Of a stretch of DNA of 64,000 nt, positions 1 through 64,000 are shown in pieces. The DNA is from Sphaerolaimus hirsutus. Taxonomy: Eukaryota; Nematoda; Chromadorea; Monhysterida; Sphaerolaimidae. The stretch lies in the NCBI GenBank assembly GCA_964036195.1, contig OZ038452.1:14130704-14194703 (forward strand). Reading direction: 5' to 3'. Under the pieces are notes generated by a model, which did no database searches, was not told where the DNA came from, and was given only the letters and a program-made list of their open reading frames with translations. The stretch's first letter is position 1. Each line of letters begins with the position of its first letter. A program made the position numbers and the translations under genes.

Positions 1-129
1 GGACCCTCACAGCTGGAGATACAACCCTAGTCAAGTAGCTAATCAAGTGAGTAGTGAAATTGTTTGGGACACCAAAAAAGCCAAAAAAAAATCTTAAAGA
101 TTTGAAAGGGCAACCCACCGGGCGTGGGT

Positions 130-250
130 CGGTGCCCAAGTAAAACTGGTGCCCAAGTACGCCCGGTGCCCAAGTATAAAGACTGTTGCCCAAGTACGCC
201 CGGTGCCCAAGTAAAGTGCCTGTACTTGTGCACTTTACTTGTGCACCGGG
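130..250. repeat. GGTGCCCAAGTA tandem array
   Basis: Repeated GGTGCCCAAGTA units spaced about 20-25 bp apart, ending in a reverse-oriented TACTTGTGCACC. Same unit as at 780-980. Confidence 0.75.
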
Positions 251-779
251 TGGCTGTTTTCTTGGGCAACACTTGTTCATTACTTGAACTTGAACTTTAG
301 TGCACAGGCATATTTTAGTTACATTTATGTATTTATTTTGTGGCATTTTGTTGTGTGTATACTTGGCAGACCATAATTTGATGAATAAAATCTTGTGATT
401 AATTTTGTAGTTAATTATTCCATAGCAAAAACGAAATATTATGATGAAAAACTATCAATTTTGATTCATTATTGAGATGTGTTATGTTAAGTTTCCATAC
501 TAAGTGTAATGTCCGCCAAGTATACTTAATTCATGACATGCAAAAGGGGCTCCACACACAGCGATTTTTAAAGTAAGTAAACACATGAACTAGTGATTTT
601 GAAGGTAAAAAATTTATAAAAAAGTATGGAAATTAACGATTTTGAGTGAAAATAAGGGTCAACATGCACACCGGGTAAACATGCACAGAAGGCTTCAGTC
701 ACCGCTACCATCGCTAACACCGCTACCATCGCTAACATGCGCTATCGCACCCCTATCGCTCCCATACTTGTGCACCGGG

Positions 780-980
780 CAGGGCGCTTGCACCTGCCCG
801 GTGCCCAAGTGAACATCCGCCCGGTGCCCAAGTAAAGAGCCGCCCGGTGCCCAAGTAAAGAGCCGCCCGGTGCCCAAGTACGGACACTTTACTTGGGCAC
901 CGGCCGTACTTGGGCACCGGAAATTATACTTGGGCACCGAGCGTACTTGGGCACCGGTTTTACTTGCGCACCGGCTCAGC
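780..980. repeat. inverted tandem array of GGTGCCCAAGTA
   Basis: Four forward units (CGGTGCCCAAGTA) between about 797 and 880 are followed by five reverse units (TACTTGGGCACCGG) to about 975. The array can fold into a long hairpin with its axis near 885. Confidence 0.8.
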
Positions 981-1601
981 GCCAACCCACCCTCTAGTGA
1001 GTCGCCCCACCTCCCCCCATTGAAGCAGAGTAGGGGGATGTTACAACTTTATATATTCAAAGTTTCAGCTTTTTAACACCCCCTAAACGGAAATATTAAC
1101 AACCTAAGTGAAATACAAAAATGGGTGGTTAACTTGTCTGGGAAGGTGTTTATATCACCTCAAATGATTTACTTCATTTGAAATTGGATGTGGAGTGGAA
1201 CAGCATTCAAATACGCTTAGAAGAGACTAAGAATACATTGAGAGTGATATTTCATACTTTGGAGCAGGGGTCTCCAAGGGGGGGGGGGGCGGGGGGGCAG
1301 CTCCATTCCCCAATCCACCAGCTATCTATCTATCCAGAGGAAAAAATTTGGCCACTACCCTATGAGACCCCCGCCCCAAATCACTCAGCTATCTATTTGT
1401 CAGGGGTTTAGTAGGGGGGGGGGGTTGTGGGGGGTTACCCCAGAAGTGAGCAACTCAATTTTGTATTAAAAAATGTGTGGGGCTCTTATGAATTCCACAG
1501 GGGATTCTGTCAAGGGGTGGCCCAGGGCATCTGTAGAGACATGTTTTAGCTTTCTTTTGATATAATCCAAAACCTTTAGGGTTTACCCATTCCAGTGGAA
1601 T

Positions 1602-2033
1602 CAGGGCCGTATCCAGGGGGGGGGGGGGAGCTGCAGCCCACCCCCTCCCGGGCCGAGACCAAAAAGTGACCGGAAAATGCGACTTTTTCAATGTCAGCGT
1701 AAAAATTTTTGCGCGCATTTTTCACCAGACATAAGGTATTAGTCTTCGGATTTGCTCCATGTGGCCACAAGTCATTATAAATACACTCAATGTTGTGTTT
1801 TTTTGCTGTTTTGTATGTATATTTACATACATATACAGCATTCCATGGCGCTGACGCCAACGCCAATTGCGCCATGGCGTGGCGCCTACTAATGGCGCCA
1901 GCGCCATGGCACCATTCCGCCACTATGTAGCTAAAATTTTAGGGGGGGGGGGGCTGAGCCCCCCCCCCCCCCCCTTCGCCGGCCTCCGTAAACAAGCAGC
2001 CCCCCCCGCTCAAAAATCCTGGATACGTCCCTG
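1602..2033. mobile_element. CGTATCCAG-family hAT-like MITE, 8-bp TSD
   Basis: The ends are CAGGGCCGTATCCAG and CTGGATACGTCCCTG. The flanks carry a perfect 8-bp duplication AGTGGAAT (1594-1601 and 2034-2041). The interior has G-runs, C-runs and a palindromic GGCGCCATGG cluster. 432 bp, no transposase. Confidence 0.88.
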
Positions 2034-2063
2034 AGTGGAATTAATGTTTCAAGTGTCCGAACT

Positions 2064-2537
2064 CAGGGGTCTCTGGAGGGGGGGGGCTGCCCCCCAAATC
2101 CGCCAGCTATCTATCCAGAGGCCGCTCAGCTATCTATCTGGAGGCAAATTTTTTGGCTACTACCCCCTGAGCCCCTCCCCCAAAATAGCTCAGCCATCCA
2201 TCTATCTGGAGCAATTTTTGGGAAATTTTGCTCCTATTTTCGCTCAAAATCGCTGATTTTCATACCTTTCATAGTTTTTACTCATCAAAATCGCTATTTT
2301 CTGCTATAAACATGGTTATATACGTATTTTTGGCCTATTTTGGCCCCTTTTAACCTATTTTTAGCGATTATTCCCATTTTCTGCCTTCTATAGCTCAAAA
2401 AAGCCTATATATTTTGCCCCTGCGAGCCCCCACCCCCAATACCCCCCCACCAATTTTTTTTCAGCTACCTATCCCTCTGGAGGAGCGATTTGCTATCTAT
2501 CCAGCCCCTGCGAGGGACAAAATCTTGGAGACCCCTG
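2064..2537. mobile_element. CAGGGGTCTCC element (AGCTATCTATC family)
   Basis: Terminal inverted repeats CAGGGGTCTC / GGAGACCCCTG. The interior carries repeated AGCTATCTATC-CAGAGG motifs near both ends and AT-rich TTTTTAGCGATTTT blocks. 474 bp. Fragments or copies also occur at 1265-1420, 6220-6330, 10500-10630, 17341-17810, 26532-26977, 30058-30216, 43988-44150 and 62128-63370. Confidence 0.8.
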
Positions 2538-2951
2538 TCCAAACTCATGAACATGAGTGTATGTGAAGTTGCACACTTGTGCACAAAATGGTTTCAAAAT
2601 ACCTAGTGCATGTCTACCAGAAATGTTGCCTTTTGAAAGAAAAAATAAAAAAGTTTCCACTGATTTAACAAAAAATCAGCTGAAAGAATCAAGGGCTATC
2701 CCTACATGAAGCAAGCAGAAATAGATGGTTTGCCACTAAAAATACAACCAACCCAAGGAAAACAACATTCAATGTTTATCTGTATGTGAAATTGCACACT
2801 TGCAATCTAGTGAGTTGCTACCAAAAATTGTGCTCTTTGATTTTTTGAATCTGAAGGGCATGTGTTGTGCATTCCTAACACCTTGCCTCTATTTACATCT
2901 TTTAGTGTTTCCAACATAAATTATAGATAATGATACATCTTAAATTTGCAG

Positions 2952-3145
2952 TATCTATGTGTGGTGAAAAGTCGCACTGCCCATTGGAATTGCAGCACAA
3001 GATATGTTTGCATTCTAATAGTGGATTGGGATGGGGTTGGTGTGGATCATGCAGTGAAGTTGTACAATGAAATAACAGATTCAGTCAGTGAACTTGGAAC
3101 CGATGGTGGTGAGATGCCGATGCGGCAATGTGCACTGAACAGAAA
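2952..3145 (+). CDS. TET exon a: start of conserved Cys-rich/catalytic region
   Basis: The acceptor is TTTGCAG and the exon opens in phase 0; it ends as AA before donor GTTGGT (phase 2). The translation has a VVKSR...VCILIVDWDGV...LYNEITDSV...RQCALNRK pattern. It follows the mammalian TET stretch containing LVRxRAGHxC, an ILxWEG strand, LYxELT and RRCxLNxxR. Length is 64 codons plus two bases. A small TA-type transposon starts only 24 bp past the donor. No further upstream TET exon was recognised in 1-2951. Confidence 0.85.
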
Positions 3146-6100
3146 GTTGGTTTTTTATGTTTGTATAAGTACTGTATTTCCTCAAAATACCCCCCCCCCC
3201 CTCAAAATGGGCACTATGAATTTGGTTTGGGAAATGCATAACAGACGTTCAAAACACTTACTGTGTTATGTTAGAACATTGTTTATACCATCTACATCCT
3301 TATATAAGGCTGTAAAAACTTATAAATGGTGGTTATTGTTGCATTTTTCACGTTTTTTTCTCAAAATTTTCACTCTGAAAAAATAAACCCCCCAGGGGTA
3401 ATTCGAGGAAATACGGTATGTAAACTAGGTGGGTATACTACACGGATCACATGCTATGCATTTTTCTGAATGAAAAACTACCATGACGTGATCATAATTA
3501 TAAAATAATAAAAAAAGTAAAAAGCAGCTGTGTATCCAGGGGGGGGGCGGGAGCGCTGCAGCCCCCCCCCTCCCAGGGCGAGACCAAAAAGTGACCGGAA
3601 AATGCAACGTTTTCAATGTCAGGGTAGAAATTTTTGCGCGCAAGCGCGCATTCTTTATCAGACATAAGGTATTATCATCGGATTTGCTCCATGTGGCCAT
3701 AAATCGTTATAAATACACTCATTGTTGTGTTTTGCTGTTTTGTATGTATATTTACATACATACATATACAGCATTCCATGGCGCTGACACCACCACCAAT
3801 GGTGCCATGGTGTGGCGCCTACCAATGGCGCCAGTGCCATGGCGCCATTCCGCCACTATGTAGCTAAAATTTTAGGGGGGGGGGGGGCGTCTATTTGTCT
3901 ACCGCAACTTTGGGAGGCAGAATGTAGACATGCGCTGCGCCATTGGCGCCAGCTGGGCCGGCGCCCCGCGCGGCAGTGGCATGCATGCGCGGGTGTCGCG
4001 GTTGCCATGCGGTGATTGTTGCCCAATGAGCACACGCAGTTGTGCTATGAGCGCTGTTGCCATGCGTTGTTTGTTGCCTAGCGGTTATTTGCCCTATTGT
4101 TCCAAGAATTTTAAAATTTAAATATAAGAAAATATGGGACTTTTTAAAGGTATGGGCAGAAATGGGAAAAAAATTGCTAAAATAGATTTATAAAAAAAAA
4201 ATAGGTTAGAGGTGGCTAAAAGTAAGTATATAACCATGTATACAGCCAAAAACTGTAATTTTGTAGACGGTGCACTATTCCACATTTTGGCCTATTCCGC
4301 ATTTTGGCCTATTCCGCATTTTAGCTCATGCACATTATGCTGCCCATCGCGCATTTTGGCCTATCCCGCATCTTGCCAGTGTAATGTGCGTGATAGGCAG
4401 TGTGTGTGATGGATTTGTGTGCAGGATGGTCCGATATGCAGGATGGGTCGGGGATAAGCAGCCCCGTGGGGGGGGGGGGGGTGCAGTCAGCACATGCGTG
4501 ACCCAGCACCGCCCAGTCAGTCTAAGCGGCGCCCAGCGCGAGCGGCACACACAAAGGTTGCTTACCACTGGAAGAATGGATTTACCTGCATGTTTTCAAC
4601 CCCCCCCCCTCCCCCGCAGCAATGTTGAGAAGTGATGGCGTCAACTGGATCAAAATGGTGAAGCAAAGAATTGGAGAATGAGCTACGTCAAACTTTCAAA
4701 TTTGATTAGTGATAACAATCAAAAATAATCGATTCCCATCCCACCAGACAGATTATCATCAGCTGAATGCATTACAATTCCCAATATGTATGATATTGTA
4801 TGATGGTATTCACTACATCACTCAGTGATAAATGTGGTTTTTCAATTGTTTTTTTTCTGGATCAAATTTTCATGTGCACATGTGCGCTGCATGTGCAAAT
4901 CACATGCGGCGCATGTCAATTGCTCCCCCCAGTTGCCAAATACTAAATTGCGTGTTGCGCAATTAAGGTATTATTTTGTGTGTAGTTCGCGGTTGGTGCT
5001 GATCAATTAAAAGATAATCACCTGGTCAGTTCGCGTGTGGCACTTACCTAATTGCAGTGGCATATATGCCCAAATGCCAAGTTGCCGGCTGATAATTTTT
5101 TAATTGATCAGCGCCAGCCGTGAACTGCCAGCGCTATAATCAGTTAATTGCTCAGGTCCAGCCAGCCGTGAACTGCACGCGTTAATAATTTAATTGCGCG
5201 TGGCGTGGTTGCAGGCAAATCCATTCTTCCAGCAGTAAGCAACCTTTGTGTGTGCTGCTCGCGGTGGGCACGGTGTGGATTTAGTTTGCCGCCGGGTAGT
5301 ATGACGCGGGCTGATCCACCGCGTGCCATTTCGTCGCAGTCCCAATATGACTTACAGTCAGATTGTCAGAATTCATCACGTCTCCATGTCATATGCCCAA
5401 AATTACACGCAGTGCTGATAATTTTTTATTAAAATATCAGTACCATGACAATTTACATATATTTTTTACACATATGTTACGTATACTTACATAAAAACCA
5501 TCTTTGAGTAAAATTTTTACTCAATAAATCTATGAATACTCATAAATTGTATGTGAGACAAAAAATTGCAAATCACATGTATCCAATGATTCCCCAAGAC
5601 AAAAATCCTCAAAGACTTACAGCCGCTGCGACAAAATAACACTGCGACGCATGCGCACGCGACCTAAGTACGCTCCGCAATGTGCTACGCGGCAAACCAA
5701 GAGCAAACCGTGGGCACCGCTTAGACTGGCCGGGCGGTGCTGGGTCACGCATGTGCTGACTGCACCCCCCCCCCCCCCCCGCGGGGTCGGCAAGGGCCCA
5801 TTCCACATCAAAAACCATTCCGCACATGTGCCCATCCCGCAAATTATGTGACCCATCCCGCAAATGTGCCCATCCCGCAAGTTGCATCACCTGTGTGCGG
5901 GATGGGCACATTTGCGGGATGGGCAAAAATGCGGAATGGGCTTTTTTGCGGAATGCTACACTGTCGCGGGGTCGCTTATCGCAGACCCATCCGACATATC
6001 GGACCATCCCGCACACAAATCCATCATGCACACTGCCTATCTCGCACATTACACCAGCAAGATGCGGGACAGGCCAAAATGCGAGATGGGTAGCATAATG

Positions 6101-9100
6101 TGCGTGATGAGTTGAAATGCGGAATATGCGTGACCCATTTTGTAGGCGAAATACAATAAAAAGTTTTGAAAATCAGCAATTTTTAACAAAAATTGGGATA
6201 AAATTTCTCAAAAATCTCTCCAGAATTTGGGCAATTTGGGGGTGGGTTTCGGGATGGTAGCTAGGTTTGCCTCGGGATAGATAAATAGCTGGCCGATTTT
6301 GGGGGCAGCCCTCCCCCTCCCACGGGGACCTATGATGTAAATACACATGAGATACAGGGGCATGAACATGATAGAGTGAATTTTCATGGATTTCTGTCTT
6401 TGGAGGCCAATCTGCTGACAATACCAAATGCAGGATGGAACTTTTTTTAGATCTCATCCTGGGAACAAGGGATTTCACAGAAATTTCACAGAAAACGGAA
6501 ACAGACATTTTTTGCACTTGCTGGAAAACAGAAACAGATTTTTTTGCCATTTTGTCATTTTACAGTTTCTTTAGTGGAACCAGCAAATGAGCATCAATTA
6601 AATATCTGTTTGAGTTTTCTGGTTCATGGTGTTTACCTTTACGTTGCGATTACAGCTCGATGTAAAATTCGACCCAGCATAAAATTTATTTTTGGGCAAA
6701 AATTGCTTACAGGTGAATGGATAAAGATACGGTGTTGTAATTTCAGTCAAAGAGAGTGCATATGCAGCTGTTTCTTGTGTCCAAAGCTCGTAAGTTCATT
6801 TTCATTGTACTAGAAGTTATGAATTTTGGCATGAATTTTTTTAGTTTTATGCTGTAATTTTACGCTACTTACAGCGCATAATTGAAAAAATTGTGCTAAA
6901 ATTCATAACTTGTAGTCCAATTTAAACAAACTCATAAGTTTTGGACACAAGAAATGTCTGCCCTACAAAATCTTGGCCTGAAAACACTATTACCTACCCA
7001 TTCACCTGTAATTAATTTTACAACCAAAATCCATGTTGTATTTTGCGTCAACCTGTAATTGCCACATTAGCTGGGGAGCCAGAAAGTTATATTTTTCATA
7101 ATGAAAATTCACTCACAGGCGCACATGCTGCTGCCAGGGCATCGACCCCACAAACAGGGGAACTAGCTACTCCGTTGGCTGCACCTACAACCTCTACACG
7201 AAATGTTGCAAATATTCAAGGACGCCACTTCAGGGTGACCAGATTAATCGGTTTGCCGGATTTGCGAAAACGCCGTGCAAGTCACATGCTAAAAACAAAG
7301 TGACAGTGAGTGATGGGGTTTGATGTAATTATTTTTCAGTATCATGGAGAGTTTTCTTGCAACCCCATTGGGATAAACCATTCCATAATGTCATTGAAAA
7401 GTAGCAATGTATTTACCGATTGAAAAATTTACCCCCTTGCAATTTGCTGATACTCTCTCCCCACACATAGGGTTCAAACGGGATTGACTTTTCGGGATCG
7501 GGATTGGGATTTTGAGATTACAGGATCAGGATCGGGATTGACCTTTCGGGCGCGGGATCGGGATTTGGGCCTACAAAATTGGTTTTCAGGGGTTTTTTTC
7601 CTGACATTTCACAAAATGACCCAAAACACCAAAAACAATGGATGCCAGAAACGTTGGATTAAATTGGCATTCAAAACACTGTCTACCATATTATATGCAT
7701 CTGTATTAACTAGTGTTCAAACGGGATTGACTTTTCGGGATCGGGATTGGTTTTTTGAGATTTCGGGATCGGGATCGGGATTGGCTTTTGAGATTTCGGG
7801 ATCGGGATCGGGTTAGGTTCTTGAGATTTCGGGATCGGGATTGACCTTTCGGGAGCGGGATCGGGATTGGCGTTTTTGTCGGGATCGGGATTTAGGCCTA
7901 AAAATTGGTTTTCAGGGTTTTTTCCTGACATTTCACAAAATGACCCAAAACACCAAAAACAATGGATGCCAGAAACGTTGGATTAAATTGGCATTCAAAA
8001 CAATGCTATAGAGTCATTTAGGCACTGCGCAATGGGCTGCCTGGCATGGACATTCACACCACTGTCTACCATATATGCATTAATTTTAATATTAATATTA
8101 ATTAATATTAATGTTTAATTGAATGGTCAAAAAAATTACTAAAGAAATTTTTAAAATTATTTTGATATGTATTGAAAAACATACCCCGAAATCATATGAG
8201 TGATAGGGCAACCAGCTACCCTCAGCACAGTCAGGTAGTGCACACTGTACCAGTGCTCATCTTTACCCAGTGCTCATATTGTGGGCCCAGGACTAGGGTT
8301 CAAACGGGATTGACTTTTCAGGATCGGGATTGGTTTTTTAAGATTTCGGGATTGGCCTGTCGGGATAAGGATCGGGATTGGCGTTTTTCGGGACCAGGAT
8401 TTAGGCCTAGAAAATTGGCTTTCAGGGGTTTTTTTGCCTGCCATTTCGCAAAATGACCCAAAACACCGAGAACAATGGATGCCAGAAATGTTGGATTAAA
8501 TTGGCATTGAAAACAATGCTATAGATTCATTTAGGCACTGCGCAATGAGCTGCCTGGTATTGTCATTCACACCACTGTCTACCATATATGCATGTGTATT
8601 AACCTTTAACTATGGTTAGGGGCGGGGAGTTGTGTTAGCTTTTAGAGAGTATTTACCTAAACAGTCTACTTTTCATTTATACATTTAAGTTGACATTTTA
8701 CGTTGATTTTCATATATATTTTCGTATAAACTGTTTTTTTTATTCACACCACTGTACCATATATGCATGTGTATTAACCTTAAACTATGGTTAAGTATTA
8801 ACCCTTAAACACTGTATCGAGTCCATTTGTAGTGGTGTCCATGCCCATGGAACAGACATATAGAGGGAAGTGGGGGAATGCGCGCTCACGCGCAAATTTT
8901 TGCAAACTGCATACAAAATTGTCCTTTAAAAGTGCCATTTCTGGCACCTTTTGTGTCTGTGAATTTTTCCGCGATTGGGGCATTTTTGCGGGATCCGGAT
9001 TGGGATTTTCCATCTCTCGGGATCGGGATTGGGATTGGCTTTTTCAAATTGTAGGATCGGGATTGAGGTTTCGGGATCGGGACCACAAAATCCTGAAATT

Positions 9101-12100
9101 TCTCAGGATTGGGATCCTGTTTGAACCCTACCCAGGACTCATGCACATGTAAACCTGGTGCACATGTAGGCCTGGTGCACATGTATTTCTGACTGGTGCA
9201 CTTGTAGTCCCGGTGCTCATTTGACCCAGCAGCTGTAGGCAACAAACCCCGCATGGCAACTGCGCTGAGTGGGCAACTGCGTGCGCTCAGTGGGCCACAA
9301 TCACCGCATGGCAACCGCGGCACATGCAGTTGCCATGGCGCTGCCAATGCACGAGCGACGCATGCGCTCGCGCCGGACTGCCGCGAGGCTGCCTCACACA
9401 TTGTCATGCATTGTTCACCGTTCAAATGAACAACTCTGATAAAATTATCAAAGTATAAGAAAAGCTTAAAAAATATATTATTTTATTTATATTTATTTGT
9501 ATTTTCTCTGCATTTTTAGGGGGGAGATAAAATAATATTTTTTATGTAAGGCACCTTTCACACTGTGAAACTGTGACGACAAAAAATGCGATTTTTCAGC
9601 CATTGTTGTGTGATACATATGAAATATTTTACATGTGTGAAGCCTCAATTGAACATACCTTGATCAGCCCCACTGCCTAAGGCAAACATCAAATTATATA
9701 CATTGTGTGTTCATGCACACTAGATCACACGTTTTTTTTGTCAGAGGCTGTTGCTGTATTTGTTCAAGGGGCATCGTCGGCGGCCTCGTTAAAGGGGCTG
9801 GCGATAACAAATCAGCGACTACCTCCAACAAGAAAAAAGTGTGATCTAGTGTGCATGAACACGCAATATATATAATCTAATGTTTGTCTCAGGCAGTGGG
9901 GCTGATCAAGTCATGATCAATTGAGGCTTCACACATGAAAAATATTTCAAATGTATCACACAACAATGGCTGAAAAATAGCATTTTTTCTCTTCACAGTT
10001 TCACAGTGTGAATGCTGTCTAAATGTCAACATATTTTATCTTACTTTTTACTTTTATCAACAATGAAAAATTTCACTGTTCATTCACCCACTTCACATAA
10101 AGCAGAAATGGCGCCAGTCGGGCGCGAGCGCATGCGTCACTTGCGCATTGGCGGTGCCATGACAACTGCGTGTGCCGCGGTTGCCATGCGGTGATTGTGG
10201 CCCACTGAGCGCACGCAGTTGCCCACTGAGCGCAGTTGCCATGCGGTGTTTGTTACCACGCGGTTATTCGCCACTCATTTACTCAATACCAGGGGTATCC
10301 TAGATTTTGACCCTACAGGGGGCTGCACTATGCTGCATGTAAACCCATCCCACATGTTGACCCAGAGCATATTTTATAATACCTGGCATGGTGAAAATAG
10401 GCAATAAAACACATGACCTAGTGATTGTCAAGGTAAACATCTATAAGTATGAAAATTAGCAATTTTAGGTGAAAATTAAGGTAAAATTGCTCAAAAGTGC
10501 TCCAGATAGCTAGGAAATTTGTGGAGAGGGGGGTGTTCTGGGGGAAAGTAGCCAAAAACATTGGCCCAGGGATAGATCAATAGCTGGGCGGTTTGGGGAG
10601 GGGTCAACCTTCCCCCTTTCTTACCCCTGCAGGTATACTGTGCCTATAATGGGTCTACATGTGGGACAGGTTTACATGCGCAATAGGCTTGACCTGTTGC
10701 ACAGGCTCCCCTGAACCCCCAAATTGTTTACCTCCAAAATCACTAGTTCATTTGCCTAACTGCCGTTTTTCAGCTGTTTTTAGTACTAATGTTTGTATAT
10801 ACCTATTTTGAGGTATTTTTAGATAGATAGCTGGTCAGTTTGGGGGGTAACCCCTCCCCTTAAAGACCCCATGCGCGGTGCTCATCATGCCTCCACAATT
10901 GTGTGCGGGGCACCTGGCAATTGCCGCAAATGGGCAGTAGACCACCAGGTAAAGATGAGCATGCATCCTTAGTCTGCAGCTGTGGGGTATAGATGAGTAA
11001 AAGGTCTAAATGAGTTGTCAGTTTAGATGAGTAGCAAGAACTAGACACCAATTCACATTTTCAGCCAGCGCAACAAAAAGTGTCCAAAGTAATCAACACA
11101 CTTGCTGGAACAATGGCTGAGCACTTAGCCAGTGCTGCGCCGGCTGCCAATACTGCGATGCGTTTATTCTCTGAGGATGCGCAAATGTGCCGGTGAGTGT
11201 ATTGATTTCATTTGATCTGATATTCATTCTCTGGTAGGCATTTGTTCTCACATTTCCAAGACGAAGCCAGAACTGGGTTTCTCCACCTATTTGATTTACT
11301 CTGTGTCCATGAACATGTGAACCAGCTGGTCATGTAAACCCAATAGACATGGACCCATGTCAAATAAACATTGAATTGTAAACTAGGGATGGAAAGAAGC
11401 GCTTTTTTCAATGGCCCCGCTTTTTAAAAAAAATGCGCTTTTTCACTGTTTTCAAAAAATGTCTAGACATTTCCTAAAAAGCTCCCAAATATGGTTCTGA
11501 GTCAATATACACAGGTATATCAGACAAGTTGCATGTGGTCATATATAGCCATAAAGTGGGTGTGTAGTTATGGGATAGCACTACAAGTGGTGAATTCTGC
11601 CAAAAAAATCCACTTTTTAAGTTGATACATTCTATGTATATCACTGTTTGTGAATGTTTCGGGACTTCAGTGGGGCATGGAATAGTGCTTAAAAAAAGTT
11701 ATAAGAGATGAATAGTACATTAAGACTGATGTTTCCCACTGTAGAGGTATGTGGAAGCACATTGGCTGGATATTTTTTTACTACTAATCATATCACAATT
11801 CATTTTGACATGATAACAAGCAGGAATAGAAACAATGATCTTAAAAATGCCACAAAACCAATGAAAACAACCAACAATGGTAATGTGAAATTGCGCATTC
11901 GCGCACAAAAAAAATGTAAAATAACTAGTGCATATGTACCAAAAAAATTTGCCAGCACTTTTTTAACTAAAAGCGGTGTTTAAAAAAAGCACTTGCCATC
12001 CCTATTGTAAACATAGAAATTTGCAACTACTCAGTGAAAAGATAACTCAAAAAGGGTACTTGAAGGGGGGGTGGGTGTTCATGGGCATTTAAGCTTTTCC

Positions 12101-15100
12101 CCTACATCTCTGCTGGGTCTACATTAGGGTTGGTACTAGGGTTGGCCGATGTTTTTTTTAAACGTTTTTTTTTTTTAAACATGACGTCCGAAATGTTGTT
12201 TTTTAAAAAACATTGGCCGAAATTTTTAGTACNNNNNNNNNNNNNNNNNNNNNNNNNNNNNNNNNNNNNNNNNNNNNNNNNNNNNNNNNNNNNNNNNNNN
12301 NNNNNNNNNNNNNNNNNNNNNNNNNNNNNNNNNNNNNNNNNNNNNNNNNNNNNNNNNNNNNNNNNNNNNNNNNNNNNNNNNNNNNNNNNNNNNNNNNNNN
12401 NNNNNNNNNNNNNNNNNNNNNNNNNNNNNNNNGGAGCGAAATTAAAAAAACTTTGTATATTTTGTCCAAGGAAGAAAATTAGTAGTAAAGAAACTTGAGC
12501 AACTATTTTTAAATTTCGCTCCTTGAATTCTCTTGTGTAGAATGATGTATTTAAGCAGAGTCAGTTTTAAAAAAATGCCTGACGATTTTTCTTTCAGACA
12601 GAAGCATACTCTGTGTGAACAGATGTAGCATGAGTAGATAAAGCGATCACAAACACAGCTGATCGTGATCTGCTGTACAAATCAGAACAAATTGAAAATG
12701 TCCTAATCTCATTTCTATATGTAAATTAGCCATTGAAATGGCATTTGGCACTAAGCTAGGACTCCTTTCTTTCATTCAAGCAGTTTTCCAGCCTTGACTG
12801 ACAGAATATAATCATTTAATGAAACGCGTATGGAGCAAGGTGATCACTGCATTTTGGTATATAAAAATGTGTGGGCCGTTTACACAGCCCACATGGCGTT
12901 ACAATGGGGGGTACCCCAATGGGCATTTAGGCGACTCTATGGGCTACTTTTTGTATAGGGTGAAATTCGCTGTAAAGTTGGGTGGGGGCCGCGACAAAAC
13001 TTTTTATAAAAAAATCACAAAGGTGCGGACCGAGGTAAACAGGAGTTGTGTAAAGGTGAGTACAGGTATTTTTTGTCAGACATATTTACTCAGTACCAGG
13101 GTTGGTAAAATCTCATGGAAAAATAAAATTAAAATTAAAAATTTCAACTGAAAAAATGTATAAAAATACAAATTGTGTAAAATTTTAGTAAAATTGTATA
13201 AAAATTCATATTTTTGTTTAAAAAAATCGGTATATCAGTATCATATTTCTATTTGTGCCCAATCCATATGCACAGTGGGAAAAATGCATTCTGTGGTCAA
13301 TTCCACTTGTAAAGCCGACATTACAGCTCAGCGTGATTTTGACATAAAATAACGGCATAAAATGACGTAGTAAAATTTATTACATGAGTGCGGATGATGC
13401 TACAGGTCTACAATTTTTTATGGATAATATATGTATCAATACCTTAATCGTGTTCAATACTGAGTGTTATCAGCAACAGCTAGAGTGAATTGAAAAATTC
13501 AATTTTTTTCATTTTACGTCATCATTTTATGTCGGGGAACTAAATTTACTTTTTTACGTCAATGATTTCATTCAACCATTGACGTAAAATGTAAAGTTAA
13601 GGTATTGATACATATGAGGCGTCAAATTCTAAAAGTCGACAAGTCCAAATTTGGAAAAATTTAGTTAAGCCCCTGAACATGATCTGGGGATGGTCCCTCT
13701 CATTTTTTAAAATTTTCCATTAATTTTTCTACCTCACATTCCCCTATACGACCATGCCAAATTTGACCGTTTTGGGGGAAAATGGAGAAAATTTAGCCAA
13801 GAAGTCGACAAGTCCGCCTAGTTTTTGGGCAAAAAGTCGACAAGTCCACCTTGTGCAGCCTTTTCTGTTGGGACAAAAAAGGCAAGAAATGTGTTAAGTC
13901 CGCTATGGGCAGTGATTTCTTAAAGTCGACAAGTACAAAAATAGCCCATAAGGCAAATTTTTTCAAGCTGGGAACAAAAATGTTTGCAAGTGCAAGAAGT
14001 CGACAAGTCCACTCCCCTGCCCATAAAATTTTTTTGGGCAAGAAGTCGACAAGTCCATGCCTGATTAGAGCCAAAAGTTGACAAGTCCATTTCATTAACG
14101 CAAGTCGACAAGTCCACTTTTGTTTACTGAACCAAAATGACACCATTTTCGTGGAGTTGGCGCCATTTCCATGGTGTTGGCGCCATTTTTATGGAGTGTC
14201 CCTATCAACTCCAAAGTTGCGCCATTTTCATGGAGTGGTGCTATCAACTCCAAAATAGCGCCATTTTCATGGAGTGGTGCTATCGAATCCTCAAATGTAA
14301 AGTAAAGTGTCAAATATAAAGTAAAGTGTCAAATGTAATGTAAAGTGTCAATTCTGTATCCAAATCTTATTTTTGTGTATCCAAATCCTATTTCTGTGTA
14401 TCCAAATCTTATTTTTGTGTATCCAAATATTATTTTTGTGTATCCAAATCTTACTTTTCAAAATAAGATTTGGATACGCAAAATAATATTTGGAGTTGAT
14501 AGCACCACTCCATGAAAATGGCGCCAACACCATGGAAATGCCACTATTTTGGAGTTGATAGCACCACTCCATAAAAATGGCGCCAACACCATGGAAATAA
14601 CGCAACTTTGGAGTCTATAGCACCACTCCATGAAAATCGCACCAACACCATGAAAATGGCGCCAACACAATGGAAATGGGGCTATTTTGGAGTTTAAAGC
14701 ACCACTCCATAAAAATGGTGCCAACGCCATGGAAATGGTGCTACTTTCGAGCCGATAGCACCACTCCATGAAAATGGCGCCAACGCCATGGAAATGGCGC
14801 AACTTTGGAGTTGATAGGGCCACTCCATAAAAATGGCGCCAACGCCATGGAAATGGTGCTATTTTGGAATAAATAGCACCACACCATAAAAATGGCACCA
14901 ATGCCATGGAAATGGCGCTATTTTGGAGTGGATAGCGCAACTCTATAAAAATGGTGCAACTTCCAGGTGCTTTTAAATCAAATGTTGGGCTTGGGACATG
15001 ATTGCAAAAAGTCAACAAGTCCACATGGTTTAAAGCAAGAAGTCGACAAGTCTGAAGCTGTTTGCAGCAAGAAGTCGACAAGTCCACTTTTGTTTACTGG

Positions 15101-18100
15101 ATTTTGCTGCTGATTTCTTGCAAATACCGTATTTCCTTGAATTACTCCCTGGGGGTTTATTTTTTCAGGGTGAAAATTTTGAGAGAAAAATGTGAAAAAT
15201 GCAACAATAACAACCATTTATAAGTTTTTACAGCCTTATATAAGGATGTAAATGGTATAAACGATGTTCTAACATAGTGTTTTGAACGTCTGTTATGCAT
15301 TTCCCGGACCACAAATTCATAGTGCCCATTTTGAGGGGGTGGGGGGGTATTTCGAGGAAATACGGTATCACAATGGCATATTATGGACACCCCATTTTTC
15401 ATATATACATGAGAGCAGGGGTTGAAAATTTAACACTTTATTGTCAACATATGGAACTTAATGTATAGCGTGAGAGAGCCACATTGGACACGCTGCACAG
15501 ACCACAAATTGGATCTGAAACTTTAAATGTGATTTACTGTATTTCCTCGAAATACCCCCCCCCCCCCCCTCAAATGGGCACTATGAATTTGTGGTCCGGG
15601 AAATGCATAACAGACATTCAAAACACTTACTGTGTTACGTTAGAACATCGTTTATACCATCTACATCCTTATATAAGGCTGTAAAAACTTATAAATGGTT
15701 GTTATTGTTGCATTTTTCACGTTTTTCTCTCAAAATTTTCACTCTGAAAAAATAAACCCCCTGGGAGTAATTCGAGGAAATACGGTACTCAAAATAACAT
15801 TTTGTGGACTTGCTGACTTTTAGAATTAGACGCCTCATATTATCCATAAAAAATTGCAGACCTGTATCATCATCCACACTCATGTAATTTATTTTACGGC
15901 GTCATTTTACATCGTCATTTTATGTCAAAATCACGCTGAGCTGTAATGTCGGCTTAAAAGGTGAAGTGAAATGAGAATTTATGAGTAAAAAGTGAATTAA
16001 TTTTACAAGTAAGAAGTTATTAAACCTTTTCACTTCTCAAATGGATTTTTTACTTCTCCACTTGTGGAATTGGCACCTGCACTCGCCATGCTTGCTGGAA
16101 TGCTCAGTGCAAATGGGCCCAGCACACTTCAGTCCTCAGTAGTATCAACTATTGTAACTTTACACTTTGCAGCTAGCTAATCATACCCACTGGTACTGTA
16201 TGCAACTTTTGCAAAGTAATGAAAAAGTTTTGCCACTTTGACGTTTTCATGTTTAGGTCTAATGATAACATTTTTTTGGCCCTGCACTCCAATTTTTTTG
16301 TACAATTTTTGTAAAAAAATTTGTCAAATGTTTTCTTTTTATTTCATTTATGACATTTGAGAATAAAACAAAAAGAAACAAGACATAACATTAAAATTTA
16401 GTGCAATTTTGTTACATTGCAGTAAAATGAATTTTTATAAAACCAACCCTGCACAGTATATCAGTATACATATTTCTTTGTAAACGTATATGTTTTAACA
16501 ACTTCGCAAATTGGAACAAAATCAGCAGCGGTGCAACGTACTGCACAATCCACCAACCAGGTGTGAGGTTTGTCACTACTTATTTTTCAAAACATATCAC
16601 ATTATGTCAATGCAGATTCTAAATATTCTGTGCCCATCTAGCCCGGCAAATGTTGACAATTATGGCCAGTTGCATGTGTTGCCTGCCTATCTCCCAGAAA
16701 GTTACAGTGGCACCGAGAATAGTGGTATTCATATGCTGCCACTCGAGGTCAAGGAGAAATGGATGTTGAGTGAACCATTGCCACCAGTGTCAAAGTCCCG
16801 GTTAGTGGGGCATTAATGGAAAGTCTCAGAAAAAAAATGACAAAAGCAGCTTAGTAGTATATCAAGGCAGTTTATAACATCCCGCTGGCGGGACCAGTCC
16901 TGCTGGCAGGAATATGGTCACACAATGAAAAAAATTCTGAAATTGTTTTTCTCATTATTGAATATAAAAAATTCTGAATGTGTTATACTGTGTGTCTAAG
17001 GTTGTTTGTTAGGTGAAATCATGGTACCACTGGCGGACAGTAGACAACAGTCATGCTACGTGACCAACAGGGTTCATAGAGTGATGAACTCAATTTCATC
17101 CTGCAGTGGAAATCCTATTGTGGCAAAGAAATATCATGACAAAAAATTTGCAAATGACAAAAAAAAACATACAAAAGTGAAAATACACAGAAAATTTACA
17201 AAAAAATCAATTGGGTGACCATACTCCCACCAGTGGGACAGATGCCGCTAGAGGTACACTAAAACTAGCCATAGATGGGAGAACATGGAAAGGTGAAAAT
17301 TTTTAGGCTGAATTTAAGGTGCTTTTATCAATATTCACAGCAGGGGTCTCAAATGGGGTCCCAGCTATCTATCTATCCCGGATGCCGCTCAGCTATCTAT
17401 CTATCCCAGAGGCAAAATTTTGGGTTACTACCCCTAAACCCAACCCAAATTGCCCAGCTATCTACCTATCTGGAGCGATACCCCAATTTTCGCTCAAAAT
17501 CGCTATTTTTCATACCTTTTTTATAGATTTTCACTTCCAAAATCATAGTTCTGGTTCATATTTGCCTATTTTCAGCTATTTTTAGAACTAAATGCTCTTG
17601 TATACCATTTTTGAGCTATTTTCCACCTACTATTAGCGATTTTTCTCCCTTTTCTTCGTCTATACCTTGAAAAAGCCTATATATCGAACCACCACAACCC
17701 CCCCCCCCTCCAAACCCCCCTCCAGAAAAATTTTCAGCTATCTATCCCCCCGGAGGAGCGATTTGCTATCTACCCAACCACTCAGAGGGTCAAAATTCAA
17801 GATACCCCTGATCCAGGGTATAAGTTACACTTGCATATGCCTGAAAGTTTACTGTCATTATACAACATCAAGTGCTTTGTGTGGGATGTATGTGTACTCC
17901 AGCAACTTTACACCATTCATGTGTGGTTCCCGCTGGTAGTGTGCCCATGATATATAATGCATGCAATTTTCATAAAAAGTTGAAAAATCTCTATGCTGTT
18001 TCTATATTATAAAACGTTTATGTACTCACAACTAGGATTGGAAAAAAAACGTTTTTTTTTAACTCGATGTTTTTTTTTAAAAGCTCCCAGATATGACCTA

Positions 18101-21100
18101 GTGTCAACATATATAGGAATATCAGACAGTGGCAATACTCTGTGATGTTAAATATGACCATATAATGGGTGTGGAGCCATGGGATAGCATTATAAGTGGT
18201 GATTTGTGTCAAAAATATCCATTTTTTGTTGACATATTGTTCGTATATCGCCTTATAGTCGAATGTTTGTGACTTCAGGTAAAGTTTGGCATGGAATAGT
18301 GATCAAACAGGGTTATAAAAGGAGGTTGTTACTTTGGGAGTGAAGTTACACACTGTGGAGGTACATGGAAGCATATTACCTCAATATTATATACTACAGC
18401 AACAAATGACGGCTTACTAACCCATGGTAGCACGTAGAAATGGATACTTTGATACTGAAAATGCCACAAAACCAATGAAAACAACCACCAATGTCAATTT
18501 GTGTGCGAAATTGCGCGCTTGCGCGCAAAAAATTTGCAAAATACCTAGTGCTTAGTACTAAAAAATTTGGCCGATGTTTTTAAAAAAAAAACATTTCGGA
18601 CATCATGTTTTTGTTTTTTTTAAACGTTTTTTTTTTTTAAACGTTTTTAAAAAAACATCGGCCAACCCTACTCACAACAATACATTTGTTCACCTTGTAC
18701 AAAAATTCCATGCTTTAATAACCATTGGCATGCTTCCAACATGAGACATAAATCAGTGTGAGTGCACAGTATCAAGTCTGCCAAGTATAATAACAATTCC
18801 ACAATCACACACAGCCAAAAGACTTCTAAAGCGTTGACTGAATCAAGCAGCAAGCCAAAATTGGTTCAGATGGAGGTGAGCAATCGTGCTCAATTGGACT
18901 CACCCAGTGCAGGCGGAATTGCTGTGATGCCGGAAAATGGCACCATTTTCTATGAGGTGGCCCGGCTTGAGGATCATTCAACTACAGCTGTCAAAGTTCC
19001 AAATCAATTACAGCCAAGTAGAATCAGTATTGTTTTTTATCAGCACAAACATTTGTGCTACCCATTGCATGGGAAAGAGAGGTATAAGGCATTGCGGCAG
19101 AAGAAGATTGTGAGTTTTCCATGTTTCCAAATTGTGATCAACTTTCTATGATTGACTTTCTATATGTTCAAACTGGGCCCCTGTCCTGAATCCTAGCAAA
19201 TATCTGGGTTGCAAAACTCCACAATACTAGTCTTAACTGATCCTAATCAGACAAAACCAATAAACACAACAACCAACAGTATGTGAAATTTCATGCTTGC
19301 ATGCAAAAATGCCAAATACTTAGTGCACAATACAAAACTTGTTTGGTGCATGTTGAAAACATTTTTTAAACACTTTTGTAAAAACAAACCACCTGCCATA
19401 CATACATATACACTGCTCTTTGGTTAACGCAATGGCACTGCACCAACAGAGGACCCAGCACCTGTAGGCAACAAACACTGCATGGCAACTGCGTTCAGTG
19501 GGCAACTGCATGTGCTCAATGGGCCACAATCACCCCATGGCAACCGCGGCACACGCAGTGACCGCAGGCGCATGCGCTCGCGCCGGACTGGCACCATTTC
19601 TGCCGCGCAGCTGCCTCACACATTGTCATGCATTGTTCACTGTTCAGATGAACAACTCTGATAAAATTCTTAAAGTATAAGAAAACTAAAAAAATCTATT
19701 CTTTTATTTATTTTTAATTTGTATTTTCTCTGCATTTTTAGGGGGGATATTATATGTCAACATATTATAAACACCTTCCCGATCAAGTCCGGCCCCCCAA
19801 TTTTTTTTTCACTTGTGACATCCTATCTTCAGTTCTAGGGCGCGCCGGAAGCTGAAACGTGGGGGAGATATGGGCACAACCCCCTCTACTTCGCATGAAT
19901 TTGGGGGGTCGCGGCAACCCCTTACAGGGTGGGTCACCCTAAGTGCCTAAATTTTTTTGGCTTTTTTGGTGTCCCACATAGGTCCGGCCCCCACTGATTT
20001 CTGAGCTGTGGGAGGGGTATAAATCTAAAATTTTGGGGATGTGTTACCAACACCCCTCCCCTACTATACACTATTCAAAATGTCAGATTATTGTGAAAAA
20101 TTTCTTAAAAATCTTATTCTCTAAAAAACACCACCCCCCAATAAATGGATGACAAAAAAATTCACGTTTTGGGACTTTTTTGTTATACACTTGAAGAGCT
20201 GGTTTAGGATACTTTAAAGGGAAGGGTTTGATGTTTAAAGTTATGCAAACAACTATACCTCTAAAATGCCTGCATTGCAAAATTTACTTGGGGGGAATTT
20301 TATGACATCATAATGACGTCATTGCAGGAACAAAATTTACACCTTGAAATTCCCCCCAAGTAAATTTTGCAATGCAGGCATTTTAGAGGTATGGTTGTTT
20401 ACATAACTTTAAACATCAAACCTTGCCCTTTAAAGTATCCTAAACCAGCTCTTCAAGTGTATAACAAAAAAGTTCCTAAACGTGAATTTTTTTGTCATCC
20501 ATTTATTGGGGGTGGTGTTTTTTTAGAGAATAAGTGAAATTTTTCACAATAATCTGACATTTTTGAATAGTGTATAGTAGGGGAGGGGTGTTGGTAACAC
20601 ATCCCCAAAATTTTAGATTTTTACCCCTCACACAGCTCAGAAATCAGTGGGGGCCGGACCTGTGTGGGACACCAAAAAAGCCAAAAAAATTTTTGGCACT
20701 TTGGGCGACCCACCCTGTAAGGGGTCACCGCGACCCCCCAAATTCATGCGAAGTAGAGGGGGGTTGCGCCCATATCTCCCCCACGTTTTAGCTTCCTGCG
20801 CGCCCTAGAACTGAAGATAGGATGTCACAAGTGAAATCAAAAATGGGGGGCTGGACTTGATCGGGAAGGTGTTTATTTCACTTTTTACTGTGAACAACAA
20901 TGAAAAATGTCACTGTTCATTCACCCCCTTCACATAAGGCAGAAATGGCGCCAGTCAGGCGCAAGCGCATGCGTCGCTCGCGCATTGGCGGGGCAATGGC
21001 GTCGGCTTGGCGGGCGCCTGTGGTCACTGCGTGTGCCGCGGTTGCCATGTGGTGATTGTGGCTCACTGAGCGCACGCAGTTGCACATTGAGCGCAGTTGC

Positions 21101-24100
21101 CATGTGGTGTTTGTTGCCACACGGTTATTCGCCCTACAGAGGGGGCTATGGGCCCACACACGCTAGTTGACATCGCAAATTCGCGTCAACTCAATGTCAA
21201 CTAAATAACACAGAAAAAATTTTTAAATGCATTAGACTTAACGGAAACAATGAAAATTATGTGGCATGATGTAAAATTGACTATGCTCCATCAGATAGGA
21301 AAGTTGAAATCACATAATTCACTAGAATTTAGTTGACACTAATTCAGTTGACATCCAGCGTGTGTGGCGCCTATGGCACTACGCCTAGTGTTCAAATCGG
21401 ATTGAGTTTTCGGGATTGGGATTGGGGTCACGGGATCGGGATCGGGCTTGGCATTTTTTCTTCGGATCGGGATTATGTTCTTGGGATTGAGATTTTGGCG
21501 ACAAATTTGGTCTCACAATCATGGTCTACCAGGGGGCGGACTATATGAAGGGTGTGCTTCTAAAAGTACCGATCTACAAATTTTTCAAATTTGAGTTGGG
21601 ACCATTTTTGGGGTCCCCATAAAAATGCGCTTCAAAAATATATATAATATGTGGGGGTGCGAAATTCAATTTTGAGATATGGGGGGGTTGTAAAAAGCAA
21701 AAAAATCGCAAAATACAGTTTTTGAAATTATAATAGTACCGATCTACAAGCTTTTTCAGCTTTTGTGTCTTTAAAAGTACCAATCTACACACTTTTTTCA
21801 AAATTGTTCTTTTAAATGTACTGATCTGCACATTATTTTTTGGGCTTCTAAAAGTACCGATGTCAGATCGGTGTCTGGTTGCACAAAAACTCATTTTGTG
21901 CTTTTTTATTATGGGTAAAAGTACCGATCTACAGCTTTCTGATTTTGTGCTTTAAAAAATACCGATCTACACGCTATTACCTATTTGTTCCTTTAAAATG
22001 TACTGTACTACAAAAATACAATTCCCTAAATTTTATATAGCTAGTGTTGTGTAGGGTTGGCCGATGTTTTTTTTAAAACGTTTTTTTATATAAAAAAACG
22101 TTGTTTTTTTTAAAAAAAACATGACGTCCGAAATGTTTTGTTTTTTTTAAAAAACATTGACCAAAATTTTTAGTACTAAGCACTAGGTATTTTGCAAAAT
22201 TTTTGTGCGCAAGCGCGCAATTTCACACACAAATTGACATTGGTGGTTGTTTTCATTGGTTTTGTGGCATTTTTAGTATCAAAGTATCCATTTCTATGTG
22301 CTACCATGGGTTAATAAGCCGTCATATGTTGCTGTACTATATACTATTGAGGTAATGTGCTTCCATGTACCTCAACAGTGTGTAACTTCACTCCCAAAGT
22401 AACAACCTCCTTTTATAACCTTGTTTGATCACTATTCCGTGCCAAACTTTACCTGAAGTCAGGAACATTTGACTATAAGGCGATATACGAACGATATGTC
22501 GATGAAAAATGGATATTTTTGACACAAATCACCACTTATAATGCTATCCCATGGCTCCACAGCCATTATATGGTCATATATAACATCACAGAGTATTGCC
22601 ACTGTCTGATATACCTATATATGTTGACACAAGGTCATATCTGGGAGCTTTTAAAAAAACGTTTTTTATTATAAAATTTTTTTTTTTTTTTAAACATCGA
22701 CTTAAAAAAAACGTTTTTTTTTCCAACCCTAGTTATGGTTATAATCAATGATTATACCCATGCATGTGGATACCCAACGATATGGCTGAAATACCCTTAC
22801 CCAAAATTCCAATACCCATGTATGGGTATTGCATGCTCCAAACTTTCAATTGTTATCGTTATCTCAAAATCGATTTTTTTGTAGATCGGTACATTTAGAA
22901 GCACACCCTTCATATATGGGTCTGGCGTGCCCATTTTTAAAGTTGGGCCCATGAAAAAGAGAAATGGTCATTAGGTGGAGCCAGCTGTAGGAGCCGCACT
23001 ATGGCGCTGTTTGCGTTGGTGCTGGTACTAGGGTTCAAACGGGATTGACTTTTCGGGATCGGGATCGGGATCGGGATTCACTTTTTGAGATTTCGGGATC
23101 GGGATCGGGATCGGGATTGGGGTTTCGGGATCGGGATCGGGATCGGGATTGGTTTTTTGAGATTTCGGGATCGGGATCGGGATCGGGATTGGCCGGGATT
23201 GGGGTCACGGGATCGGGATCGGGATTGGGATAGGCATTTTTCCGGGATCGGGATTGGGTTCTAGGGATAGAGATTTCGGCCATTTTTCTGGCATTCACAG
23301 TTGTTCATAAAGGTCTCAAAACACTGTTGGATGCCAGAAAAGTGGCATAAAATTGACGCTGGGGGTTTGCATCCACTTTTTTGCATGCAAAAACGTCATT
23401 ATTTCACTTTTTATAATTTCCACTAATTTTTCCGGGATCGGGATCCCGGACTTGGGAGTTTCTCGGGATCGGGATCGGGATTTGAATATTTTCGGGATCG
23501 GGATCGGGATCGGGATTGGTATTTTTGAGATTTCGGGATCGGGATCGGGATCGGGATTGGGGTTTCGGGATCGGGATCGGGATCGGGACTGGTAAATCCC
23601 GGAATTTTACGGGATCCGGGATCGGGATCGGGATCCCGTTTGAACCCTAGCTGGTACTCATGTATACTAGATATACACATTTGAGGGATAGCCATGGGAT
23701 AGCTTTATAAGTGGTTATTTATGTCAAAAACTTATGTCAGCTTCTTACGTATATCGCCATTTGTCAAATGTTCGTGACTTCAAGTGAAGTTGGGCATGGA
23801 ATAGTGCTTAAATAATCTTATAAGAGCAGGCTAATACATTGACAGTGATGTATTACACTGTACAACTATGTGGGGGCAGATTTGCTGGATATTGTATACT
23901 ACACTCACATATCACAGCTTATTATGACACAATAGCGTGAACAAATGGAAGCTTTTACACTAAAAATGCCTCAAAACAAATGAAAACCACCAGCAGTAGT
24001 AATATGTATGTGAAATTGCACGCTTGCATGCAAAAAAATGCAAAATACCCAGTGCTTAGTACTAAAAAATTTGGCTGCCGTTTTTAAAAAAAACAACGAT

Positions 24101-27100
24101 TTCGATGCTTGCGTTTTTTTAAAAACGTTGTTTTTTGAAACGAACGTTTGAAAAAAAAACGCCAGCCATCCGTAGTCCTAACAGTTGAATATGAAAAATA
24201 GATAACTGTGCAGTGGGAAATGCGCGCTTGTGCACAAAATTTTGGCAAACTCCCTACAAAATCACTGTATAAACGTGCCATCTCCGTCTCCTAGATGGGG
24301 ATCGGGATTGGGATTTGAAACATTTCGGGATTGGGATTGAGATTTTAAGATTTCGTGATCGGGACCACAAAATCCCGAAATTTTTGGGATTCAGTATCGG
24401 GATCCCCTTTAAACCCTAGCTATGACCATGAATGATGCCAGGGGACATGGCACCATGGCGCTATGCCTATGAATGGTAAATACCAGAGTCCCAAAACCTA
24501 GTCTTGTTTGAACCCAAACGGTCTACTATTGTTTTTATCAGGCCGAGCAGCAGGTCGCTGGTGCAACTGAAAGTGGGCTGAATAGAAAGCGTCGCAAAAG
24601 TTCATTAGATGGAGAAAAGCCAGAAGTGGTTGGCAAAAAGTTGAAGGACATTCAACGTAATCAGGTGAGTAAACTTTCATGTCTATTTAGGTCAGTGGTT
24701 TAGTAGATTTGGGCCCCTGCGGGTTTTCAAATAGACACTGCACACAAAAAACAGAGGGTCGCTACAAAACGAAATTTGCTAGCCACGAAAACGCACTTTA
24801 GCCAGTGATTTAAAAGAGGCGAGCCATGTTGTCCGATTTTTTAAAATCTTATTTTTAAAAATCACTTGTCAACCCTGAGGTAGTCACATAAAATTTTATC
24901 GGTAACGGCAGTATAAATACAAACGGACATATCCAAAAATTGTTATGGACAGTTGCCAACTTCTCGTAAGGTCCCTCCCCGCAAAACTCATGATTTAGGG
25001 ACATCCTTCGTGCTGGAAGCTGTGCTGTACAGTGGATATTTTTCGTTGCGTATTGTTTATGTATTTAACTGTGCACCTAGCACGCGTGGTTCACGCTGGA
25101 ATCATACCAACCATATTTAACGCATGCAACTTTCATAAAAAGACAAAAGAGTTCACTGCCGCTATTTTTTTAAATATTCGTAGAATACGTTCACCGTTCA
25201 CACATCACACCAATGAATTTGCAATCGTTTCACAAAATTTGCATGCTTAAATTATAATTGGCACGCTTCCAACGTGAGACATAAATAAGTGCTAGTGCGG
25301 AGTATCAAGTCCGCCAAGAATATGTATTTTCAATTCCGCAGAAAGTCCTGCGGAGCAAAGTGTGGGCGGCATTTTCCGAGGTGAAAGTGATCGATAAGAG
25401 CAGGGGTCACAAGCTAACACAGTGTGATCTGTGTGGCACACAAATCGAAATTTTAAAGTCCAGCACCTGGCCACTGAGGGGACATTTGGATAAGTATCAT
25501 CCGGTTGAGTGGGGGGATATTTCGCGTGGTGAAACGGCTGTGAAACGGAGACCGGGGACCTCCTGCGGATTAGATCCTGAAGGGGTTAGTAGATTGGTAA
25601 ATTTTGCTGCCCACAAGCACTCATATACGTACATTTGGTGCCCTAATGCATACTTGAAACGGGTTTAGTAGGGGGAGGGTAAACTTGAAATCAGCGGTTT
25701 TGTAGATTTGGACCCCCGCGGGGGTTCATTTAGATAGTAAACAGGTTGTGAGTTCACATTGTAAGTGTACATTATTGCATCAAAATGAATTGCTCCATCG
25801 GAGTCATTTCAATGTAGAACCCTATAGAATTGTTGTTCTGCTGCCAGTTCCGCAAATTGAGAAGTGAGAAGTAAAATGGCAAAAGCGAAGTAAAATGGCA
25901 AAAGTGAAGTGAAATGGCAAGTAAATTGGCAAAAGCGAAGTAAAAAATACATAAATAAAAAGTGATTTCTTTTCGCTTTTGCCATTTTACTTCGCAATTC
26001 ACTTCGCTTTTGATATTTTACTTCACACTTCACTTCGCTTTTGATTATGCCTTTCTTACAAAATGTATAATCGTTGATAATACCACACCGCGTCGCGGAA
26101 AACATTCAGTGCGGCAGGGTTTATCATTTTATAACATTTCGAAAGAATAGCCATCGAAATGAGAAGTTGTTGGCACTTTGCCAATGTTAACTTTTGCTTT
26201 TAGCGGTGTTTCCGCCGACACTCACATTGAGCACGTCTACACGAACAATGCGCAACAACATGCCTCAACAAAATGCAACATACGCAGCCGGACACGCCGC
26301 CGCCTACGCCGATCTTTGCTGGGACGCCCGGCTGCTCCAGCAGCGACGCGAGGCCAATCGAGGTAGTCGCGACGCCCAAGCGAATCGGCTCAGTTACCGT
26401 GTCCAAACCGGAAAGGGGCATCTATTTTATGGCGCGTAGGAAGAGTAGGCGGGGCGTGGTCCGCTCTCTCGGCTTGCTCGTCAGGTCAGTGCTGGGGGTG
26501 GGCAACGGGTAAAATACAATCGATTTGACGCCAGGGGTCTCCAAGAGGGAGGGGGTGCCCCCCCCCCAAATCCGCCAGCTATTTATCAGTTCCGAACCAC
26601 AAAGTTAAGCTACTATCCCTTGAGCCACCTGAAATCCATCTGCTATCAATCTATTTATGTGGAGCAAATTTTGAGCGATTTTTCCTTAATTTTTTAAGTC
26701 GCTAAATTTTGCTCCGTTTTGAAAAATTTTGCTTTCAAAATGGCTATTTTCGGCTGTATGGTTTTATGCCTATTTGAACAATTTTAACCTATTTGGCTAC
26801 ATTTAACCAACCTAGTTTAGCGATTTTTCCCCTTTCTGCTTCTACATCTTGAAAAAGCCTATATATTTTGCCCCCGCGAGCCCTCCCCCCAGAAAAATGT
26901 TCAGCTATCTATCCCTCCGGAGGAATGATTTGCTATCCATCCAGCCCCCTAAAGGGTTAAAATCTTGGAGTCCCCTGCTTGATGCAATACTATATTCTAC
27001 CACTTTCTACTTTCCTTGATACAAATAAATACTTATGCTTGAAATTTGAATTTGATGGTGCGAATTCCAGCGTCTTTAAGCATGTTTCCAGTGATTCCAG

Positions 27101-30100
27101 CGCCGTACCCTAGCACTAATTCTCTACACAGAATTGTATGTATAGCGTAATTTCCGTAGACATTAAGTAAATATTATCTTATTCGACGCCTTAAAGTATA
27201 CTTAAATATCATTTAAAGTATACTTAAAGTATAGTATACTTAAATATCATTTGACCTTGTTTGAAACTGGTTTTGTAAGTGTGAGTAGGAACCGTTGGCT
27301 GGGCATCAATTGGTCCGAAAAATTGGCCCACAGTCCGAAAAAATTGCAATTTAGTAGGTGCCGCGCGAATCCCCGACCGCTTTACCCTTTTACCAATTGA
27401 TGTTTAGCCAATGGTAAATATCAGAAAAAGGTAAAAGGAACTGACAAAAAAATGAATCCAAAAATCCGGTACCCACGTACCCTGTATCTAATGGAAAAGC
27501 TGTGTCGGGAGCTTTATCGCCACTGCCAATAATTGGAAGTTGGCCAGGTGCACGTGGGGGTCCGCGCCCGCCGCGAGAAGCTTCACAGTTTGCAACGCTC
27601 ATTTGTTCGCTCATGGTGCACAGTTATTAGCTTGTCTGCGGTGAAGTGACAGTGTGTGTGACAGTATACAGTCATACATGTGTTCAAATCCTGAAAGACA
27701 CTTGACTAAATTTATTTTATTTTAATTACAGTGAAAAATGTCACGTACAGAGAAAAACCGGTTTGAAAACGATTTTGGCTGTTTTTCAACGAAGTTCACG
27801 TTGCCAAATATTGTCTAAGTTTGCGTAAGTTAGATTATTGTTGTACTCCAGTTACTTGATAATGAACACTCATAATTCACATTGGCAGCGTGCTAACCGT
27901 AATACGCTCACGCGATTGCTGTTAAGTGATAAATAATCTTTGCATTGTAGCAGCTGTCGTGATTTTGTCGATATAATTTTGTCACATGTTTGAGCGGTAG
28001 TTGGCATGCTGCCAACGTGACTCAAGCAGTGTCAAATTGCCGCAGGCGCACCGCACTGAATTTTTGAGTTGTGTCCGAACGATTTTTGTATGCGGAAATA
28101 AGACATCTACCGAAAGCAAACGAGTTGTGCCCACGCGAATTGCTTAAAGGATACGGACTTGAAACTTTTTGGTGGGCCTGTTTTTCATCCAAAAATCGCA
28201 ATTTCTGAAGATAGGTATGATCGCCAAAGCGGAACTAAAAGACGTTCGGACGCGTGACTCTAAATTTCAGTGTGCGGTGCGTAGCAATGTAAGAAGCGCC
28301 AACAGTTTGGCGCGAAATGTCAAAAGCGCCACGGCGCTTCTCTGACTCCCAGCGCCAGGCGCCACAGGAGACAAGCGCCATGCCCATGACGCTTTCTAAG
28401 GTTGCGGCGCCGAGCTTTCTGAGGATTCGGCCACTTTCATCATTTCGAAATTGAAATATTCCCAACTGCAGGCATCGCCGCGTGGCCGGTCGCAGCGGCC
28501 GAAAGTGGTCGCGTGCTTACGTCCGTTTGTGGAAAAGGCGCGGTCATTTGTGCTTCCGTCGGGAGGCTCGACGGAGTGAGGAAAATTCCGAGTTTTCGGC
28601 GACCGTCCATGTCGAATTTGATAGTGCATCTGGCGCCGACGCGTCTAGTTTGCGGTTGGTGGTGGGGCAAATGTTTGGGGTTCAAATGGGATGATATGAG
28701 GGGAGAGAAAATGCTCGAATTGCCGAGGGTTTTTCTATTTGATGTTCAGCCGTGGCGATGATGTGTATCAGAGTGGCGGCACAGCGAACTTTCTTGAGTT
28801 AAACAGGGGACACGCCAGGTCCGGCAGCCAAAAGGTGTGTCGGTTCACTCCTATCACTCCGGTTCTAGGGGGGGGGGGGGGGTAAAAATTTTAAATTTTG
28901 GGGGAATATACTCTAAACGCCCCTACAACTATACACTGCATGGGGGCGTATCCAGGATTTTTGAGCGGGGGGCTGCTTGTTTACGGAGGCCGGCGAACGG
29001 GGGGGGGGGGGCTCAGCCCCCCCCCCCTAAAATTTTCACCTATACAGTGACAGAATGGCGCCATGGCGCCGGCGCCATTCGTAGGCGCCACGCCAGGAAC
29101 CGCGTAAATATACATTCATATACAGCGACAGGCACAGAATTGTGCAGATTTTCAGAGATTTATGTCTACATGGCTGACCCGCTGACAATACCATGTGTGC
29201 GGACGAAATTGCGTGCTTGCGCGCAAAATTTTTAGGGGCACAGCGAAAAATATGTACTAAAAGTAGCATTTTCCGGGAATTTTTAGGTCTCACACCGGGA
29301 ACGGGGGGGGGCTGCAGCCCCCCCCCCGCCCCCCCTGGATACGTCCTTGCCGGCGACCCACCTGAGTTCAACTTAAAATCGAAATTTGATCTGGAACTTG
29401 TGTATGGGTGTAAAAGATACACAAGTACCAGATAAAATTTTGATTTTCAATTTGTTCTTTAATACACACCTCTTACAGCGGTATTTTTGCTGTCCAGTGC
29501 CGAACCTGAACAGTGAATTTTCAAAAAAAATCAGTTTATTTTTGCAGCGGTCCACTCTCAGGGGGGTCGCCAGGGGGTTCAATCTTCCGTGTAAAGTATT
29601 GGGGGTGTCGCGTACACCCCCTCCAAATTTCGATCAATTCCACCCAACATTTCAAGTTTGGCAGCCGGAAAACACGGGGTACCGAACCTCGCGCGGACAG
29701 CGGTTTTAAAAAAAACATTCTTGTATACGGCGACCCACACTCAGGTGGGTCGCCGGGGCCCCCTCTGCAGTGTATAGTCGAAAGGGGGTTTAGAGTATAT
29801 TTCCCCAAAATTTCAAATTTTTACCTTGGCTGCCGGACCTGGCGTGTCCCCTGTTTATAATAAATACATAAATAAATATCTCGGGAACCGCGCGCACTAT
29901 GAGGTTTCTGGAACGCCTCAATGATTTCACCAGTTGCAATCACAACAGTTGCATGACATTTCACATTCAAAATCGTCAGTAGTGATGTTAAAAGCGTCAG
30001 GACTTTTAAAAGCGGTTAAAAGCGGCAGCCCCCCCCCCCCCCGCCCCCCCCCTGGATACGTCCTTGACTCCAGATAGATAGATAGCTGAGCGATTGGGGG

Positions 30101-32043
30101 GGGGGTCTTTGGGGGTAGTAGCCAAAAATTTTGCCTCGGGATAGATAGATAGCTGAGCGGCCTCGGGGATAGATAGATAGCTGGCGGATTTGGGGGGGCA
30201 GCCCTAGGAGACCCCTGGCCAACCCTACACATCAGTAGGGTTGGCCGATGTTTTTTTTTAAACGTTTTTTTTTTTAAACATGACGTCTGAAATGTTTTTT
30301 TTTTTTTTAAAACATCGGCCGAAATTTTTAGTACTAAGCACTGGGTATTTTGCAAAATTTTTGCGCGCAAGCGTGCAAATTTCACGCACAAATTGATATT
30401 GGTGGTTGTTTTCATTGGTTTTGTGGCATTTTTAGTATCAAAGTATCCATTTCTATGTGCTACCATGGGTGAATAAGCCGACATATGTTGCTGTAATATA
30501 TAATATTGAGGTAATGTGCTTCCATGTACCTCCACAGTGTGTAACTTCACTCCCAAAGTAACAACCTCCTTTGATAACCTTGTTTGATCACCATTCCGTG
30601 CCAAACTTTACCTGATGTCATGAACATTCGACTATAAGGCGATATACGAACGATATGTCGACGAAAAATGGATATTTTTGACACAAATCACCACTTATAA
30701 TGCTATCCCATGGCTCCACAGACATTAAATGGTCATATATAACATCACAGAGTATTGCCACTGTCTGATATACCTATATATGTTGACACTAGGTCATATC
30801 TGGGAGCTTTTAAAAAAAAACGTTTTTTATTTAAAAAAAAACATCGAGTTGAAAAAAAACGTTTTTTTTCCAACCCTACACATCACTACCATCATATTGG
30901 TCTTTTGCGAAAGCTTTTGCCGTTTTTGGGTTGTCTGGCATTGGATCATCGTGGAGTTTCAACCGGGGTGTATAAGCTGGAATTTATTCAATCGTAAAAT
31001 TTTACCATGGATTTGATCTCTTCAAACTGGATACAGTAATAATCTATCTCTCAATAATGTCCACAACTCAACATGCACAGTCCACTGTTTCCGGAGTTTT
31101 CGATTTTTCAATCAGATTTCAATGTAAAATAAGTTGGAAACATAAAGTTTGAGACATTTTTAATTATTCACTTTTATTCAATCAATTGGCGGTAAATCTT
31201 TATTCTTGAATTTTATTTCAATCTGTTATTTCGGTTCAAATACCCCGACTAAAACCTCATCATCGAGGACAATCTAATGGGAGACAGGAAAAACTTTTGC
31301 AAAACCAAGGCAATATTTCACTGTATTGGCCAATTTTCATCAGCCCACACAACAACGCAAGGACGTATCCAGCGGGGCGGGCGGGGGGGGGGGGGTTGCA
31401 GCCCCCCCCCTTCCCGGGGTGAGATCTAAAAAGTCCCGGAAAATGCAACTTGTCCTGCATATTTTTCCATGTTTCTCAAAATTTTTGCGCGCAAGCGCGC
31501 AATTTCATCCCCATTCATTGTATTTTCAGCGGACCGGTCCCTGTAAACCAATATCCTTCGAAATAAACACATTTTTGGGACTTTCGCTGTATATGCATGC
31601 ATATTTACATACATAAAAAGCGGTTCCTGGTGCTGGTGCCAACACCAATAGCGCTATGGCGTGGCGCCTTTGTATGGCGCTAGTGCCAAAACGCCTTTCC
31701 GTCCCTATATAGGGAAAAATTTTAGGGGGCCCCCCCCCCCGTTCGCCGGCCGCCGTAAACAAGCAGCCCCCCCCCCGCTCAAAAATCCTGGATACGTCCC
31801 TGCAACAACGTGACGTATTTATCACATTGCACAACTAAACAACCCCCACACAGCCGTCGCGGCCGCAGCCGTTTCATCTGCTGCGCCATGTGCCGCAGGA
31901 GCATCCCGAAGGAGCTGCTGCTCAAGCACACGGCGAGCCACGGCGGCGGCGCGGCGCGGCCGCACTCGTGCACCAAGTGCGGCATTTGCCACTACGCCAC
32001 CGAGGAGGCGCTTTTCGTTCATTTGGAGAGTTGTGTGGGTTGA
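2952..32043 (+). CDS. TET-family methylcytosine dioxygenase with appended zinc fingers (gene model, 5' incomplete)
   Basis: This is a nuclear Fe(II)/2-oxoglutarate dioxygenase that oxidises 5-methylcytosine in DNA. Exons seen in order are 2952-3145, 7119-7305, 11065-11192, 16616-16800, 18815-19109, 24542-24664, 25342-25584, about 26204-26484, possibly 28472-28654, and 31854-32043. The first five align, from my knowledge of the family, with the mammalian TET Cys-rich region and the C-terminal half of the catalytic fold. Phases agree at every visible junction except across the assembly gap. Upstream exons lie left of position 1. The exon for the HxD Fe-binding motif is not visible between 11192 and 16616. 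The last exons encode a BED finger and two further fingers, not part of the TETs I know. Their membership in this gene is inferred from phase, strand and the lack of a new start. They could belong to a separate downstream gene. Confidence 0.8.
3170..3418. mobile_element. ACCGTATTTCCTCGAA MITE (TA-type)
   Basis: Ends TACTGTATTTCCTC and GAGGAAATACGGTA; the interior contains C-runs and a stretch shared with 15125-15366 and 15535-15786. About 249 bp, starting 24 bp after a TET donor. Confidence 0.8.
3532..3890. mobile_element. CGTATCCAG-family MITE, partial
   Basis: Same internal order as 1602-2033 (G-run, C-run, AAAAAGTGACCGGAAAATGC, TATATTTACATACA, GGCGCCATGG cluster, TAGCTAAAATTTTAGGG). The right end runs into a half copy of the TAGGCAACAAAC foldback at about 3927-4100. 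Confidence 0.7.
4265..4400. repeat. GCATTTTGGCCTATCC short tandem array
   Basis: About five diverged units of CGCATTTTGGCCTATYC. Related to the ATCCCGCA units at 5812-6110. Confidence 0.6.
5812..5950. repeat. inverted tandem array of CCCATCCCGCA
   Basis: Forward units CCCATCCCGCAAATGTG are followed by reverse units TGCGGGATGGGC, with the axis near 5890. It has the same architecture as the array at 780-980 but a different unit. Confidence 0.7.
7119..7305 (+). CDS. TET exon b: Cys-rich zinc-binding region
   Basis: Acceptor CTCACAG is followed by one base completing the split codon of the previous exon. The frame then reads RTCCCQGIDPTNRG, SYSVGC and CCKYSR, closely matching the RTCxCQGxDPxxCGxSFSFGC signature of TET proteins. 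It ends in phase 0 at donor GTGAGT. A Cys that I remember as conserved in mammalian TETs (in DPxxCG) is Arg here, while an extra Cys appears in the TCCC cluster. The longer open frame overlapping on the same strand is out of frame with the neighbouring exons and is not the gene. Confidence 0.92.
7466..8293. mobile_element. GGGATC-repeat elements, partial/nested copies
   Basis: Two left ends (AGGGTTCAAACGGGATTGAC near 7469 and TTCAAACGGGATTGAC near 7717), each followed by (CGGGATCGGGATT)-type hexamer repeats and a shared unique tail. Frames across them read DRDRDW or PIPIPKSQ and are not genes. Confidence 0.7.
8294..9130. mobile_element. TAGGGTTCAAAC element with GGGATC interior, 8-bp TSD
   Basis: Ends TAGGGTTCAAACGGG and TTTGAACCCTA. 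Perfect duplication CCCAGGAC at 8286-8293 and 9131-9138. 837 bp. Confidence 0.88.
9234..10260. mobile_element. TAGGCAACAAAC foldback element, copy 1
   Basis: Two arms of about 300 bp in inverted orientation. Landmarks are GGCAACAAAC, CAACTGCG, GGTTGCCATGCGG and TGTTCACNGTTC. They surround a second, unrelated palindrome at about 9549-10018. Copy 2 is at 19465-21120 and a half copy at 3927-4100. Confidence 0.75.
9549..10018. repeat. palindrome nested in foldback copy 1
   Basis: Arms of about 180 bp: TTTCACACTGTGAAACTGTG is mirrored by CAGTTTCACAGTGTGAA, and ACTAGATCACAC by GTGTGATCTAGT around a loop near 9730-9840. Confidence 0.75.
11065..11192 (+). CDS. TET exon c: helical segment before the HxD exon
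   Basis: The acceptor is CATTTTCAG with phase 0 at both that junction and the preceding donor. The translation includes VINTLAGTMAEHLASAAP and ends EDAQMCR. It corresponds to the TET segment (NLxSLATxLAPxYKxxAP ... ECR) that sits immediately before RLGxxEGRPFSGVTACLDFCAHxHRD. The exon ends as CG before donor GTGAGT (phase 2), so the next exon must begin with one base that completes Arg. No such exon is visible before the gap. Confidence 0.88.
11384..12004. mobile_element. TAGGGATGG hAT-like MITE, 8-bp TSD
   Basis: Ends TAGGGATGG and CCATCCCTA. Perfect duplication TTGTAAAC at 11376-11383 and 12005-12012. The interior contains AAAAAACG-rich ends and a conserved core (AACCAATGAAAACAACCA, GCGCAAAAAA) shared with the TAGGGTTGG family. 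621 bp. Confidence 0.9.
12137..12231. mobile_element. TAGGGTTGGCC hAT-like MITE, left end cut by gap
   Basis: Matches the first 95 bp of the copies at 22052 and 30236, then enters the N run. The remainder is not found after the gap. Confidence 0.8.
12232..12432. other. assembly gap (N run)
   Basis: 201 undetermined bases. The left flank (from 12137) is the first 95 bp of a TAGGGTTGGCC-type transposon whose full copies here are 638-680 bp. The right flank does not continue that element. The true gap is therefore probably longer than 201 bp, unless the transposon copy is itself truncated. It lies where the HxD exon of the TET gene should be. Confidence 0.95.
13431..13613. mobile_element. small MITE inserted in left arm of composite foldback
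   Basis: Inverted ends ATGTATCAATACCTTA / TAAGGTATTGATACAT. The right arm of the host element at about 15836 lacks this insertion and shows the unoccupied sequence, so the insertion postdates the arms. Confidence 0.75.
13635..14118. repeat. AAGTCGACAAGTCC dispersed tandem units
   Basis: About eight copies of AAGTCGACAAGTCC(A) at irregular 30-165 bp spacing, all in one orientation. Three more copies lie at 15005-15090. Confidence 0.8.
14131..14290. repeat. GGCGCCATTTTCATGGAGT array, forward arm
   Basis: About 2.5 copies of the unit found in the opposite orientation at 14485-14960. Together they form an inverted pair around a spacer with TATCCAAATCTTATTTT repeats (14352-14485). Confidence 0.75.
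14485..14960. repeat. tandem array, about 60-bp unit
   Basis: About seven to eight units of GATAGCACCACTCCATRAAA, ATGGCGCCAACRCCATGGAA, ATGGYGCTATTTTGGAGTT. Units differ by scattered substitutions. The long minus frame across the array is a by-product. Confidence 0.85.
15125..15366. mobile_element. ACCGTATTTCCTCGAA MITE
   Basis: Ends TACCGTATTTCCTTGAATTA and TTTCGAGGAAATACGGTA. Interior homologous to 3170-3418 in the opposite orientation. Confidence 0.8.
15535..15786. mobile_element. ACCGTATTTCCTCGAA MITE
   Basis: Ends TACTGTATTTCCTCGAAATA and ATTCGAGGAAATACGGTA, same interior as 3170-3418. Inside the composite foldback. Confidence 0.8.
16616..16800 (+). CDS. TET exon: QLHVLP segment of the catalytic domain
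   Basis: The translation contains GQLHVLPAY, SGIHMLPLEVKEKW and PLPPVSKSR. This corresponds to the TET segment DEQLHVLPLYxxSDxDEFGS...SGAIxVL that follows the HxD motif. It ends as CG before donor GTTAGT (phase 2), and the next exon supplies C, making Arg. The 5' boundary (acceptor CAATGCAG) is less certain because the residues before QLHVLP do not obviously match the family. Confidence 0.82.
17341..17810. mobile_element. CAGGGGTCTC element
   Basis: Ends CAGGGGTCTCAAA and TTCAAGATACCCCTG; AGCTATCTATC motifs and AT-rich interior as in 2064-2537. 470 bp. Confidence 0.8.
17893..18789. mobile_element. TGTACTCCAG foldback repeat (interrupted)
   Basis: A repeat of about 260 bp with left end TGTACTCCAG..ACTTTACACC and right end GCACAGTATCAAGTCTGCCA. 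It is split by the hAT-like element at 18033-18670. Other copies are at about 25052-25320, 40463-40707 and 41919-42178. All carry a subterminal inverted pair (TTCACGTTGGAAACGTGCCA / TTGGCACGTTTCCAACGTGA), best preserved at 41950-42125. Confidence 0.75.
18033..18670. mobile_element. TAGGATTGG hAT-like MITE, 8-bp TSD
   Basis: Ends TAGGATTGG and CCAACCCTA; perfect duplication CTCACAAC (18025-18032 and 18671-18678). 638 bp. Inserted in the foldback repeat just upstream of a TET exon. Confidence 0.92.
18815..19109 (+). CDS. TET exon: C-terminal catalytic core (Fe-binding His, 2-oxoglutarate-binding Arg)
   Basis: Acceptor CACACACAG is followed by C completing the previous split codon, and the exon ends in phase 0 at GTGAGT. 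The translation has GGIAVMPENGTIFYEVARLE, then DHSTTAVKVPN, then PSRISIVFYQHKHL. This is the hallmark C-terminal TET block. The His (codon at 18975) matches the second Fe-binding His and the Arg (19020) matches the 2-oxoglutarate-binding Arg in xxRISLVFYQHK. Both are retained, which argues against decay of this part. The exon begins about 25 bp after the end of a foldback repeat. Confidence 0.93.
19465..21120. mobile_element. TAGGCAACAAAC foldback element, copy 2
   Basis: Same outer arms as 9234-10260 but with a different, larger palindrome (19768-20876) in the centre. Confidence 0.75.
19768..20876. repeat. 1.1-kb near-perfect palindrome
   Basis: The left end ATAAACACCTTCCCGATCAA is mirrored by TTGATCGGGAAGGTGTTTAT at the right. 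Arms of about 520 bp run to a short centre near 20300-20335 (GACATCATAATGACGTCATT). Arms differ at only a few scattered positions by eye. Confidence 0.88.
21150..21371. mobile_element. GGCNCCACACACGCTAGTTGACA foldback MITE
   Basis: Ends GGGCCCACACACGCTAGTTG and AGTTGACATCCAGCGTGTGT. Related to 39681-39841, the partial copy near 37480-37600, and 61426-61796. Confidence 0.7.
21546..22913. mobile_element. AAGTACCGATCTACA element (interrupted)
   Basis: The outer ends GAAGGGTGTGCTTCTAAAAG and CTAGAAG-type TTTAGAAGCACACCCTTC are inverted. The interior has seven or so TACCGATCTACA units at about 45-165 bp spacing. The hAT-like element 22052-22731 is inserted in it. Confidence 0.7.
22052..22731. mobile_element. 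TAGGGTTGGCC hAT-like MITE
   Basis: Ends TAGGGTTGGCCGATG and CCAACCCTA, interior homologous to 18033-18670 in reverse orientation. 680 bp. No clean target duplication is visible at the flanks. Confidence 0.85.
23029..23649. mobile_element. TAGGGTTCAAAC element with GGGATC interior, 8-bp TSD
   Basis: Ends TAGGGTTCAAACGGG and CCCGTTTGAACCCTA; perfect duplication GCTGGTAC (23021-23028 and 23650-23657). 621 bp; both ends are (CGGGATCGGGAT) hexamer arrays. Confidence 0.93.
23690..24175. mobile_element. decayed hAT-like MITE relative
   Basis: Contains the core shared with 11384-12004 and 62426-63131 (GGGATAGC, CATGGAATAGTG, AAATGAAAACCACCA, TAGTACTAAAAAATTTGG) and ends near GCCAGCCATCC. Outer ends are not clean. 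Confidence 0.6.
24542..24664 (+). CDS. TET tail exon, basic low-complexity
   Basis: It is bounded by a good acceptor (TTTTTATCAG) and donor (CAG before GTGAGT), phase 0 on both sides, and is exactly 41 codons. The translation starts AEQQVAGATESGLNRKRRKS and continues with a Lys-rich stretch resembling a nuclear localisation signal. No domain is recognised. In mammals too the conserved TET core is followed by a basic, poorly conserved tail, so it fits as a TET tail. Confidence 0.7.
25052..25320. mobile_element. TGTACTCCAG foldback repeat copy
   Basis: Matches the interrupted copy at 17893-18789, including GGTTCACGCTGGAA, GGCACGCTTCCAACGTGAGA and AGTATCAAGTCCGCCAAG. Ends about 20 bp before the acceptor of the BED-finger exon. 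Confidence 0.7.
25342..25584 (+). CDS. BED-type zinc finger exon (inferred C-terminal extension of the TET gene)
   Basis: Acceptor AATTCCGCAG, phase 0. The translation begins KVLRSKVWAAFSEV and has CDLCG, then TWPLRGHLDKYHP. That is the BED-finger layout: aromatic SKVWxxF start, CxxC, then HxxxxH. BED fingers bind DNA and are common in hAT transposases and host genes derived from them. No transposase catalytic sequence follows. Two donors preserve the frame (GTTAGT at 25585, GTAAAT at 25597), and a third at about 25528 would change phase. Joining to the TET exons upstream is inferred from phase 0/0 compatibility. Confidence 0.72.
25860..26045. repeat. AAGTAAAATGGCAAAAGCG inverted tandem array
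   Basis: Forward units GAAGTAAAATGGCAAAAGCG to about 25945 are followed by reverse units CGCTTTTGCCATTTTACTTC to 26045, another hairpin-forming array. Confidence 0.7.
26204..26484 (+). CDS. GC-rich probable coding exon, frame unresolved
   Basis: There is a strong acceptor (CTTTTGCTTTTAG) and a good donor (AG before GTCAGT). All three + frames stay open over long parts. One reads PDTPPPTPIFAGTPG... and runs through to the donor in phase 2, matching the phase of the zinc-finger exon at 31854. It needs a weaker acceptor near 26287, because a stop lies at 26228. Another frame (NNMPQQNATYAAGHAAAYAD...) uses the strong acceptor but stops at 26439. GC content is well above the flanks. No known domain was recognised. 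Confidence 0.4.
26532..26977. mobile_element. CAGGGGTCTCCAAG element
   Basis: Ends CAGGGGTCTCCAAG and CTTGGAGTCCCCTG. 446 bp, same internal motifs as 2064-2537. Confidence 0.8.
28060..28290. repeat. interspersed repeat shared with 57840-58090
   Basis: Shares ordered blocks with 57840-58090: GCGGAAATAAGA, CGCGAATTGCTTAAAGGA, TCCAAAAATCGCAATTTNTG, AAATTTCAGTGTGCGGTGCG. No ends defined. Confidence 0.6.
28472..28654 (+). CDS. possible cassette exon, phase 2 to phase 2
   Basis: This GC-rich segment has acceptor CAACTGCAG and donor CG before GTTGGT. It is open in the frame compatible with a phase-2 exon before it and the phase-2 zinc-finger exon after it. Length is 183 bp, a multiple of three. 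The reading is strongly basic (RSGRKWSRAYVRLWKRRG...) and matches no family I recognise. A second frame is also open, so this may instead be GC-rich non-coding sequence. Confidence 0.25.
28802..29855. mobile_element. AACAGGGGACACGCCAGG element (TA-type)
   Basis: Inverted ends AACAGGGGACACGCCAGGTC and GACCTGGCGTGTCCCCTGTT, flanked by TA on both sides. A CGTATCCAG-family element occupies about 28939-29345 within it. 1054 bp; no transposase frame recognised. Confidence 0.8.
30236..30878. mobile_element. TAGGGTTGGCC hAT-like MITE, 8-bp TSD (7/8)
   Basis: Ends TAGGGTTGGCCGATG and CCAACCCTA; flanks CACATCAG and CACATCAC. 643 bp. Confidence 0.88.
31358..31802. mobile_element. CGTATCCAG-family MITE, 8-bp TSD
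   Basis: Ends CAAGGACGTATCCAG and CTGGATACGTCCCTG; perfect duplication CAACAACG (31350-31357 and 31803-31810). 445 bp; right end 52 bp before the zinc-finger exon. Confidence 0.9.
31854..32043 (+). CDS. terminal exon with C2H2 and C2HC zinc fingers
   Basis: Acceptor CCCCACACAG, one base completing a phase-2 codon, then an open frame to TGA at 32041. The first finger reads FICCAMCRRSIPKELLLKHT ending in H-x3-H. The second reads CTKCGICHYATEEALFVHLE, then C, i.e. C-x2-C...H-x3-C. The segment is GC-rich against AT-rich flanks. It is probably the last exon, with 3' UTR after 32043. A transposon (31358-31802) lies 52 bp upstream of the acceptor. Whether this belongs with the TET gene or a separate zinc-finger gene is not settled. 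Confidence 0.7.
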
Positions 32044-33901
32044 TTTTGCGTGTTGGTCGATTTTGTCGGTTCGTTTTATGTGTCGGATGATTTTGTCAGT
32101 CGATTTTGTAGGTTGATTTTGTGTCTTGGTCGAGTTCCTGAGATTTTGTGATTTGCGTCTCGTCGTCTTGCCAAAGGAGATTATTTTGATATTAGATCGA
32201 AATCGTTGCATTTGTTTTTCGTTTTACTGTAGCGTAGAAGTATTTTATGTTGTGAAAACGTTCCGCGTGGCGCGTGCGATTTTTCAAAAATTGAAAATTT
32301 TTCGAATCTTGTTCGTGTTTGGGAATATTTCGTTTCGTGTGGATTGAGATGTTTTCTTATTACGACGTTCCTCCAATCGTTCGTTTGCGGTGGTGTCCCC
32401 GTTTGGAGATTTCCCAGAGTTCATTTGCGTTGAAATTTTAAATTAGTACTCTGATTCAATATTTTTTTGATAAATGCATTGCAAACGCAAGCTTGTGTCA
32501 CCTTTATGCTTATTGACGAATTTTGTGGTTTTGCTGTAGATGAAATGTGAACACTAGTGATAGAAAGGCGCAACGGCGCTGGCGCAAGCGCCTAACCAAA
32601 AGCGCTTGGCGCTAAATTCGGTGCCGCACATTGGAAAAGCGCCATGGCGCTTGGCGCCAAAGCTCTGCCGCTTTTCTGATCACTATTGAAGGCTATTATC
32701 GTTAGTGAATACTAGTAGCAAATTTACTGAAACAGTCACTATTTTTTCGTGCTGCCGCCGCGGTGCCTTTGCCACTGCGGTGACGATTGTGTTTCTTTGT
32801 GGGTGAATACGTTCAGTGCATTCTTTTTTTACCTCTGGGATTTCAGTGTTTTCTAGCGTCCGCATCTCTACCGGCGTTATCGGCCTGTGCGCTCAAACGC
32901 CAATCAATTGATTCTCGCCTTGGAACGTTGGTGCTTTCGGATTTTCGTTATAGTGGCGGGCGGCACACTTTGCACGGAAACCTACCGTAACCCATCTGAA
33001 TAATGAACCGAAAATTATGCGGTTTTTTCATCATAATATTTCGTTTTTACTATGGAATAATTAATTACGAAATATGTCACAAGATTTTATTCTTCAATTA
33101 TGGTAGGATTCTGCGCAAAGTATGCGCTCCACTCGGTAAATGTGTCATTCTCGCATTGGTGAATGGTGAAGTGGCATAGTGAAGGTGGCATAATGTAGAT
33201 TTTGCACATTTACTGGTGCTGTGCATTCTAGTACGCCACGTAAATTTGGGAAACTCATGAATCTGTTTTGTACACGGGTAAGTTTACCAGAATTAAAAAT
33301 CTCGATAATCAGGCGATCTTAATCGTTCATCTGGTAAATTCAAATGTGTTCCAAACATAACTGTTTCCCGAATTTCTACGGTTTACTAGCGTGCGCGGGC
33401 ACTTTGTATTCCGAATATAAAAGTAAATAGGTACCTAAGAAAGTTGTGCTTGTAGTTCGAAGTAAGAAAGTTGTGCTTGTTTGTTTTTGACATCATCATT
33501 GTCGAGTATTGTAATTTTGTAATTCACTTAGAGTTCAGTTGAAATGCTTTTTGAACCTCCTGTGTCTGCTTTTTATGTGGTAATTTTTTTACCAAAATTA
33601 TCTAAATGCATCTGTTAAACAAATACAAAAGGTCGAGTGAAAACAGCTGTCAATGCCTTTGTTAAAATGCGAGTGCTAAAATTAAATGAACTAAGAACAA
33701 AATGACACATGCTGTCATCGCAACGAGATGGGAATTACCGCCCATTTAGATAAATAATGCGTGCATTATTATTTTCCGTTTTCACCAGTCCTAATGGTCC
33801 TTGAATTTTCATTCAGGTCATTCATAATGGTTTAGCAATTTCACTCGCCGTTTTTGTCTCTGGCTGTCAGATTTCGTTGTGTTTTTGTAACGGTATTCGC
33901 A

Positions 33902-34232
33902 TACCGTATTACCTCGAATTACCCCCTTGAATTAACCCCCCTCGAAATACCCCCCTCATGTATGGGATGTACATGATGTATTTATTAGTGCTAATTTGCA
34001 TCGCAGTTACACATAGACTAGTTTGTGTAGCTATCTACGTTTTTATGTCCAAATATATACTGTTTGGACACATTTATTACCTGTTTCGGGTACGCAAATG
34101 CCTACTATTTACTGCGATGTTTACGAAAATTTCTGACTAATTATTTAATCCCCCCACGAATTAACCCCCCCCCCCTCAAATTTTGCTGGCGAAATAGTAA
34201 ACCCCATGGGGGTATTTCGAGGTAATACGGTA
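33902..34232. mobile_element. ACCGTATTACCTCGAA MITE
   Basis: Ends TACCGTATTACCTCGAATTA and ATTTCGAGGTAATACGGTA. About 331 bp. Same end type as 3170-3418 but a different interior. Confidence 0.8.
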
Positions 34233-34783
34233 AATGTACTGTATGGCGAAAAATTCGTATCATGCCTTTCACACTTCCCGTATCATTTTAGAATGACTTT
34301 TTACACAGCATTTTTCAATGTCAGCATAAACATAAAATGTCTTCATCACTGTTGACGTGTGCAATTTAAGTTGACTCGTGCTGCTTGAATGGCTTCCCGG
34401 AAAAAAACAGTAGACCAAATTTATGATGCAAATATACCTTCGCTGTGTAAAAAGGGCATCGATGCAGAATTTACCGTTTGAAGTTGCATTCGCATGTGCA
34501 TTTCCATGTTTTCCACCCGTGCGCCATCTCGTAAAAATGAATTGAAGCCACCCGCCCCCGTGGAGGATTCATTGTGCAGTTGACGCAGGGTTTGTTTTGT
34601 GTTTTTGAATAAATATGGTACTTTCGTTGTGTATCTACCCCTTTATGACTTCTGCAAATACGAATACGTTTGCGATGTTTTCAATGTAAAGTTACATAAT
34701 CAAATATTTACCGCTTGATCTTGAGAAGAATAATTCCCAATGTATTTAGGTATTTCACCAGCTATGAAAAGTTTTGAGAAGTA

Positions 34784-35060
34784 AGGGAAGTGGTGGAAAA
34801 AGCGCCAGGACTTTGGCGCTTTTCATGCGTGTGGCGTAGTGATGGAATGGCGCCATGGCGCTGGCGCTATTTGAGGGCGCCAAAGGGCGCCGCGCCATGG
34901 CGCCATTGGCGCTTGGCGCCCTTTTTCTGTGGCGCCCTTGGCGCCTGGCGCCCACATTCTGAAAGGCGCCATGGCGCCCTTGGCGCTTGGCGCCCTTTTT
35001 CCGTGGCGCCCTTGGCGCCTGGCGCCCCGCTTTAGAAGGGCGCCAAAAAGGCGCCAGCAG
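34784..35060. repeat. GGCGCC-rich palindromic cluster
   Basis: Dense ATGGCGCC / GGCGCTTGGCGCC units, including an internal TAGTGATGGAATGGCGC left end near 34838. Related to the elements at 39042 and 44897. Confidence 0.7.
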
Positions 35061-35494
35061 GGTTTCACGGTGAGTGCTGTGTAAACGAAAAAAAAATGAA
35101 AAACGCATCACTGGATGATCTGAATACGCCAGAAAAATGGACGGAGTGGTGTGAGTGGGTGGAAATCTTTCGTCCAACGGTTCATCAGATCTGTCTGACG
35201 GATCAGAAGACAAGAATGATGGACTGTCTAACTTGCAAAATCATAAACAAACGGATTTAAATCGTTGCAATTAGGAAACATTGTTTGGAAAGGTCTATTT
35301 GTAATGAATGGATTGTTGTCAAATGACAATTTCCATTGCGTTTGGATTCGTCATGTGGATTTTTTTCAAAAAAAACTTGTTGCAAGCCTTGTTTTTGTTC
35401 ATTACATCCTGAGAACGCGAATTAAGAAGTGAATGCGCGTACAATGGTGCTGTAGAAACATTTTTAGCACACGCATGGTGTTGTAGGCACTTTT

Positions 35495-35800
35495 TATCCT
35501 GGCGCCCTTGGCGCCCTTGCCCTATTTTCCAAATGGCGCCCTTGGCGCTTGGCGCCCTCTTTCCGTGGCGCCCCTGGCGCCTGGCGCCCACTTTCTGAAT
35601 GGCGCCTGGCGCCCTTTTTCTGTGGCGCCCTTGGCGCTTGGCGCCCACTTTCTGAATGGCGCCTGGCGCCATTTTTTCTGGCGCTTTTCCATCACTAGTG
35701 TGGCGCCAAGCACCGACGGCGCCACAGCAAAATAGCGTCAAGCGCCTTCGCGCTTTTTACTGTGGCGCTACCGCCAGGCGCCAGCACTTTTCAATCACTA
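35495..35800. repeat. GGCGCC-rich palindromic cluster
   Basis: Tandem GGCGCCCTTGGCGCTTGGCG units ending in GGCGCTTTTCCATCACTAG and a second end CTTTTCAATCACTAG, suggesting two nested copies. Confidence 0.7.
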
Positions 35801-36054
35801 GGTAAGGGGCGTAAGTAAATATTTGTCTGCAGCGCATTTGGCAAGCGTATTTTTTATAAGGGTCTCTGTCCATTTTGCGACGTGAATGTTTTGTAATTAA
35901 TAGACAAAGTTATTGAGTAACTTCACCGCCCCCCCCAAAGCCGGCAAAAATAAACAACTTTCCAAAAAAGTACCTCGCCAGTGTCCTTGAAACTGTATCA
36001 GGTGTTTGCCATAGGCGTTTGCGGCATCATTTGTTGTCCAGCGACCGCTGCCGA

Positions 36055-36800
36055 CCCAGCAAAATGTCGAATGTCATGCAAAGTGTCAAAGATCATGTAA
36101 GAACATTGGCAATAATTTTTTTTTTACTTTATGGATGTTCGACATTTTTCATGACATTTCACATTCTTTTGGCACTGCATGACATTTTATTTACAGGGTT
36201 TGGGAGTGCAGATAGTCCAGGAAAATAACCCTGTAAAGTGTCTAGGGACATGTAAAATGTGAATTCAAATGATAAGAAAAGATGTGATTGGAACGTTTTC
36301 CATGCGATTTTACGTGACCTTTGACACTCCATGGCATTTTACTTGACCTTTTCGCGCTGCATGAGATTTTACATGACTTTTGACACTGCATGACATTTTA
36401 TTTTTCAGGGTTGGGAGTGGCCCATTGTGCCACTAACAGACTCTGCTAAATGTCAAATGACATGCAAGGTTCCAAAAGTCATGTAAAAAGACATGAAACC
36501 TGTCTGAAAAATGACCAACACAGTAAAATTTGAAACTTTCCAGGGTATTTTACGTGACTTTCGACACTTTGAATGACACTTAACATTTTACAGGGTCTGG
36601 GGTGGCACCAGATCTTGTGATCAGTTCATAAATCCTGCCATTCTTGATGTACAGGGGGGGGGGCAGCGCTGTATTTTGTAAGGTCTAAAGTAAAGTGTCA
36701 TTTTAAAAAATAGAATATTTTATAACTGAAATTTTAACATTTTGCATGTCATTTGGCAATTTCGTATGACAATGTACATGACATTTGACACTTGGTTTTT
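36055..36800. repeat. decayed tandem repeat, ATGACATTTnACA units
   Basis: Repeated, diverged blocks of TGTCAAAnGTCATGTAAAA and CATGACATTTTACNTGAC alternate with ACAGGGTTTGGGAGTG at irregular spacing. Confidence 0.55.
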
Positions 36801-38861
36801 TTACTTTACAGGGTACAGAACTGCCTCCAGGGGTTAGTCCCAATCCCAAGCGATTGTAAGGCAGCCGTTGCTTTTAGTCGGTTATTTTTGCTGAGCCCGA
36901 GTTCATTCATGTGCTCATTTTTAACAAGACGATTTATTACGTTTACAATAGTATTTATAATACTGGCAGTGAAAAGGAAATTTTGTTTCCAACAGTTTCT
37001 GGATTTCTGACTGCGAAAAATACAAATTCACGCGACGGCATTTCGCTGTTTTGGGGCAAATTTCAATTAGCGTGATGACGATAAAAATAAGAGATAAAAA
37101 AATCGATTCCAACCCAGATAAGCAATTTGTAAATACAGGTAACGTGGAATATGAAATGGTCGGGAATTTTTGTGGGTGTGACCCGAATTCTGATGCGCAT
37201 GTTCAAAATGCAAGCGCAGTCGAAATTCTGTGACTGTTAAGTTTTTTTCATTTGGGTGGTTTGTCCGATTGTCGCATGTTAAGTCAGCAGGTACATATTC
37301 GGGAAGTTGGAGGTTCAAAGTTCGAGTAACTTTTCATGTGCCTGAATATTCATTTTCGCTGTGTGACATCACAGCGGCCTGTGCGGCAAAAGTTCGTTTT
37401 CTGCTGAACGTTTGCTCTTTACCAGTGCCCGTGGTACAAGGGCGGCGTGGTCTGTCAAATGTATTATGTAGTTTAGGGCCCCCACTAGCTGGATGTCAAC
37501 TGAATTTATGTCAACTATATTTTGGTTAATTATGTGATTACAACTTTCCTGTCTGATGGAGCGTAGTTTCCTGTCTGATGGAGCGTAGTAGGGGCCCTCA
37601 TTGAACTTATAGTTCAGTCAACAAAAACACAAGCAAGTTCATGCCACGCAGACATCGCGTGAATCTGAGATGTCTGAAGGTGAAATTGACACGCCCAGCT
37701 AGAAAGTGGCATGCGCATTTAATTCATGTTCTGCATATAGTAATGGCAAACTCACTGTTTTTTCGAAATGACGTCAAATTTTGAATTTTTCAAAAAAATA
37801 TAGTTTTCGAATGTTTCTACAATTCTTTTCGAATTTTTTTCCACTTGATTTTTGCATTTTTTAATTTTTTAGTCGATTTTGAACACATCGTTGTTTTGCT
37901 TTGCGGCCATTCTACCTATTGCTCCAGAAAGACTCACACATTTTTTTGTCTGCCGCCATAAATAGATTCATGTGAAATACATTTTTTGAATCGTGTTTCC
38001 GAATCTTATTCATGCTCTTTCAATCAAAATTACGGTTAAAAAATCAATTTAAAACACTTCAAATTTTCGAATTTTTCAATAAAATTGATTTTGAGGTGTT
38101 TTTTCTACAATAACAAATACTACCACCGTATTGTTTGACAGTGTTGACTCATGTGGATATATTTGTACTCAACTCGCGTGCCAAAATTCGCGAAATTGAC
38201 CGATATCGTGCGAGGAATTTTTGTATAGTGTAACAGTGCTGTTTAATTGTGCAGTTGATCGCCACTTTAATAGATAATGATGTTAACCGTTTCGACAAGG
38301 GTCATGAAAATTTTATTGAGTGATCCATGATGATAATACTCATTTTCCATCGTGACTAATGCACATGACGTGACGACTGCCAATTTATCACACATTGCGG
38401 TGAAGAAATTCCAACGTAACTTCTACAAGTGTCAATAGTTTTGTTTCGTTACATATTGCATATAATTAACATGTAAGAAAGCGGCAAGTCACCCCCCCTT
38501 TTTAAAAACTGGTTGATGTTTTGGTGGCCTTCACTTTTTGTCAAATGTTGTCATTTGAAGAGGCTGGGTACTTATTTTCGTGATGACACTCGACAACATC
38601 ATTTTTTCACATTTTATACGTCCTACCTACATCACTTTACGCTTGGCATTTTCTTACCAACCAATCCCAGTTTTCAGAAACATGATGTCAGCAACTTATA
38701 TTACAAGAACAACTTCTCAGTGAACTTAAAAGAATTTCACTTACCTAAATGCCTTACTTCAACCATGAGCAGCCAGGATGAAAACAAACAGATACATTTA
38801 TGCGAACACAAAATGTAATTATTCATTCATCGCGTTTGCACTGTCTTTTCAAACAGTTTGC

Positions 38862-38965
38862 ATGCATTTGAGAGTGACATTGCTCAACTTGACAACGATA
38901 TTTTCCTTGCTGGCACTTCTGACAAGTCAGGGAATTGATGCATCCAGACTGGCTGATGAGATGAG
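38862..38965 (+). CDS. ZP protein exon 1: signal peptide
   Basis: ATG at 38862 opens MHLRVTLLNLTTIFSLLALL, a good secretory signal, followed by SQGIDASRLADEM. Donor AG before GTTGGA gives phase 2, which matches the acceptor at 40905. A second possible donor (GTTTAC near 39002) gives the wrong phase. Upstream 5' UTR exons are unknown. Confidence 0.6.
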
Positions 38966-41900
38966 GTTGGATGGAGGGATGTGTTTGTGCACTCGAATTC
39001 GCGGTTTACCCTTGCTTTGTTTCTGAGACCGCCGTTTCCACTAGTGATGGAAAAAGTGCCAGGACTGACGCAAAGCGCCATATGGCACTTTTCCGAACTT
39101 CAAACGGCGACCGCCAAAAGCGCCATCGTGGCTCATTTAGCTTTGGCGCTAGTGCCAAGCGCGCAGCACCTGGCGTTTCGTTCCTGGCGCCATGCAGAAA
39201 TAGCGCCAAGAGCCATTGCGCTTTTCGTGGGTGTGGCGCCAAATGCCAATGGCGACAAAGCTAGATAGCGCCAAAAGCGGCATGCCGCTTTTTCCTTTGG
39301 CGCTAGCGCCAGGGCCGTGACGCTTTTCCATGACTAGTTTCCACTTTCCTAGATGTAGCGCTGGAAAGTGGAAATGAATTCAAAAGTGGGTTTTCTAATT
39401 TTGCTTTTTCATGACTTATCGAATGTTTTCCACCTTCGCTCCGCCAAAAGTAATAATCAAAGTGTTTTACGGGAAAAAAAAATCGAAAACGCGGCAATTT
39501 TTTTTCCGATTTTTAGGTAAATATAGGGGAAGACTGTGTTGCTTCCATAAAACATGCCATAATCATTATGTTGCTCGTTGTTTTGAATTTAATGAACAAG
39601 TACGCATTCAACATTGGCAATATGTAGATGAGTGTTAAATTGGTGCTCCCTACTTTTTACATAAAAAAGCGTGTTCCTTAGGCCCCACACACGCTAGTTG
39701 ACATTGACACAAATGTCAACTGGTTCCGATCCCAATTCAATGCGTGCTGGCGAGCCAACGATCGACCTTCAAATACAAGCTTGGAATTGGGACCGGAACC
39801 AGTTGACATTTGTGTCAATGTCAACTAGCGTGTGTGGAGCCTTTCTGTGAATTCCACGAAAATTTCTGACGAAAAAATATACCCCCCTCAAATAAAGCCC
39901 CCCTCGAAAAACCCCCCTCCAAATTTTCACTCTAAAAAATAAACCCCTGTAAAATAATAAATAAATAAATATTTCGAAGAAATACGGTAGGTATCTTTAT
40001 GAATGAATGTATTAATGTTTTGTATTGAATTTTTTTATGAATGAGTGTTGGGTGTTGACGGAATTCCCTCGAACTTGATGCACCCAACTTCGCAATAGAC
40101 TCGCAAACCAGTTTCAATGTGAAGACTACTTCTAAAAGTCGATACCTAACTCTAATCACTCAAAAAAATATGTTTCGAAAAAATTCATTTAAAATTTTCA
40201 ATTATCTGCCAGCGATGATGTCCATTGTCCAATGGGCCTATCAACTCGTAAATGGATACAGCATGGAGTCGTCGGCTTCTTGTCGGAGATTTGAAAAATA
40301 AATTTCTAAAAAAAAATTTCTAAAAAATAAATTTCTTGTTCCAGAAGTTTAAAAATGTGATAGCTTAAAAAGGGCAAGTAACGGTGAAAAAATCCGGAAA
40401 AGGTGAAAAATGTGCGGAACCAATTCGAGACGCCGTTTCAGTCCGTCACTCAATTTTTTTACTGTACTCCAGTGACTTTACACCTTGCACGCTGGAAGCG
40501 TGCCAAACATATTTAACACAGCGATTTTATATAAAAAATTGAAACAATTCATTGCTCTTGTAACGTTACATGTAAACGTATTCACAAGCTCACAACAATG
40601 AACTTTTTCATCCTTTTACAAAATTAGCATGCTTTAATTATCATTGGCACGCTTCCAACATGATACATCAATCAGTGCGAGTGCAGAGTATCAAGTCTGT
40701 CTAGCATATTGCGATTTATCGACATTAATACCTAAGGGGACCCCTCATTTTTTGGTAGTTTGTAAATTCACAAAGAAAATTGATGCGGCATTATACGTTG
40801 CCTGGCTGGAACGCATGCGCGAAGTTTGCATGGAACCACCGGCGGGATGTTTGTTAATAGGTACACCAGTTCAGAATCGACCAACGTTCCCATCCATTTA
40901 CACAGGGCCGATTTAGGCATAACCAATCCACCAAACGCCAGCACCACTGAGGAGCTGCCAGTTGGCTATGATCCAGATGTGATATGCTCCTCAGATGCGA
41001 TTTTCTTCGGTTTCTACGCGTCGGTCCCGTTTGAGGGTGTCATTTACGTGCACGGCAGGCTGAATGAAAGGGATCAGTGCGTCAACGTGGCGAATTGGTT
41101 GAATCATGTATCAGTTTTGGTGGGGCACAATGACACTTGCGGCGTGCTCAGAGAAAGGTTGGTTAATTAACCAGCATTTACACGCCCTGCATGAGGACAC
41201 AGCCGAAAATTTCCTTACCGTATTCGCTTGAAAAAGTTTCCTCTAAATGATCTACCCTCTTAAATACCCCCCCCCCCTGTTAGACAAGTGATGACGAATT
41301 AATTCTCCCATTAATTAATTCTCGAACAACTTTCTCCCTTTAGACATATGATCAATTTGTTGAGTCTAATTGAACAAAAATGACATGTTACCTTTTTGTT
41401 TTAAAGCATTTTTCGTGAAATGAGTTGATAAAAAAATGCTGAATATTTTGATGACATAATAATTCCCACTTGAATAATTCCTCTCTTGAATAGTCCCCCT
41501 CATAAAGCAAGACGAAAAAATATTTTCCCATGGGAATTATTCAAGAAAATATAAGCGTTTACCTTATTTCCAAGCAAAGTCAAAATAGTGTATAGACAGC
41601 CAAGCCAACCCTCCTTTCACAGAACATTCGAGCCGGATGGTATAAAATTCACACTGCATTTGATGGTGGCATTCCATCCAAAAGCCATTCGCACTTGGAT
41701 GGATAGATTAGTGCTCATCGAATGTTTCCATCCTATGGAAAGTGTGTACAGCGCAAAATCGGACGCAATTATTGACTTTGGCACAAATTCAACTGACAAT
41801 TTACTCGACAATTATTACGAGTATGGTGAAGATGAACATCTAGGTGTTGTTAACGCTGTGCCAGATTGCAGTTACCAGGTTTGTTGAGTAAATAACAGTT

Positions 41901-43697
41901 TATTGTGTGATCAGAATAAATACTCCACCGACATTACACCTTGCACCCGTGGTTCACGTTGGAAACGTGCCAACTTACCTATATAACGCATGTGATTTTC
42001 ATAACAAGTTGAAAAAGTTTATCGATGTGATAACATTATATTCACGTAAATATGTTCAACAAGCAATTTTTAATCATTTAACAACCATCGCATGTTTTAA
42101 CATTCATTGGCACGTTTCCAACGTGAGAACATAATCAAGTGCAAGTGCAAGTGCACAGTATCAAGTCTGTCGAGTATACCTATGACAATGGGAAACGAAA
42201 AACCCTGCTGTACTCCTAAGCGCCTGAGTATGAATATGATGTACCTAGGTATTTAATGTAAATATTTGCGCCAAGAGAAATTGCGCTGCATAATGTCCTA
42301 AAAACCAGCGCCTACCTTTTTATGATGAGATTCATCAATTTGCTGGGCCCGGGTCAGATTTAATGGATATGCACCAGTGATACTTCCATCCATGTTATCC
42401 TTAAACCACTTACCGTATTTCTTCTAATAGAACGGCATACCTCCAATAGAACGGCACCTCCAATAGAACGGCAGGTTTTGGCACATTTTGCACTCACGAA
42501 AACAATAGAACGGCAGCCTCCAATATTGAACGGCACCTGCAATAGAGCGGCAGTAGAAATTATGTTGGGAGTGTGGCAAAACACACAACTACATAAAAAA
42601 TGGATGATGAGAACATTCAAAGCATTTAAATAGGTGTTAATTTTCAAATATCAATATAAAATATTAAAATATTGTACAAGCTTGATTAAAAATATGGCCT
42701 TGTTTAAATGAGAAAGTTGTGACAAAATTTGTGAAAAATAGAATGGCAGCCTCCAATAGAACGGCACCTCTGATAGAACGGTAGCCTCCAATAGAACGGC
42801 ACCTCTGATAGAACGGCAGGTAAAAAAGTTGACGACAAAAATATAACAGCGCTCTTCTATTAGAAGAAATATGGTAAATTTTGAAAATTGCCAACAAAAA
42901 TTTTTGGACATTGATCACAGTTACACAAACATGTCAAAGAAAACATTGTAGTTTTCAATTTTCAGATTATCTCGAATGACACAGGTACTCCAATAAGATC
43001 GGCAAAAATTGGGCAAAATGTCACTCATTCATGGAATTGTACATTACAAAATCAGAGCGCCGTTGAGAAGTCCAGCAGACACCCAAAGAAGTGGTGTTTA
43101 TTTGTGGCACAGTGCCAACTTCGAGACGGCATGCTGTCGAATGAGCACTTACTCATCGATGACGATGGATGTTCAGCGGACACTGCTCTATTCGACACAG
43201 GGATCGACTATCAATCAGATCTACACGCAACGCTCAACTCGAAAGTTTTTTCATTCACCAATGTAAACTTGATCTATTTTCGATGCGCCATGAAACTGAT
43301 GTCCATAGACCTTCACGCAAAGTGTCCCAGACCGCAGTGCGGAAGTCAGACATCGTGGAAAAAGCCGCACAACTCGGTCGATTCAATACCCATAGCTGTC
43401 AGCCAACTTGTGAGAGATACGCAACTGATCGACACTTTGTATTACGATTACGAAGGTTTTTCTGGCGAAGCGACAGATTTGAATCGCAACGAGAATGGTG
43501 CTTATAGCGTTCATAGTTTGAAGTCAAGTAGCGATGTAGTTTGCTTGTCCAAATCCGCTTTTTATTACGCTTTAGTCATGTTTAGTGTGGCATGTTTAGT
43601 CATTCCTATTGTGGTCGCTAGTGTCATAGTCTTTTTTGTGAAGCAGTTTAGAGGGGTCGGAAGTAGACGACCTCAAATCTTCACTATGTCTGTTTAG
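38862..43697 (+). CDS. ZP-domain single-pass membrane protein (gene model)
   Basis: The four-exon model (38862-38965, 40906-41157, 41596-41878, 42966-43697) gives about 456 aa with consistent phases (2, 2, 0). Domain order is a hydrophobic N-terminal signal peptide, a ZP-N half (VICSSDAIFFGFYASVPFEG), a ZP-C half (KIGQNVTHSWNC, LLIDDDGCSAD, VFSFTNVNLIYFRC, CPRPQCGS), a spacer, one transmembrane helix near 43561-43640 and a short cytoplasmic tail. ZP proteins polymerise in apical extracellular matrix and, in arthropods, often in cuticle. The order matches the family. I see no clear dibasic furin-type site between ZP-C and the membrane helix. The first exon is the least certain part. Confidence 0.85.
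39042..39336. mobile_element. TAGTGATGG element with GGCGCC interior, 8-bp TSD
   Basis: Ends TAGTGATGGAAAAAG and CTTTTCCATGACTA; perfect duplication GTTTCCAC (39034-39041 and 39337-39344). 295 bp. Lies in intron 1 of the ZP gene. Confidence 0.9.
39681..39841. mobile_element. CCACACACGCTAGTTGACA foldback MITE
   Basis: A 161-bp near-complete palindrome: GGCCCCACACACGCTAGTTG mirrored by CAACTAGCGTGTGTGGAGCC. Confidence 0.85.
40463..40707. mobile_element. TGTACTCCAG foldback repeat copy
   Basis: Left TGTACTCCAGTGACTTTACA, right GTATCAAGTCTGTCTAG, subterminal GGCACGCTTCCAACATGA. Intron 1 of the ZP gene. Confidence 0.75.
40906..41157 (+). CDS. ZP protein exon 2: ZP-N half
   Basis: Acceptor TTTACACAG, one base then an open frame. 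It contains PDVICSSDAIFFGFYASVPF, FEGVIYVHGR, CVNVANWLNH and DTCGVLRER, with Cys spacing typical of ZP-N. Donor AG before GTTGGT, phase 2. The frame is also open upstream to about 40826, so the exon could start earlier. A foldback repeat ends at about 40707, and 40708-40905 has no recognised coding content. Confidence 0.82.
41596..41878 (+). CDS. ZP protein exon 3: middle of ZP domain and linker
   Basis: One base completes Arg from exon 2. The frame then reads FEPDGIKFTLHLMVAFHPKA and DRLVLIECFHP, the ZP pattern of an AFHP-type strand followed by a conserved Cys. An acidic linker (DNYYEYGEDEHLG) follows. It ends phase 0 at CAG before GTTTGT. Another foldback repeat copy starts 40 bp downstream. 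Confidence 0.85.
41919..42178. mobile_element. TGTACTCCAG foldback repeat copy (best preserved)
   Basis: Carries the full inverted pair TTCACGTTGGAAACGTGCCA / TTGGCACGTTTCCAACGTGA about 150 bp apart, and the right end AGTATCAAGTCTGTCGAGTA. Intron 3 of the ZP gene. Confidence 0.8.
42411..42876. mobile_element. ACCGTATTTCTTCTAATAGAACGG MITE
   Basis: Ends TACCGTATTTCTTCTAATAG and ATTAGAAGAAATATGGTA; interior tandem CTCCAATAGAACGGCA units at both ends. Relatives at 45679-46073 and 50209-50327. Confidence 0.85.
42966..43697 (+). CDS. ZP protein exon 4: ZP-C half, transmembrane helix and tail
   Basis: Acceptor AATTTTCAG, phase 0. The ZP-C signature is present: SAKIGQNVTHSWNC, CQLRDG, HLLIDDDGCSAD, VFSFTNVNLIYFRC and a CPRPQC pair. 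After about 90 residues of hydrophilic spacer comes FYYALVMFSVACLVIPIVV, a single hydrophobic helix, then KQFRGVGSRRPQ as a basic cytosolic tail and TAG at 43695. Confidence 0.9.
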   Translation: MISNDTGTPIRSAKIGQNVTHSWNCTLQNQSAVEKSSRHPKKWCLFVAQCQLRDGMLSNEHLLIDDDGCSADTALFDTGIDYQSDLHATLNSKVFSFTNVNLIYFRCAMKLMSIDLHAKCPRPQCGSQTSWKKPHNSVDSIPIAVSQLVRDTQLIDTLYYDYEGFSGEATDLNRNENGAYSVHSLKSSSDVVCLSKSAFYYALVMFSVACLVIPIVVASVIVFFVKQFRGVGSRRPQIFTMSV

Positions 43698-43987
43698 ATT
43701 TTCCAAAAATCTTCACGCATTTGGTTACCTACTTTTATATGCTTTTCCGCTCAGTCAATCGAGATGCAATCTACTTTGCTTACGAAATTGGGGTTACTTA
43801 CGCATTTATAACCGAATGAAATGTAAATTTGATCGTTCTGTTCGTTATATAATAACTGATGACGGCCGCAGGTCGAGTGAAATATAATACTACTTTTAGT
43901 TGAAGGGTAAAAGTAAATGTTAAAAAGGGTAAACCGCAGACGTAGGCTACCTAGGCATGTCAGCCCGCTCGGCATGTAGACCAGTTG

Positions 43988-44150
43988 CAGGAGTCTCCAA
44001 TGGGGGGGGGGGGGCTGCCCCCCCCCAAATCGGCCAGCTATCTATCTATCCCAGAGGCCGACTCGGCTATCTATGTATCCTCAGGCAAATTTTTGGGCAA
44101 CTTTCCCCTGACCCCCCCCCACACCAAATCGTTCAGCTATCTATTAGGGT
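43988..44150. mobile_element. CAGGAGTCTCC element, truncated
   Basis: Left end CAGGAGTCTCCAATGGGG and AGCTATCTATCTATCC motifs; breaks off near 44147. Confidence 0.65.
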
Positions 44151-44896
44151 GTAAACTAAGTTTCTTACATTTTTGCGATCTCATAGAAATGCACATTCCT
44201 GCGTCCCACTCTGTTGTACAATGGCCGATTTTGATGCCGTTTGAGTATGTTGGGCTTTGGGGTCTGACAAATGCACAAGTGATAAACACACGACCCGTGG
44301 CACAATGTTAATGTCATCTTCAAGTGAAGCTCTGGACTGGGCTGCGGCACAGCGAACCCTGCACAATGGCACATTTGCACAGGCTATAGCCAACCAACCA
44401 CTTCGCATAACTAAAACTGGAATTACAGTTGGACATAAAATTCAAACGTTTAGCTGTATCTCCAGAATAACAGGAATAGTTTGAGGAATTGCGTTAGAAC
44501 AAAAGTTTAGTGAGCAGAACAGTGCACTTACACATCCTACACAATCACATTTGCCAATGCAGCACAGCGTGACGCCCACGTATTTATTTATTTGTGTATT
44601 CAAACCTGAAATATTTACACTTGATATAATCACGCACCATGACAAGAAATGGTAGACATAAAATAATACTCAATTCACTTCCCAATGGAAGAATGTGAGA
44701 ATCTTTCATCGTTTTGTATTTTTTTTTATCCGTGACCTTTTTCATATGTGGTGTTTTGATGACATGAAATAAAAAGAACAAACCTCAGTTTGCCCAAGCT
44801 AAAATGCTATAGCCAACCAACCACACACTATTTAAGTGGATTCCACCATATCTCACCCGAATAAAAAAGTTGAATTTTTTCCTAATTACATTTAAC

Positions 44897-45073
44897 TAGT
44901 GATGGAATGGCGCCATGGCGCTGGCGCCCTTTAATGGCGCCAAAGGGCGCCAGCGCCATGGCGCCATTTGCGCTTGGCGCCCTTTTCTCTGGCGCCCTTT
45001 GGCGCCCGGCGCAATTATTTTGAATGGCGCCATGGCGCCTGGCGCCATTTTTCCTGGCGCTTTTCCATCACTA
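44897..45073. mobile_element. TAGTGATGG element with GGCGCC interior, 8-bp TSD
   Basis: Ends TAGTGATGGAATGGCGCC and GGCGCTTTTCCATCACTA; perfect duplication CATTTAAC (44889-44896 and 45074-45081). 177 bp. Confidence 0.93.
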
Positions 45074-45678
45074 CATTTAACACATCACTTTCACTATTCG
45101 TAAGTTTGGTGCACTACTGTTTTCCCTGTGACTTCATCCATCAAAATACAGTAACATCCATTGTATCCAGGCACATCAGTTTGCCAACATTCACTGACAA
45201 ATGGGTGCACTGAAACCAGCTTTTTTATTGTTTAATAATTAACACAAGCAAGAATGTGGTTTGAACTAGCAGAGAAATGCTTGAAAGTGTGATAAAAAGT
45301 GTTCAAAAGTATTGGTTTTATGTTTAGTATTAATATTCAAAATTTATAAAAGGTATTTACATTTAGGTTTCCCAAAAATACCAGTATTTTAACAATTCTG
45401 ATGCTTATCCAATGTTTTGACTTGTAACAGAACTATAAATGCATGTGGTGTTAAAAGTAATAACTCCGCTGAACATACAACCATCGTTATCAGCAAATTA
45501 AATTGTAAATCTTTACATATGGGTCATCAGCAAAAGTCGCTCTTACTCACACAATCAGTTACCTGTTAGGTATTTATTTGTTTATAAAGGTGGATTTACA
45601 GCAAAACGACAAATGACACGTGAAATGACAAATACAACGTCACCGAAAAGTTGATTGTTTTCATTTTTTCGAGCTTTT

Positions 45679-46073
45679 TACTGTATTTCTTCTAATATAA
45701 CGGCATACCTCCAATAGAACGGCAGGTTTTGGCACTTTTTTACACTCACGAAAAGAATAGAACGGCAACCTCCAATATAACGACAGGTAGAAACACAAAA
45801 ATATTTGGAAAATTGGAGGTGAGAACATCCAGATGTTTAGAACTATGATGATGGGGTTGTTTTCACATTTGGTCCTCTCTGCCATCCTCTGATAACAAAT
45901 TGTCACTTAAGTCTTACTAAAAATACTGCGCACGAATGAAAATTGTGTGAAAAAGTTTGATGTAAAAAATAGAACGGCAGCCTCCAATAGAACGGCACCT
46001 CCAATAGAACGGCAGGTAAAAAAGTTGATGAAAGAAATAGAACGCCGTTCTAAATATTAGAAGAAATACGGTA
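45679..46073. mobile_element. ACCGTATTTCTTCTAATAGAACGG MITE
   Basis: Ends TACTGTATTTCTTCTAATAT and TATTAGAAGAAATACGGTA; interior AGAACGGCA units. Confidence 0.82.
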
Positions 46074-46079
46074 TTCAAA

Positions 46080-46375
46080 ATTCATGTTCAATACTCAATA
46101 TTGTGCAAAAATTTATTATGTGTGTGATGTTAATTTTTTTTTATGTTGGATAAAACATGGTCCACCGACCAATCAATTTCACGTTGGCGCCCTAAAATCA
46201 ATTTGTCTTCAATCATTGCATGCAAATGATCATCAACAAATTGATTTTAGGGCATCAACGTGAAATTGATTTGTCGGTGGATCATTTCTCATCCAATGTT
46301 TTTCATTCAAATTCGAATTTACCGTCTCGCACATAATAAATTTGTGTGAAAATTGAGTATTGAACATGAATTCCG
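46080..46375. repeat. nested palindrome
   Basis: Outer arms ATTCATGTTCAATACTCAAT / ATTGAGTATTGAACATGAAT enclose an inner near-palindrome (TCCACCGACCAATCAATTTC / GAAATTGATTTGTCGGTGGA). Confidence 0.75.
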
Positions 46376-47107
46376 ATTAAAAAACTTGAAAACATGAAAA
46401 AGGTAAAACATTTTCGGTGACGTTTTATTTGTCGTTTCACCTTTTACTTGTCACTATGCTGTAAATTTCTAGACATCATCACATTAACGGGCAACATAGT
46501 TGTTAAAATGTAAACGTATTCTTTCAGTACTCGAGTATACGTATTTATCGAGTAAACGTAAATAAAAACATAGCCCCTGGATAAATACCTGTACTCTCCT
46601 TTACGCGTACTTTTTTAAGACGAGTACAGAAAACGTAAAACGAAAAATTAATGGGATGCATAAAAAGCAAAAACAACTCACACAGATTGAGATGGCTGCG
46701 AAAATTGCACCCGAAATGATCGAATATGCGATTGATAGGAAAAGCGACGACTCTCCTTTTATTTTACTCACTTTTATGTTTTTCCGGTATAAAAAATGAT
46801 AAAATACTCGCTTATACGTTTTCATTGAGTAAAATGTTGGGTATTTACATTTGCCCACCTTTTACGCGTTTAGCTTTTAACATTTTATTTTACGTATTCT
46901 GTACTCGGGGGTGAGTAAAAAATAAAATATATTACGTTTACTTTGGAAAAATACAGTACTTTCGACAACTCTGACGTGCTAGTATTTATTTGCATAATTC
47001 AATTATCACTACCTATCTACAGTTTGGCTGGGTTTTATTTCCAAAAACGTAAATACACAGCGTTAGTATTTAGATTTAGAAGTGTATAAATTTTTTCCTT
47101 TCCACAG

Positions 47108-47272
47108 GTATCCCCAGCCTAGGATTGGCCACAATGGGCATCGAAAAAGTGCACATTGTCTTCGGCGCCTTCACATTCTTCTCGTGGCTGGCACTTTGCC
47201 AACAAGCCATGCCGATATTCTTGAACTATCTACCAAGATGGAGCTGTCAGGTTGGAAACGCCACCAACGCAA
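47108..47272 (+). CDS. SLC22 exon 1 (first coding)
   Basis: Acceptor CTTTCCACAG. The likely start is ATG at 47134 (MGIEKVHIVFGAFTFFSWLA); 47108-47133 would be 5' UTR. It encodes the first membrane helix and the start of the extracellular loop (RWSCQVGNATNA, with N-glycosylation sequons). Donor GTGAGA, phase 1. Confidence 0.85.
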
Positions 47273-50200
47273 GTGAGATGGCCGATAATAATTTCCTCGC
47301 ATGATCAAATGGTTATCATTGGCTCTGCGCACACTAGTATACTGCCAGATTTTGGTAAACTCATAAGTTAAACGCATTTGAGTTTACCAGAGTGAGGTGT
47401 CTGTCAACTGGAGCTTATGTGGATTGTGGCCGCATACACTAGTTTACTAACAGAAGTAAACTCAATTTGGGTGCCCATACATCAGCTTTGAACGTATTTG
47501 AGTTTACCAGAATACGTTATTTTACATCCTCGTCAACTGAAGTTTACATTCACCTCATTCTGGTAAACTCAAATGCGTTTAAAGAGTATTTTTGAGCACC
47601 CAAAGTGAGTTTACTTCTGTTAGTAAACTAGTGTGTGCAGCGCCAATAAGAGAAACTCGTTCCAGTAAACTCGATTAATGAGTTTACTAAATCTGGCAGT
47701 AAACGAGTGTGCGCACACGCAATACAACTACAGGCACGCTGAATTTCGATAGAAATTGCGACGTATTCCAAAGCTGTGGACATAACAACGACACTATTGT
47801 GTTTGAGGACACACAGTTTTATTCAATGCTGCTCGAATGGAATATATTTTGTGGTTGGCAATTCGAAAAACGTGCACTCCAAATAGGCCATTTCGCAATG
47901 TGCGAGTGTACATCGAAGGCAGCGATGTGTACTACGCGGCGACCGTGGTGACCACGGCGCAGTTCTCGGGGGTCTTGATCGGCACCATCGCGTGGGGCTC
48001 CGCCGCCGACAGATTCGGCAGGAGGCCCATTCTGATTGCAATCTATGGCTTGACGCTGCTATCCTGTATAGGCACATGTCAGTCATCACGCGTAGCCACG
48101 ATCCGAGTGCAAATGAACATTACAACAAATGAACCGCTCTAAAATTTACCCAGCTGCGTCATTCAACTGGCAGACCCTGGCTGCATTCAGACTGCTCAAT
48201 GGCTTTTGCTGCGGCGGCATCACGACTGCGGGATTTTCGTATATAATGGAACACATGCCGGCACATTTCAGACTACCGTTGAGGGCATTCGTTAACTGGG
48301 TTGGTTGCAATTGAGATGACACTCGAATTTTACAAATGAGCCTAACTGTTCGATAACAAGCGCACCAAAATGCAGGGCAAAGTTGTGAAAACGTACTTAC
48401 GTTTATTCGAAAAATACGTACACCTACTCTAATACAGGGTAAATACATTTACGTTTCCTCTGAACAGTACCTGTACTCGCTATTCGTAGGTGTACATACT
48501 TCTCAAACTGCTTGAGTACAGAAAAAGTATCTCAAATAGGTTTTTATAAATGTTTTCAATGCAGAAAAAGGAAGAAAAAGCAAAAATTGGGGGAAAAATA
48601 GCCAAAAACGGGTAAATCAACACATACATAGACAAATCACATAAACACTCACGTTAATTCATGAATAAAAAAAAAATTTATTTTACGCTTTCTGTACTAA
48701 GAGTGCGAGTAAAAAATAAATACTCTACGTTAACGTATGGCACTTATAAAAAATTTGGTATAAAAACACATATCTCATGTGTGACGCAGGGCTGGACGCG
48801 TCTGTGTATGGCGCTCATCTGCTGGCTGTGCATGGAGTGGCGCATGGCGCAGCTGGCCGTCGGCTTGGCGTCGGCCACGCCCTGCCTCCTGCTGCTGCTG
48901 TTCGTGCTGCCCGAAAGTGCCCAGTGGCTCGGCAGCAGGCACAGGTACCTCGACATGAGGCACGCCGAGAAGACCGTCGAGAAGATCAATCAGTTTGGCA
49001 GTAAAGTGGTCAGTACTCAGTATACCTAGGTAGTTGGGAGTAGGAAAGCGTGAAAACAATTCGCATCACTGGCATATCTGGCAGCAGGCCAAGGTATCTC
49101 ATAGCATACCATATAAAAAAATTCATGTCATGGGTGTTGGATACTAATTTGAAGAATACCTACCTATCTGTGCAATTTCACAATAAACAAGGCACAGGCA
49201 GGCACATAGAACAACGTAACTGAAGTTGGGATTAGCACACTTAACATGAATACCTAGAATGTATTTAACTACCTAAACAGTAAATAAATGTACACACATC
49301 CACAAATGTCACACGATACTAGCTTTCAATGACAGGAAATCACAGGCACGCTACCCCAATATCAAAGAGGACCATTTGAAGCCGAGTGACAGATCAGACG
49401 AATGCGAAAAACTGAATGCCGATGAAATTATTGGCACGAGAAAGTCTGACTCGAACAGGACCTACACTGTGAAAGATTTATTTGCCACCAGAGCGCTGAC
49501 GAAATTGACACTGGTCTTGTGGATCATGTGGTTTGTGGCGAGCTTGTCCAGCTGGCCGATAGATTTGGTATCGGCCACATTGCCGGGAAATTTATTTGTC
49601 AATCAAATTCTTTTTGCGGTCATCATCGGACTGTCGAAAAAGGTGAATTTGAACAAATTTTGTTGGTTCTCGCAATTCTCTGTTGAACACGAATAGGTAT
49701 TGCCCGAAAATGTGCAGGTGATGTTCCTAACAGACAGATACGTGCCCCAGTTCAACAGACGTCTACTGCACCAAGTGCCATGTGGCGTGGTGATTGTCAC
49801 ATTTGCAGTGGTCACAATACTCTACCATGTACAGGTTGGCGTTGCAAGACACTTTATGCCATCAAGATTTCACAGGCGGGCAGCCAAATCTAATTTTGAT
49901 GTAGGTATCTATCGATAATGAATAAACCCTCCTTGAATAAACCAGAGTTGTTAAAATACCGGTATTTTTGGAAAGCGTAAGCGTAAGCGTAAATACACTT
50001 TCCAAATTTTCAGTATGGATACTTGAAGCGTAAGGTATTTTTAAAATACCTGGGAAAGCGTAAATAAAAGCGTAAGCGTAAAAAAATTTTAAGAGACGTT
50101 TTCTCAGTGAATTCTTTCCAAATCAAGCTCTCAGCGACATTTTTCGGATGTCCACTTAGTAGTAGTCTGCCCTCATATGTTGTTTGGCAATTCATCGGCA

Positions 50201-53200
50201 GCGACACTTACCGTATTTCTTATATAGGAGAGCACCGTTCAATTTTTTTCGTCAACTTTTTTTGCCTGCCGTTATATGGGAGGTGCCGTTCTATTGGAGG
50301 CTGCCGTTCTATTAGAAGAAACACGGTAAGTCATCTTTTTATCTTCCAACTTGGACTTAGTGCTGTCGACGGCGACAACATCGTCGTTGGAATCCATTTT
50401 CAGCCCAAAATTTCCACGAAAAGCCACGATTTTGCTCGACGACACAGTATTAGCAAGACATTCATACTGCAACACAATTTGTAAATGTGCCACTATTTCC
50501 AGCACATTACTGCACGCACGCAGTAATTTTTTTGGTACGCAGTTTCGTTCACTCTTTTTTGTGGTTTTATGCTTTTTCAAAAGTGTAAAACTGAACCGTG
50601 TGAAAAGCTTTTTTACGCTTTTAGTACCCGGGTATTTTGGCCGGGAAAGCGTAAAAAAGCGTACGGGTATTTTATGAAAGCGTAAGCGTAAGCGTAAGTA
50701 TAAATACCCATTTACCCGGGTATTTCGGGTAAGCGTAAATACGCTTTCGCAACTCTGGAATAAACAAGTTGTCCATGACAAATCTTTTCTTCCACATCTG
50801 GAGGATAAATTTATCTATACTATTTCTTTTCATCTGTAATTGTAAACCTTGAAGTTAAGCTTGACTCGTGGATTTTGTCGCAATTGGTATTCAAACGGGT
50901 ACAAAATTAATTTTTATTGCTGAAAAACCGGTGGAAATATGTGGAAACATCAGTCTCGAAAAGACGACATAGCCATTTTTTGGGCATCAGGTTTCAAACA
51001 CTTTCGTGGGGGTGTGACTGTTAGCAGTCACCCATCAGACGACAAAACGAACGAAAAACGCACTTAAACCAATAAAATAAATGATTACACTTCTGACTAG
51101 GGTGTCAACTTTCCGTTTTCCGTTTCCGCTTTCCGCAGGCAAATTTTTTTCCGTTTCCGTTTTCCAGCTGCTAAATTTTTTTCCCGTTTCCATTTTTCCG
51201 GCTCATTTTCCGTTTTCCAGCTAAAATTTCAGTTTTTCCGCCTTTTTTCCGTTTTCCAGCTCAATTGTCTGTTTTTCCAACTTTTTCTCATTTTCTGGCT
51301 CAATTCTCTGTTTTCTGTTTCAGCCAAACTGGTAAACATGCATGCAGGTTCTCAATTATGTGAATTTTTTCTATTTCTAGCAAGATTTCTGCAAATTTTT
51401 TGATTTCTGGATAAATTTCTGCAACTTTTTTTCCATTTCCAGCAAAATTTCAGCAATTTTTTTCCGTTTCCGGCATAATTTCAGCAAATTTTTCTGTTTC
51501 CGTTTTCCGGCCTTTAATTTTTCCGTTTTCCGGCAGGTGCAAATTTTTTTCCGTTTCCGTTTTCCGGCAAGTGCAAATTTTTTTCCGTTTTCCGCCAAAA
51601 AATTTTTTTGACACCCTACTTCTGACCCATACTCACGCGAACGCACCAAAAATCGCGCAGACACCGTGGGCGGGCACGGCGATCACGTCGCTGTGCATAT
51701 TCGGTGTCATGTTCCTCGAGTACACGTGGGACGCGTGCTACCTGTGCTCGGCGGAGGGCTTCCCCACGGTGGTCAGGGGCACCGGCATGGGCACAGGCTC
51801 CCTGTGCGCCAGGGTCGCCGCCCTGCTCGCGCCGCAGGTGTGCTCTGTGTGGGGTAGTTGACGCGCGAACGATTCTGACACGCGCACGCGCAATTCACCG
51901 CCGTTCGGACGAGTACTGACTAGTGATGGAAAAGCGCCAGGAAAAATGGCGCCAATGGCGCCATCTGAAAAAATGGCGCCGGGCGCCAGAAACAATGGCG
52001 CCAACAAAAAATTCACTGTTACATCCTGTATATCATCACGGAAGCATTTACGGAAGAGCTAGGTGCTATACACTTTCCCTGATGCCGACACTAGCCACAA
52101 AAATTGTCTTATCATGAAACTAATAATTATATCGTATTTCGAGCCAATTTTGAGGGAGTTGATTCAAGGGGGCTTTATTATTGTCTATTATTCAGGGTGT
52201 CTATTATTCCGCCAGAACTTTTAGGACATTAAATTTACAATTCATACTTAGACATTCAGATGCCGAAAATATCGACCACAACAGAGATGCATAATTGTCT
52301 ACAGTACTTGAAGGAGATTCCTCCTCTTGAAAAGTTCCCCCTCAAAAGAACAATTCGCAGGGGGAATTATTCAAGCAAAAATGGTATATATTTAGGTATG
52401 TATTTATACCGCACCGCCCCTACCGTGTTTCCCCGCATAAACCCCCTCAAAATAGCACCAGATTTGAGCGAACGTTGGAAATAATAAGCCCCCTGAAGCC
52501 GAGAGCATTTTTACGAAATACAGTGCATTGTAAACAGGTAATCAATGATCTAAGGGCTGGGAAAACTCATTTTATATCGACGTTTTTCCAATTGTCGGTC
52601 TTATTTGAATATTTGCAGTTCATTTTGTAAATATAAAACAATAACATGAAACAAAACTTGCAATGCCAGCAAAAAATTACAAAGCTGAATGTGTAAAATA
52701 TCACCTAAAAGATACCATTCAGGTGAAAAAGGCAGTTGAATAGGGAAAAAATGACCGTACATCCCGGCATCTTGGCGCCATCCAAAGTAATGGCGCCAGC
52801 GAAAATGGCGCCAAGCTCCATTCGTAACAATGGCGCCACAGAAAAGGGCGCCAAGCGCCAATGGCGCTGGCGCCTTTTGGCGCCATTCCATCACTAGCAC
52901 TGACGTTCTTCAACAGCGTGAACGGTTTTTAAAGGAAAAAGAACGCACGCTATCAAAACGCCTGCAGTGCCTGCACGCACTAGTTCTCAACTGAAATATC
53001 AAAAACTTATCAGATTTGAATAGATGAGTTTCCGATTCAGGAGTTTTCAAAATTTCAGTAGCAAACTAGTGTGCGCAGAGCCCTTAACAGCTCCGAAAAT
53101 TATGCTCCCAAGTCGATTAGGTAGTGATGGCTTTGTCTAGATCAAACGTAGCCAGCGAAAAAACACAATATGAACCATATATTTATACCCCACACGTCCA

Positions 53201-53357
53201 TCCCCAGATCAGCTATATGGCAGCCTATTGGCCGGCACTACCATACTGCACGGTGGTGGTAGCAACGACGGTGTCCATGACGTTCTCCTTGCTGCTCCTG
53301 CCCGACACCAAGGGCCTCGAGCTCCCCGTGGAATTGGACGAGGTGAAAGAGGAGTGA
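47108..53357 (+). CDS. SLC22-family organic ion transporter (gene model)
   Basis: This is a plasma-membrane major facilitator transporter of the organic cation/anion/carnitine type; the substrate cannot be read from sequence. Coding exons are 47134-47272, 47734-47853, 47919-48077, 48154-48299, 48790-49008, 49346-49642, 49718-49834, 51661-51837 and 53208-53357. They total 508 codons with all phases consistent, giving about 507 aa, slightly under the usual 530-560. Landmarks are an N-terminal helix then the large extracellular loop with Cys and N-glycosylation sites, SMLLEWNIFC, GSAADRFGRRP (the MFS loop motif), LPESAQWL, EGFPTVVRGTGMG and LLLPDTKGLELP near the end. Introns hold several transposons. 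The start at 47134 is chosen because the protein then matches the family N-terminus. Confidence 0.9.
47320..47715. mobile_element. GCGCACACTAGTNTACT foldback MITE
   Basis: Left end GCTCTGCGCACACTAGTATA; right AGTAAACGAGTGTGCGCAC; interior repeated TTTGAGTTTACCAGA in both orientations. Located in SLC22 intron 1 and abutting exon 2. Possible relatives at 33222-33400 and 52970-53085. Confidence 0.7.
47734..47853 (+). CDS. SLC22 exon 2: extracellular loop
   Basis: Acceptor CAACTACAG, two bases completing the split codon. It has Cys residues in the loop (RNCDVFQSCGHNN) and SMLLEWNIFC, equivalent to the SxxxEWxLVC landmark of SLC22. Donor GTTGGC, phase 1. Confidence 0.88.
47919..48077 (+). CDS. 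SLC22 exon 3: helix 2 and MFS signature loop
   Basis: It follows a tiny intron of about 65 bp. The frame reads SDVYYAATVVTTAQFSGVLI, then GSAADRFGRRPILIAIYG, the MFS motif between helices 2 and 3. Donor GTCAGT, phase 1. The frame is open across the preceding intron, so the small intron is a choice made to fit the family alignment. Confidence 0.85.
48154..48299 (+). CDS. SLC22 exon 4: helices 4-5
   Basis: Acceptor TTTACCCAG with two bases completing Ser. It encodes WQTLAAFRLLNGFCCGGITT and YIMEHMPAHFRLPLRAFVNW, matching the RxLxGxxxGG and ExxPxxxR landmarks. It ends phase 0 before GTTGGT. The intron after it is only about 76 bp. Confidence 0.9.
48790..49008 (+). CDS. SLC22 exon 5: helix 6 and PES motif
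   Basis: GC-rich exon, acceptor GTGACGCAG. It encodes WLCMEWRMAQLAVGLASATP, a Leu-rich helix and VLPESAQWLGSRHR, the SLC22 PESPRWL landmark at the start of the central cytosolic loop. Phase 0 donor GTCAGT at 49009; GTGGTC at 49006 is an alternative. Confidence 0.9.
49346..49642 (+). CDS. SLC22 exon 6: central loop and helix 7
   Basis: The acceptor AAATCACAG (phase 0) matches the previous exon; an acceptor 10 bp upstream gives the wrong phase. It encodes the hydrophilic central loop, then TVKDLFATRALTKLTLVLWI and a helix pair. Phase 0 donor GTGAAT. Confidence 0.85.
49718..49834 (+). CDS. SLC22 exon 7
   Basis: 39 codons, phase 0 on both sides, acceptor ATGTGCAG, donor GTTGGC. It encodes VMFLTDRYVPQFNRRLLHQV, the MFS DRxxRR-type loop of the second half, then a helix. 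Confidence 0.85.
49943..50757. mobile_element. CAGAGTTG hAT-like element with AAGCGT interior, 8-bp TSD
   Basis: Ends CAGAGTTGTTAAAATACC and GCAACTCTG; perfect duplication GAATAAAC (49935-49942 and 50758-50765). Interior rich in AAGCGTAAGCGTAA. Contains a nested ACCGTATTTCTT MITE (50209-50327). 815 bp, in an SLC22 intron. Confidence 0.9.
50209..50327. mobile_element. ACCGTATTTCTTNTA MITE, nested
   Basis: Ends TACCGTATTTCTTATATAGG and CTATTAGAAGAAACACGGTA; AGAACGGCA-type units in reverse (TGCCGTTCTATT). Confidence 0.8.
51098..51618. mobile_element. TAGGGTGTCAA element with TTTTCCG interior, 8-bp TSD
   Basis: Ends TAGGGTGTCAA and TTGACACCCTA; perfect duplication CTTCTGAC (51090-51097 and 51619-51626). 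Interior is pyrimidine-rich TTTTCCGTTTTCCGGC repeats. 521 bp, SLC22 intron, 42 bp before an exon. Confidence 0.93.
51661..51837 (+). CDS. SLC22 exon 8: helices 10-11
   Basis: Acceptor AATCGCGCAG. It encodes TSLCIFGVMFLEYTWDACYL, then SAEGFPTVVRGTGMGTGSLC, matching the SLC22 ExxPTxxRxxG landmark. Phase 0, donor GTGTGC. A 521-bp transposon (51098-51618) lies 42 bp upstream. Confidence 0.9.
51926..52010. mobile_element. TAGTGATGG/GGCGCC element, left part
   Basis: Left end TAGTGATGGAAAAGCGCCAG and GGCGCC units; no matching right end next to it. A right part with TTCCATCACTA occurs at about 52765-52900. Confidence 0.6.
53208..53357 (+). CDS. SLC22 exon 9: last helix and C-terminus
   Basis: Acceptor CATCCCCAG, phase 0. 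It encodes the last membrane helix (VVVATTVSMTFSLLLLPDTK), then GLELPVELDEVKEE and TGA. The LPxTKGxxLP ending is typical of SLC22. Confidence 0.92.
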   Translation: MSYMAAYWPALPYCTVVVATTVSMTFSLLLLPDTKGLELPVELDEVKEE

Positions 53358-53406
53358 AAGGCGTGACTGTTGTGATCTTTTGACGGGGTGAAATGAGTTA
53401 TATGTA

Positions 53407-53545
53407 TACCGTATTTCCTCGAAATACCCCCCCCCCCTCTCGAGACCACTATGAAACAATCACCCCCCCCCTTGAAATACCCCCCCCCCTCTCGGGACCA
53501 CTATGAAACAATCACCCCCGGGGGGTATTTCGAGGAAATACGGTA
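53407..53545. mobile_element. ACCGTATTTCCTCGAA MITE, 139 bp
   Basis: Ends TACCGTATTTCCTCGAAATA and TATTTCGAGGAAATACGGTA; interior is two copies of CTCGRGACCACTATGAAACA. Lies just past the SLC22 stop, so probably within its 3' UTR. Confidence 0.85.
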
Positions 53546-54904
53546 TATATACGTAATACTTGAGAAATATATAAATAGGTATTTTATTTCATGTACATAA
53601 ATCAATTATAAAAAAGAACAACACAAACACCAAAATTGATAGATCAACAAGCGAGCATATCTGACAATAAGGAGCTTTCATCTGTCATCAATCACCTACA
53701 CAAGAGAAAAATAACGTGACTAAACATCAAAATGCAATATGAATCTATGAATTTATATTTTACACTAGCCATACTCGGTAAATTTTTCGAATTTTTCTGG
53801 CCCTAGTTTTTTTCACTTTGCCGAACCACATGTAATAATGGAAATTTTTTCCCGCTTGTAAATAAGGGAACTCATGTCACGTTGCACACACAATTTTCCA
53901 CCTTTCATTTGAAACAAACACTCATTTTAGTAACTGCACATGAATCAACTTCCCTCTAACATAAAAAAATTCGAAAGTCTATCTAAATCTGAAAAATATA
54001 TTTTTGTAGATTTTCAATTGTTAATACTACACTTCGTACAGAATACAGTATTGTACAGCTGAAACTCGCCCCACATTTAGAGGCATATATATTTTTATTT
54101 GAAGTACTTTTATTAGAATACTTACGCATTTGGTATACGGTGTTTAGATATCGATAGAATATTTAGCTCCCGCTAGCCTAATTACTAAAAGAAACACAAA
54201 ATCGGGAGAATTGGAGCATCAAAACATGATGACGTCAAAATGTACTGACAAACCATCGGCCAAACCGACAATAAGAACGCATACCGATTTATGCAACAGG
54301 GCCACCAATGTGCAGGGATAACTCTTGAGTCACGTGCACAGCCATCTACATTTTATCTACAAGTTACATCTACAAGTTATTTATTTTCTACTTGATTTCA
54401 CCATTAAAATTGCCAATTCCTGCACCCGTAAAACGAGGCGATCCCTATCACACAATCAAAACAGAATAAATACAAACATCGCGAATTTGATGGGTGAGCC
54501 AGACAACATCTCGCGGTGCCGCATCACCACTGCAAAAACATCAAGTCGTATAAATATTTACACTCATGTACAGTGCGATTCACGAAATATCGACAGCACA
54601 AATTTTTAATATCAAAACCTTTCGAAAATACAACATGAACATTTTTGCATTCAGCGGGTGTTTTTCAATTTCTAAAAAACATGCGACCTTTCAAAATTTT
54701 TATTAAGCTTGCAAGGATCGGGCGGTTTGGTAACTGGGGCGGTCAGAGCAGTCGGGCTGGCGACTTCTACAATGGCCGCGTCATTTACGCCGTCAATTGC
54801 ACTGTACATAAACACATATTTATCTCGCGCAACGAAACAACGTGGAAACAGTGATCGCGCCAGCGGCAGTTTCGGTCACTACTGCGTTGCACAACTGCGA
54901 CGCG
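53546..54904. other. convergent 3' flanks of SLC22 and nito
   Basis: AT-rich, low in recognisable repeats. Probably holds both 3' UTRs. AATAAA-like hexamers occur on both strands but none can be assigned with confidence. Confidence 0.5.
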
Positions 54905-55198
54905 TCACAGGAGCGCGGGCGCTTTGCCGGCGGCGCCGGGCGGCTTCGGCTTGACCAGCACCATCAGCAGCACGTTGTCCACCTGCTGGTCGAGCAGCGT
55001 GACGCCGGGCGCCAGCGGCTTCAGCAAGTCCTTGGACAGGTCGCACGGCGGCAGCAAGTACACGCTCGCGCCCTCGTCCAACGTGACCACGCCCGCGGCG
55101 CACTTTTCGCGCAGGTAGTGGATCAGCGCCTGCGCGTGGTGGGGATTCGCGGTGTAGGATGCCGGGATGCGCGTTTGTGTTATAGAACAAAATGTGGA
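54905..55198 (-). CDS. nito: nito exon: SPOC domain end and stop
   Basis: Acceptor GAACCACAG, phase 0. The reading includes HHAQALIHYLREKCAAGVVT, DEGASVYLLPPCDLSKDLLK and VDNVLLMVLVKPKPPG, then TGA at 54905-54907. It matches the SPOC C-terminal half (LxxYLxxKxAAGVVxL ... FPPCxxS ... LLMVLV). It is strongly GC-rich. The first 14 or so residues after the acceptor do not match the family, so the acceptor could lie further in. Confidence 0.88.
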   Translation of the reverse strand, partial: STFCSITQTRIPASYTANPHHAQALIHYLREKCAAGVVTLDEGASVYLLPPCDLSKDLLKPLAPGVTLLDQQVDNVLLMVLVKPKPPGAAGKAPALL

Positions 55199-58100
55199 CT
55201 GTGGTTCAAATATTCAGCCACCGCGATACTTAGATCAACAGCTGCTCGCACGACACAGGGGTTCAATGTGTGGCGATATGATAGTATTCACCTACGGTAA
55301 TGTATTCGCTTAGGATATACCGTATATACTCGAAAAGTCCCCAAGGGAGTTATTGTTTCGTCAGACTTGTTGACGGGTGAATTATTGGGATGTATTTAGA
55401 GGGCGGATTTATCGAGGATATACGGTATACGGACGTCCAAAATATTTTAAATAAATTTTTCGAAAGCCCCACCTTAATCGGCCTATATGCGCTATTAATC
55501 ATCTTGGCTTCGTCCATATCGTTGACGGCGGGGTTGGGCACGGCGAGCAGGATGGCCACCTGCTCGTTGGCGTCCTGGCCGAACCGCTCCACCAGGTTGG
55601 CGGTGGCGAGCGGCAGGCGCTGCGTCACGTGCAGCTTCACCGGCTCGCCGTCGGGCTCGCGCAGCCGCTGGTCGATCGTCGCCACGGTGCCCTTGAATCT
55701 GTGCAGGTTGCAGCGTGCTGATGCTATTTAAACATGTGCGCGGTGATGCGTTTACCCTATTTCGTTCCACGCGTAATATTTAGTTTCTACACGCGGGGGT
55801 TCAATACATAAGCTTTTTCAAGGTGTAGAAAATAAAAAATAGCTAAAAATAGGTGGAAAATAGCTTTAAAAAAGTATGTAGGCTGGAGTTATAGATGTTG
55901 GAGTTACCCCTGCATGTCGTGTTTCAGTTGCATTCTAAGCGATTCTAGATAAATTTAAACGTTTCATTTAAATGTCTCACCTCACAGGACACAGAATAGA
56001 AACCACAATGGCAGCACACGGCACCATAAATAGCAGTTGACCAGTCACCCAACCCACCTATAACACTGGACAGCGTAGTTGCACTTCTTGAGCACGAGCG
56101 CGCCCGTCCAGCAGGGCTGCAGCACGGTGGCCAGCTCCTTGGGCGTGGCGGCGACCGCCTTGCGGATGGCGCGCGCGAATATCTCCTCGATGGACTCGAC
56201 GCGCCGGCCCGAGCGACCCGCGCCCGACGGACTGTCTTCGCCGCTCGACCTGTGAATGGGGTATAGCTGGCCACGGTGTATTCGAACATTGGTGAGATAT
56301 CCAAACATTTGTCTCATGAGTGAAATTGGGCGCGAAATTGAAATGAAACTTGACAAACACATGATGAATCAAACTCAACAATCAATTTACATATTTTGAT
56401 CTTTGAAAAATCAGATTCGATGTTGGATTTTTAAAATCAAATGCCATCGATAGCATCCAGCTTTTAACAAAGTTTACATAAATCACTGTTGGTGAATAAC
56501 AAGGGAGCAACAAACCGACCAACACCAAATGACCCAACCACACACAGGTATCTCCAGTGTCGAAAAAAGTCACCCACCTGGTGACGCCACTGGCCTCACT
56601 ATCGCTGCGTTCGCTGCGGCGCCGCTTGCGCCTGGGGCTGGACCGGTCGGCGTCGTCGTCGCTGGCCGAGTGCGACCGCGACCTGGGCGACAAGCTGCCC
56701 TCCCTGGGCGCCCGCCGCCGGTGCGGCATCGTGCTGCCGCGCATGCCCCCGATCGGCGTGGACAGCCGCTCGCTGAGAGTGCAATCGAGTTATTGATACC
56801 GATAATTGATTCGAAGAAAAGCGTATCAAAGGAAATTCGTAACGACTCGTTCCCGATCGGCCCCAAAAAATCCAATAAGTAATTACAGGACCAAAATGAA
56901 ATGCACCTGGCAAAGTCGACTCTGATGCGTCTGTCCTTGCCGCCCAGGGGGAATCCTCGCATGGCGTAGCACGCGTCGGTGGCAGCTTCCAAGTCGCGGA
57001 ATGTAACGTATCTGCATGCGCACGTGAAAGATATGTACTCGCTGCAGCACGTTCGACCCAACGGTCACAGATCCGCAGCCGAAATGAACAGAAAAAGGCA
57101 AGAACAAAGCGCCATTGAACCCCACTCACGCATGATCGGAACTTTTGTCATAATCGACGCACTCGATCAACCCATAGCGATCAAACTCGCGCGTCAAATT
57201 CTCAATGATAGTCCAATTGCCCAAGCCGCCGATCCACAAGCGGTTGCTCTTGGTCGGCTTCGCAAAGCCGATGTTCATGCGCTGGTGCCACCCCGGCCGG
57301 GGCACCTTGTCGTGCTCGTAATATTTGGCTATCAGCGCCTGGTCAAGGTTCTGCACGATGGTGGATTATGGTAGAAGGGATTGGGGTTAGACGGAAACTG
57401 CCTTGCGACGGGCAGATTTGGGGGGTGTGGCGGCCGTTTTTGGAAAAGGGCACTGATTATGGTGACCTTAAAAATTTACGGTGTGGTCGCCATAAATTTA
57501 CGAGAGGCATGGGACGCAACCCCACCAAATCTGCACCGCGCCGGGCGTGAGACATAGACCGTTCCCATTTACAGTGCTGTTGTATAGTGTTCCATGGAAC
57601 GTGCAAGGTTTTGTCTTGCCTCAAAACGTTCAAATACACTTTTCATTGTCGAGCGATCAGAAATTGCCAATCTTCACCAATGTGCCTGCGCACACTGGTT
57701 GTCACACGGAATTTTTATATGAACCTCCTCCCGAATCCTGACAACCCCTGACCACATTGGAATATTAGATTCTTTTTGAAGACTTCGAACGCAAGGCAAA
57801 ACAAAATCCTCCACAAAATCTACGCACCACTCGCTGGATTTTTCAATTATGCGACCGAACGTTTTTTTTTGAAAGCGGAACTAAATATAATTCGGAAATA
57901 AGATATATACCGAACTTAAAATAGAGGAGAAATGCCTACATGCGAATTGCTCAAAGGACCATGCATTTTTTGTCGGTTTCTGTAATTGTTTTTATCCAAA
58001 AATTGGAATTTTTGAAGATGTGTTTCGCTTCAACGTCCAAAAAACGTTCGAACCCTAGCTCAAAATTTCAGTGTGTGGTGCGTTATCGAGTCTATTTTAG

Positions 58101-61100
58101 CCGGCGACACAGCCGCAAGCGACCACACCATGGCCGATCACAAGCAGCAATTGAAATCTTTGTGCCGCTTAGCCCAGCGGAATTTGGAGTTAAACCAAAA
58201 TTAGGGACCACATGACAGGCACACGAGAAATTGGGAGTAGCTGTGTGCATTTTGGAACGCAGAAATAGAAGCACCATAATAAAGTTGTTTTTTAGCTGGT
58301 CCCGTCGAAGCCAAGCTGCCAAAATGCAAAAAATATCTTCGCCACGTTACCTGTCGAGCTAATTATCTATAGTATTTTATGTATTTATAAAATCTAAATA
58401 GCGAGTTGTAATTATAGCCCAGTGCGTAGGAATGAATCTTTAGCATTTCTTGGTAATCGGCCATTTTCCAACCATTAGGTCGGAACCACATTTTAGAAAC
58501 TTCTGTTATACAGTTTACCTAAATTATTTAGCCAATTATACGTAATGCAGCGGTCGGAGAATGTAGGGCACATTTTGCATTCACCAATATATAATATTGA
58601 TTTGATAAGCATTGGCACTTTGCTCCACGTTCCGATAACGGATGATAAAAGGTTGTATTCACCTTGCAAATTGGTATTGAATGTTTTAGTCAAATGAATC
58701 GTGAATGATTCGAAATTCCAGGCAATATGCCACATTATCGACCTAGAAATTGGAGGTTTATATTTTTAAGTTTTCTCGAGAAGGCAACAATATTGGTCAC
58801 TAGCGCATATCGCCGAATATCGCAAAATGATCGAAACAATATAGTGTTAATTCCGACGACAATATGCGCTTGTGTTACAATGATAGTCAGGAAAAGAAGT
58901 GCAATTTGAATGACAGCACAGAAACTCAAGGCATAAAACACGAAGCACCTGGAAATAATGTCAAAAAATATTTTTCATTTGAAGGTACTAATTCCAACGT
59001 AAAAACGTACCTTGAAGCTGAGAAAACAGTAGCAGCCGTCGGCATTTGGCGGCGTTTTGATATCGATCGTATCCACCTTCCCGTACCTGCGCGCACGTTA
59101 AGCGAAATTATTCAAGAAAAGTTGCATTTACAAAAAATATAGTACACTCATATTTAATCCTCATTTTAGAAACGATCGCGACATATGCGCGTAATCCATA
59201 CGCACAAAAACACATTTAATTTGACTGCACCATAAACAATGGCAAAACAAATAACCTGGCCATGAGCCTCCTCAACTCTCGATCGGTGACATCGAGTGGC
59301 AGATTGCCAACAAACAGTGTGCGGCACGCAGACGGCTCATACGCCTCGCGCATGCGCGGCTCCAGCGTTTCCCCACTGCGAGTTCGTGCACATTATACAC
59401 GTAAATAATCGTTTGAGGGGCAAATACAAGGACGTAGTAGGGGGTAGGGTTCAAACGGGATCCCGATCCCGGATCCCGTGAAATTCCGGGATTTAGCAGT
59501 CCCGATCCCGATCCCGAAACCCCAATCCCGATCCCGATCCCGAAATCCAAAAATACCAATCCCGATCCCGAGAACTTTCAAATCCCGATCCCGATCCCGA
59601 GAATCTCCCAAGTCCGGGATCCCGATCCCGGGAAAAATAGTGAAAATTATAAAAAGTGAAAAAATGACATTTTTGCGTGCAAAAATGTGAACGCAAACCC
59701 CCAGCGTCCATTTTATGTCACTTTTCTGGCATCCAACAGTGTTTTGAGACCTTTATACACAACTGTGAATGCCAGAACAGTGGCGAAAATCTCTATCCCT
59801 AGACCCCAATCCCGATCCCTAAAAAATGCCAATCCCGATCCCGATCCCGTGACCCCAATCCCGGCCAATCCCGATCCCGATCCCGAAATCTCAAAATACC
59901 AATCCCGATCCCGATCCCGAAAAGTCAATCCCGTTTGAACCCTAGTAGGGGGCGCCCTCTCCCCTTCCCTGGAGCCAGTAAAAATATGCCAGAAATTCAA
60001 CTTCCATAAAGCGATTTTGTCGGCAGTTGGCAGCGCCATGTAGGGTTGGCACTTGATTTTTTTAACTGATTTTTTTATTAAGCTGCGTTCAGACTGCATT
60101 ATGTGCCGACAAATAAAAAAGTAAAAAAGTTCCATAAATCCGGAATAAAGTTCTATACCTGCAAGAAAAAACAGTGAAGTATACTCACTAGTTCAGTGTA
60201 CACACATGCCAAACTTCAGATAAATCGGGCTTTTCGTTCCATAGTTATAAGCATTTGAATAATTTGACGTTGTCGGTGCACTTTTTTTGATCAAATTTTT
60301 TAAATACTTATAACTATGGAACGAAAAGCCCAATTTATCTGAAATTTGGCATGTGTACACTGAACTAGTGAGTATACTTCACTGTTTTTTTCTTGCAGAT
60401 ATGGAACTTTATTCCGGATTTATGGAACTTTTTTACTTTTTTATTTGTCGGCACATAACGCAGTCTGAACGCAGCTTTAAAAAAAATCACAGAGTGGAAA
60501 CTGATTTTAATTTTAAAAAATCAAAATGAAACATTTCTGGTAGACTTGCACTAGGTATTTTGCATTATTTTGCGCGCAAGCACGCAATTTCCGATACACA
60601 TGACCATTGGTGGAGTTTTCATGGGTTTTGGGGCATTTTTAGTGTAAAAAATTGCATTCATTCATGCTACGGTGTAATAATAAGCCGTGATATGCTAGTG
60701 TAGTATATAATATCCAGCAAATGTATTCCCACATACTTCTACAGTGTGTAGCATCACTGTCAACGTATTAGCCTTCTCTTATAACCTTATTTAAGCACTA
60801 TTCCATGCTCAACTTCACTTGAAGTCACAAATGTTCAACAAAAGGCGATATACCTAATAAGTCGACGTAAAATCGATATTTTTGAAAGAAATCACTGCTT
60901 ATAATGCTATCCCATGACTCCATAGTCATAATATAACCACAATAGACATAACAATACATTGTGTGACAGTTAACATACGCATACTTTTTTCTCTATACCC
61001 CCATTTTGGGCGATTTTTAAAAAAATCTGACTTTAATTTTAAAAAATCAATTTTTTTTTAAAATCAAGGCGTACAAAAAAAGATTTTTTCCAACCCTAGC

Positions 61101-63717
61101 GCCATGGCGGCATTCCCTTGCTACAGGGGTAATTTTTTTTTTTTTTGGGGGGGGGGGCGCCGCCCCCCCAAGCTCAAATTCTGGCTACGTCCCTGGGCTA
61201 ATAACACATAAAAACGGTCGGCAGAGCAAAAAAGAAAAATGCGATTGCGACGGCGGTACGCAGCGTGCAAACTGACCCCGTGAGCTTTTGGTTATGGCCA
61301 ACTGTCATTCTGAATAGGAATATGCATGTAAATAGAAATGATTTTCTAAAAGTGAATTATTAAATAAACGGCTCGATTGGCCAGTCCGCGTCTTGGTATA
61401 GAAGCATGCTGAGGTTACCACAATGGCACCACACACACTGGATGTCATCTGCTACGATGTTAACTCGACTTTAGTTCAACTTGGGTAGCAGGACAAATTT
61501 CAAGTGCACCTGCGGCAAAGTCAAAGTAAAATTTATATTGCCATGTCTATTTGAAGACGGTTTCACAACCCAACAATTAAAATCTTTATGAAAAACAATC
61601 AGCCCAGTTGACAACTGGGCTGACTGGTTTTCATAAATATTTTAGTTGTTGGGTTGTGAAACCGTCTTCAAATAGACATGGCAATATTAATTCCTGTTTG
61701 ACATTGCCGCACATGCCCTAGAAAATTGTACTGCGACCTACAGTGTCATAAAATCGTGTCGACACCGAAACCAGTTGACACCCAGTGTGTGGCACCAATG
61801 AACGAGGTTATAACGACTCCCACTCACGCTTCATCAGCCCACTGACTCCTCCTTTCATTCCTGCCAAATTTATCTGAATCTGGATCATAAGCTACAGCGA
61901 CGGGCAAACTTGGCACACCGCCAGCAACTGCAGCTCCCCTGGGTCGCCGTGTCGCTGACCTGGGGTCGCCCCTCATTGCTGGTGCTGAAAACATGAAACA
62001 ATCATTGACTTGACACCGAGATGGTCATTGAGCTAAGCGGCGCCAGGGATAGATAGGTAGCTGGACCGTTTTGTGGGGTAAGCCCCCTACAGAACAACTG
62101 GCCATGATCAATTCCATAAATTGAAATCAGGTGTCTCCAAAGGGGGCAGTGGGTGGTGACCCCCAAATCAGCCAGCTATCTATCTATCCAAGACCCCCCC
62201 CCCGCACAGATATCTATTCTGAGGCAAATTTTTTAGATATCTATTCTGAGGCATATATCCCCTGAACCCAGAGACGTATCCAGGATTTTTGAGCGGGGGG
62301 GGGCTGGTTGTTTACGGAGACCGGCGAACGGGGGAATTTTATCTTCAGATTGGCGGAATGGCGCCACGCCATGGCGCCATTGGCGTTGGCACCAACGCCA
62401 CGGAACACTGTATATGTATGCAAATTAGGGATGGCCGAAAAAGGTTTTTTTTCAACGACAAGGTTTTTTTTCTTAAACCGTTTTTTTTTCAAAAACGGTT
62501 TTATTTTAAAATAAAACCGTTTTTTTCAAAAGCTCCCAGATATGGTTATGAGTCAACATATACAGGTGACAGTACTTTGTGGTGTTATGTTTAGCCATAT
62601 AATGGCTGTGGAGCCATGGAATATCATTAGAAGTGGTGATTTCTGTCAAAAATATCCGTTTTATGTCGACTTATTACATATATCGGCTTTTGTCGAACAT
62701 TTGTGACTTCAAGTTAAGTTGGCCTTGGAATAGTGTTTAAATTAAGTTTCAATAGAAGGCAAATCCATCAGAAGTGATTTTTCACACTGTACAAGTATAT
62801 GGAGGCACATTGACTGGATATTATATACTACACTAACATATCACGGCTTATTATAGCACAATAGCATGAAAAAATGGGAGCTTTTACACTAAAAATGCCG
62901 CAAAACCAATGAAAACAACCACAAAAAGTAATGTGCATGTGAAATTGCGCGCTTGCGCACAAAAAATGCAAAATACCTAGTGCTTAGTACGGTCAAGTGG
63001 TAAGGTGCGGTGCTTAGTACGGTAAAAATTTTGGTCAACGTTTAAACGGTTTCGATGGTCGTGTTTTTTTTAAATAAAACGTTTTTTATTTGAAAAAAAA
63101 ACCTTTGAAAAAAACCCCGTGGCCATCCCTAATGCAAATATACATATAAATACAGCAAAAAGAACACATTTGAGTATTTTTAAAGATTAGCGGCCACAGG
63201 GATCAAATCTGATGATATTATCCCATCTGTGGTGAAAAATGCATTGTTTTCGTTGATGTTGAAAAAACTGCATTTTCCGGTCACTTTCTGGTCTCACCCC
63301 GGGAAGGAGGGGGGCTGCAGCCCACCTCCCTGCATACGGCCCTGCCTGAACCCCCTCTCAAAACGCCCCAACTACCTACCTGTGGAGATAATTTCAATTA
63401 AAATCGCTCAATCGGCAAATTTTATCACCTACAAAATCGCCATTTATGGCTATATTCGTTTATGATTAAAAGATTCGTTTATGCCCATTCTTAAGTTACT
63501 TTTAACCTATCCTGAATGGTGGATTGAAATTGAAATCATTGTGGAAATCATCAACGGTTCCCAAACCTACGTACCTCCCCTGTACATGACAGCACTGGGC
63601 TGCCTGGGCGCATATCGGGGGTCGTAGCGCGTGATTGGCACAGCGCCAGGCGCCGCGGCGTAATAACGCGGATCGATTGGCATCATCGCTGTGGCCGGCA
63701 GACGACGCCCTCCGCGT
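54905..63717 (-). CDS. nito: spenito/RBM15-like RRM-SPOC protein (gene model, N-terminus beyond right edge)
   Basis: This is a nuclear RNA-binding protein of the Spen family. Its relatives recruit the m6A methyltransferase complex to RNA and act in splicing and signalling. Ten exons on - (63717-63575, 61984-61828, 59375-59256, 59086-59011, 57350-57130, 57011-56907, 56772-56578, 56249-56058, 55698-55473, 55198-54905) join with consistent phases into about 575 codons. Order is an Arg/Gly/Pro-rich linker, an RRM (TLFVGNLPLDVTDRELRRLM), a second RRM (LWIGGLGNWT ... AYVTFRDLEAATDACYAMRG, FPLGGKDRRIRVDFA), an RS/basic stretch, and the C-terminal SPOC domain. The FPLGGxDRRxRVDFA ending distinguishes RBM15/spenito from long Spen/SHARP. 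The N-terminal RRM and start codon are outside the window. Confidence 0.93.
55318..55427. mobile_element. ACCGTATATACTCGAAAAG MITE, 110 bp
   Basis: Ends TACCGTATATACTCGAAAAG and ATCGAGGATATACGGTA, in the last nito intron. Probably TA-type. Confidence 0.75.
55473..55698 (-). CDS. nito: nito exon: SPOC domain middle
   Basis: The reading FKGTVATIDQRLREPDGEPV, then KLHVTQRLPLATANLVERFG and VAILLAVPN. The LxVTQRL motif and an xLLAxP strand are SPOC landmarks. Phase 0 donor GTGGGG. Confidence 0.9.
56058..56249 (-). CDS. nito: nito exon: SPOC domain start
   Basis: An acidic and basic linker (SSGEDSPSGAGRSGRRVESI) is followed by ATPKELATVLQPCWTGALVL and KKCNYAVQCY. The WTGALxLK strand is the usual SPOC opening. 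Donor GTGGGT, phase 2. Confidence 0.9.
   Translation of the reverse strand, partial: VERRRQSVGRGSLGPARRVHRGDIRARHPQGGRRHAQGAGHRAAALLDGRARAQEVQLRCPVL
56578..56772 (-). CDS. nito: nito exon: RS-like basic linker
   Basis: The reading is ERLSTPIGGMRG...RRRAPREGSLSPRSRSHSASDD, then RSSPRRKRRRSERSDSEASG. It is an Arg/Ser-rich nuclear segment between RRM3 and SPOC. It ends as AG before GTGGGT, phase 2. Confidence 0.85.
56907..57011 (-). CDS. nito: nito exon: RRM3 end
   Basis: The split codon gives A, then YVTFRDLEAATDACYAMRG and FPLGGKDRRIRVDFA, the diagnostic RRM3 end of RBM15/spenito. Acceptor GCGCATGCAG, donor GTGCAT, phase 2. Confidence 0.94.
57130..57350 (-). CDS. nito: nito exon: RRM2 end and RRM3 start
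   Basis: Minus-strand acceptor ATCGTGCAG, phase 0. It starts QNLDQALIAKYYEHDK, the end of RRM2, then MNIGFAKPTKSNRLWIGGLG and NWTIIENLTREFDRYG, which opens RRM3 with RNP2 LWIGGL. It ends as GC before donor GTGAGT, phase 2. Confidence 0.93.
57840..58090. repeat. interspersed repeat shared with 28060-28290
   Basis: Lies in a nito intron; shares ordered blocks with the copy at 28060-28290. No ends defined. Confidence 0.6.
59011..59086 (-). CDS. nito: nito exon: RRM2 middle (76 bp)
   Basis: A very short exon, acceptor CGTGCGCGCAG. The reading is RYGKVDTIDIKTPPNADGCY, then CFLSFK, phase 0 at donor GTACGT. It supplies the RNP1-like strand (GCYCFLSF, a degenerate form of GYAFIRF) and joins exactly in phase to both neighbours. 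Confidence 0.88.
59256..59375 (-). CDS. nito: nito exon: RRM2 first half
   Basis: The reading GETLEPRMREAYEPSACRTL, then FVGNLPLDVTDRELRRLM, includes the RNP2 motif LFVGNL. It is nearly identical in pattern to RBM15/spenito. It ends as AG before GTTATT, phase 2. A 500-bp transposon (59445-59944) lies about 70 bp upstream in the gene. Confidence 0.93.
59445..59944. mobile_element. TAGGGTTCAAAC element with GGGATC interior, 8-bp TSD
   Basis: Ends TAGGGTTCAAACGGG and CCCGTTTGAACCCTA; perfect duplication GTAGGGGG (59437-59444 and 59945-59952). 500 bp, reverse orientation to 23029-23649. In a nito intron. Confidence 0.93.
60041..61098. mobile_element. TAGGGTTGG hAT-like MITE, 8-bp TSD, carrying a nested element
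   Basis: Ends TAGGGTTGGCA and CCAACCCTA; perfect duplication GCGCCATG (60033-60040 and 61099-61106). Total 1058 bp, of which 60081-60476 is a later insertion. The core is shared with 62426-63131. Confidence 0.92.
60081..60476. mobile_element. AGCTGCGTTCAGAC foldback MITE, TTA TSD
   Basis: Ends AGCTGCGTTCAGACTGCA and GCAGTCTGAACGCAGCT, flanked by TTA on both sides. The 3-bp TTA duplication is typical of PIF/Harbinger elements. Arms of about 180 bp are nearly identical around a short loop near 60270. 396 bp. Confidence 0.88.
61108..61195. mobile_element. CGTATCCAG-family fragment
   Basis: G-run, C-run and CTGGCTACGTCCCTG end only. Confidence 0.6.
61426..61796. mobile_element. GGCACCACACACACTGGATGTCA foldback MITE with inner palindrome
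   Basis: Outer ends GGCACCACACACACTGGATG and GACACCCAGTGTGTGGCACC. An inner palindrome (61534-61688) has ATATTGCCATGTCTATTTGA mirrored by CAAATAGACATGGCAATAT around CAGCCCAGTTGACAACTGGG. In a nito intron. Confidence 0.8.
61828..61984 (-). CDS. nito: nito exon: linker before RRM2
   Basis: Minus-strand acceptor TGTTTTCAG. The reading PAMRGDPRSATRRPRGAAVA, then VAYDPDSDKFGRNERRSQWA, then DEA. Donor GTGAGT, phase 2. No domain, but phases lock it between the linker exon and the RRM2 exon. Confidence 0.75.
62268..63344. mobile_element. CGTATCCAG-family MITE, 8-bp TSD, middle of triple nest
   Basis: Ends CAGAGACGTATCCAGG and CATACGGCCCTG; perfect duplication CCTGAACC (62260-62267 and 63345-63352). 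Contains the element 62426-63131. Confidence 0.88.
62426..63131. mobile_element. TAGGGATGG hAT-like MITE, 8-bp TSD, innermost of triple nest
   Basis: Ends TAGGGATGGCC and GGCCATCCCTA; perfect duplication ATGCAAAT (62418-62425 and 63132-63139). 706 bp. Confidence 0.93.
63575..63717 (-). CDS. nito: nito exon: Arg/Gly/Pro linker
   Basis: The reading RGGRRLPATAMMPIDPRYYA...PITRYDPRYAPRQP...VMYRG is a low-complexity linker as found between RRM1 and RRM2 of spenito/RBM15. Minus-strand acceptor CTGCAG (63718-63723) and donor GTACGT, phase 1. The 5' edge is uncertain because the frame stays open upstream. Confidence 0.7.
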
Positions 63718-64000
63718 CTGCAGCCATAGATATCAGAATGAATGAAGTTGTGAAATGAAAAGTGGTGAATGTGTGAAGTAGGCGCCAGGAGCAGGATGAA
63801 ACGGGATTGACCACACATTTATATCTAACTAAACTAAAGTCGAAATGATATGTTATCACGTCCCAAATATGGACCATCTAGGGGGAGCCGGTTCGCAACC
63901 GTCTTCTTTTTAAAAATTCGGTTCACTGCTTCTTTCAATGGTGAATTATCGACACAGCCAAAAGAACAACGGTATACGCGGACAGCACACTTAGTATGGA

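Follow-up and report, generated by a model that had tools for sequence, protein, structure and literature searches.

A TET dioxygenase gene in the nematode Sphaerolaimus hirsutus that probably continues into a C-terminal BED-type zinc finger exon

We propose that a TET dioxygenase gene of the nematode Sphaerolaimus hirsutus probably continues beyond its catalytic core into a basic linker exon and then into an exon for a C-terminal BED-type zinc finger, ending in or just past the latter, with the zinc-finger exons farther downstream forming a separate gene. Judged from sequence, a TET of this kind is probably a variant not seen before. The window, by which we mean the whole 64,000-nucleotide stretch that was analysed (contig OZ038452.1, positions 14,130,704 to 14,194,703 of the forward strand), contains nine exon-like + strand stretches that can be joined, here called A, B, C, E, F, G, H, I and J. 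All introns of this model have GT/AG ends and its phases are consistent; it is one exon short in the middle.

Results

The catalytic core of the TET gene

The TET gene traverses the window on the + strand to at least position 19109. Its core is made up of the following features, where P0001 to P0005 denote five retrieved TET proteins:

2952..3145, + strand: exon A, N-terminal part of the catalytic domain (tblastn to the TET2 catalytic domain, E 1e-8; splice ends and phase)
7119..7305, + strand: exon B, with the cysteine-rich RTCCCQGIDP (tblastn to TET2, E 2e-8; in frame with A)
11065..11192, + strand: exon C, continuing B in frame (aligned to the corresponding stretch of P0005 and P0004)
12233..12432, no strand: 200 consecutive N in the intron between C and E, a gap at the expected place of the HxD exon (D) that the model lacks
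16642..16800, + strand: exon E, with the QLHVLP stretch also present in P0002, P0003 and P0005 (phase fits C if one exon is missing)
18815..19109, + strand: exon F, C-lobe of the oxygenase fold (Pfam Tet_JBP, TET2 structures; tblastn E 2e-14)

Exons A, B and F match TETs directly, and C and E slot between them by alignment. The cysteine-rich, TET-specific part is present in A and B, its most N-terminal portion lying outside the window, and F holds the RIS-VFYQHK block within the C-lobe of the double-stranded beta-helix. The conserved TET block that an initial annotation of this DNA had placed at F is borne out by Pfam Tet_JBP (PF12851; E 1.6e-7, 31.1 bits against a curated cut-off of 34.9 that this fragment does not reach) and by solved TET2 chains (E 6e-14). 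The alignment with TET2 extends over the C-terminal His-Thr-Thr and Arg-Ile-Ser stretches, which we take to have roles in binding iron and 2-oxoglutarate. The end of C and the start of E are both in phase 2, so the model lacks one exon (D) here, whose length must be a multiple of three. Searches of the readable part of the window did not turn up the HxD iron-binding exon, and we infer that it sits in the 200-N gap of the C-E intron; N runs of 200 often stand for gaps of unknown size. With that exon in place, the core is predicted to oxidise 5-methylcytosine. Within 16642-19109 the core has a short insert, with about 70 residues from QLHVLP to GGIA, compared with about 340 from QLHVLP to GG[IV]A in P0003.

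A basic linker exon and a BED-type zinc finger exon

Beyond F lie two further exon-like stretches, together with a possible end signal:

24542..24664, + strand: exon G, basic linker, phase 0/0, without an in-frame ATG (acceptor at the 99.1 percentile; no donor of the model is stronger)
25342..25596, + strand: exon H, BED-type zinc finger, phase 0/0 (zf-BED E 0.001; acceptor at the 97.0 percentile; alternative donor at 25584)
25954..25959, + strand: AATAAA, a possible poly(A) signal should H be the final exon, weak because such hexamers are common here

The exons G, H, I and J of the initial annotation are all open and bounded by GT/AG, and their phases agree: 0/0 for F/G, G/H and (from the acceptor at 26288) H/I, and 2/2 for I/J. 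Within the model, the two best acceptors are those of G and H and the best donor is that of G, as scored with matrices that are not specific to this species; the donor of H is middling (91.8 percentile, or 94.1 at 25584), and the frame of unspliced H stays open to a stop at 25666-25668. At the splice thresholds of G and H, no other stop-free phase-0 stretch of 100-400 nt was found in four flanking regions (19109-24500, 24700-25330, 26500-31800 and 32100-40600), the threshold being a strict one: of the nine model exons, the seven besides G and H, among them known TET exons, have acceptors that fail it too. Stop-free intron windows reach the codon-usage score of G in 3.4% of 1120 cases, of H in 6.1% of 197, of I in none of 408 and of J in none of 441, in a test that is weak, since a table trained without the TET gives known TET exons only -0.12 to 0.12.

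Neither G nor H, nor the open frame preceding each, contains an in-frame ATG. Within the F-G intron, which is 5.4 kb long and 76% repeated elsewhere in the window, just one ATG is followed in frame by a phase-0 donor scoring 0.5 or more, a solitary codon at 24473 that lies 69 bases upstream of G. G and H therefore need an upstream coding exon, and F is their natural partner, because they have no ATG of their own and the F-G intron offers no rival start. Alignments to the retrieved TETs run beyond the F/G junction by 24 residues for P0003, 8 for P0004, 4 for P0005, 3 for P0002 and 0 for P0001; those that cross it may weakly back G as a TET exon.

The BED finger claimed for H was recovered. Its layout is SKVWAAF, then CDLC, then LRGHLDKYH, with the aromatic positions and the C-x2-C and H-x-H ligands all present, and Pfam zf-BED (PF02892) spans its full profile on H, positions 1-44 of 44 (E 0.001; 19.5 bits, 1.1 under the cut-off of 20.6). 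The longer open frame of H gives E 0.0025, and zf-BED was unlisted in a Pfam scan of the whole 254-residue joined tail. A BED-like pattern, composed after exon H had been seen, matches a single site across all six frames of the window and nothing in 150 dinucleotide shuffles. Single-sequence structure modelling of H gave a poor result (mean pLDDT 42), the best solved structure near H by sequence has an E of only 0.18, and NCBIfam gave no match for H or for I-J.

Repeats and neighbouring genes in the window

The hAT-type MITEs of the initial annotation are present: seven elements with four types of terminal repeat have 7 or 8 of 8 flanking bases matching, flanking pairs having been counted only from 6 of 8 matching bases up. 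One of them, at 31358-31802, has an 8-bp target duplication (CAACAACG) and ends about 50 bases before exon J. Three GGGATC-rich elements (23029-23649, 59445-59944 and 8294-9130) have TAGGGTTCAAA ends and 8-bp flanking duplications, and are tandem arrays inside what seem to be hAT-type MITEs. One short repeat has four + strand copies (17904-18789, 25074-25322, 40488-40709 and 41937-42183), two of which stop some 20-25 bases short of the F and H acceptors. Positions 19467-21118 of the F-G intron form a large foldback whose arms are 90-98% complementary in pieces.

Downstream, a cuticlin-type gene occupies 40.8-43.7 kb (CUT_N E 4.8e-6, CUT_C E 6.6e-20), a kind of gene that hints at a moulting animal such as a nematode. 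A SPOC domain at 54905-55213 on the - strand (E 4.8e-9), with RRM- and RS-like exons farther along that strand by reading, suggests a SPEN/RBM15-like gene. Transporter-like exons (SLC1-SLC5) read as SLC22-like and range in GC from 0.38 to 0.69; Pfam gave no match in the four ORFs scanned. Rfam and tRNA scans yielded nothing at threshold, and a promoter and terminator scan of a 100-base stretch was disregarded, its patterns being bacterial.

A CpG-depleted domain ends just before exon G

We expressed CpG as a share of CpG+TpG+CpA, with GGGATC-type repeats left out. A single change-point falls at 24079, with 0.140 to its left and 0.253 to its right and a gain of 108 log units, against a largest gain of 26.9 in 200 block shuffles; positions 23925-24900 lie within 3 log units of it and 23328-26204 within 8. 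A second change-point after 24079 brings weak gains, 4.2 (to 34 kb) and 8.9 (to 64 kb). The share is 0.141 in the TET body and 0.147 in the F-G intron, then 0.208 in G, 0.232 in the G-H intron and 0.245 in H, with 0.239 at 32-40 kb and 0.250 at 40-64 kb. The depleted domain thus stops just before G, and the values of G, H and the G-H intron come close to that of the remaining window, in which the cuticlin-like and SPOC-domain genes are undepleted.

The depletion over 1-24079 is possibly a trace of gene-body methylation over the TET gene. If so, the TET unit reaches at least as far as the edge of G, which argues against an end at F; the trace does not cover H. As evidence of the extent of the gene, the boundary near 24.1 kb is suggestive, not decisive. 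According to one review, gene methylation is not compelling in the methylated nematodes (PMC9246332), a statement that matters here because of the cuticlin-like neighbour in the window.

Where the TET transcript ends

We consider it unlikely that the TET ends at F or G, with H in no functional TET transcript and being either an exon that is not used or a piece of some other gene whose start was not seen. The CpG depletion does stop at about 24.1 kb, before H; an AATAAA at 19259 lies about 100 bases beyond the stop reached by reading through F; and P0001 terminates about a dozen residues beyond its core. Poly(A) hexamers (seven AATAAA and three ATTAAA over 18-34 kb) are too frequent to decide ends. 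Several points speak against a TET ending at F or G: H has no in-frame ATG and needs an upstream exon, and the nearest exon-like stretch, G, likewise lacks one; the donor of G and the acceptor of H are strong and match in phase; and the F-G intron keeps the CpG depletion of the gene for 5 kb beyond F. We therefore favour a transcript in which F is spliced to G and G to H, and which would encode one protein made up of the TET core, a basic linker and a BED finger.

The initial annotation had carried this transcript through two more exons:

26273..26484, + strand: exon I, spliced from 26288 in the initial model, or opening the coding sequence of a separate gene from an ATG at 26273
31854..32043, + strand: exon J, two C2H2/C2HC-like finger motifs and a stop (GC3 0.84; I/J phase 2/2; probably goes with I)

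A single transcript A-J, giving a TET-BED protein with two more fingers, has all its phases in agreement, including 0/0 for H/I and 2/2 for I/J, and the donor of I is good. Composition can also shift within a gene, as the GC range of the SLC1-SLC5 exon-like cluster indicates if that is one gene. We nonetheless rate this longer form as unlikely. The acceptor of I at 26288 is the poorest of the nine (53rd percentile), and the acceptor at 26204, which scores above it, runs into the stop at 26228 after eight codons when joined to H in phase 0. The composition of I and J is also unlike that of A-H: GC is 0.64-0.66, GC3 in the model frame reaches 0.77 (I) and 0.84 (J) as against 0.39-0.60 in A-H, and the CpG shares of I and J are 0.485 and 0.444. 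Furthermore, the frame of I has its own ATG at 26273, behind the in-frame stop at 26228, from which a 133-residue protein with two finger-like motifs can be read. Given the GC-richness and high GC3, the poor acceptor and this ATG behind a stop, I-J is more likely a separate small zinc-finger gene beginning near 26.2 kb. The statement that no new start-like exon separates the tail from the TET accordingly holds for G and H and fails for I; and the single transcript through the whole tail finds support as TET-G-H, on splice signals, phase, the lack of an alternative start and the CpG depletion, with I-J probably outside it despite fitting phases.

The two further fingers assigned to J are present as motifs by reading, whereas Pfam zf-C2H2 gives J an E of only 3.2. 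On the joined tail, CEP104_ZnF reaches 20.9 bits against a cut-off of 27.4. I and J together show weak similarity to a GLI-Kruppel finger structure (HKR3; E 0.0017, best single stretch 0.052), and a model of the J region folds as beta-beta-alpha twice at a poor mean pLDDT of 58.7.

Discussion

One protein search gave a single match at E<=0.001 among 7992 scored candidates, the Dinothrombium tinctorium TET (P0001), and an X-padded query from the end of C to most of J gave four matches at E<=1 among 5882; the G-J tail found no relative at E<=10 among 1281 candidates, in searches that rely on shared words and length limits and so cannot prove absence. No TET with a BED finger is described in the titles and abstract openings listed by our searches of the open-access PMC literature.

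According to a survey, ZBED factors are hAT-derived (PMC10027918). The initial annotation suggested that the finger had been captured from a hAT transposase, and more broadly one might suppose that the TET took a hAT-transposase BED finger at its C-terminus, with perhaps two more fingers, and so, in a genome that is methylated and rich in MITEs, aims 5-methylcytosine oxidation at repeats derived from hAT elements or at specific sites of another kind. We regard this as doubtful. The capture drew no backing from our data: no relative of the tail was found, and none of ten ORFs scanned at 26-40 kb has a transposase or hAT dimerisation domain. If, as predicted, the finger binds DNA, it may help to place the oxidase, and given the MITEs in the window it is conceivable that it is aimed at hAT ends.

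An annelid methylome study (PMC11292947) notes that many invertebrate TETs lack CXXC, which might alter their specificity. How such CXXC-less TETs find their sites is unsettled, and a TET-BED protein would bear on this question. If the proposed protein is real, nature would offer an example of targeted methylcytosine oxidation by a TET that has its own sequence-specific finger, and its targets could be found by mapping the binding sites of the finger. If the finger did come from a hAT transposase, part of a transposon would have been recruited to the DNA methylation machinery.

In other TETs, placing on DNA is the work of a CXXC domain at the N-terminus or of a partner protein; the CXXC-guided forms are TET1, TET3, or TET2 with a separate CXXC partner. 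If the TET-BED protein holds, it is like these in joining an oxidase to a zinc-binding, DNA-binding part (both kinds of binding being predicted here); they differ in that theirs is an N-terminal CXXC and the one here a C-terminal BED, the 5' part of this gene preceding position 1 of the window. Exons A, B and F share the catalytic domain with animal TETs at large (PF12851), for example human TET2 and the invertebrate TETs that lack CXXC. P0002 and P0003 also have long C-terminal tails, so a C-terminal extension is not in itself new. What would set the present gene apart from them is a BED-type finger exon after the core: PF12851 is the sole Pfam domain listed for each of the five retrieved TETs, and a BED domain is listed in none of them. 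Finally, exon H has in common with the BED fingers of hAT transposases and ZBED proteins (PF02892) the W..F, C..C, H-x4-H layout and a full-length profile match, the difference being that here the finger follows an oxygenase.
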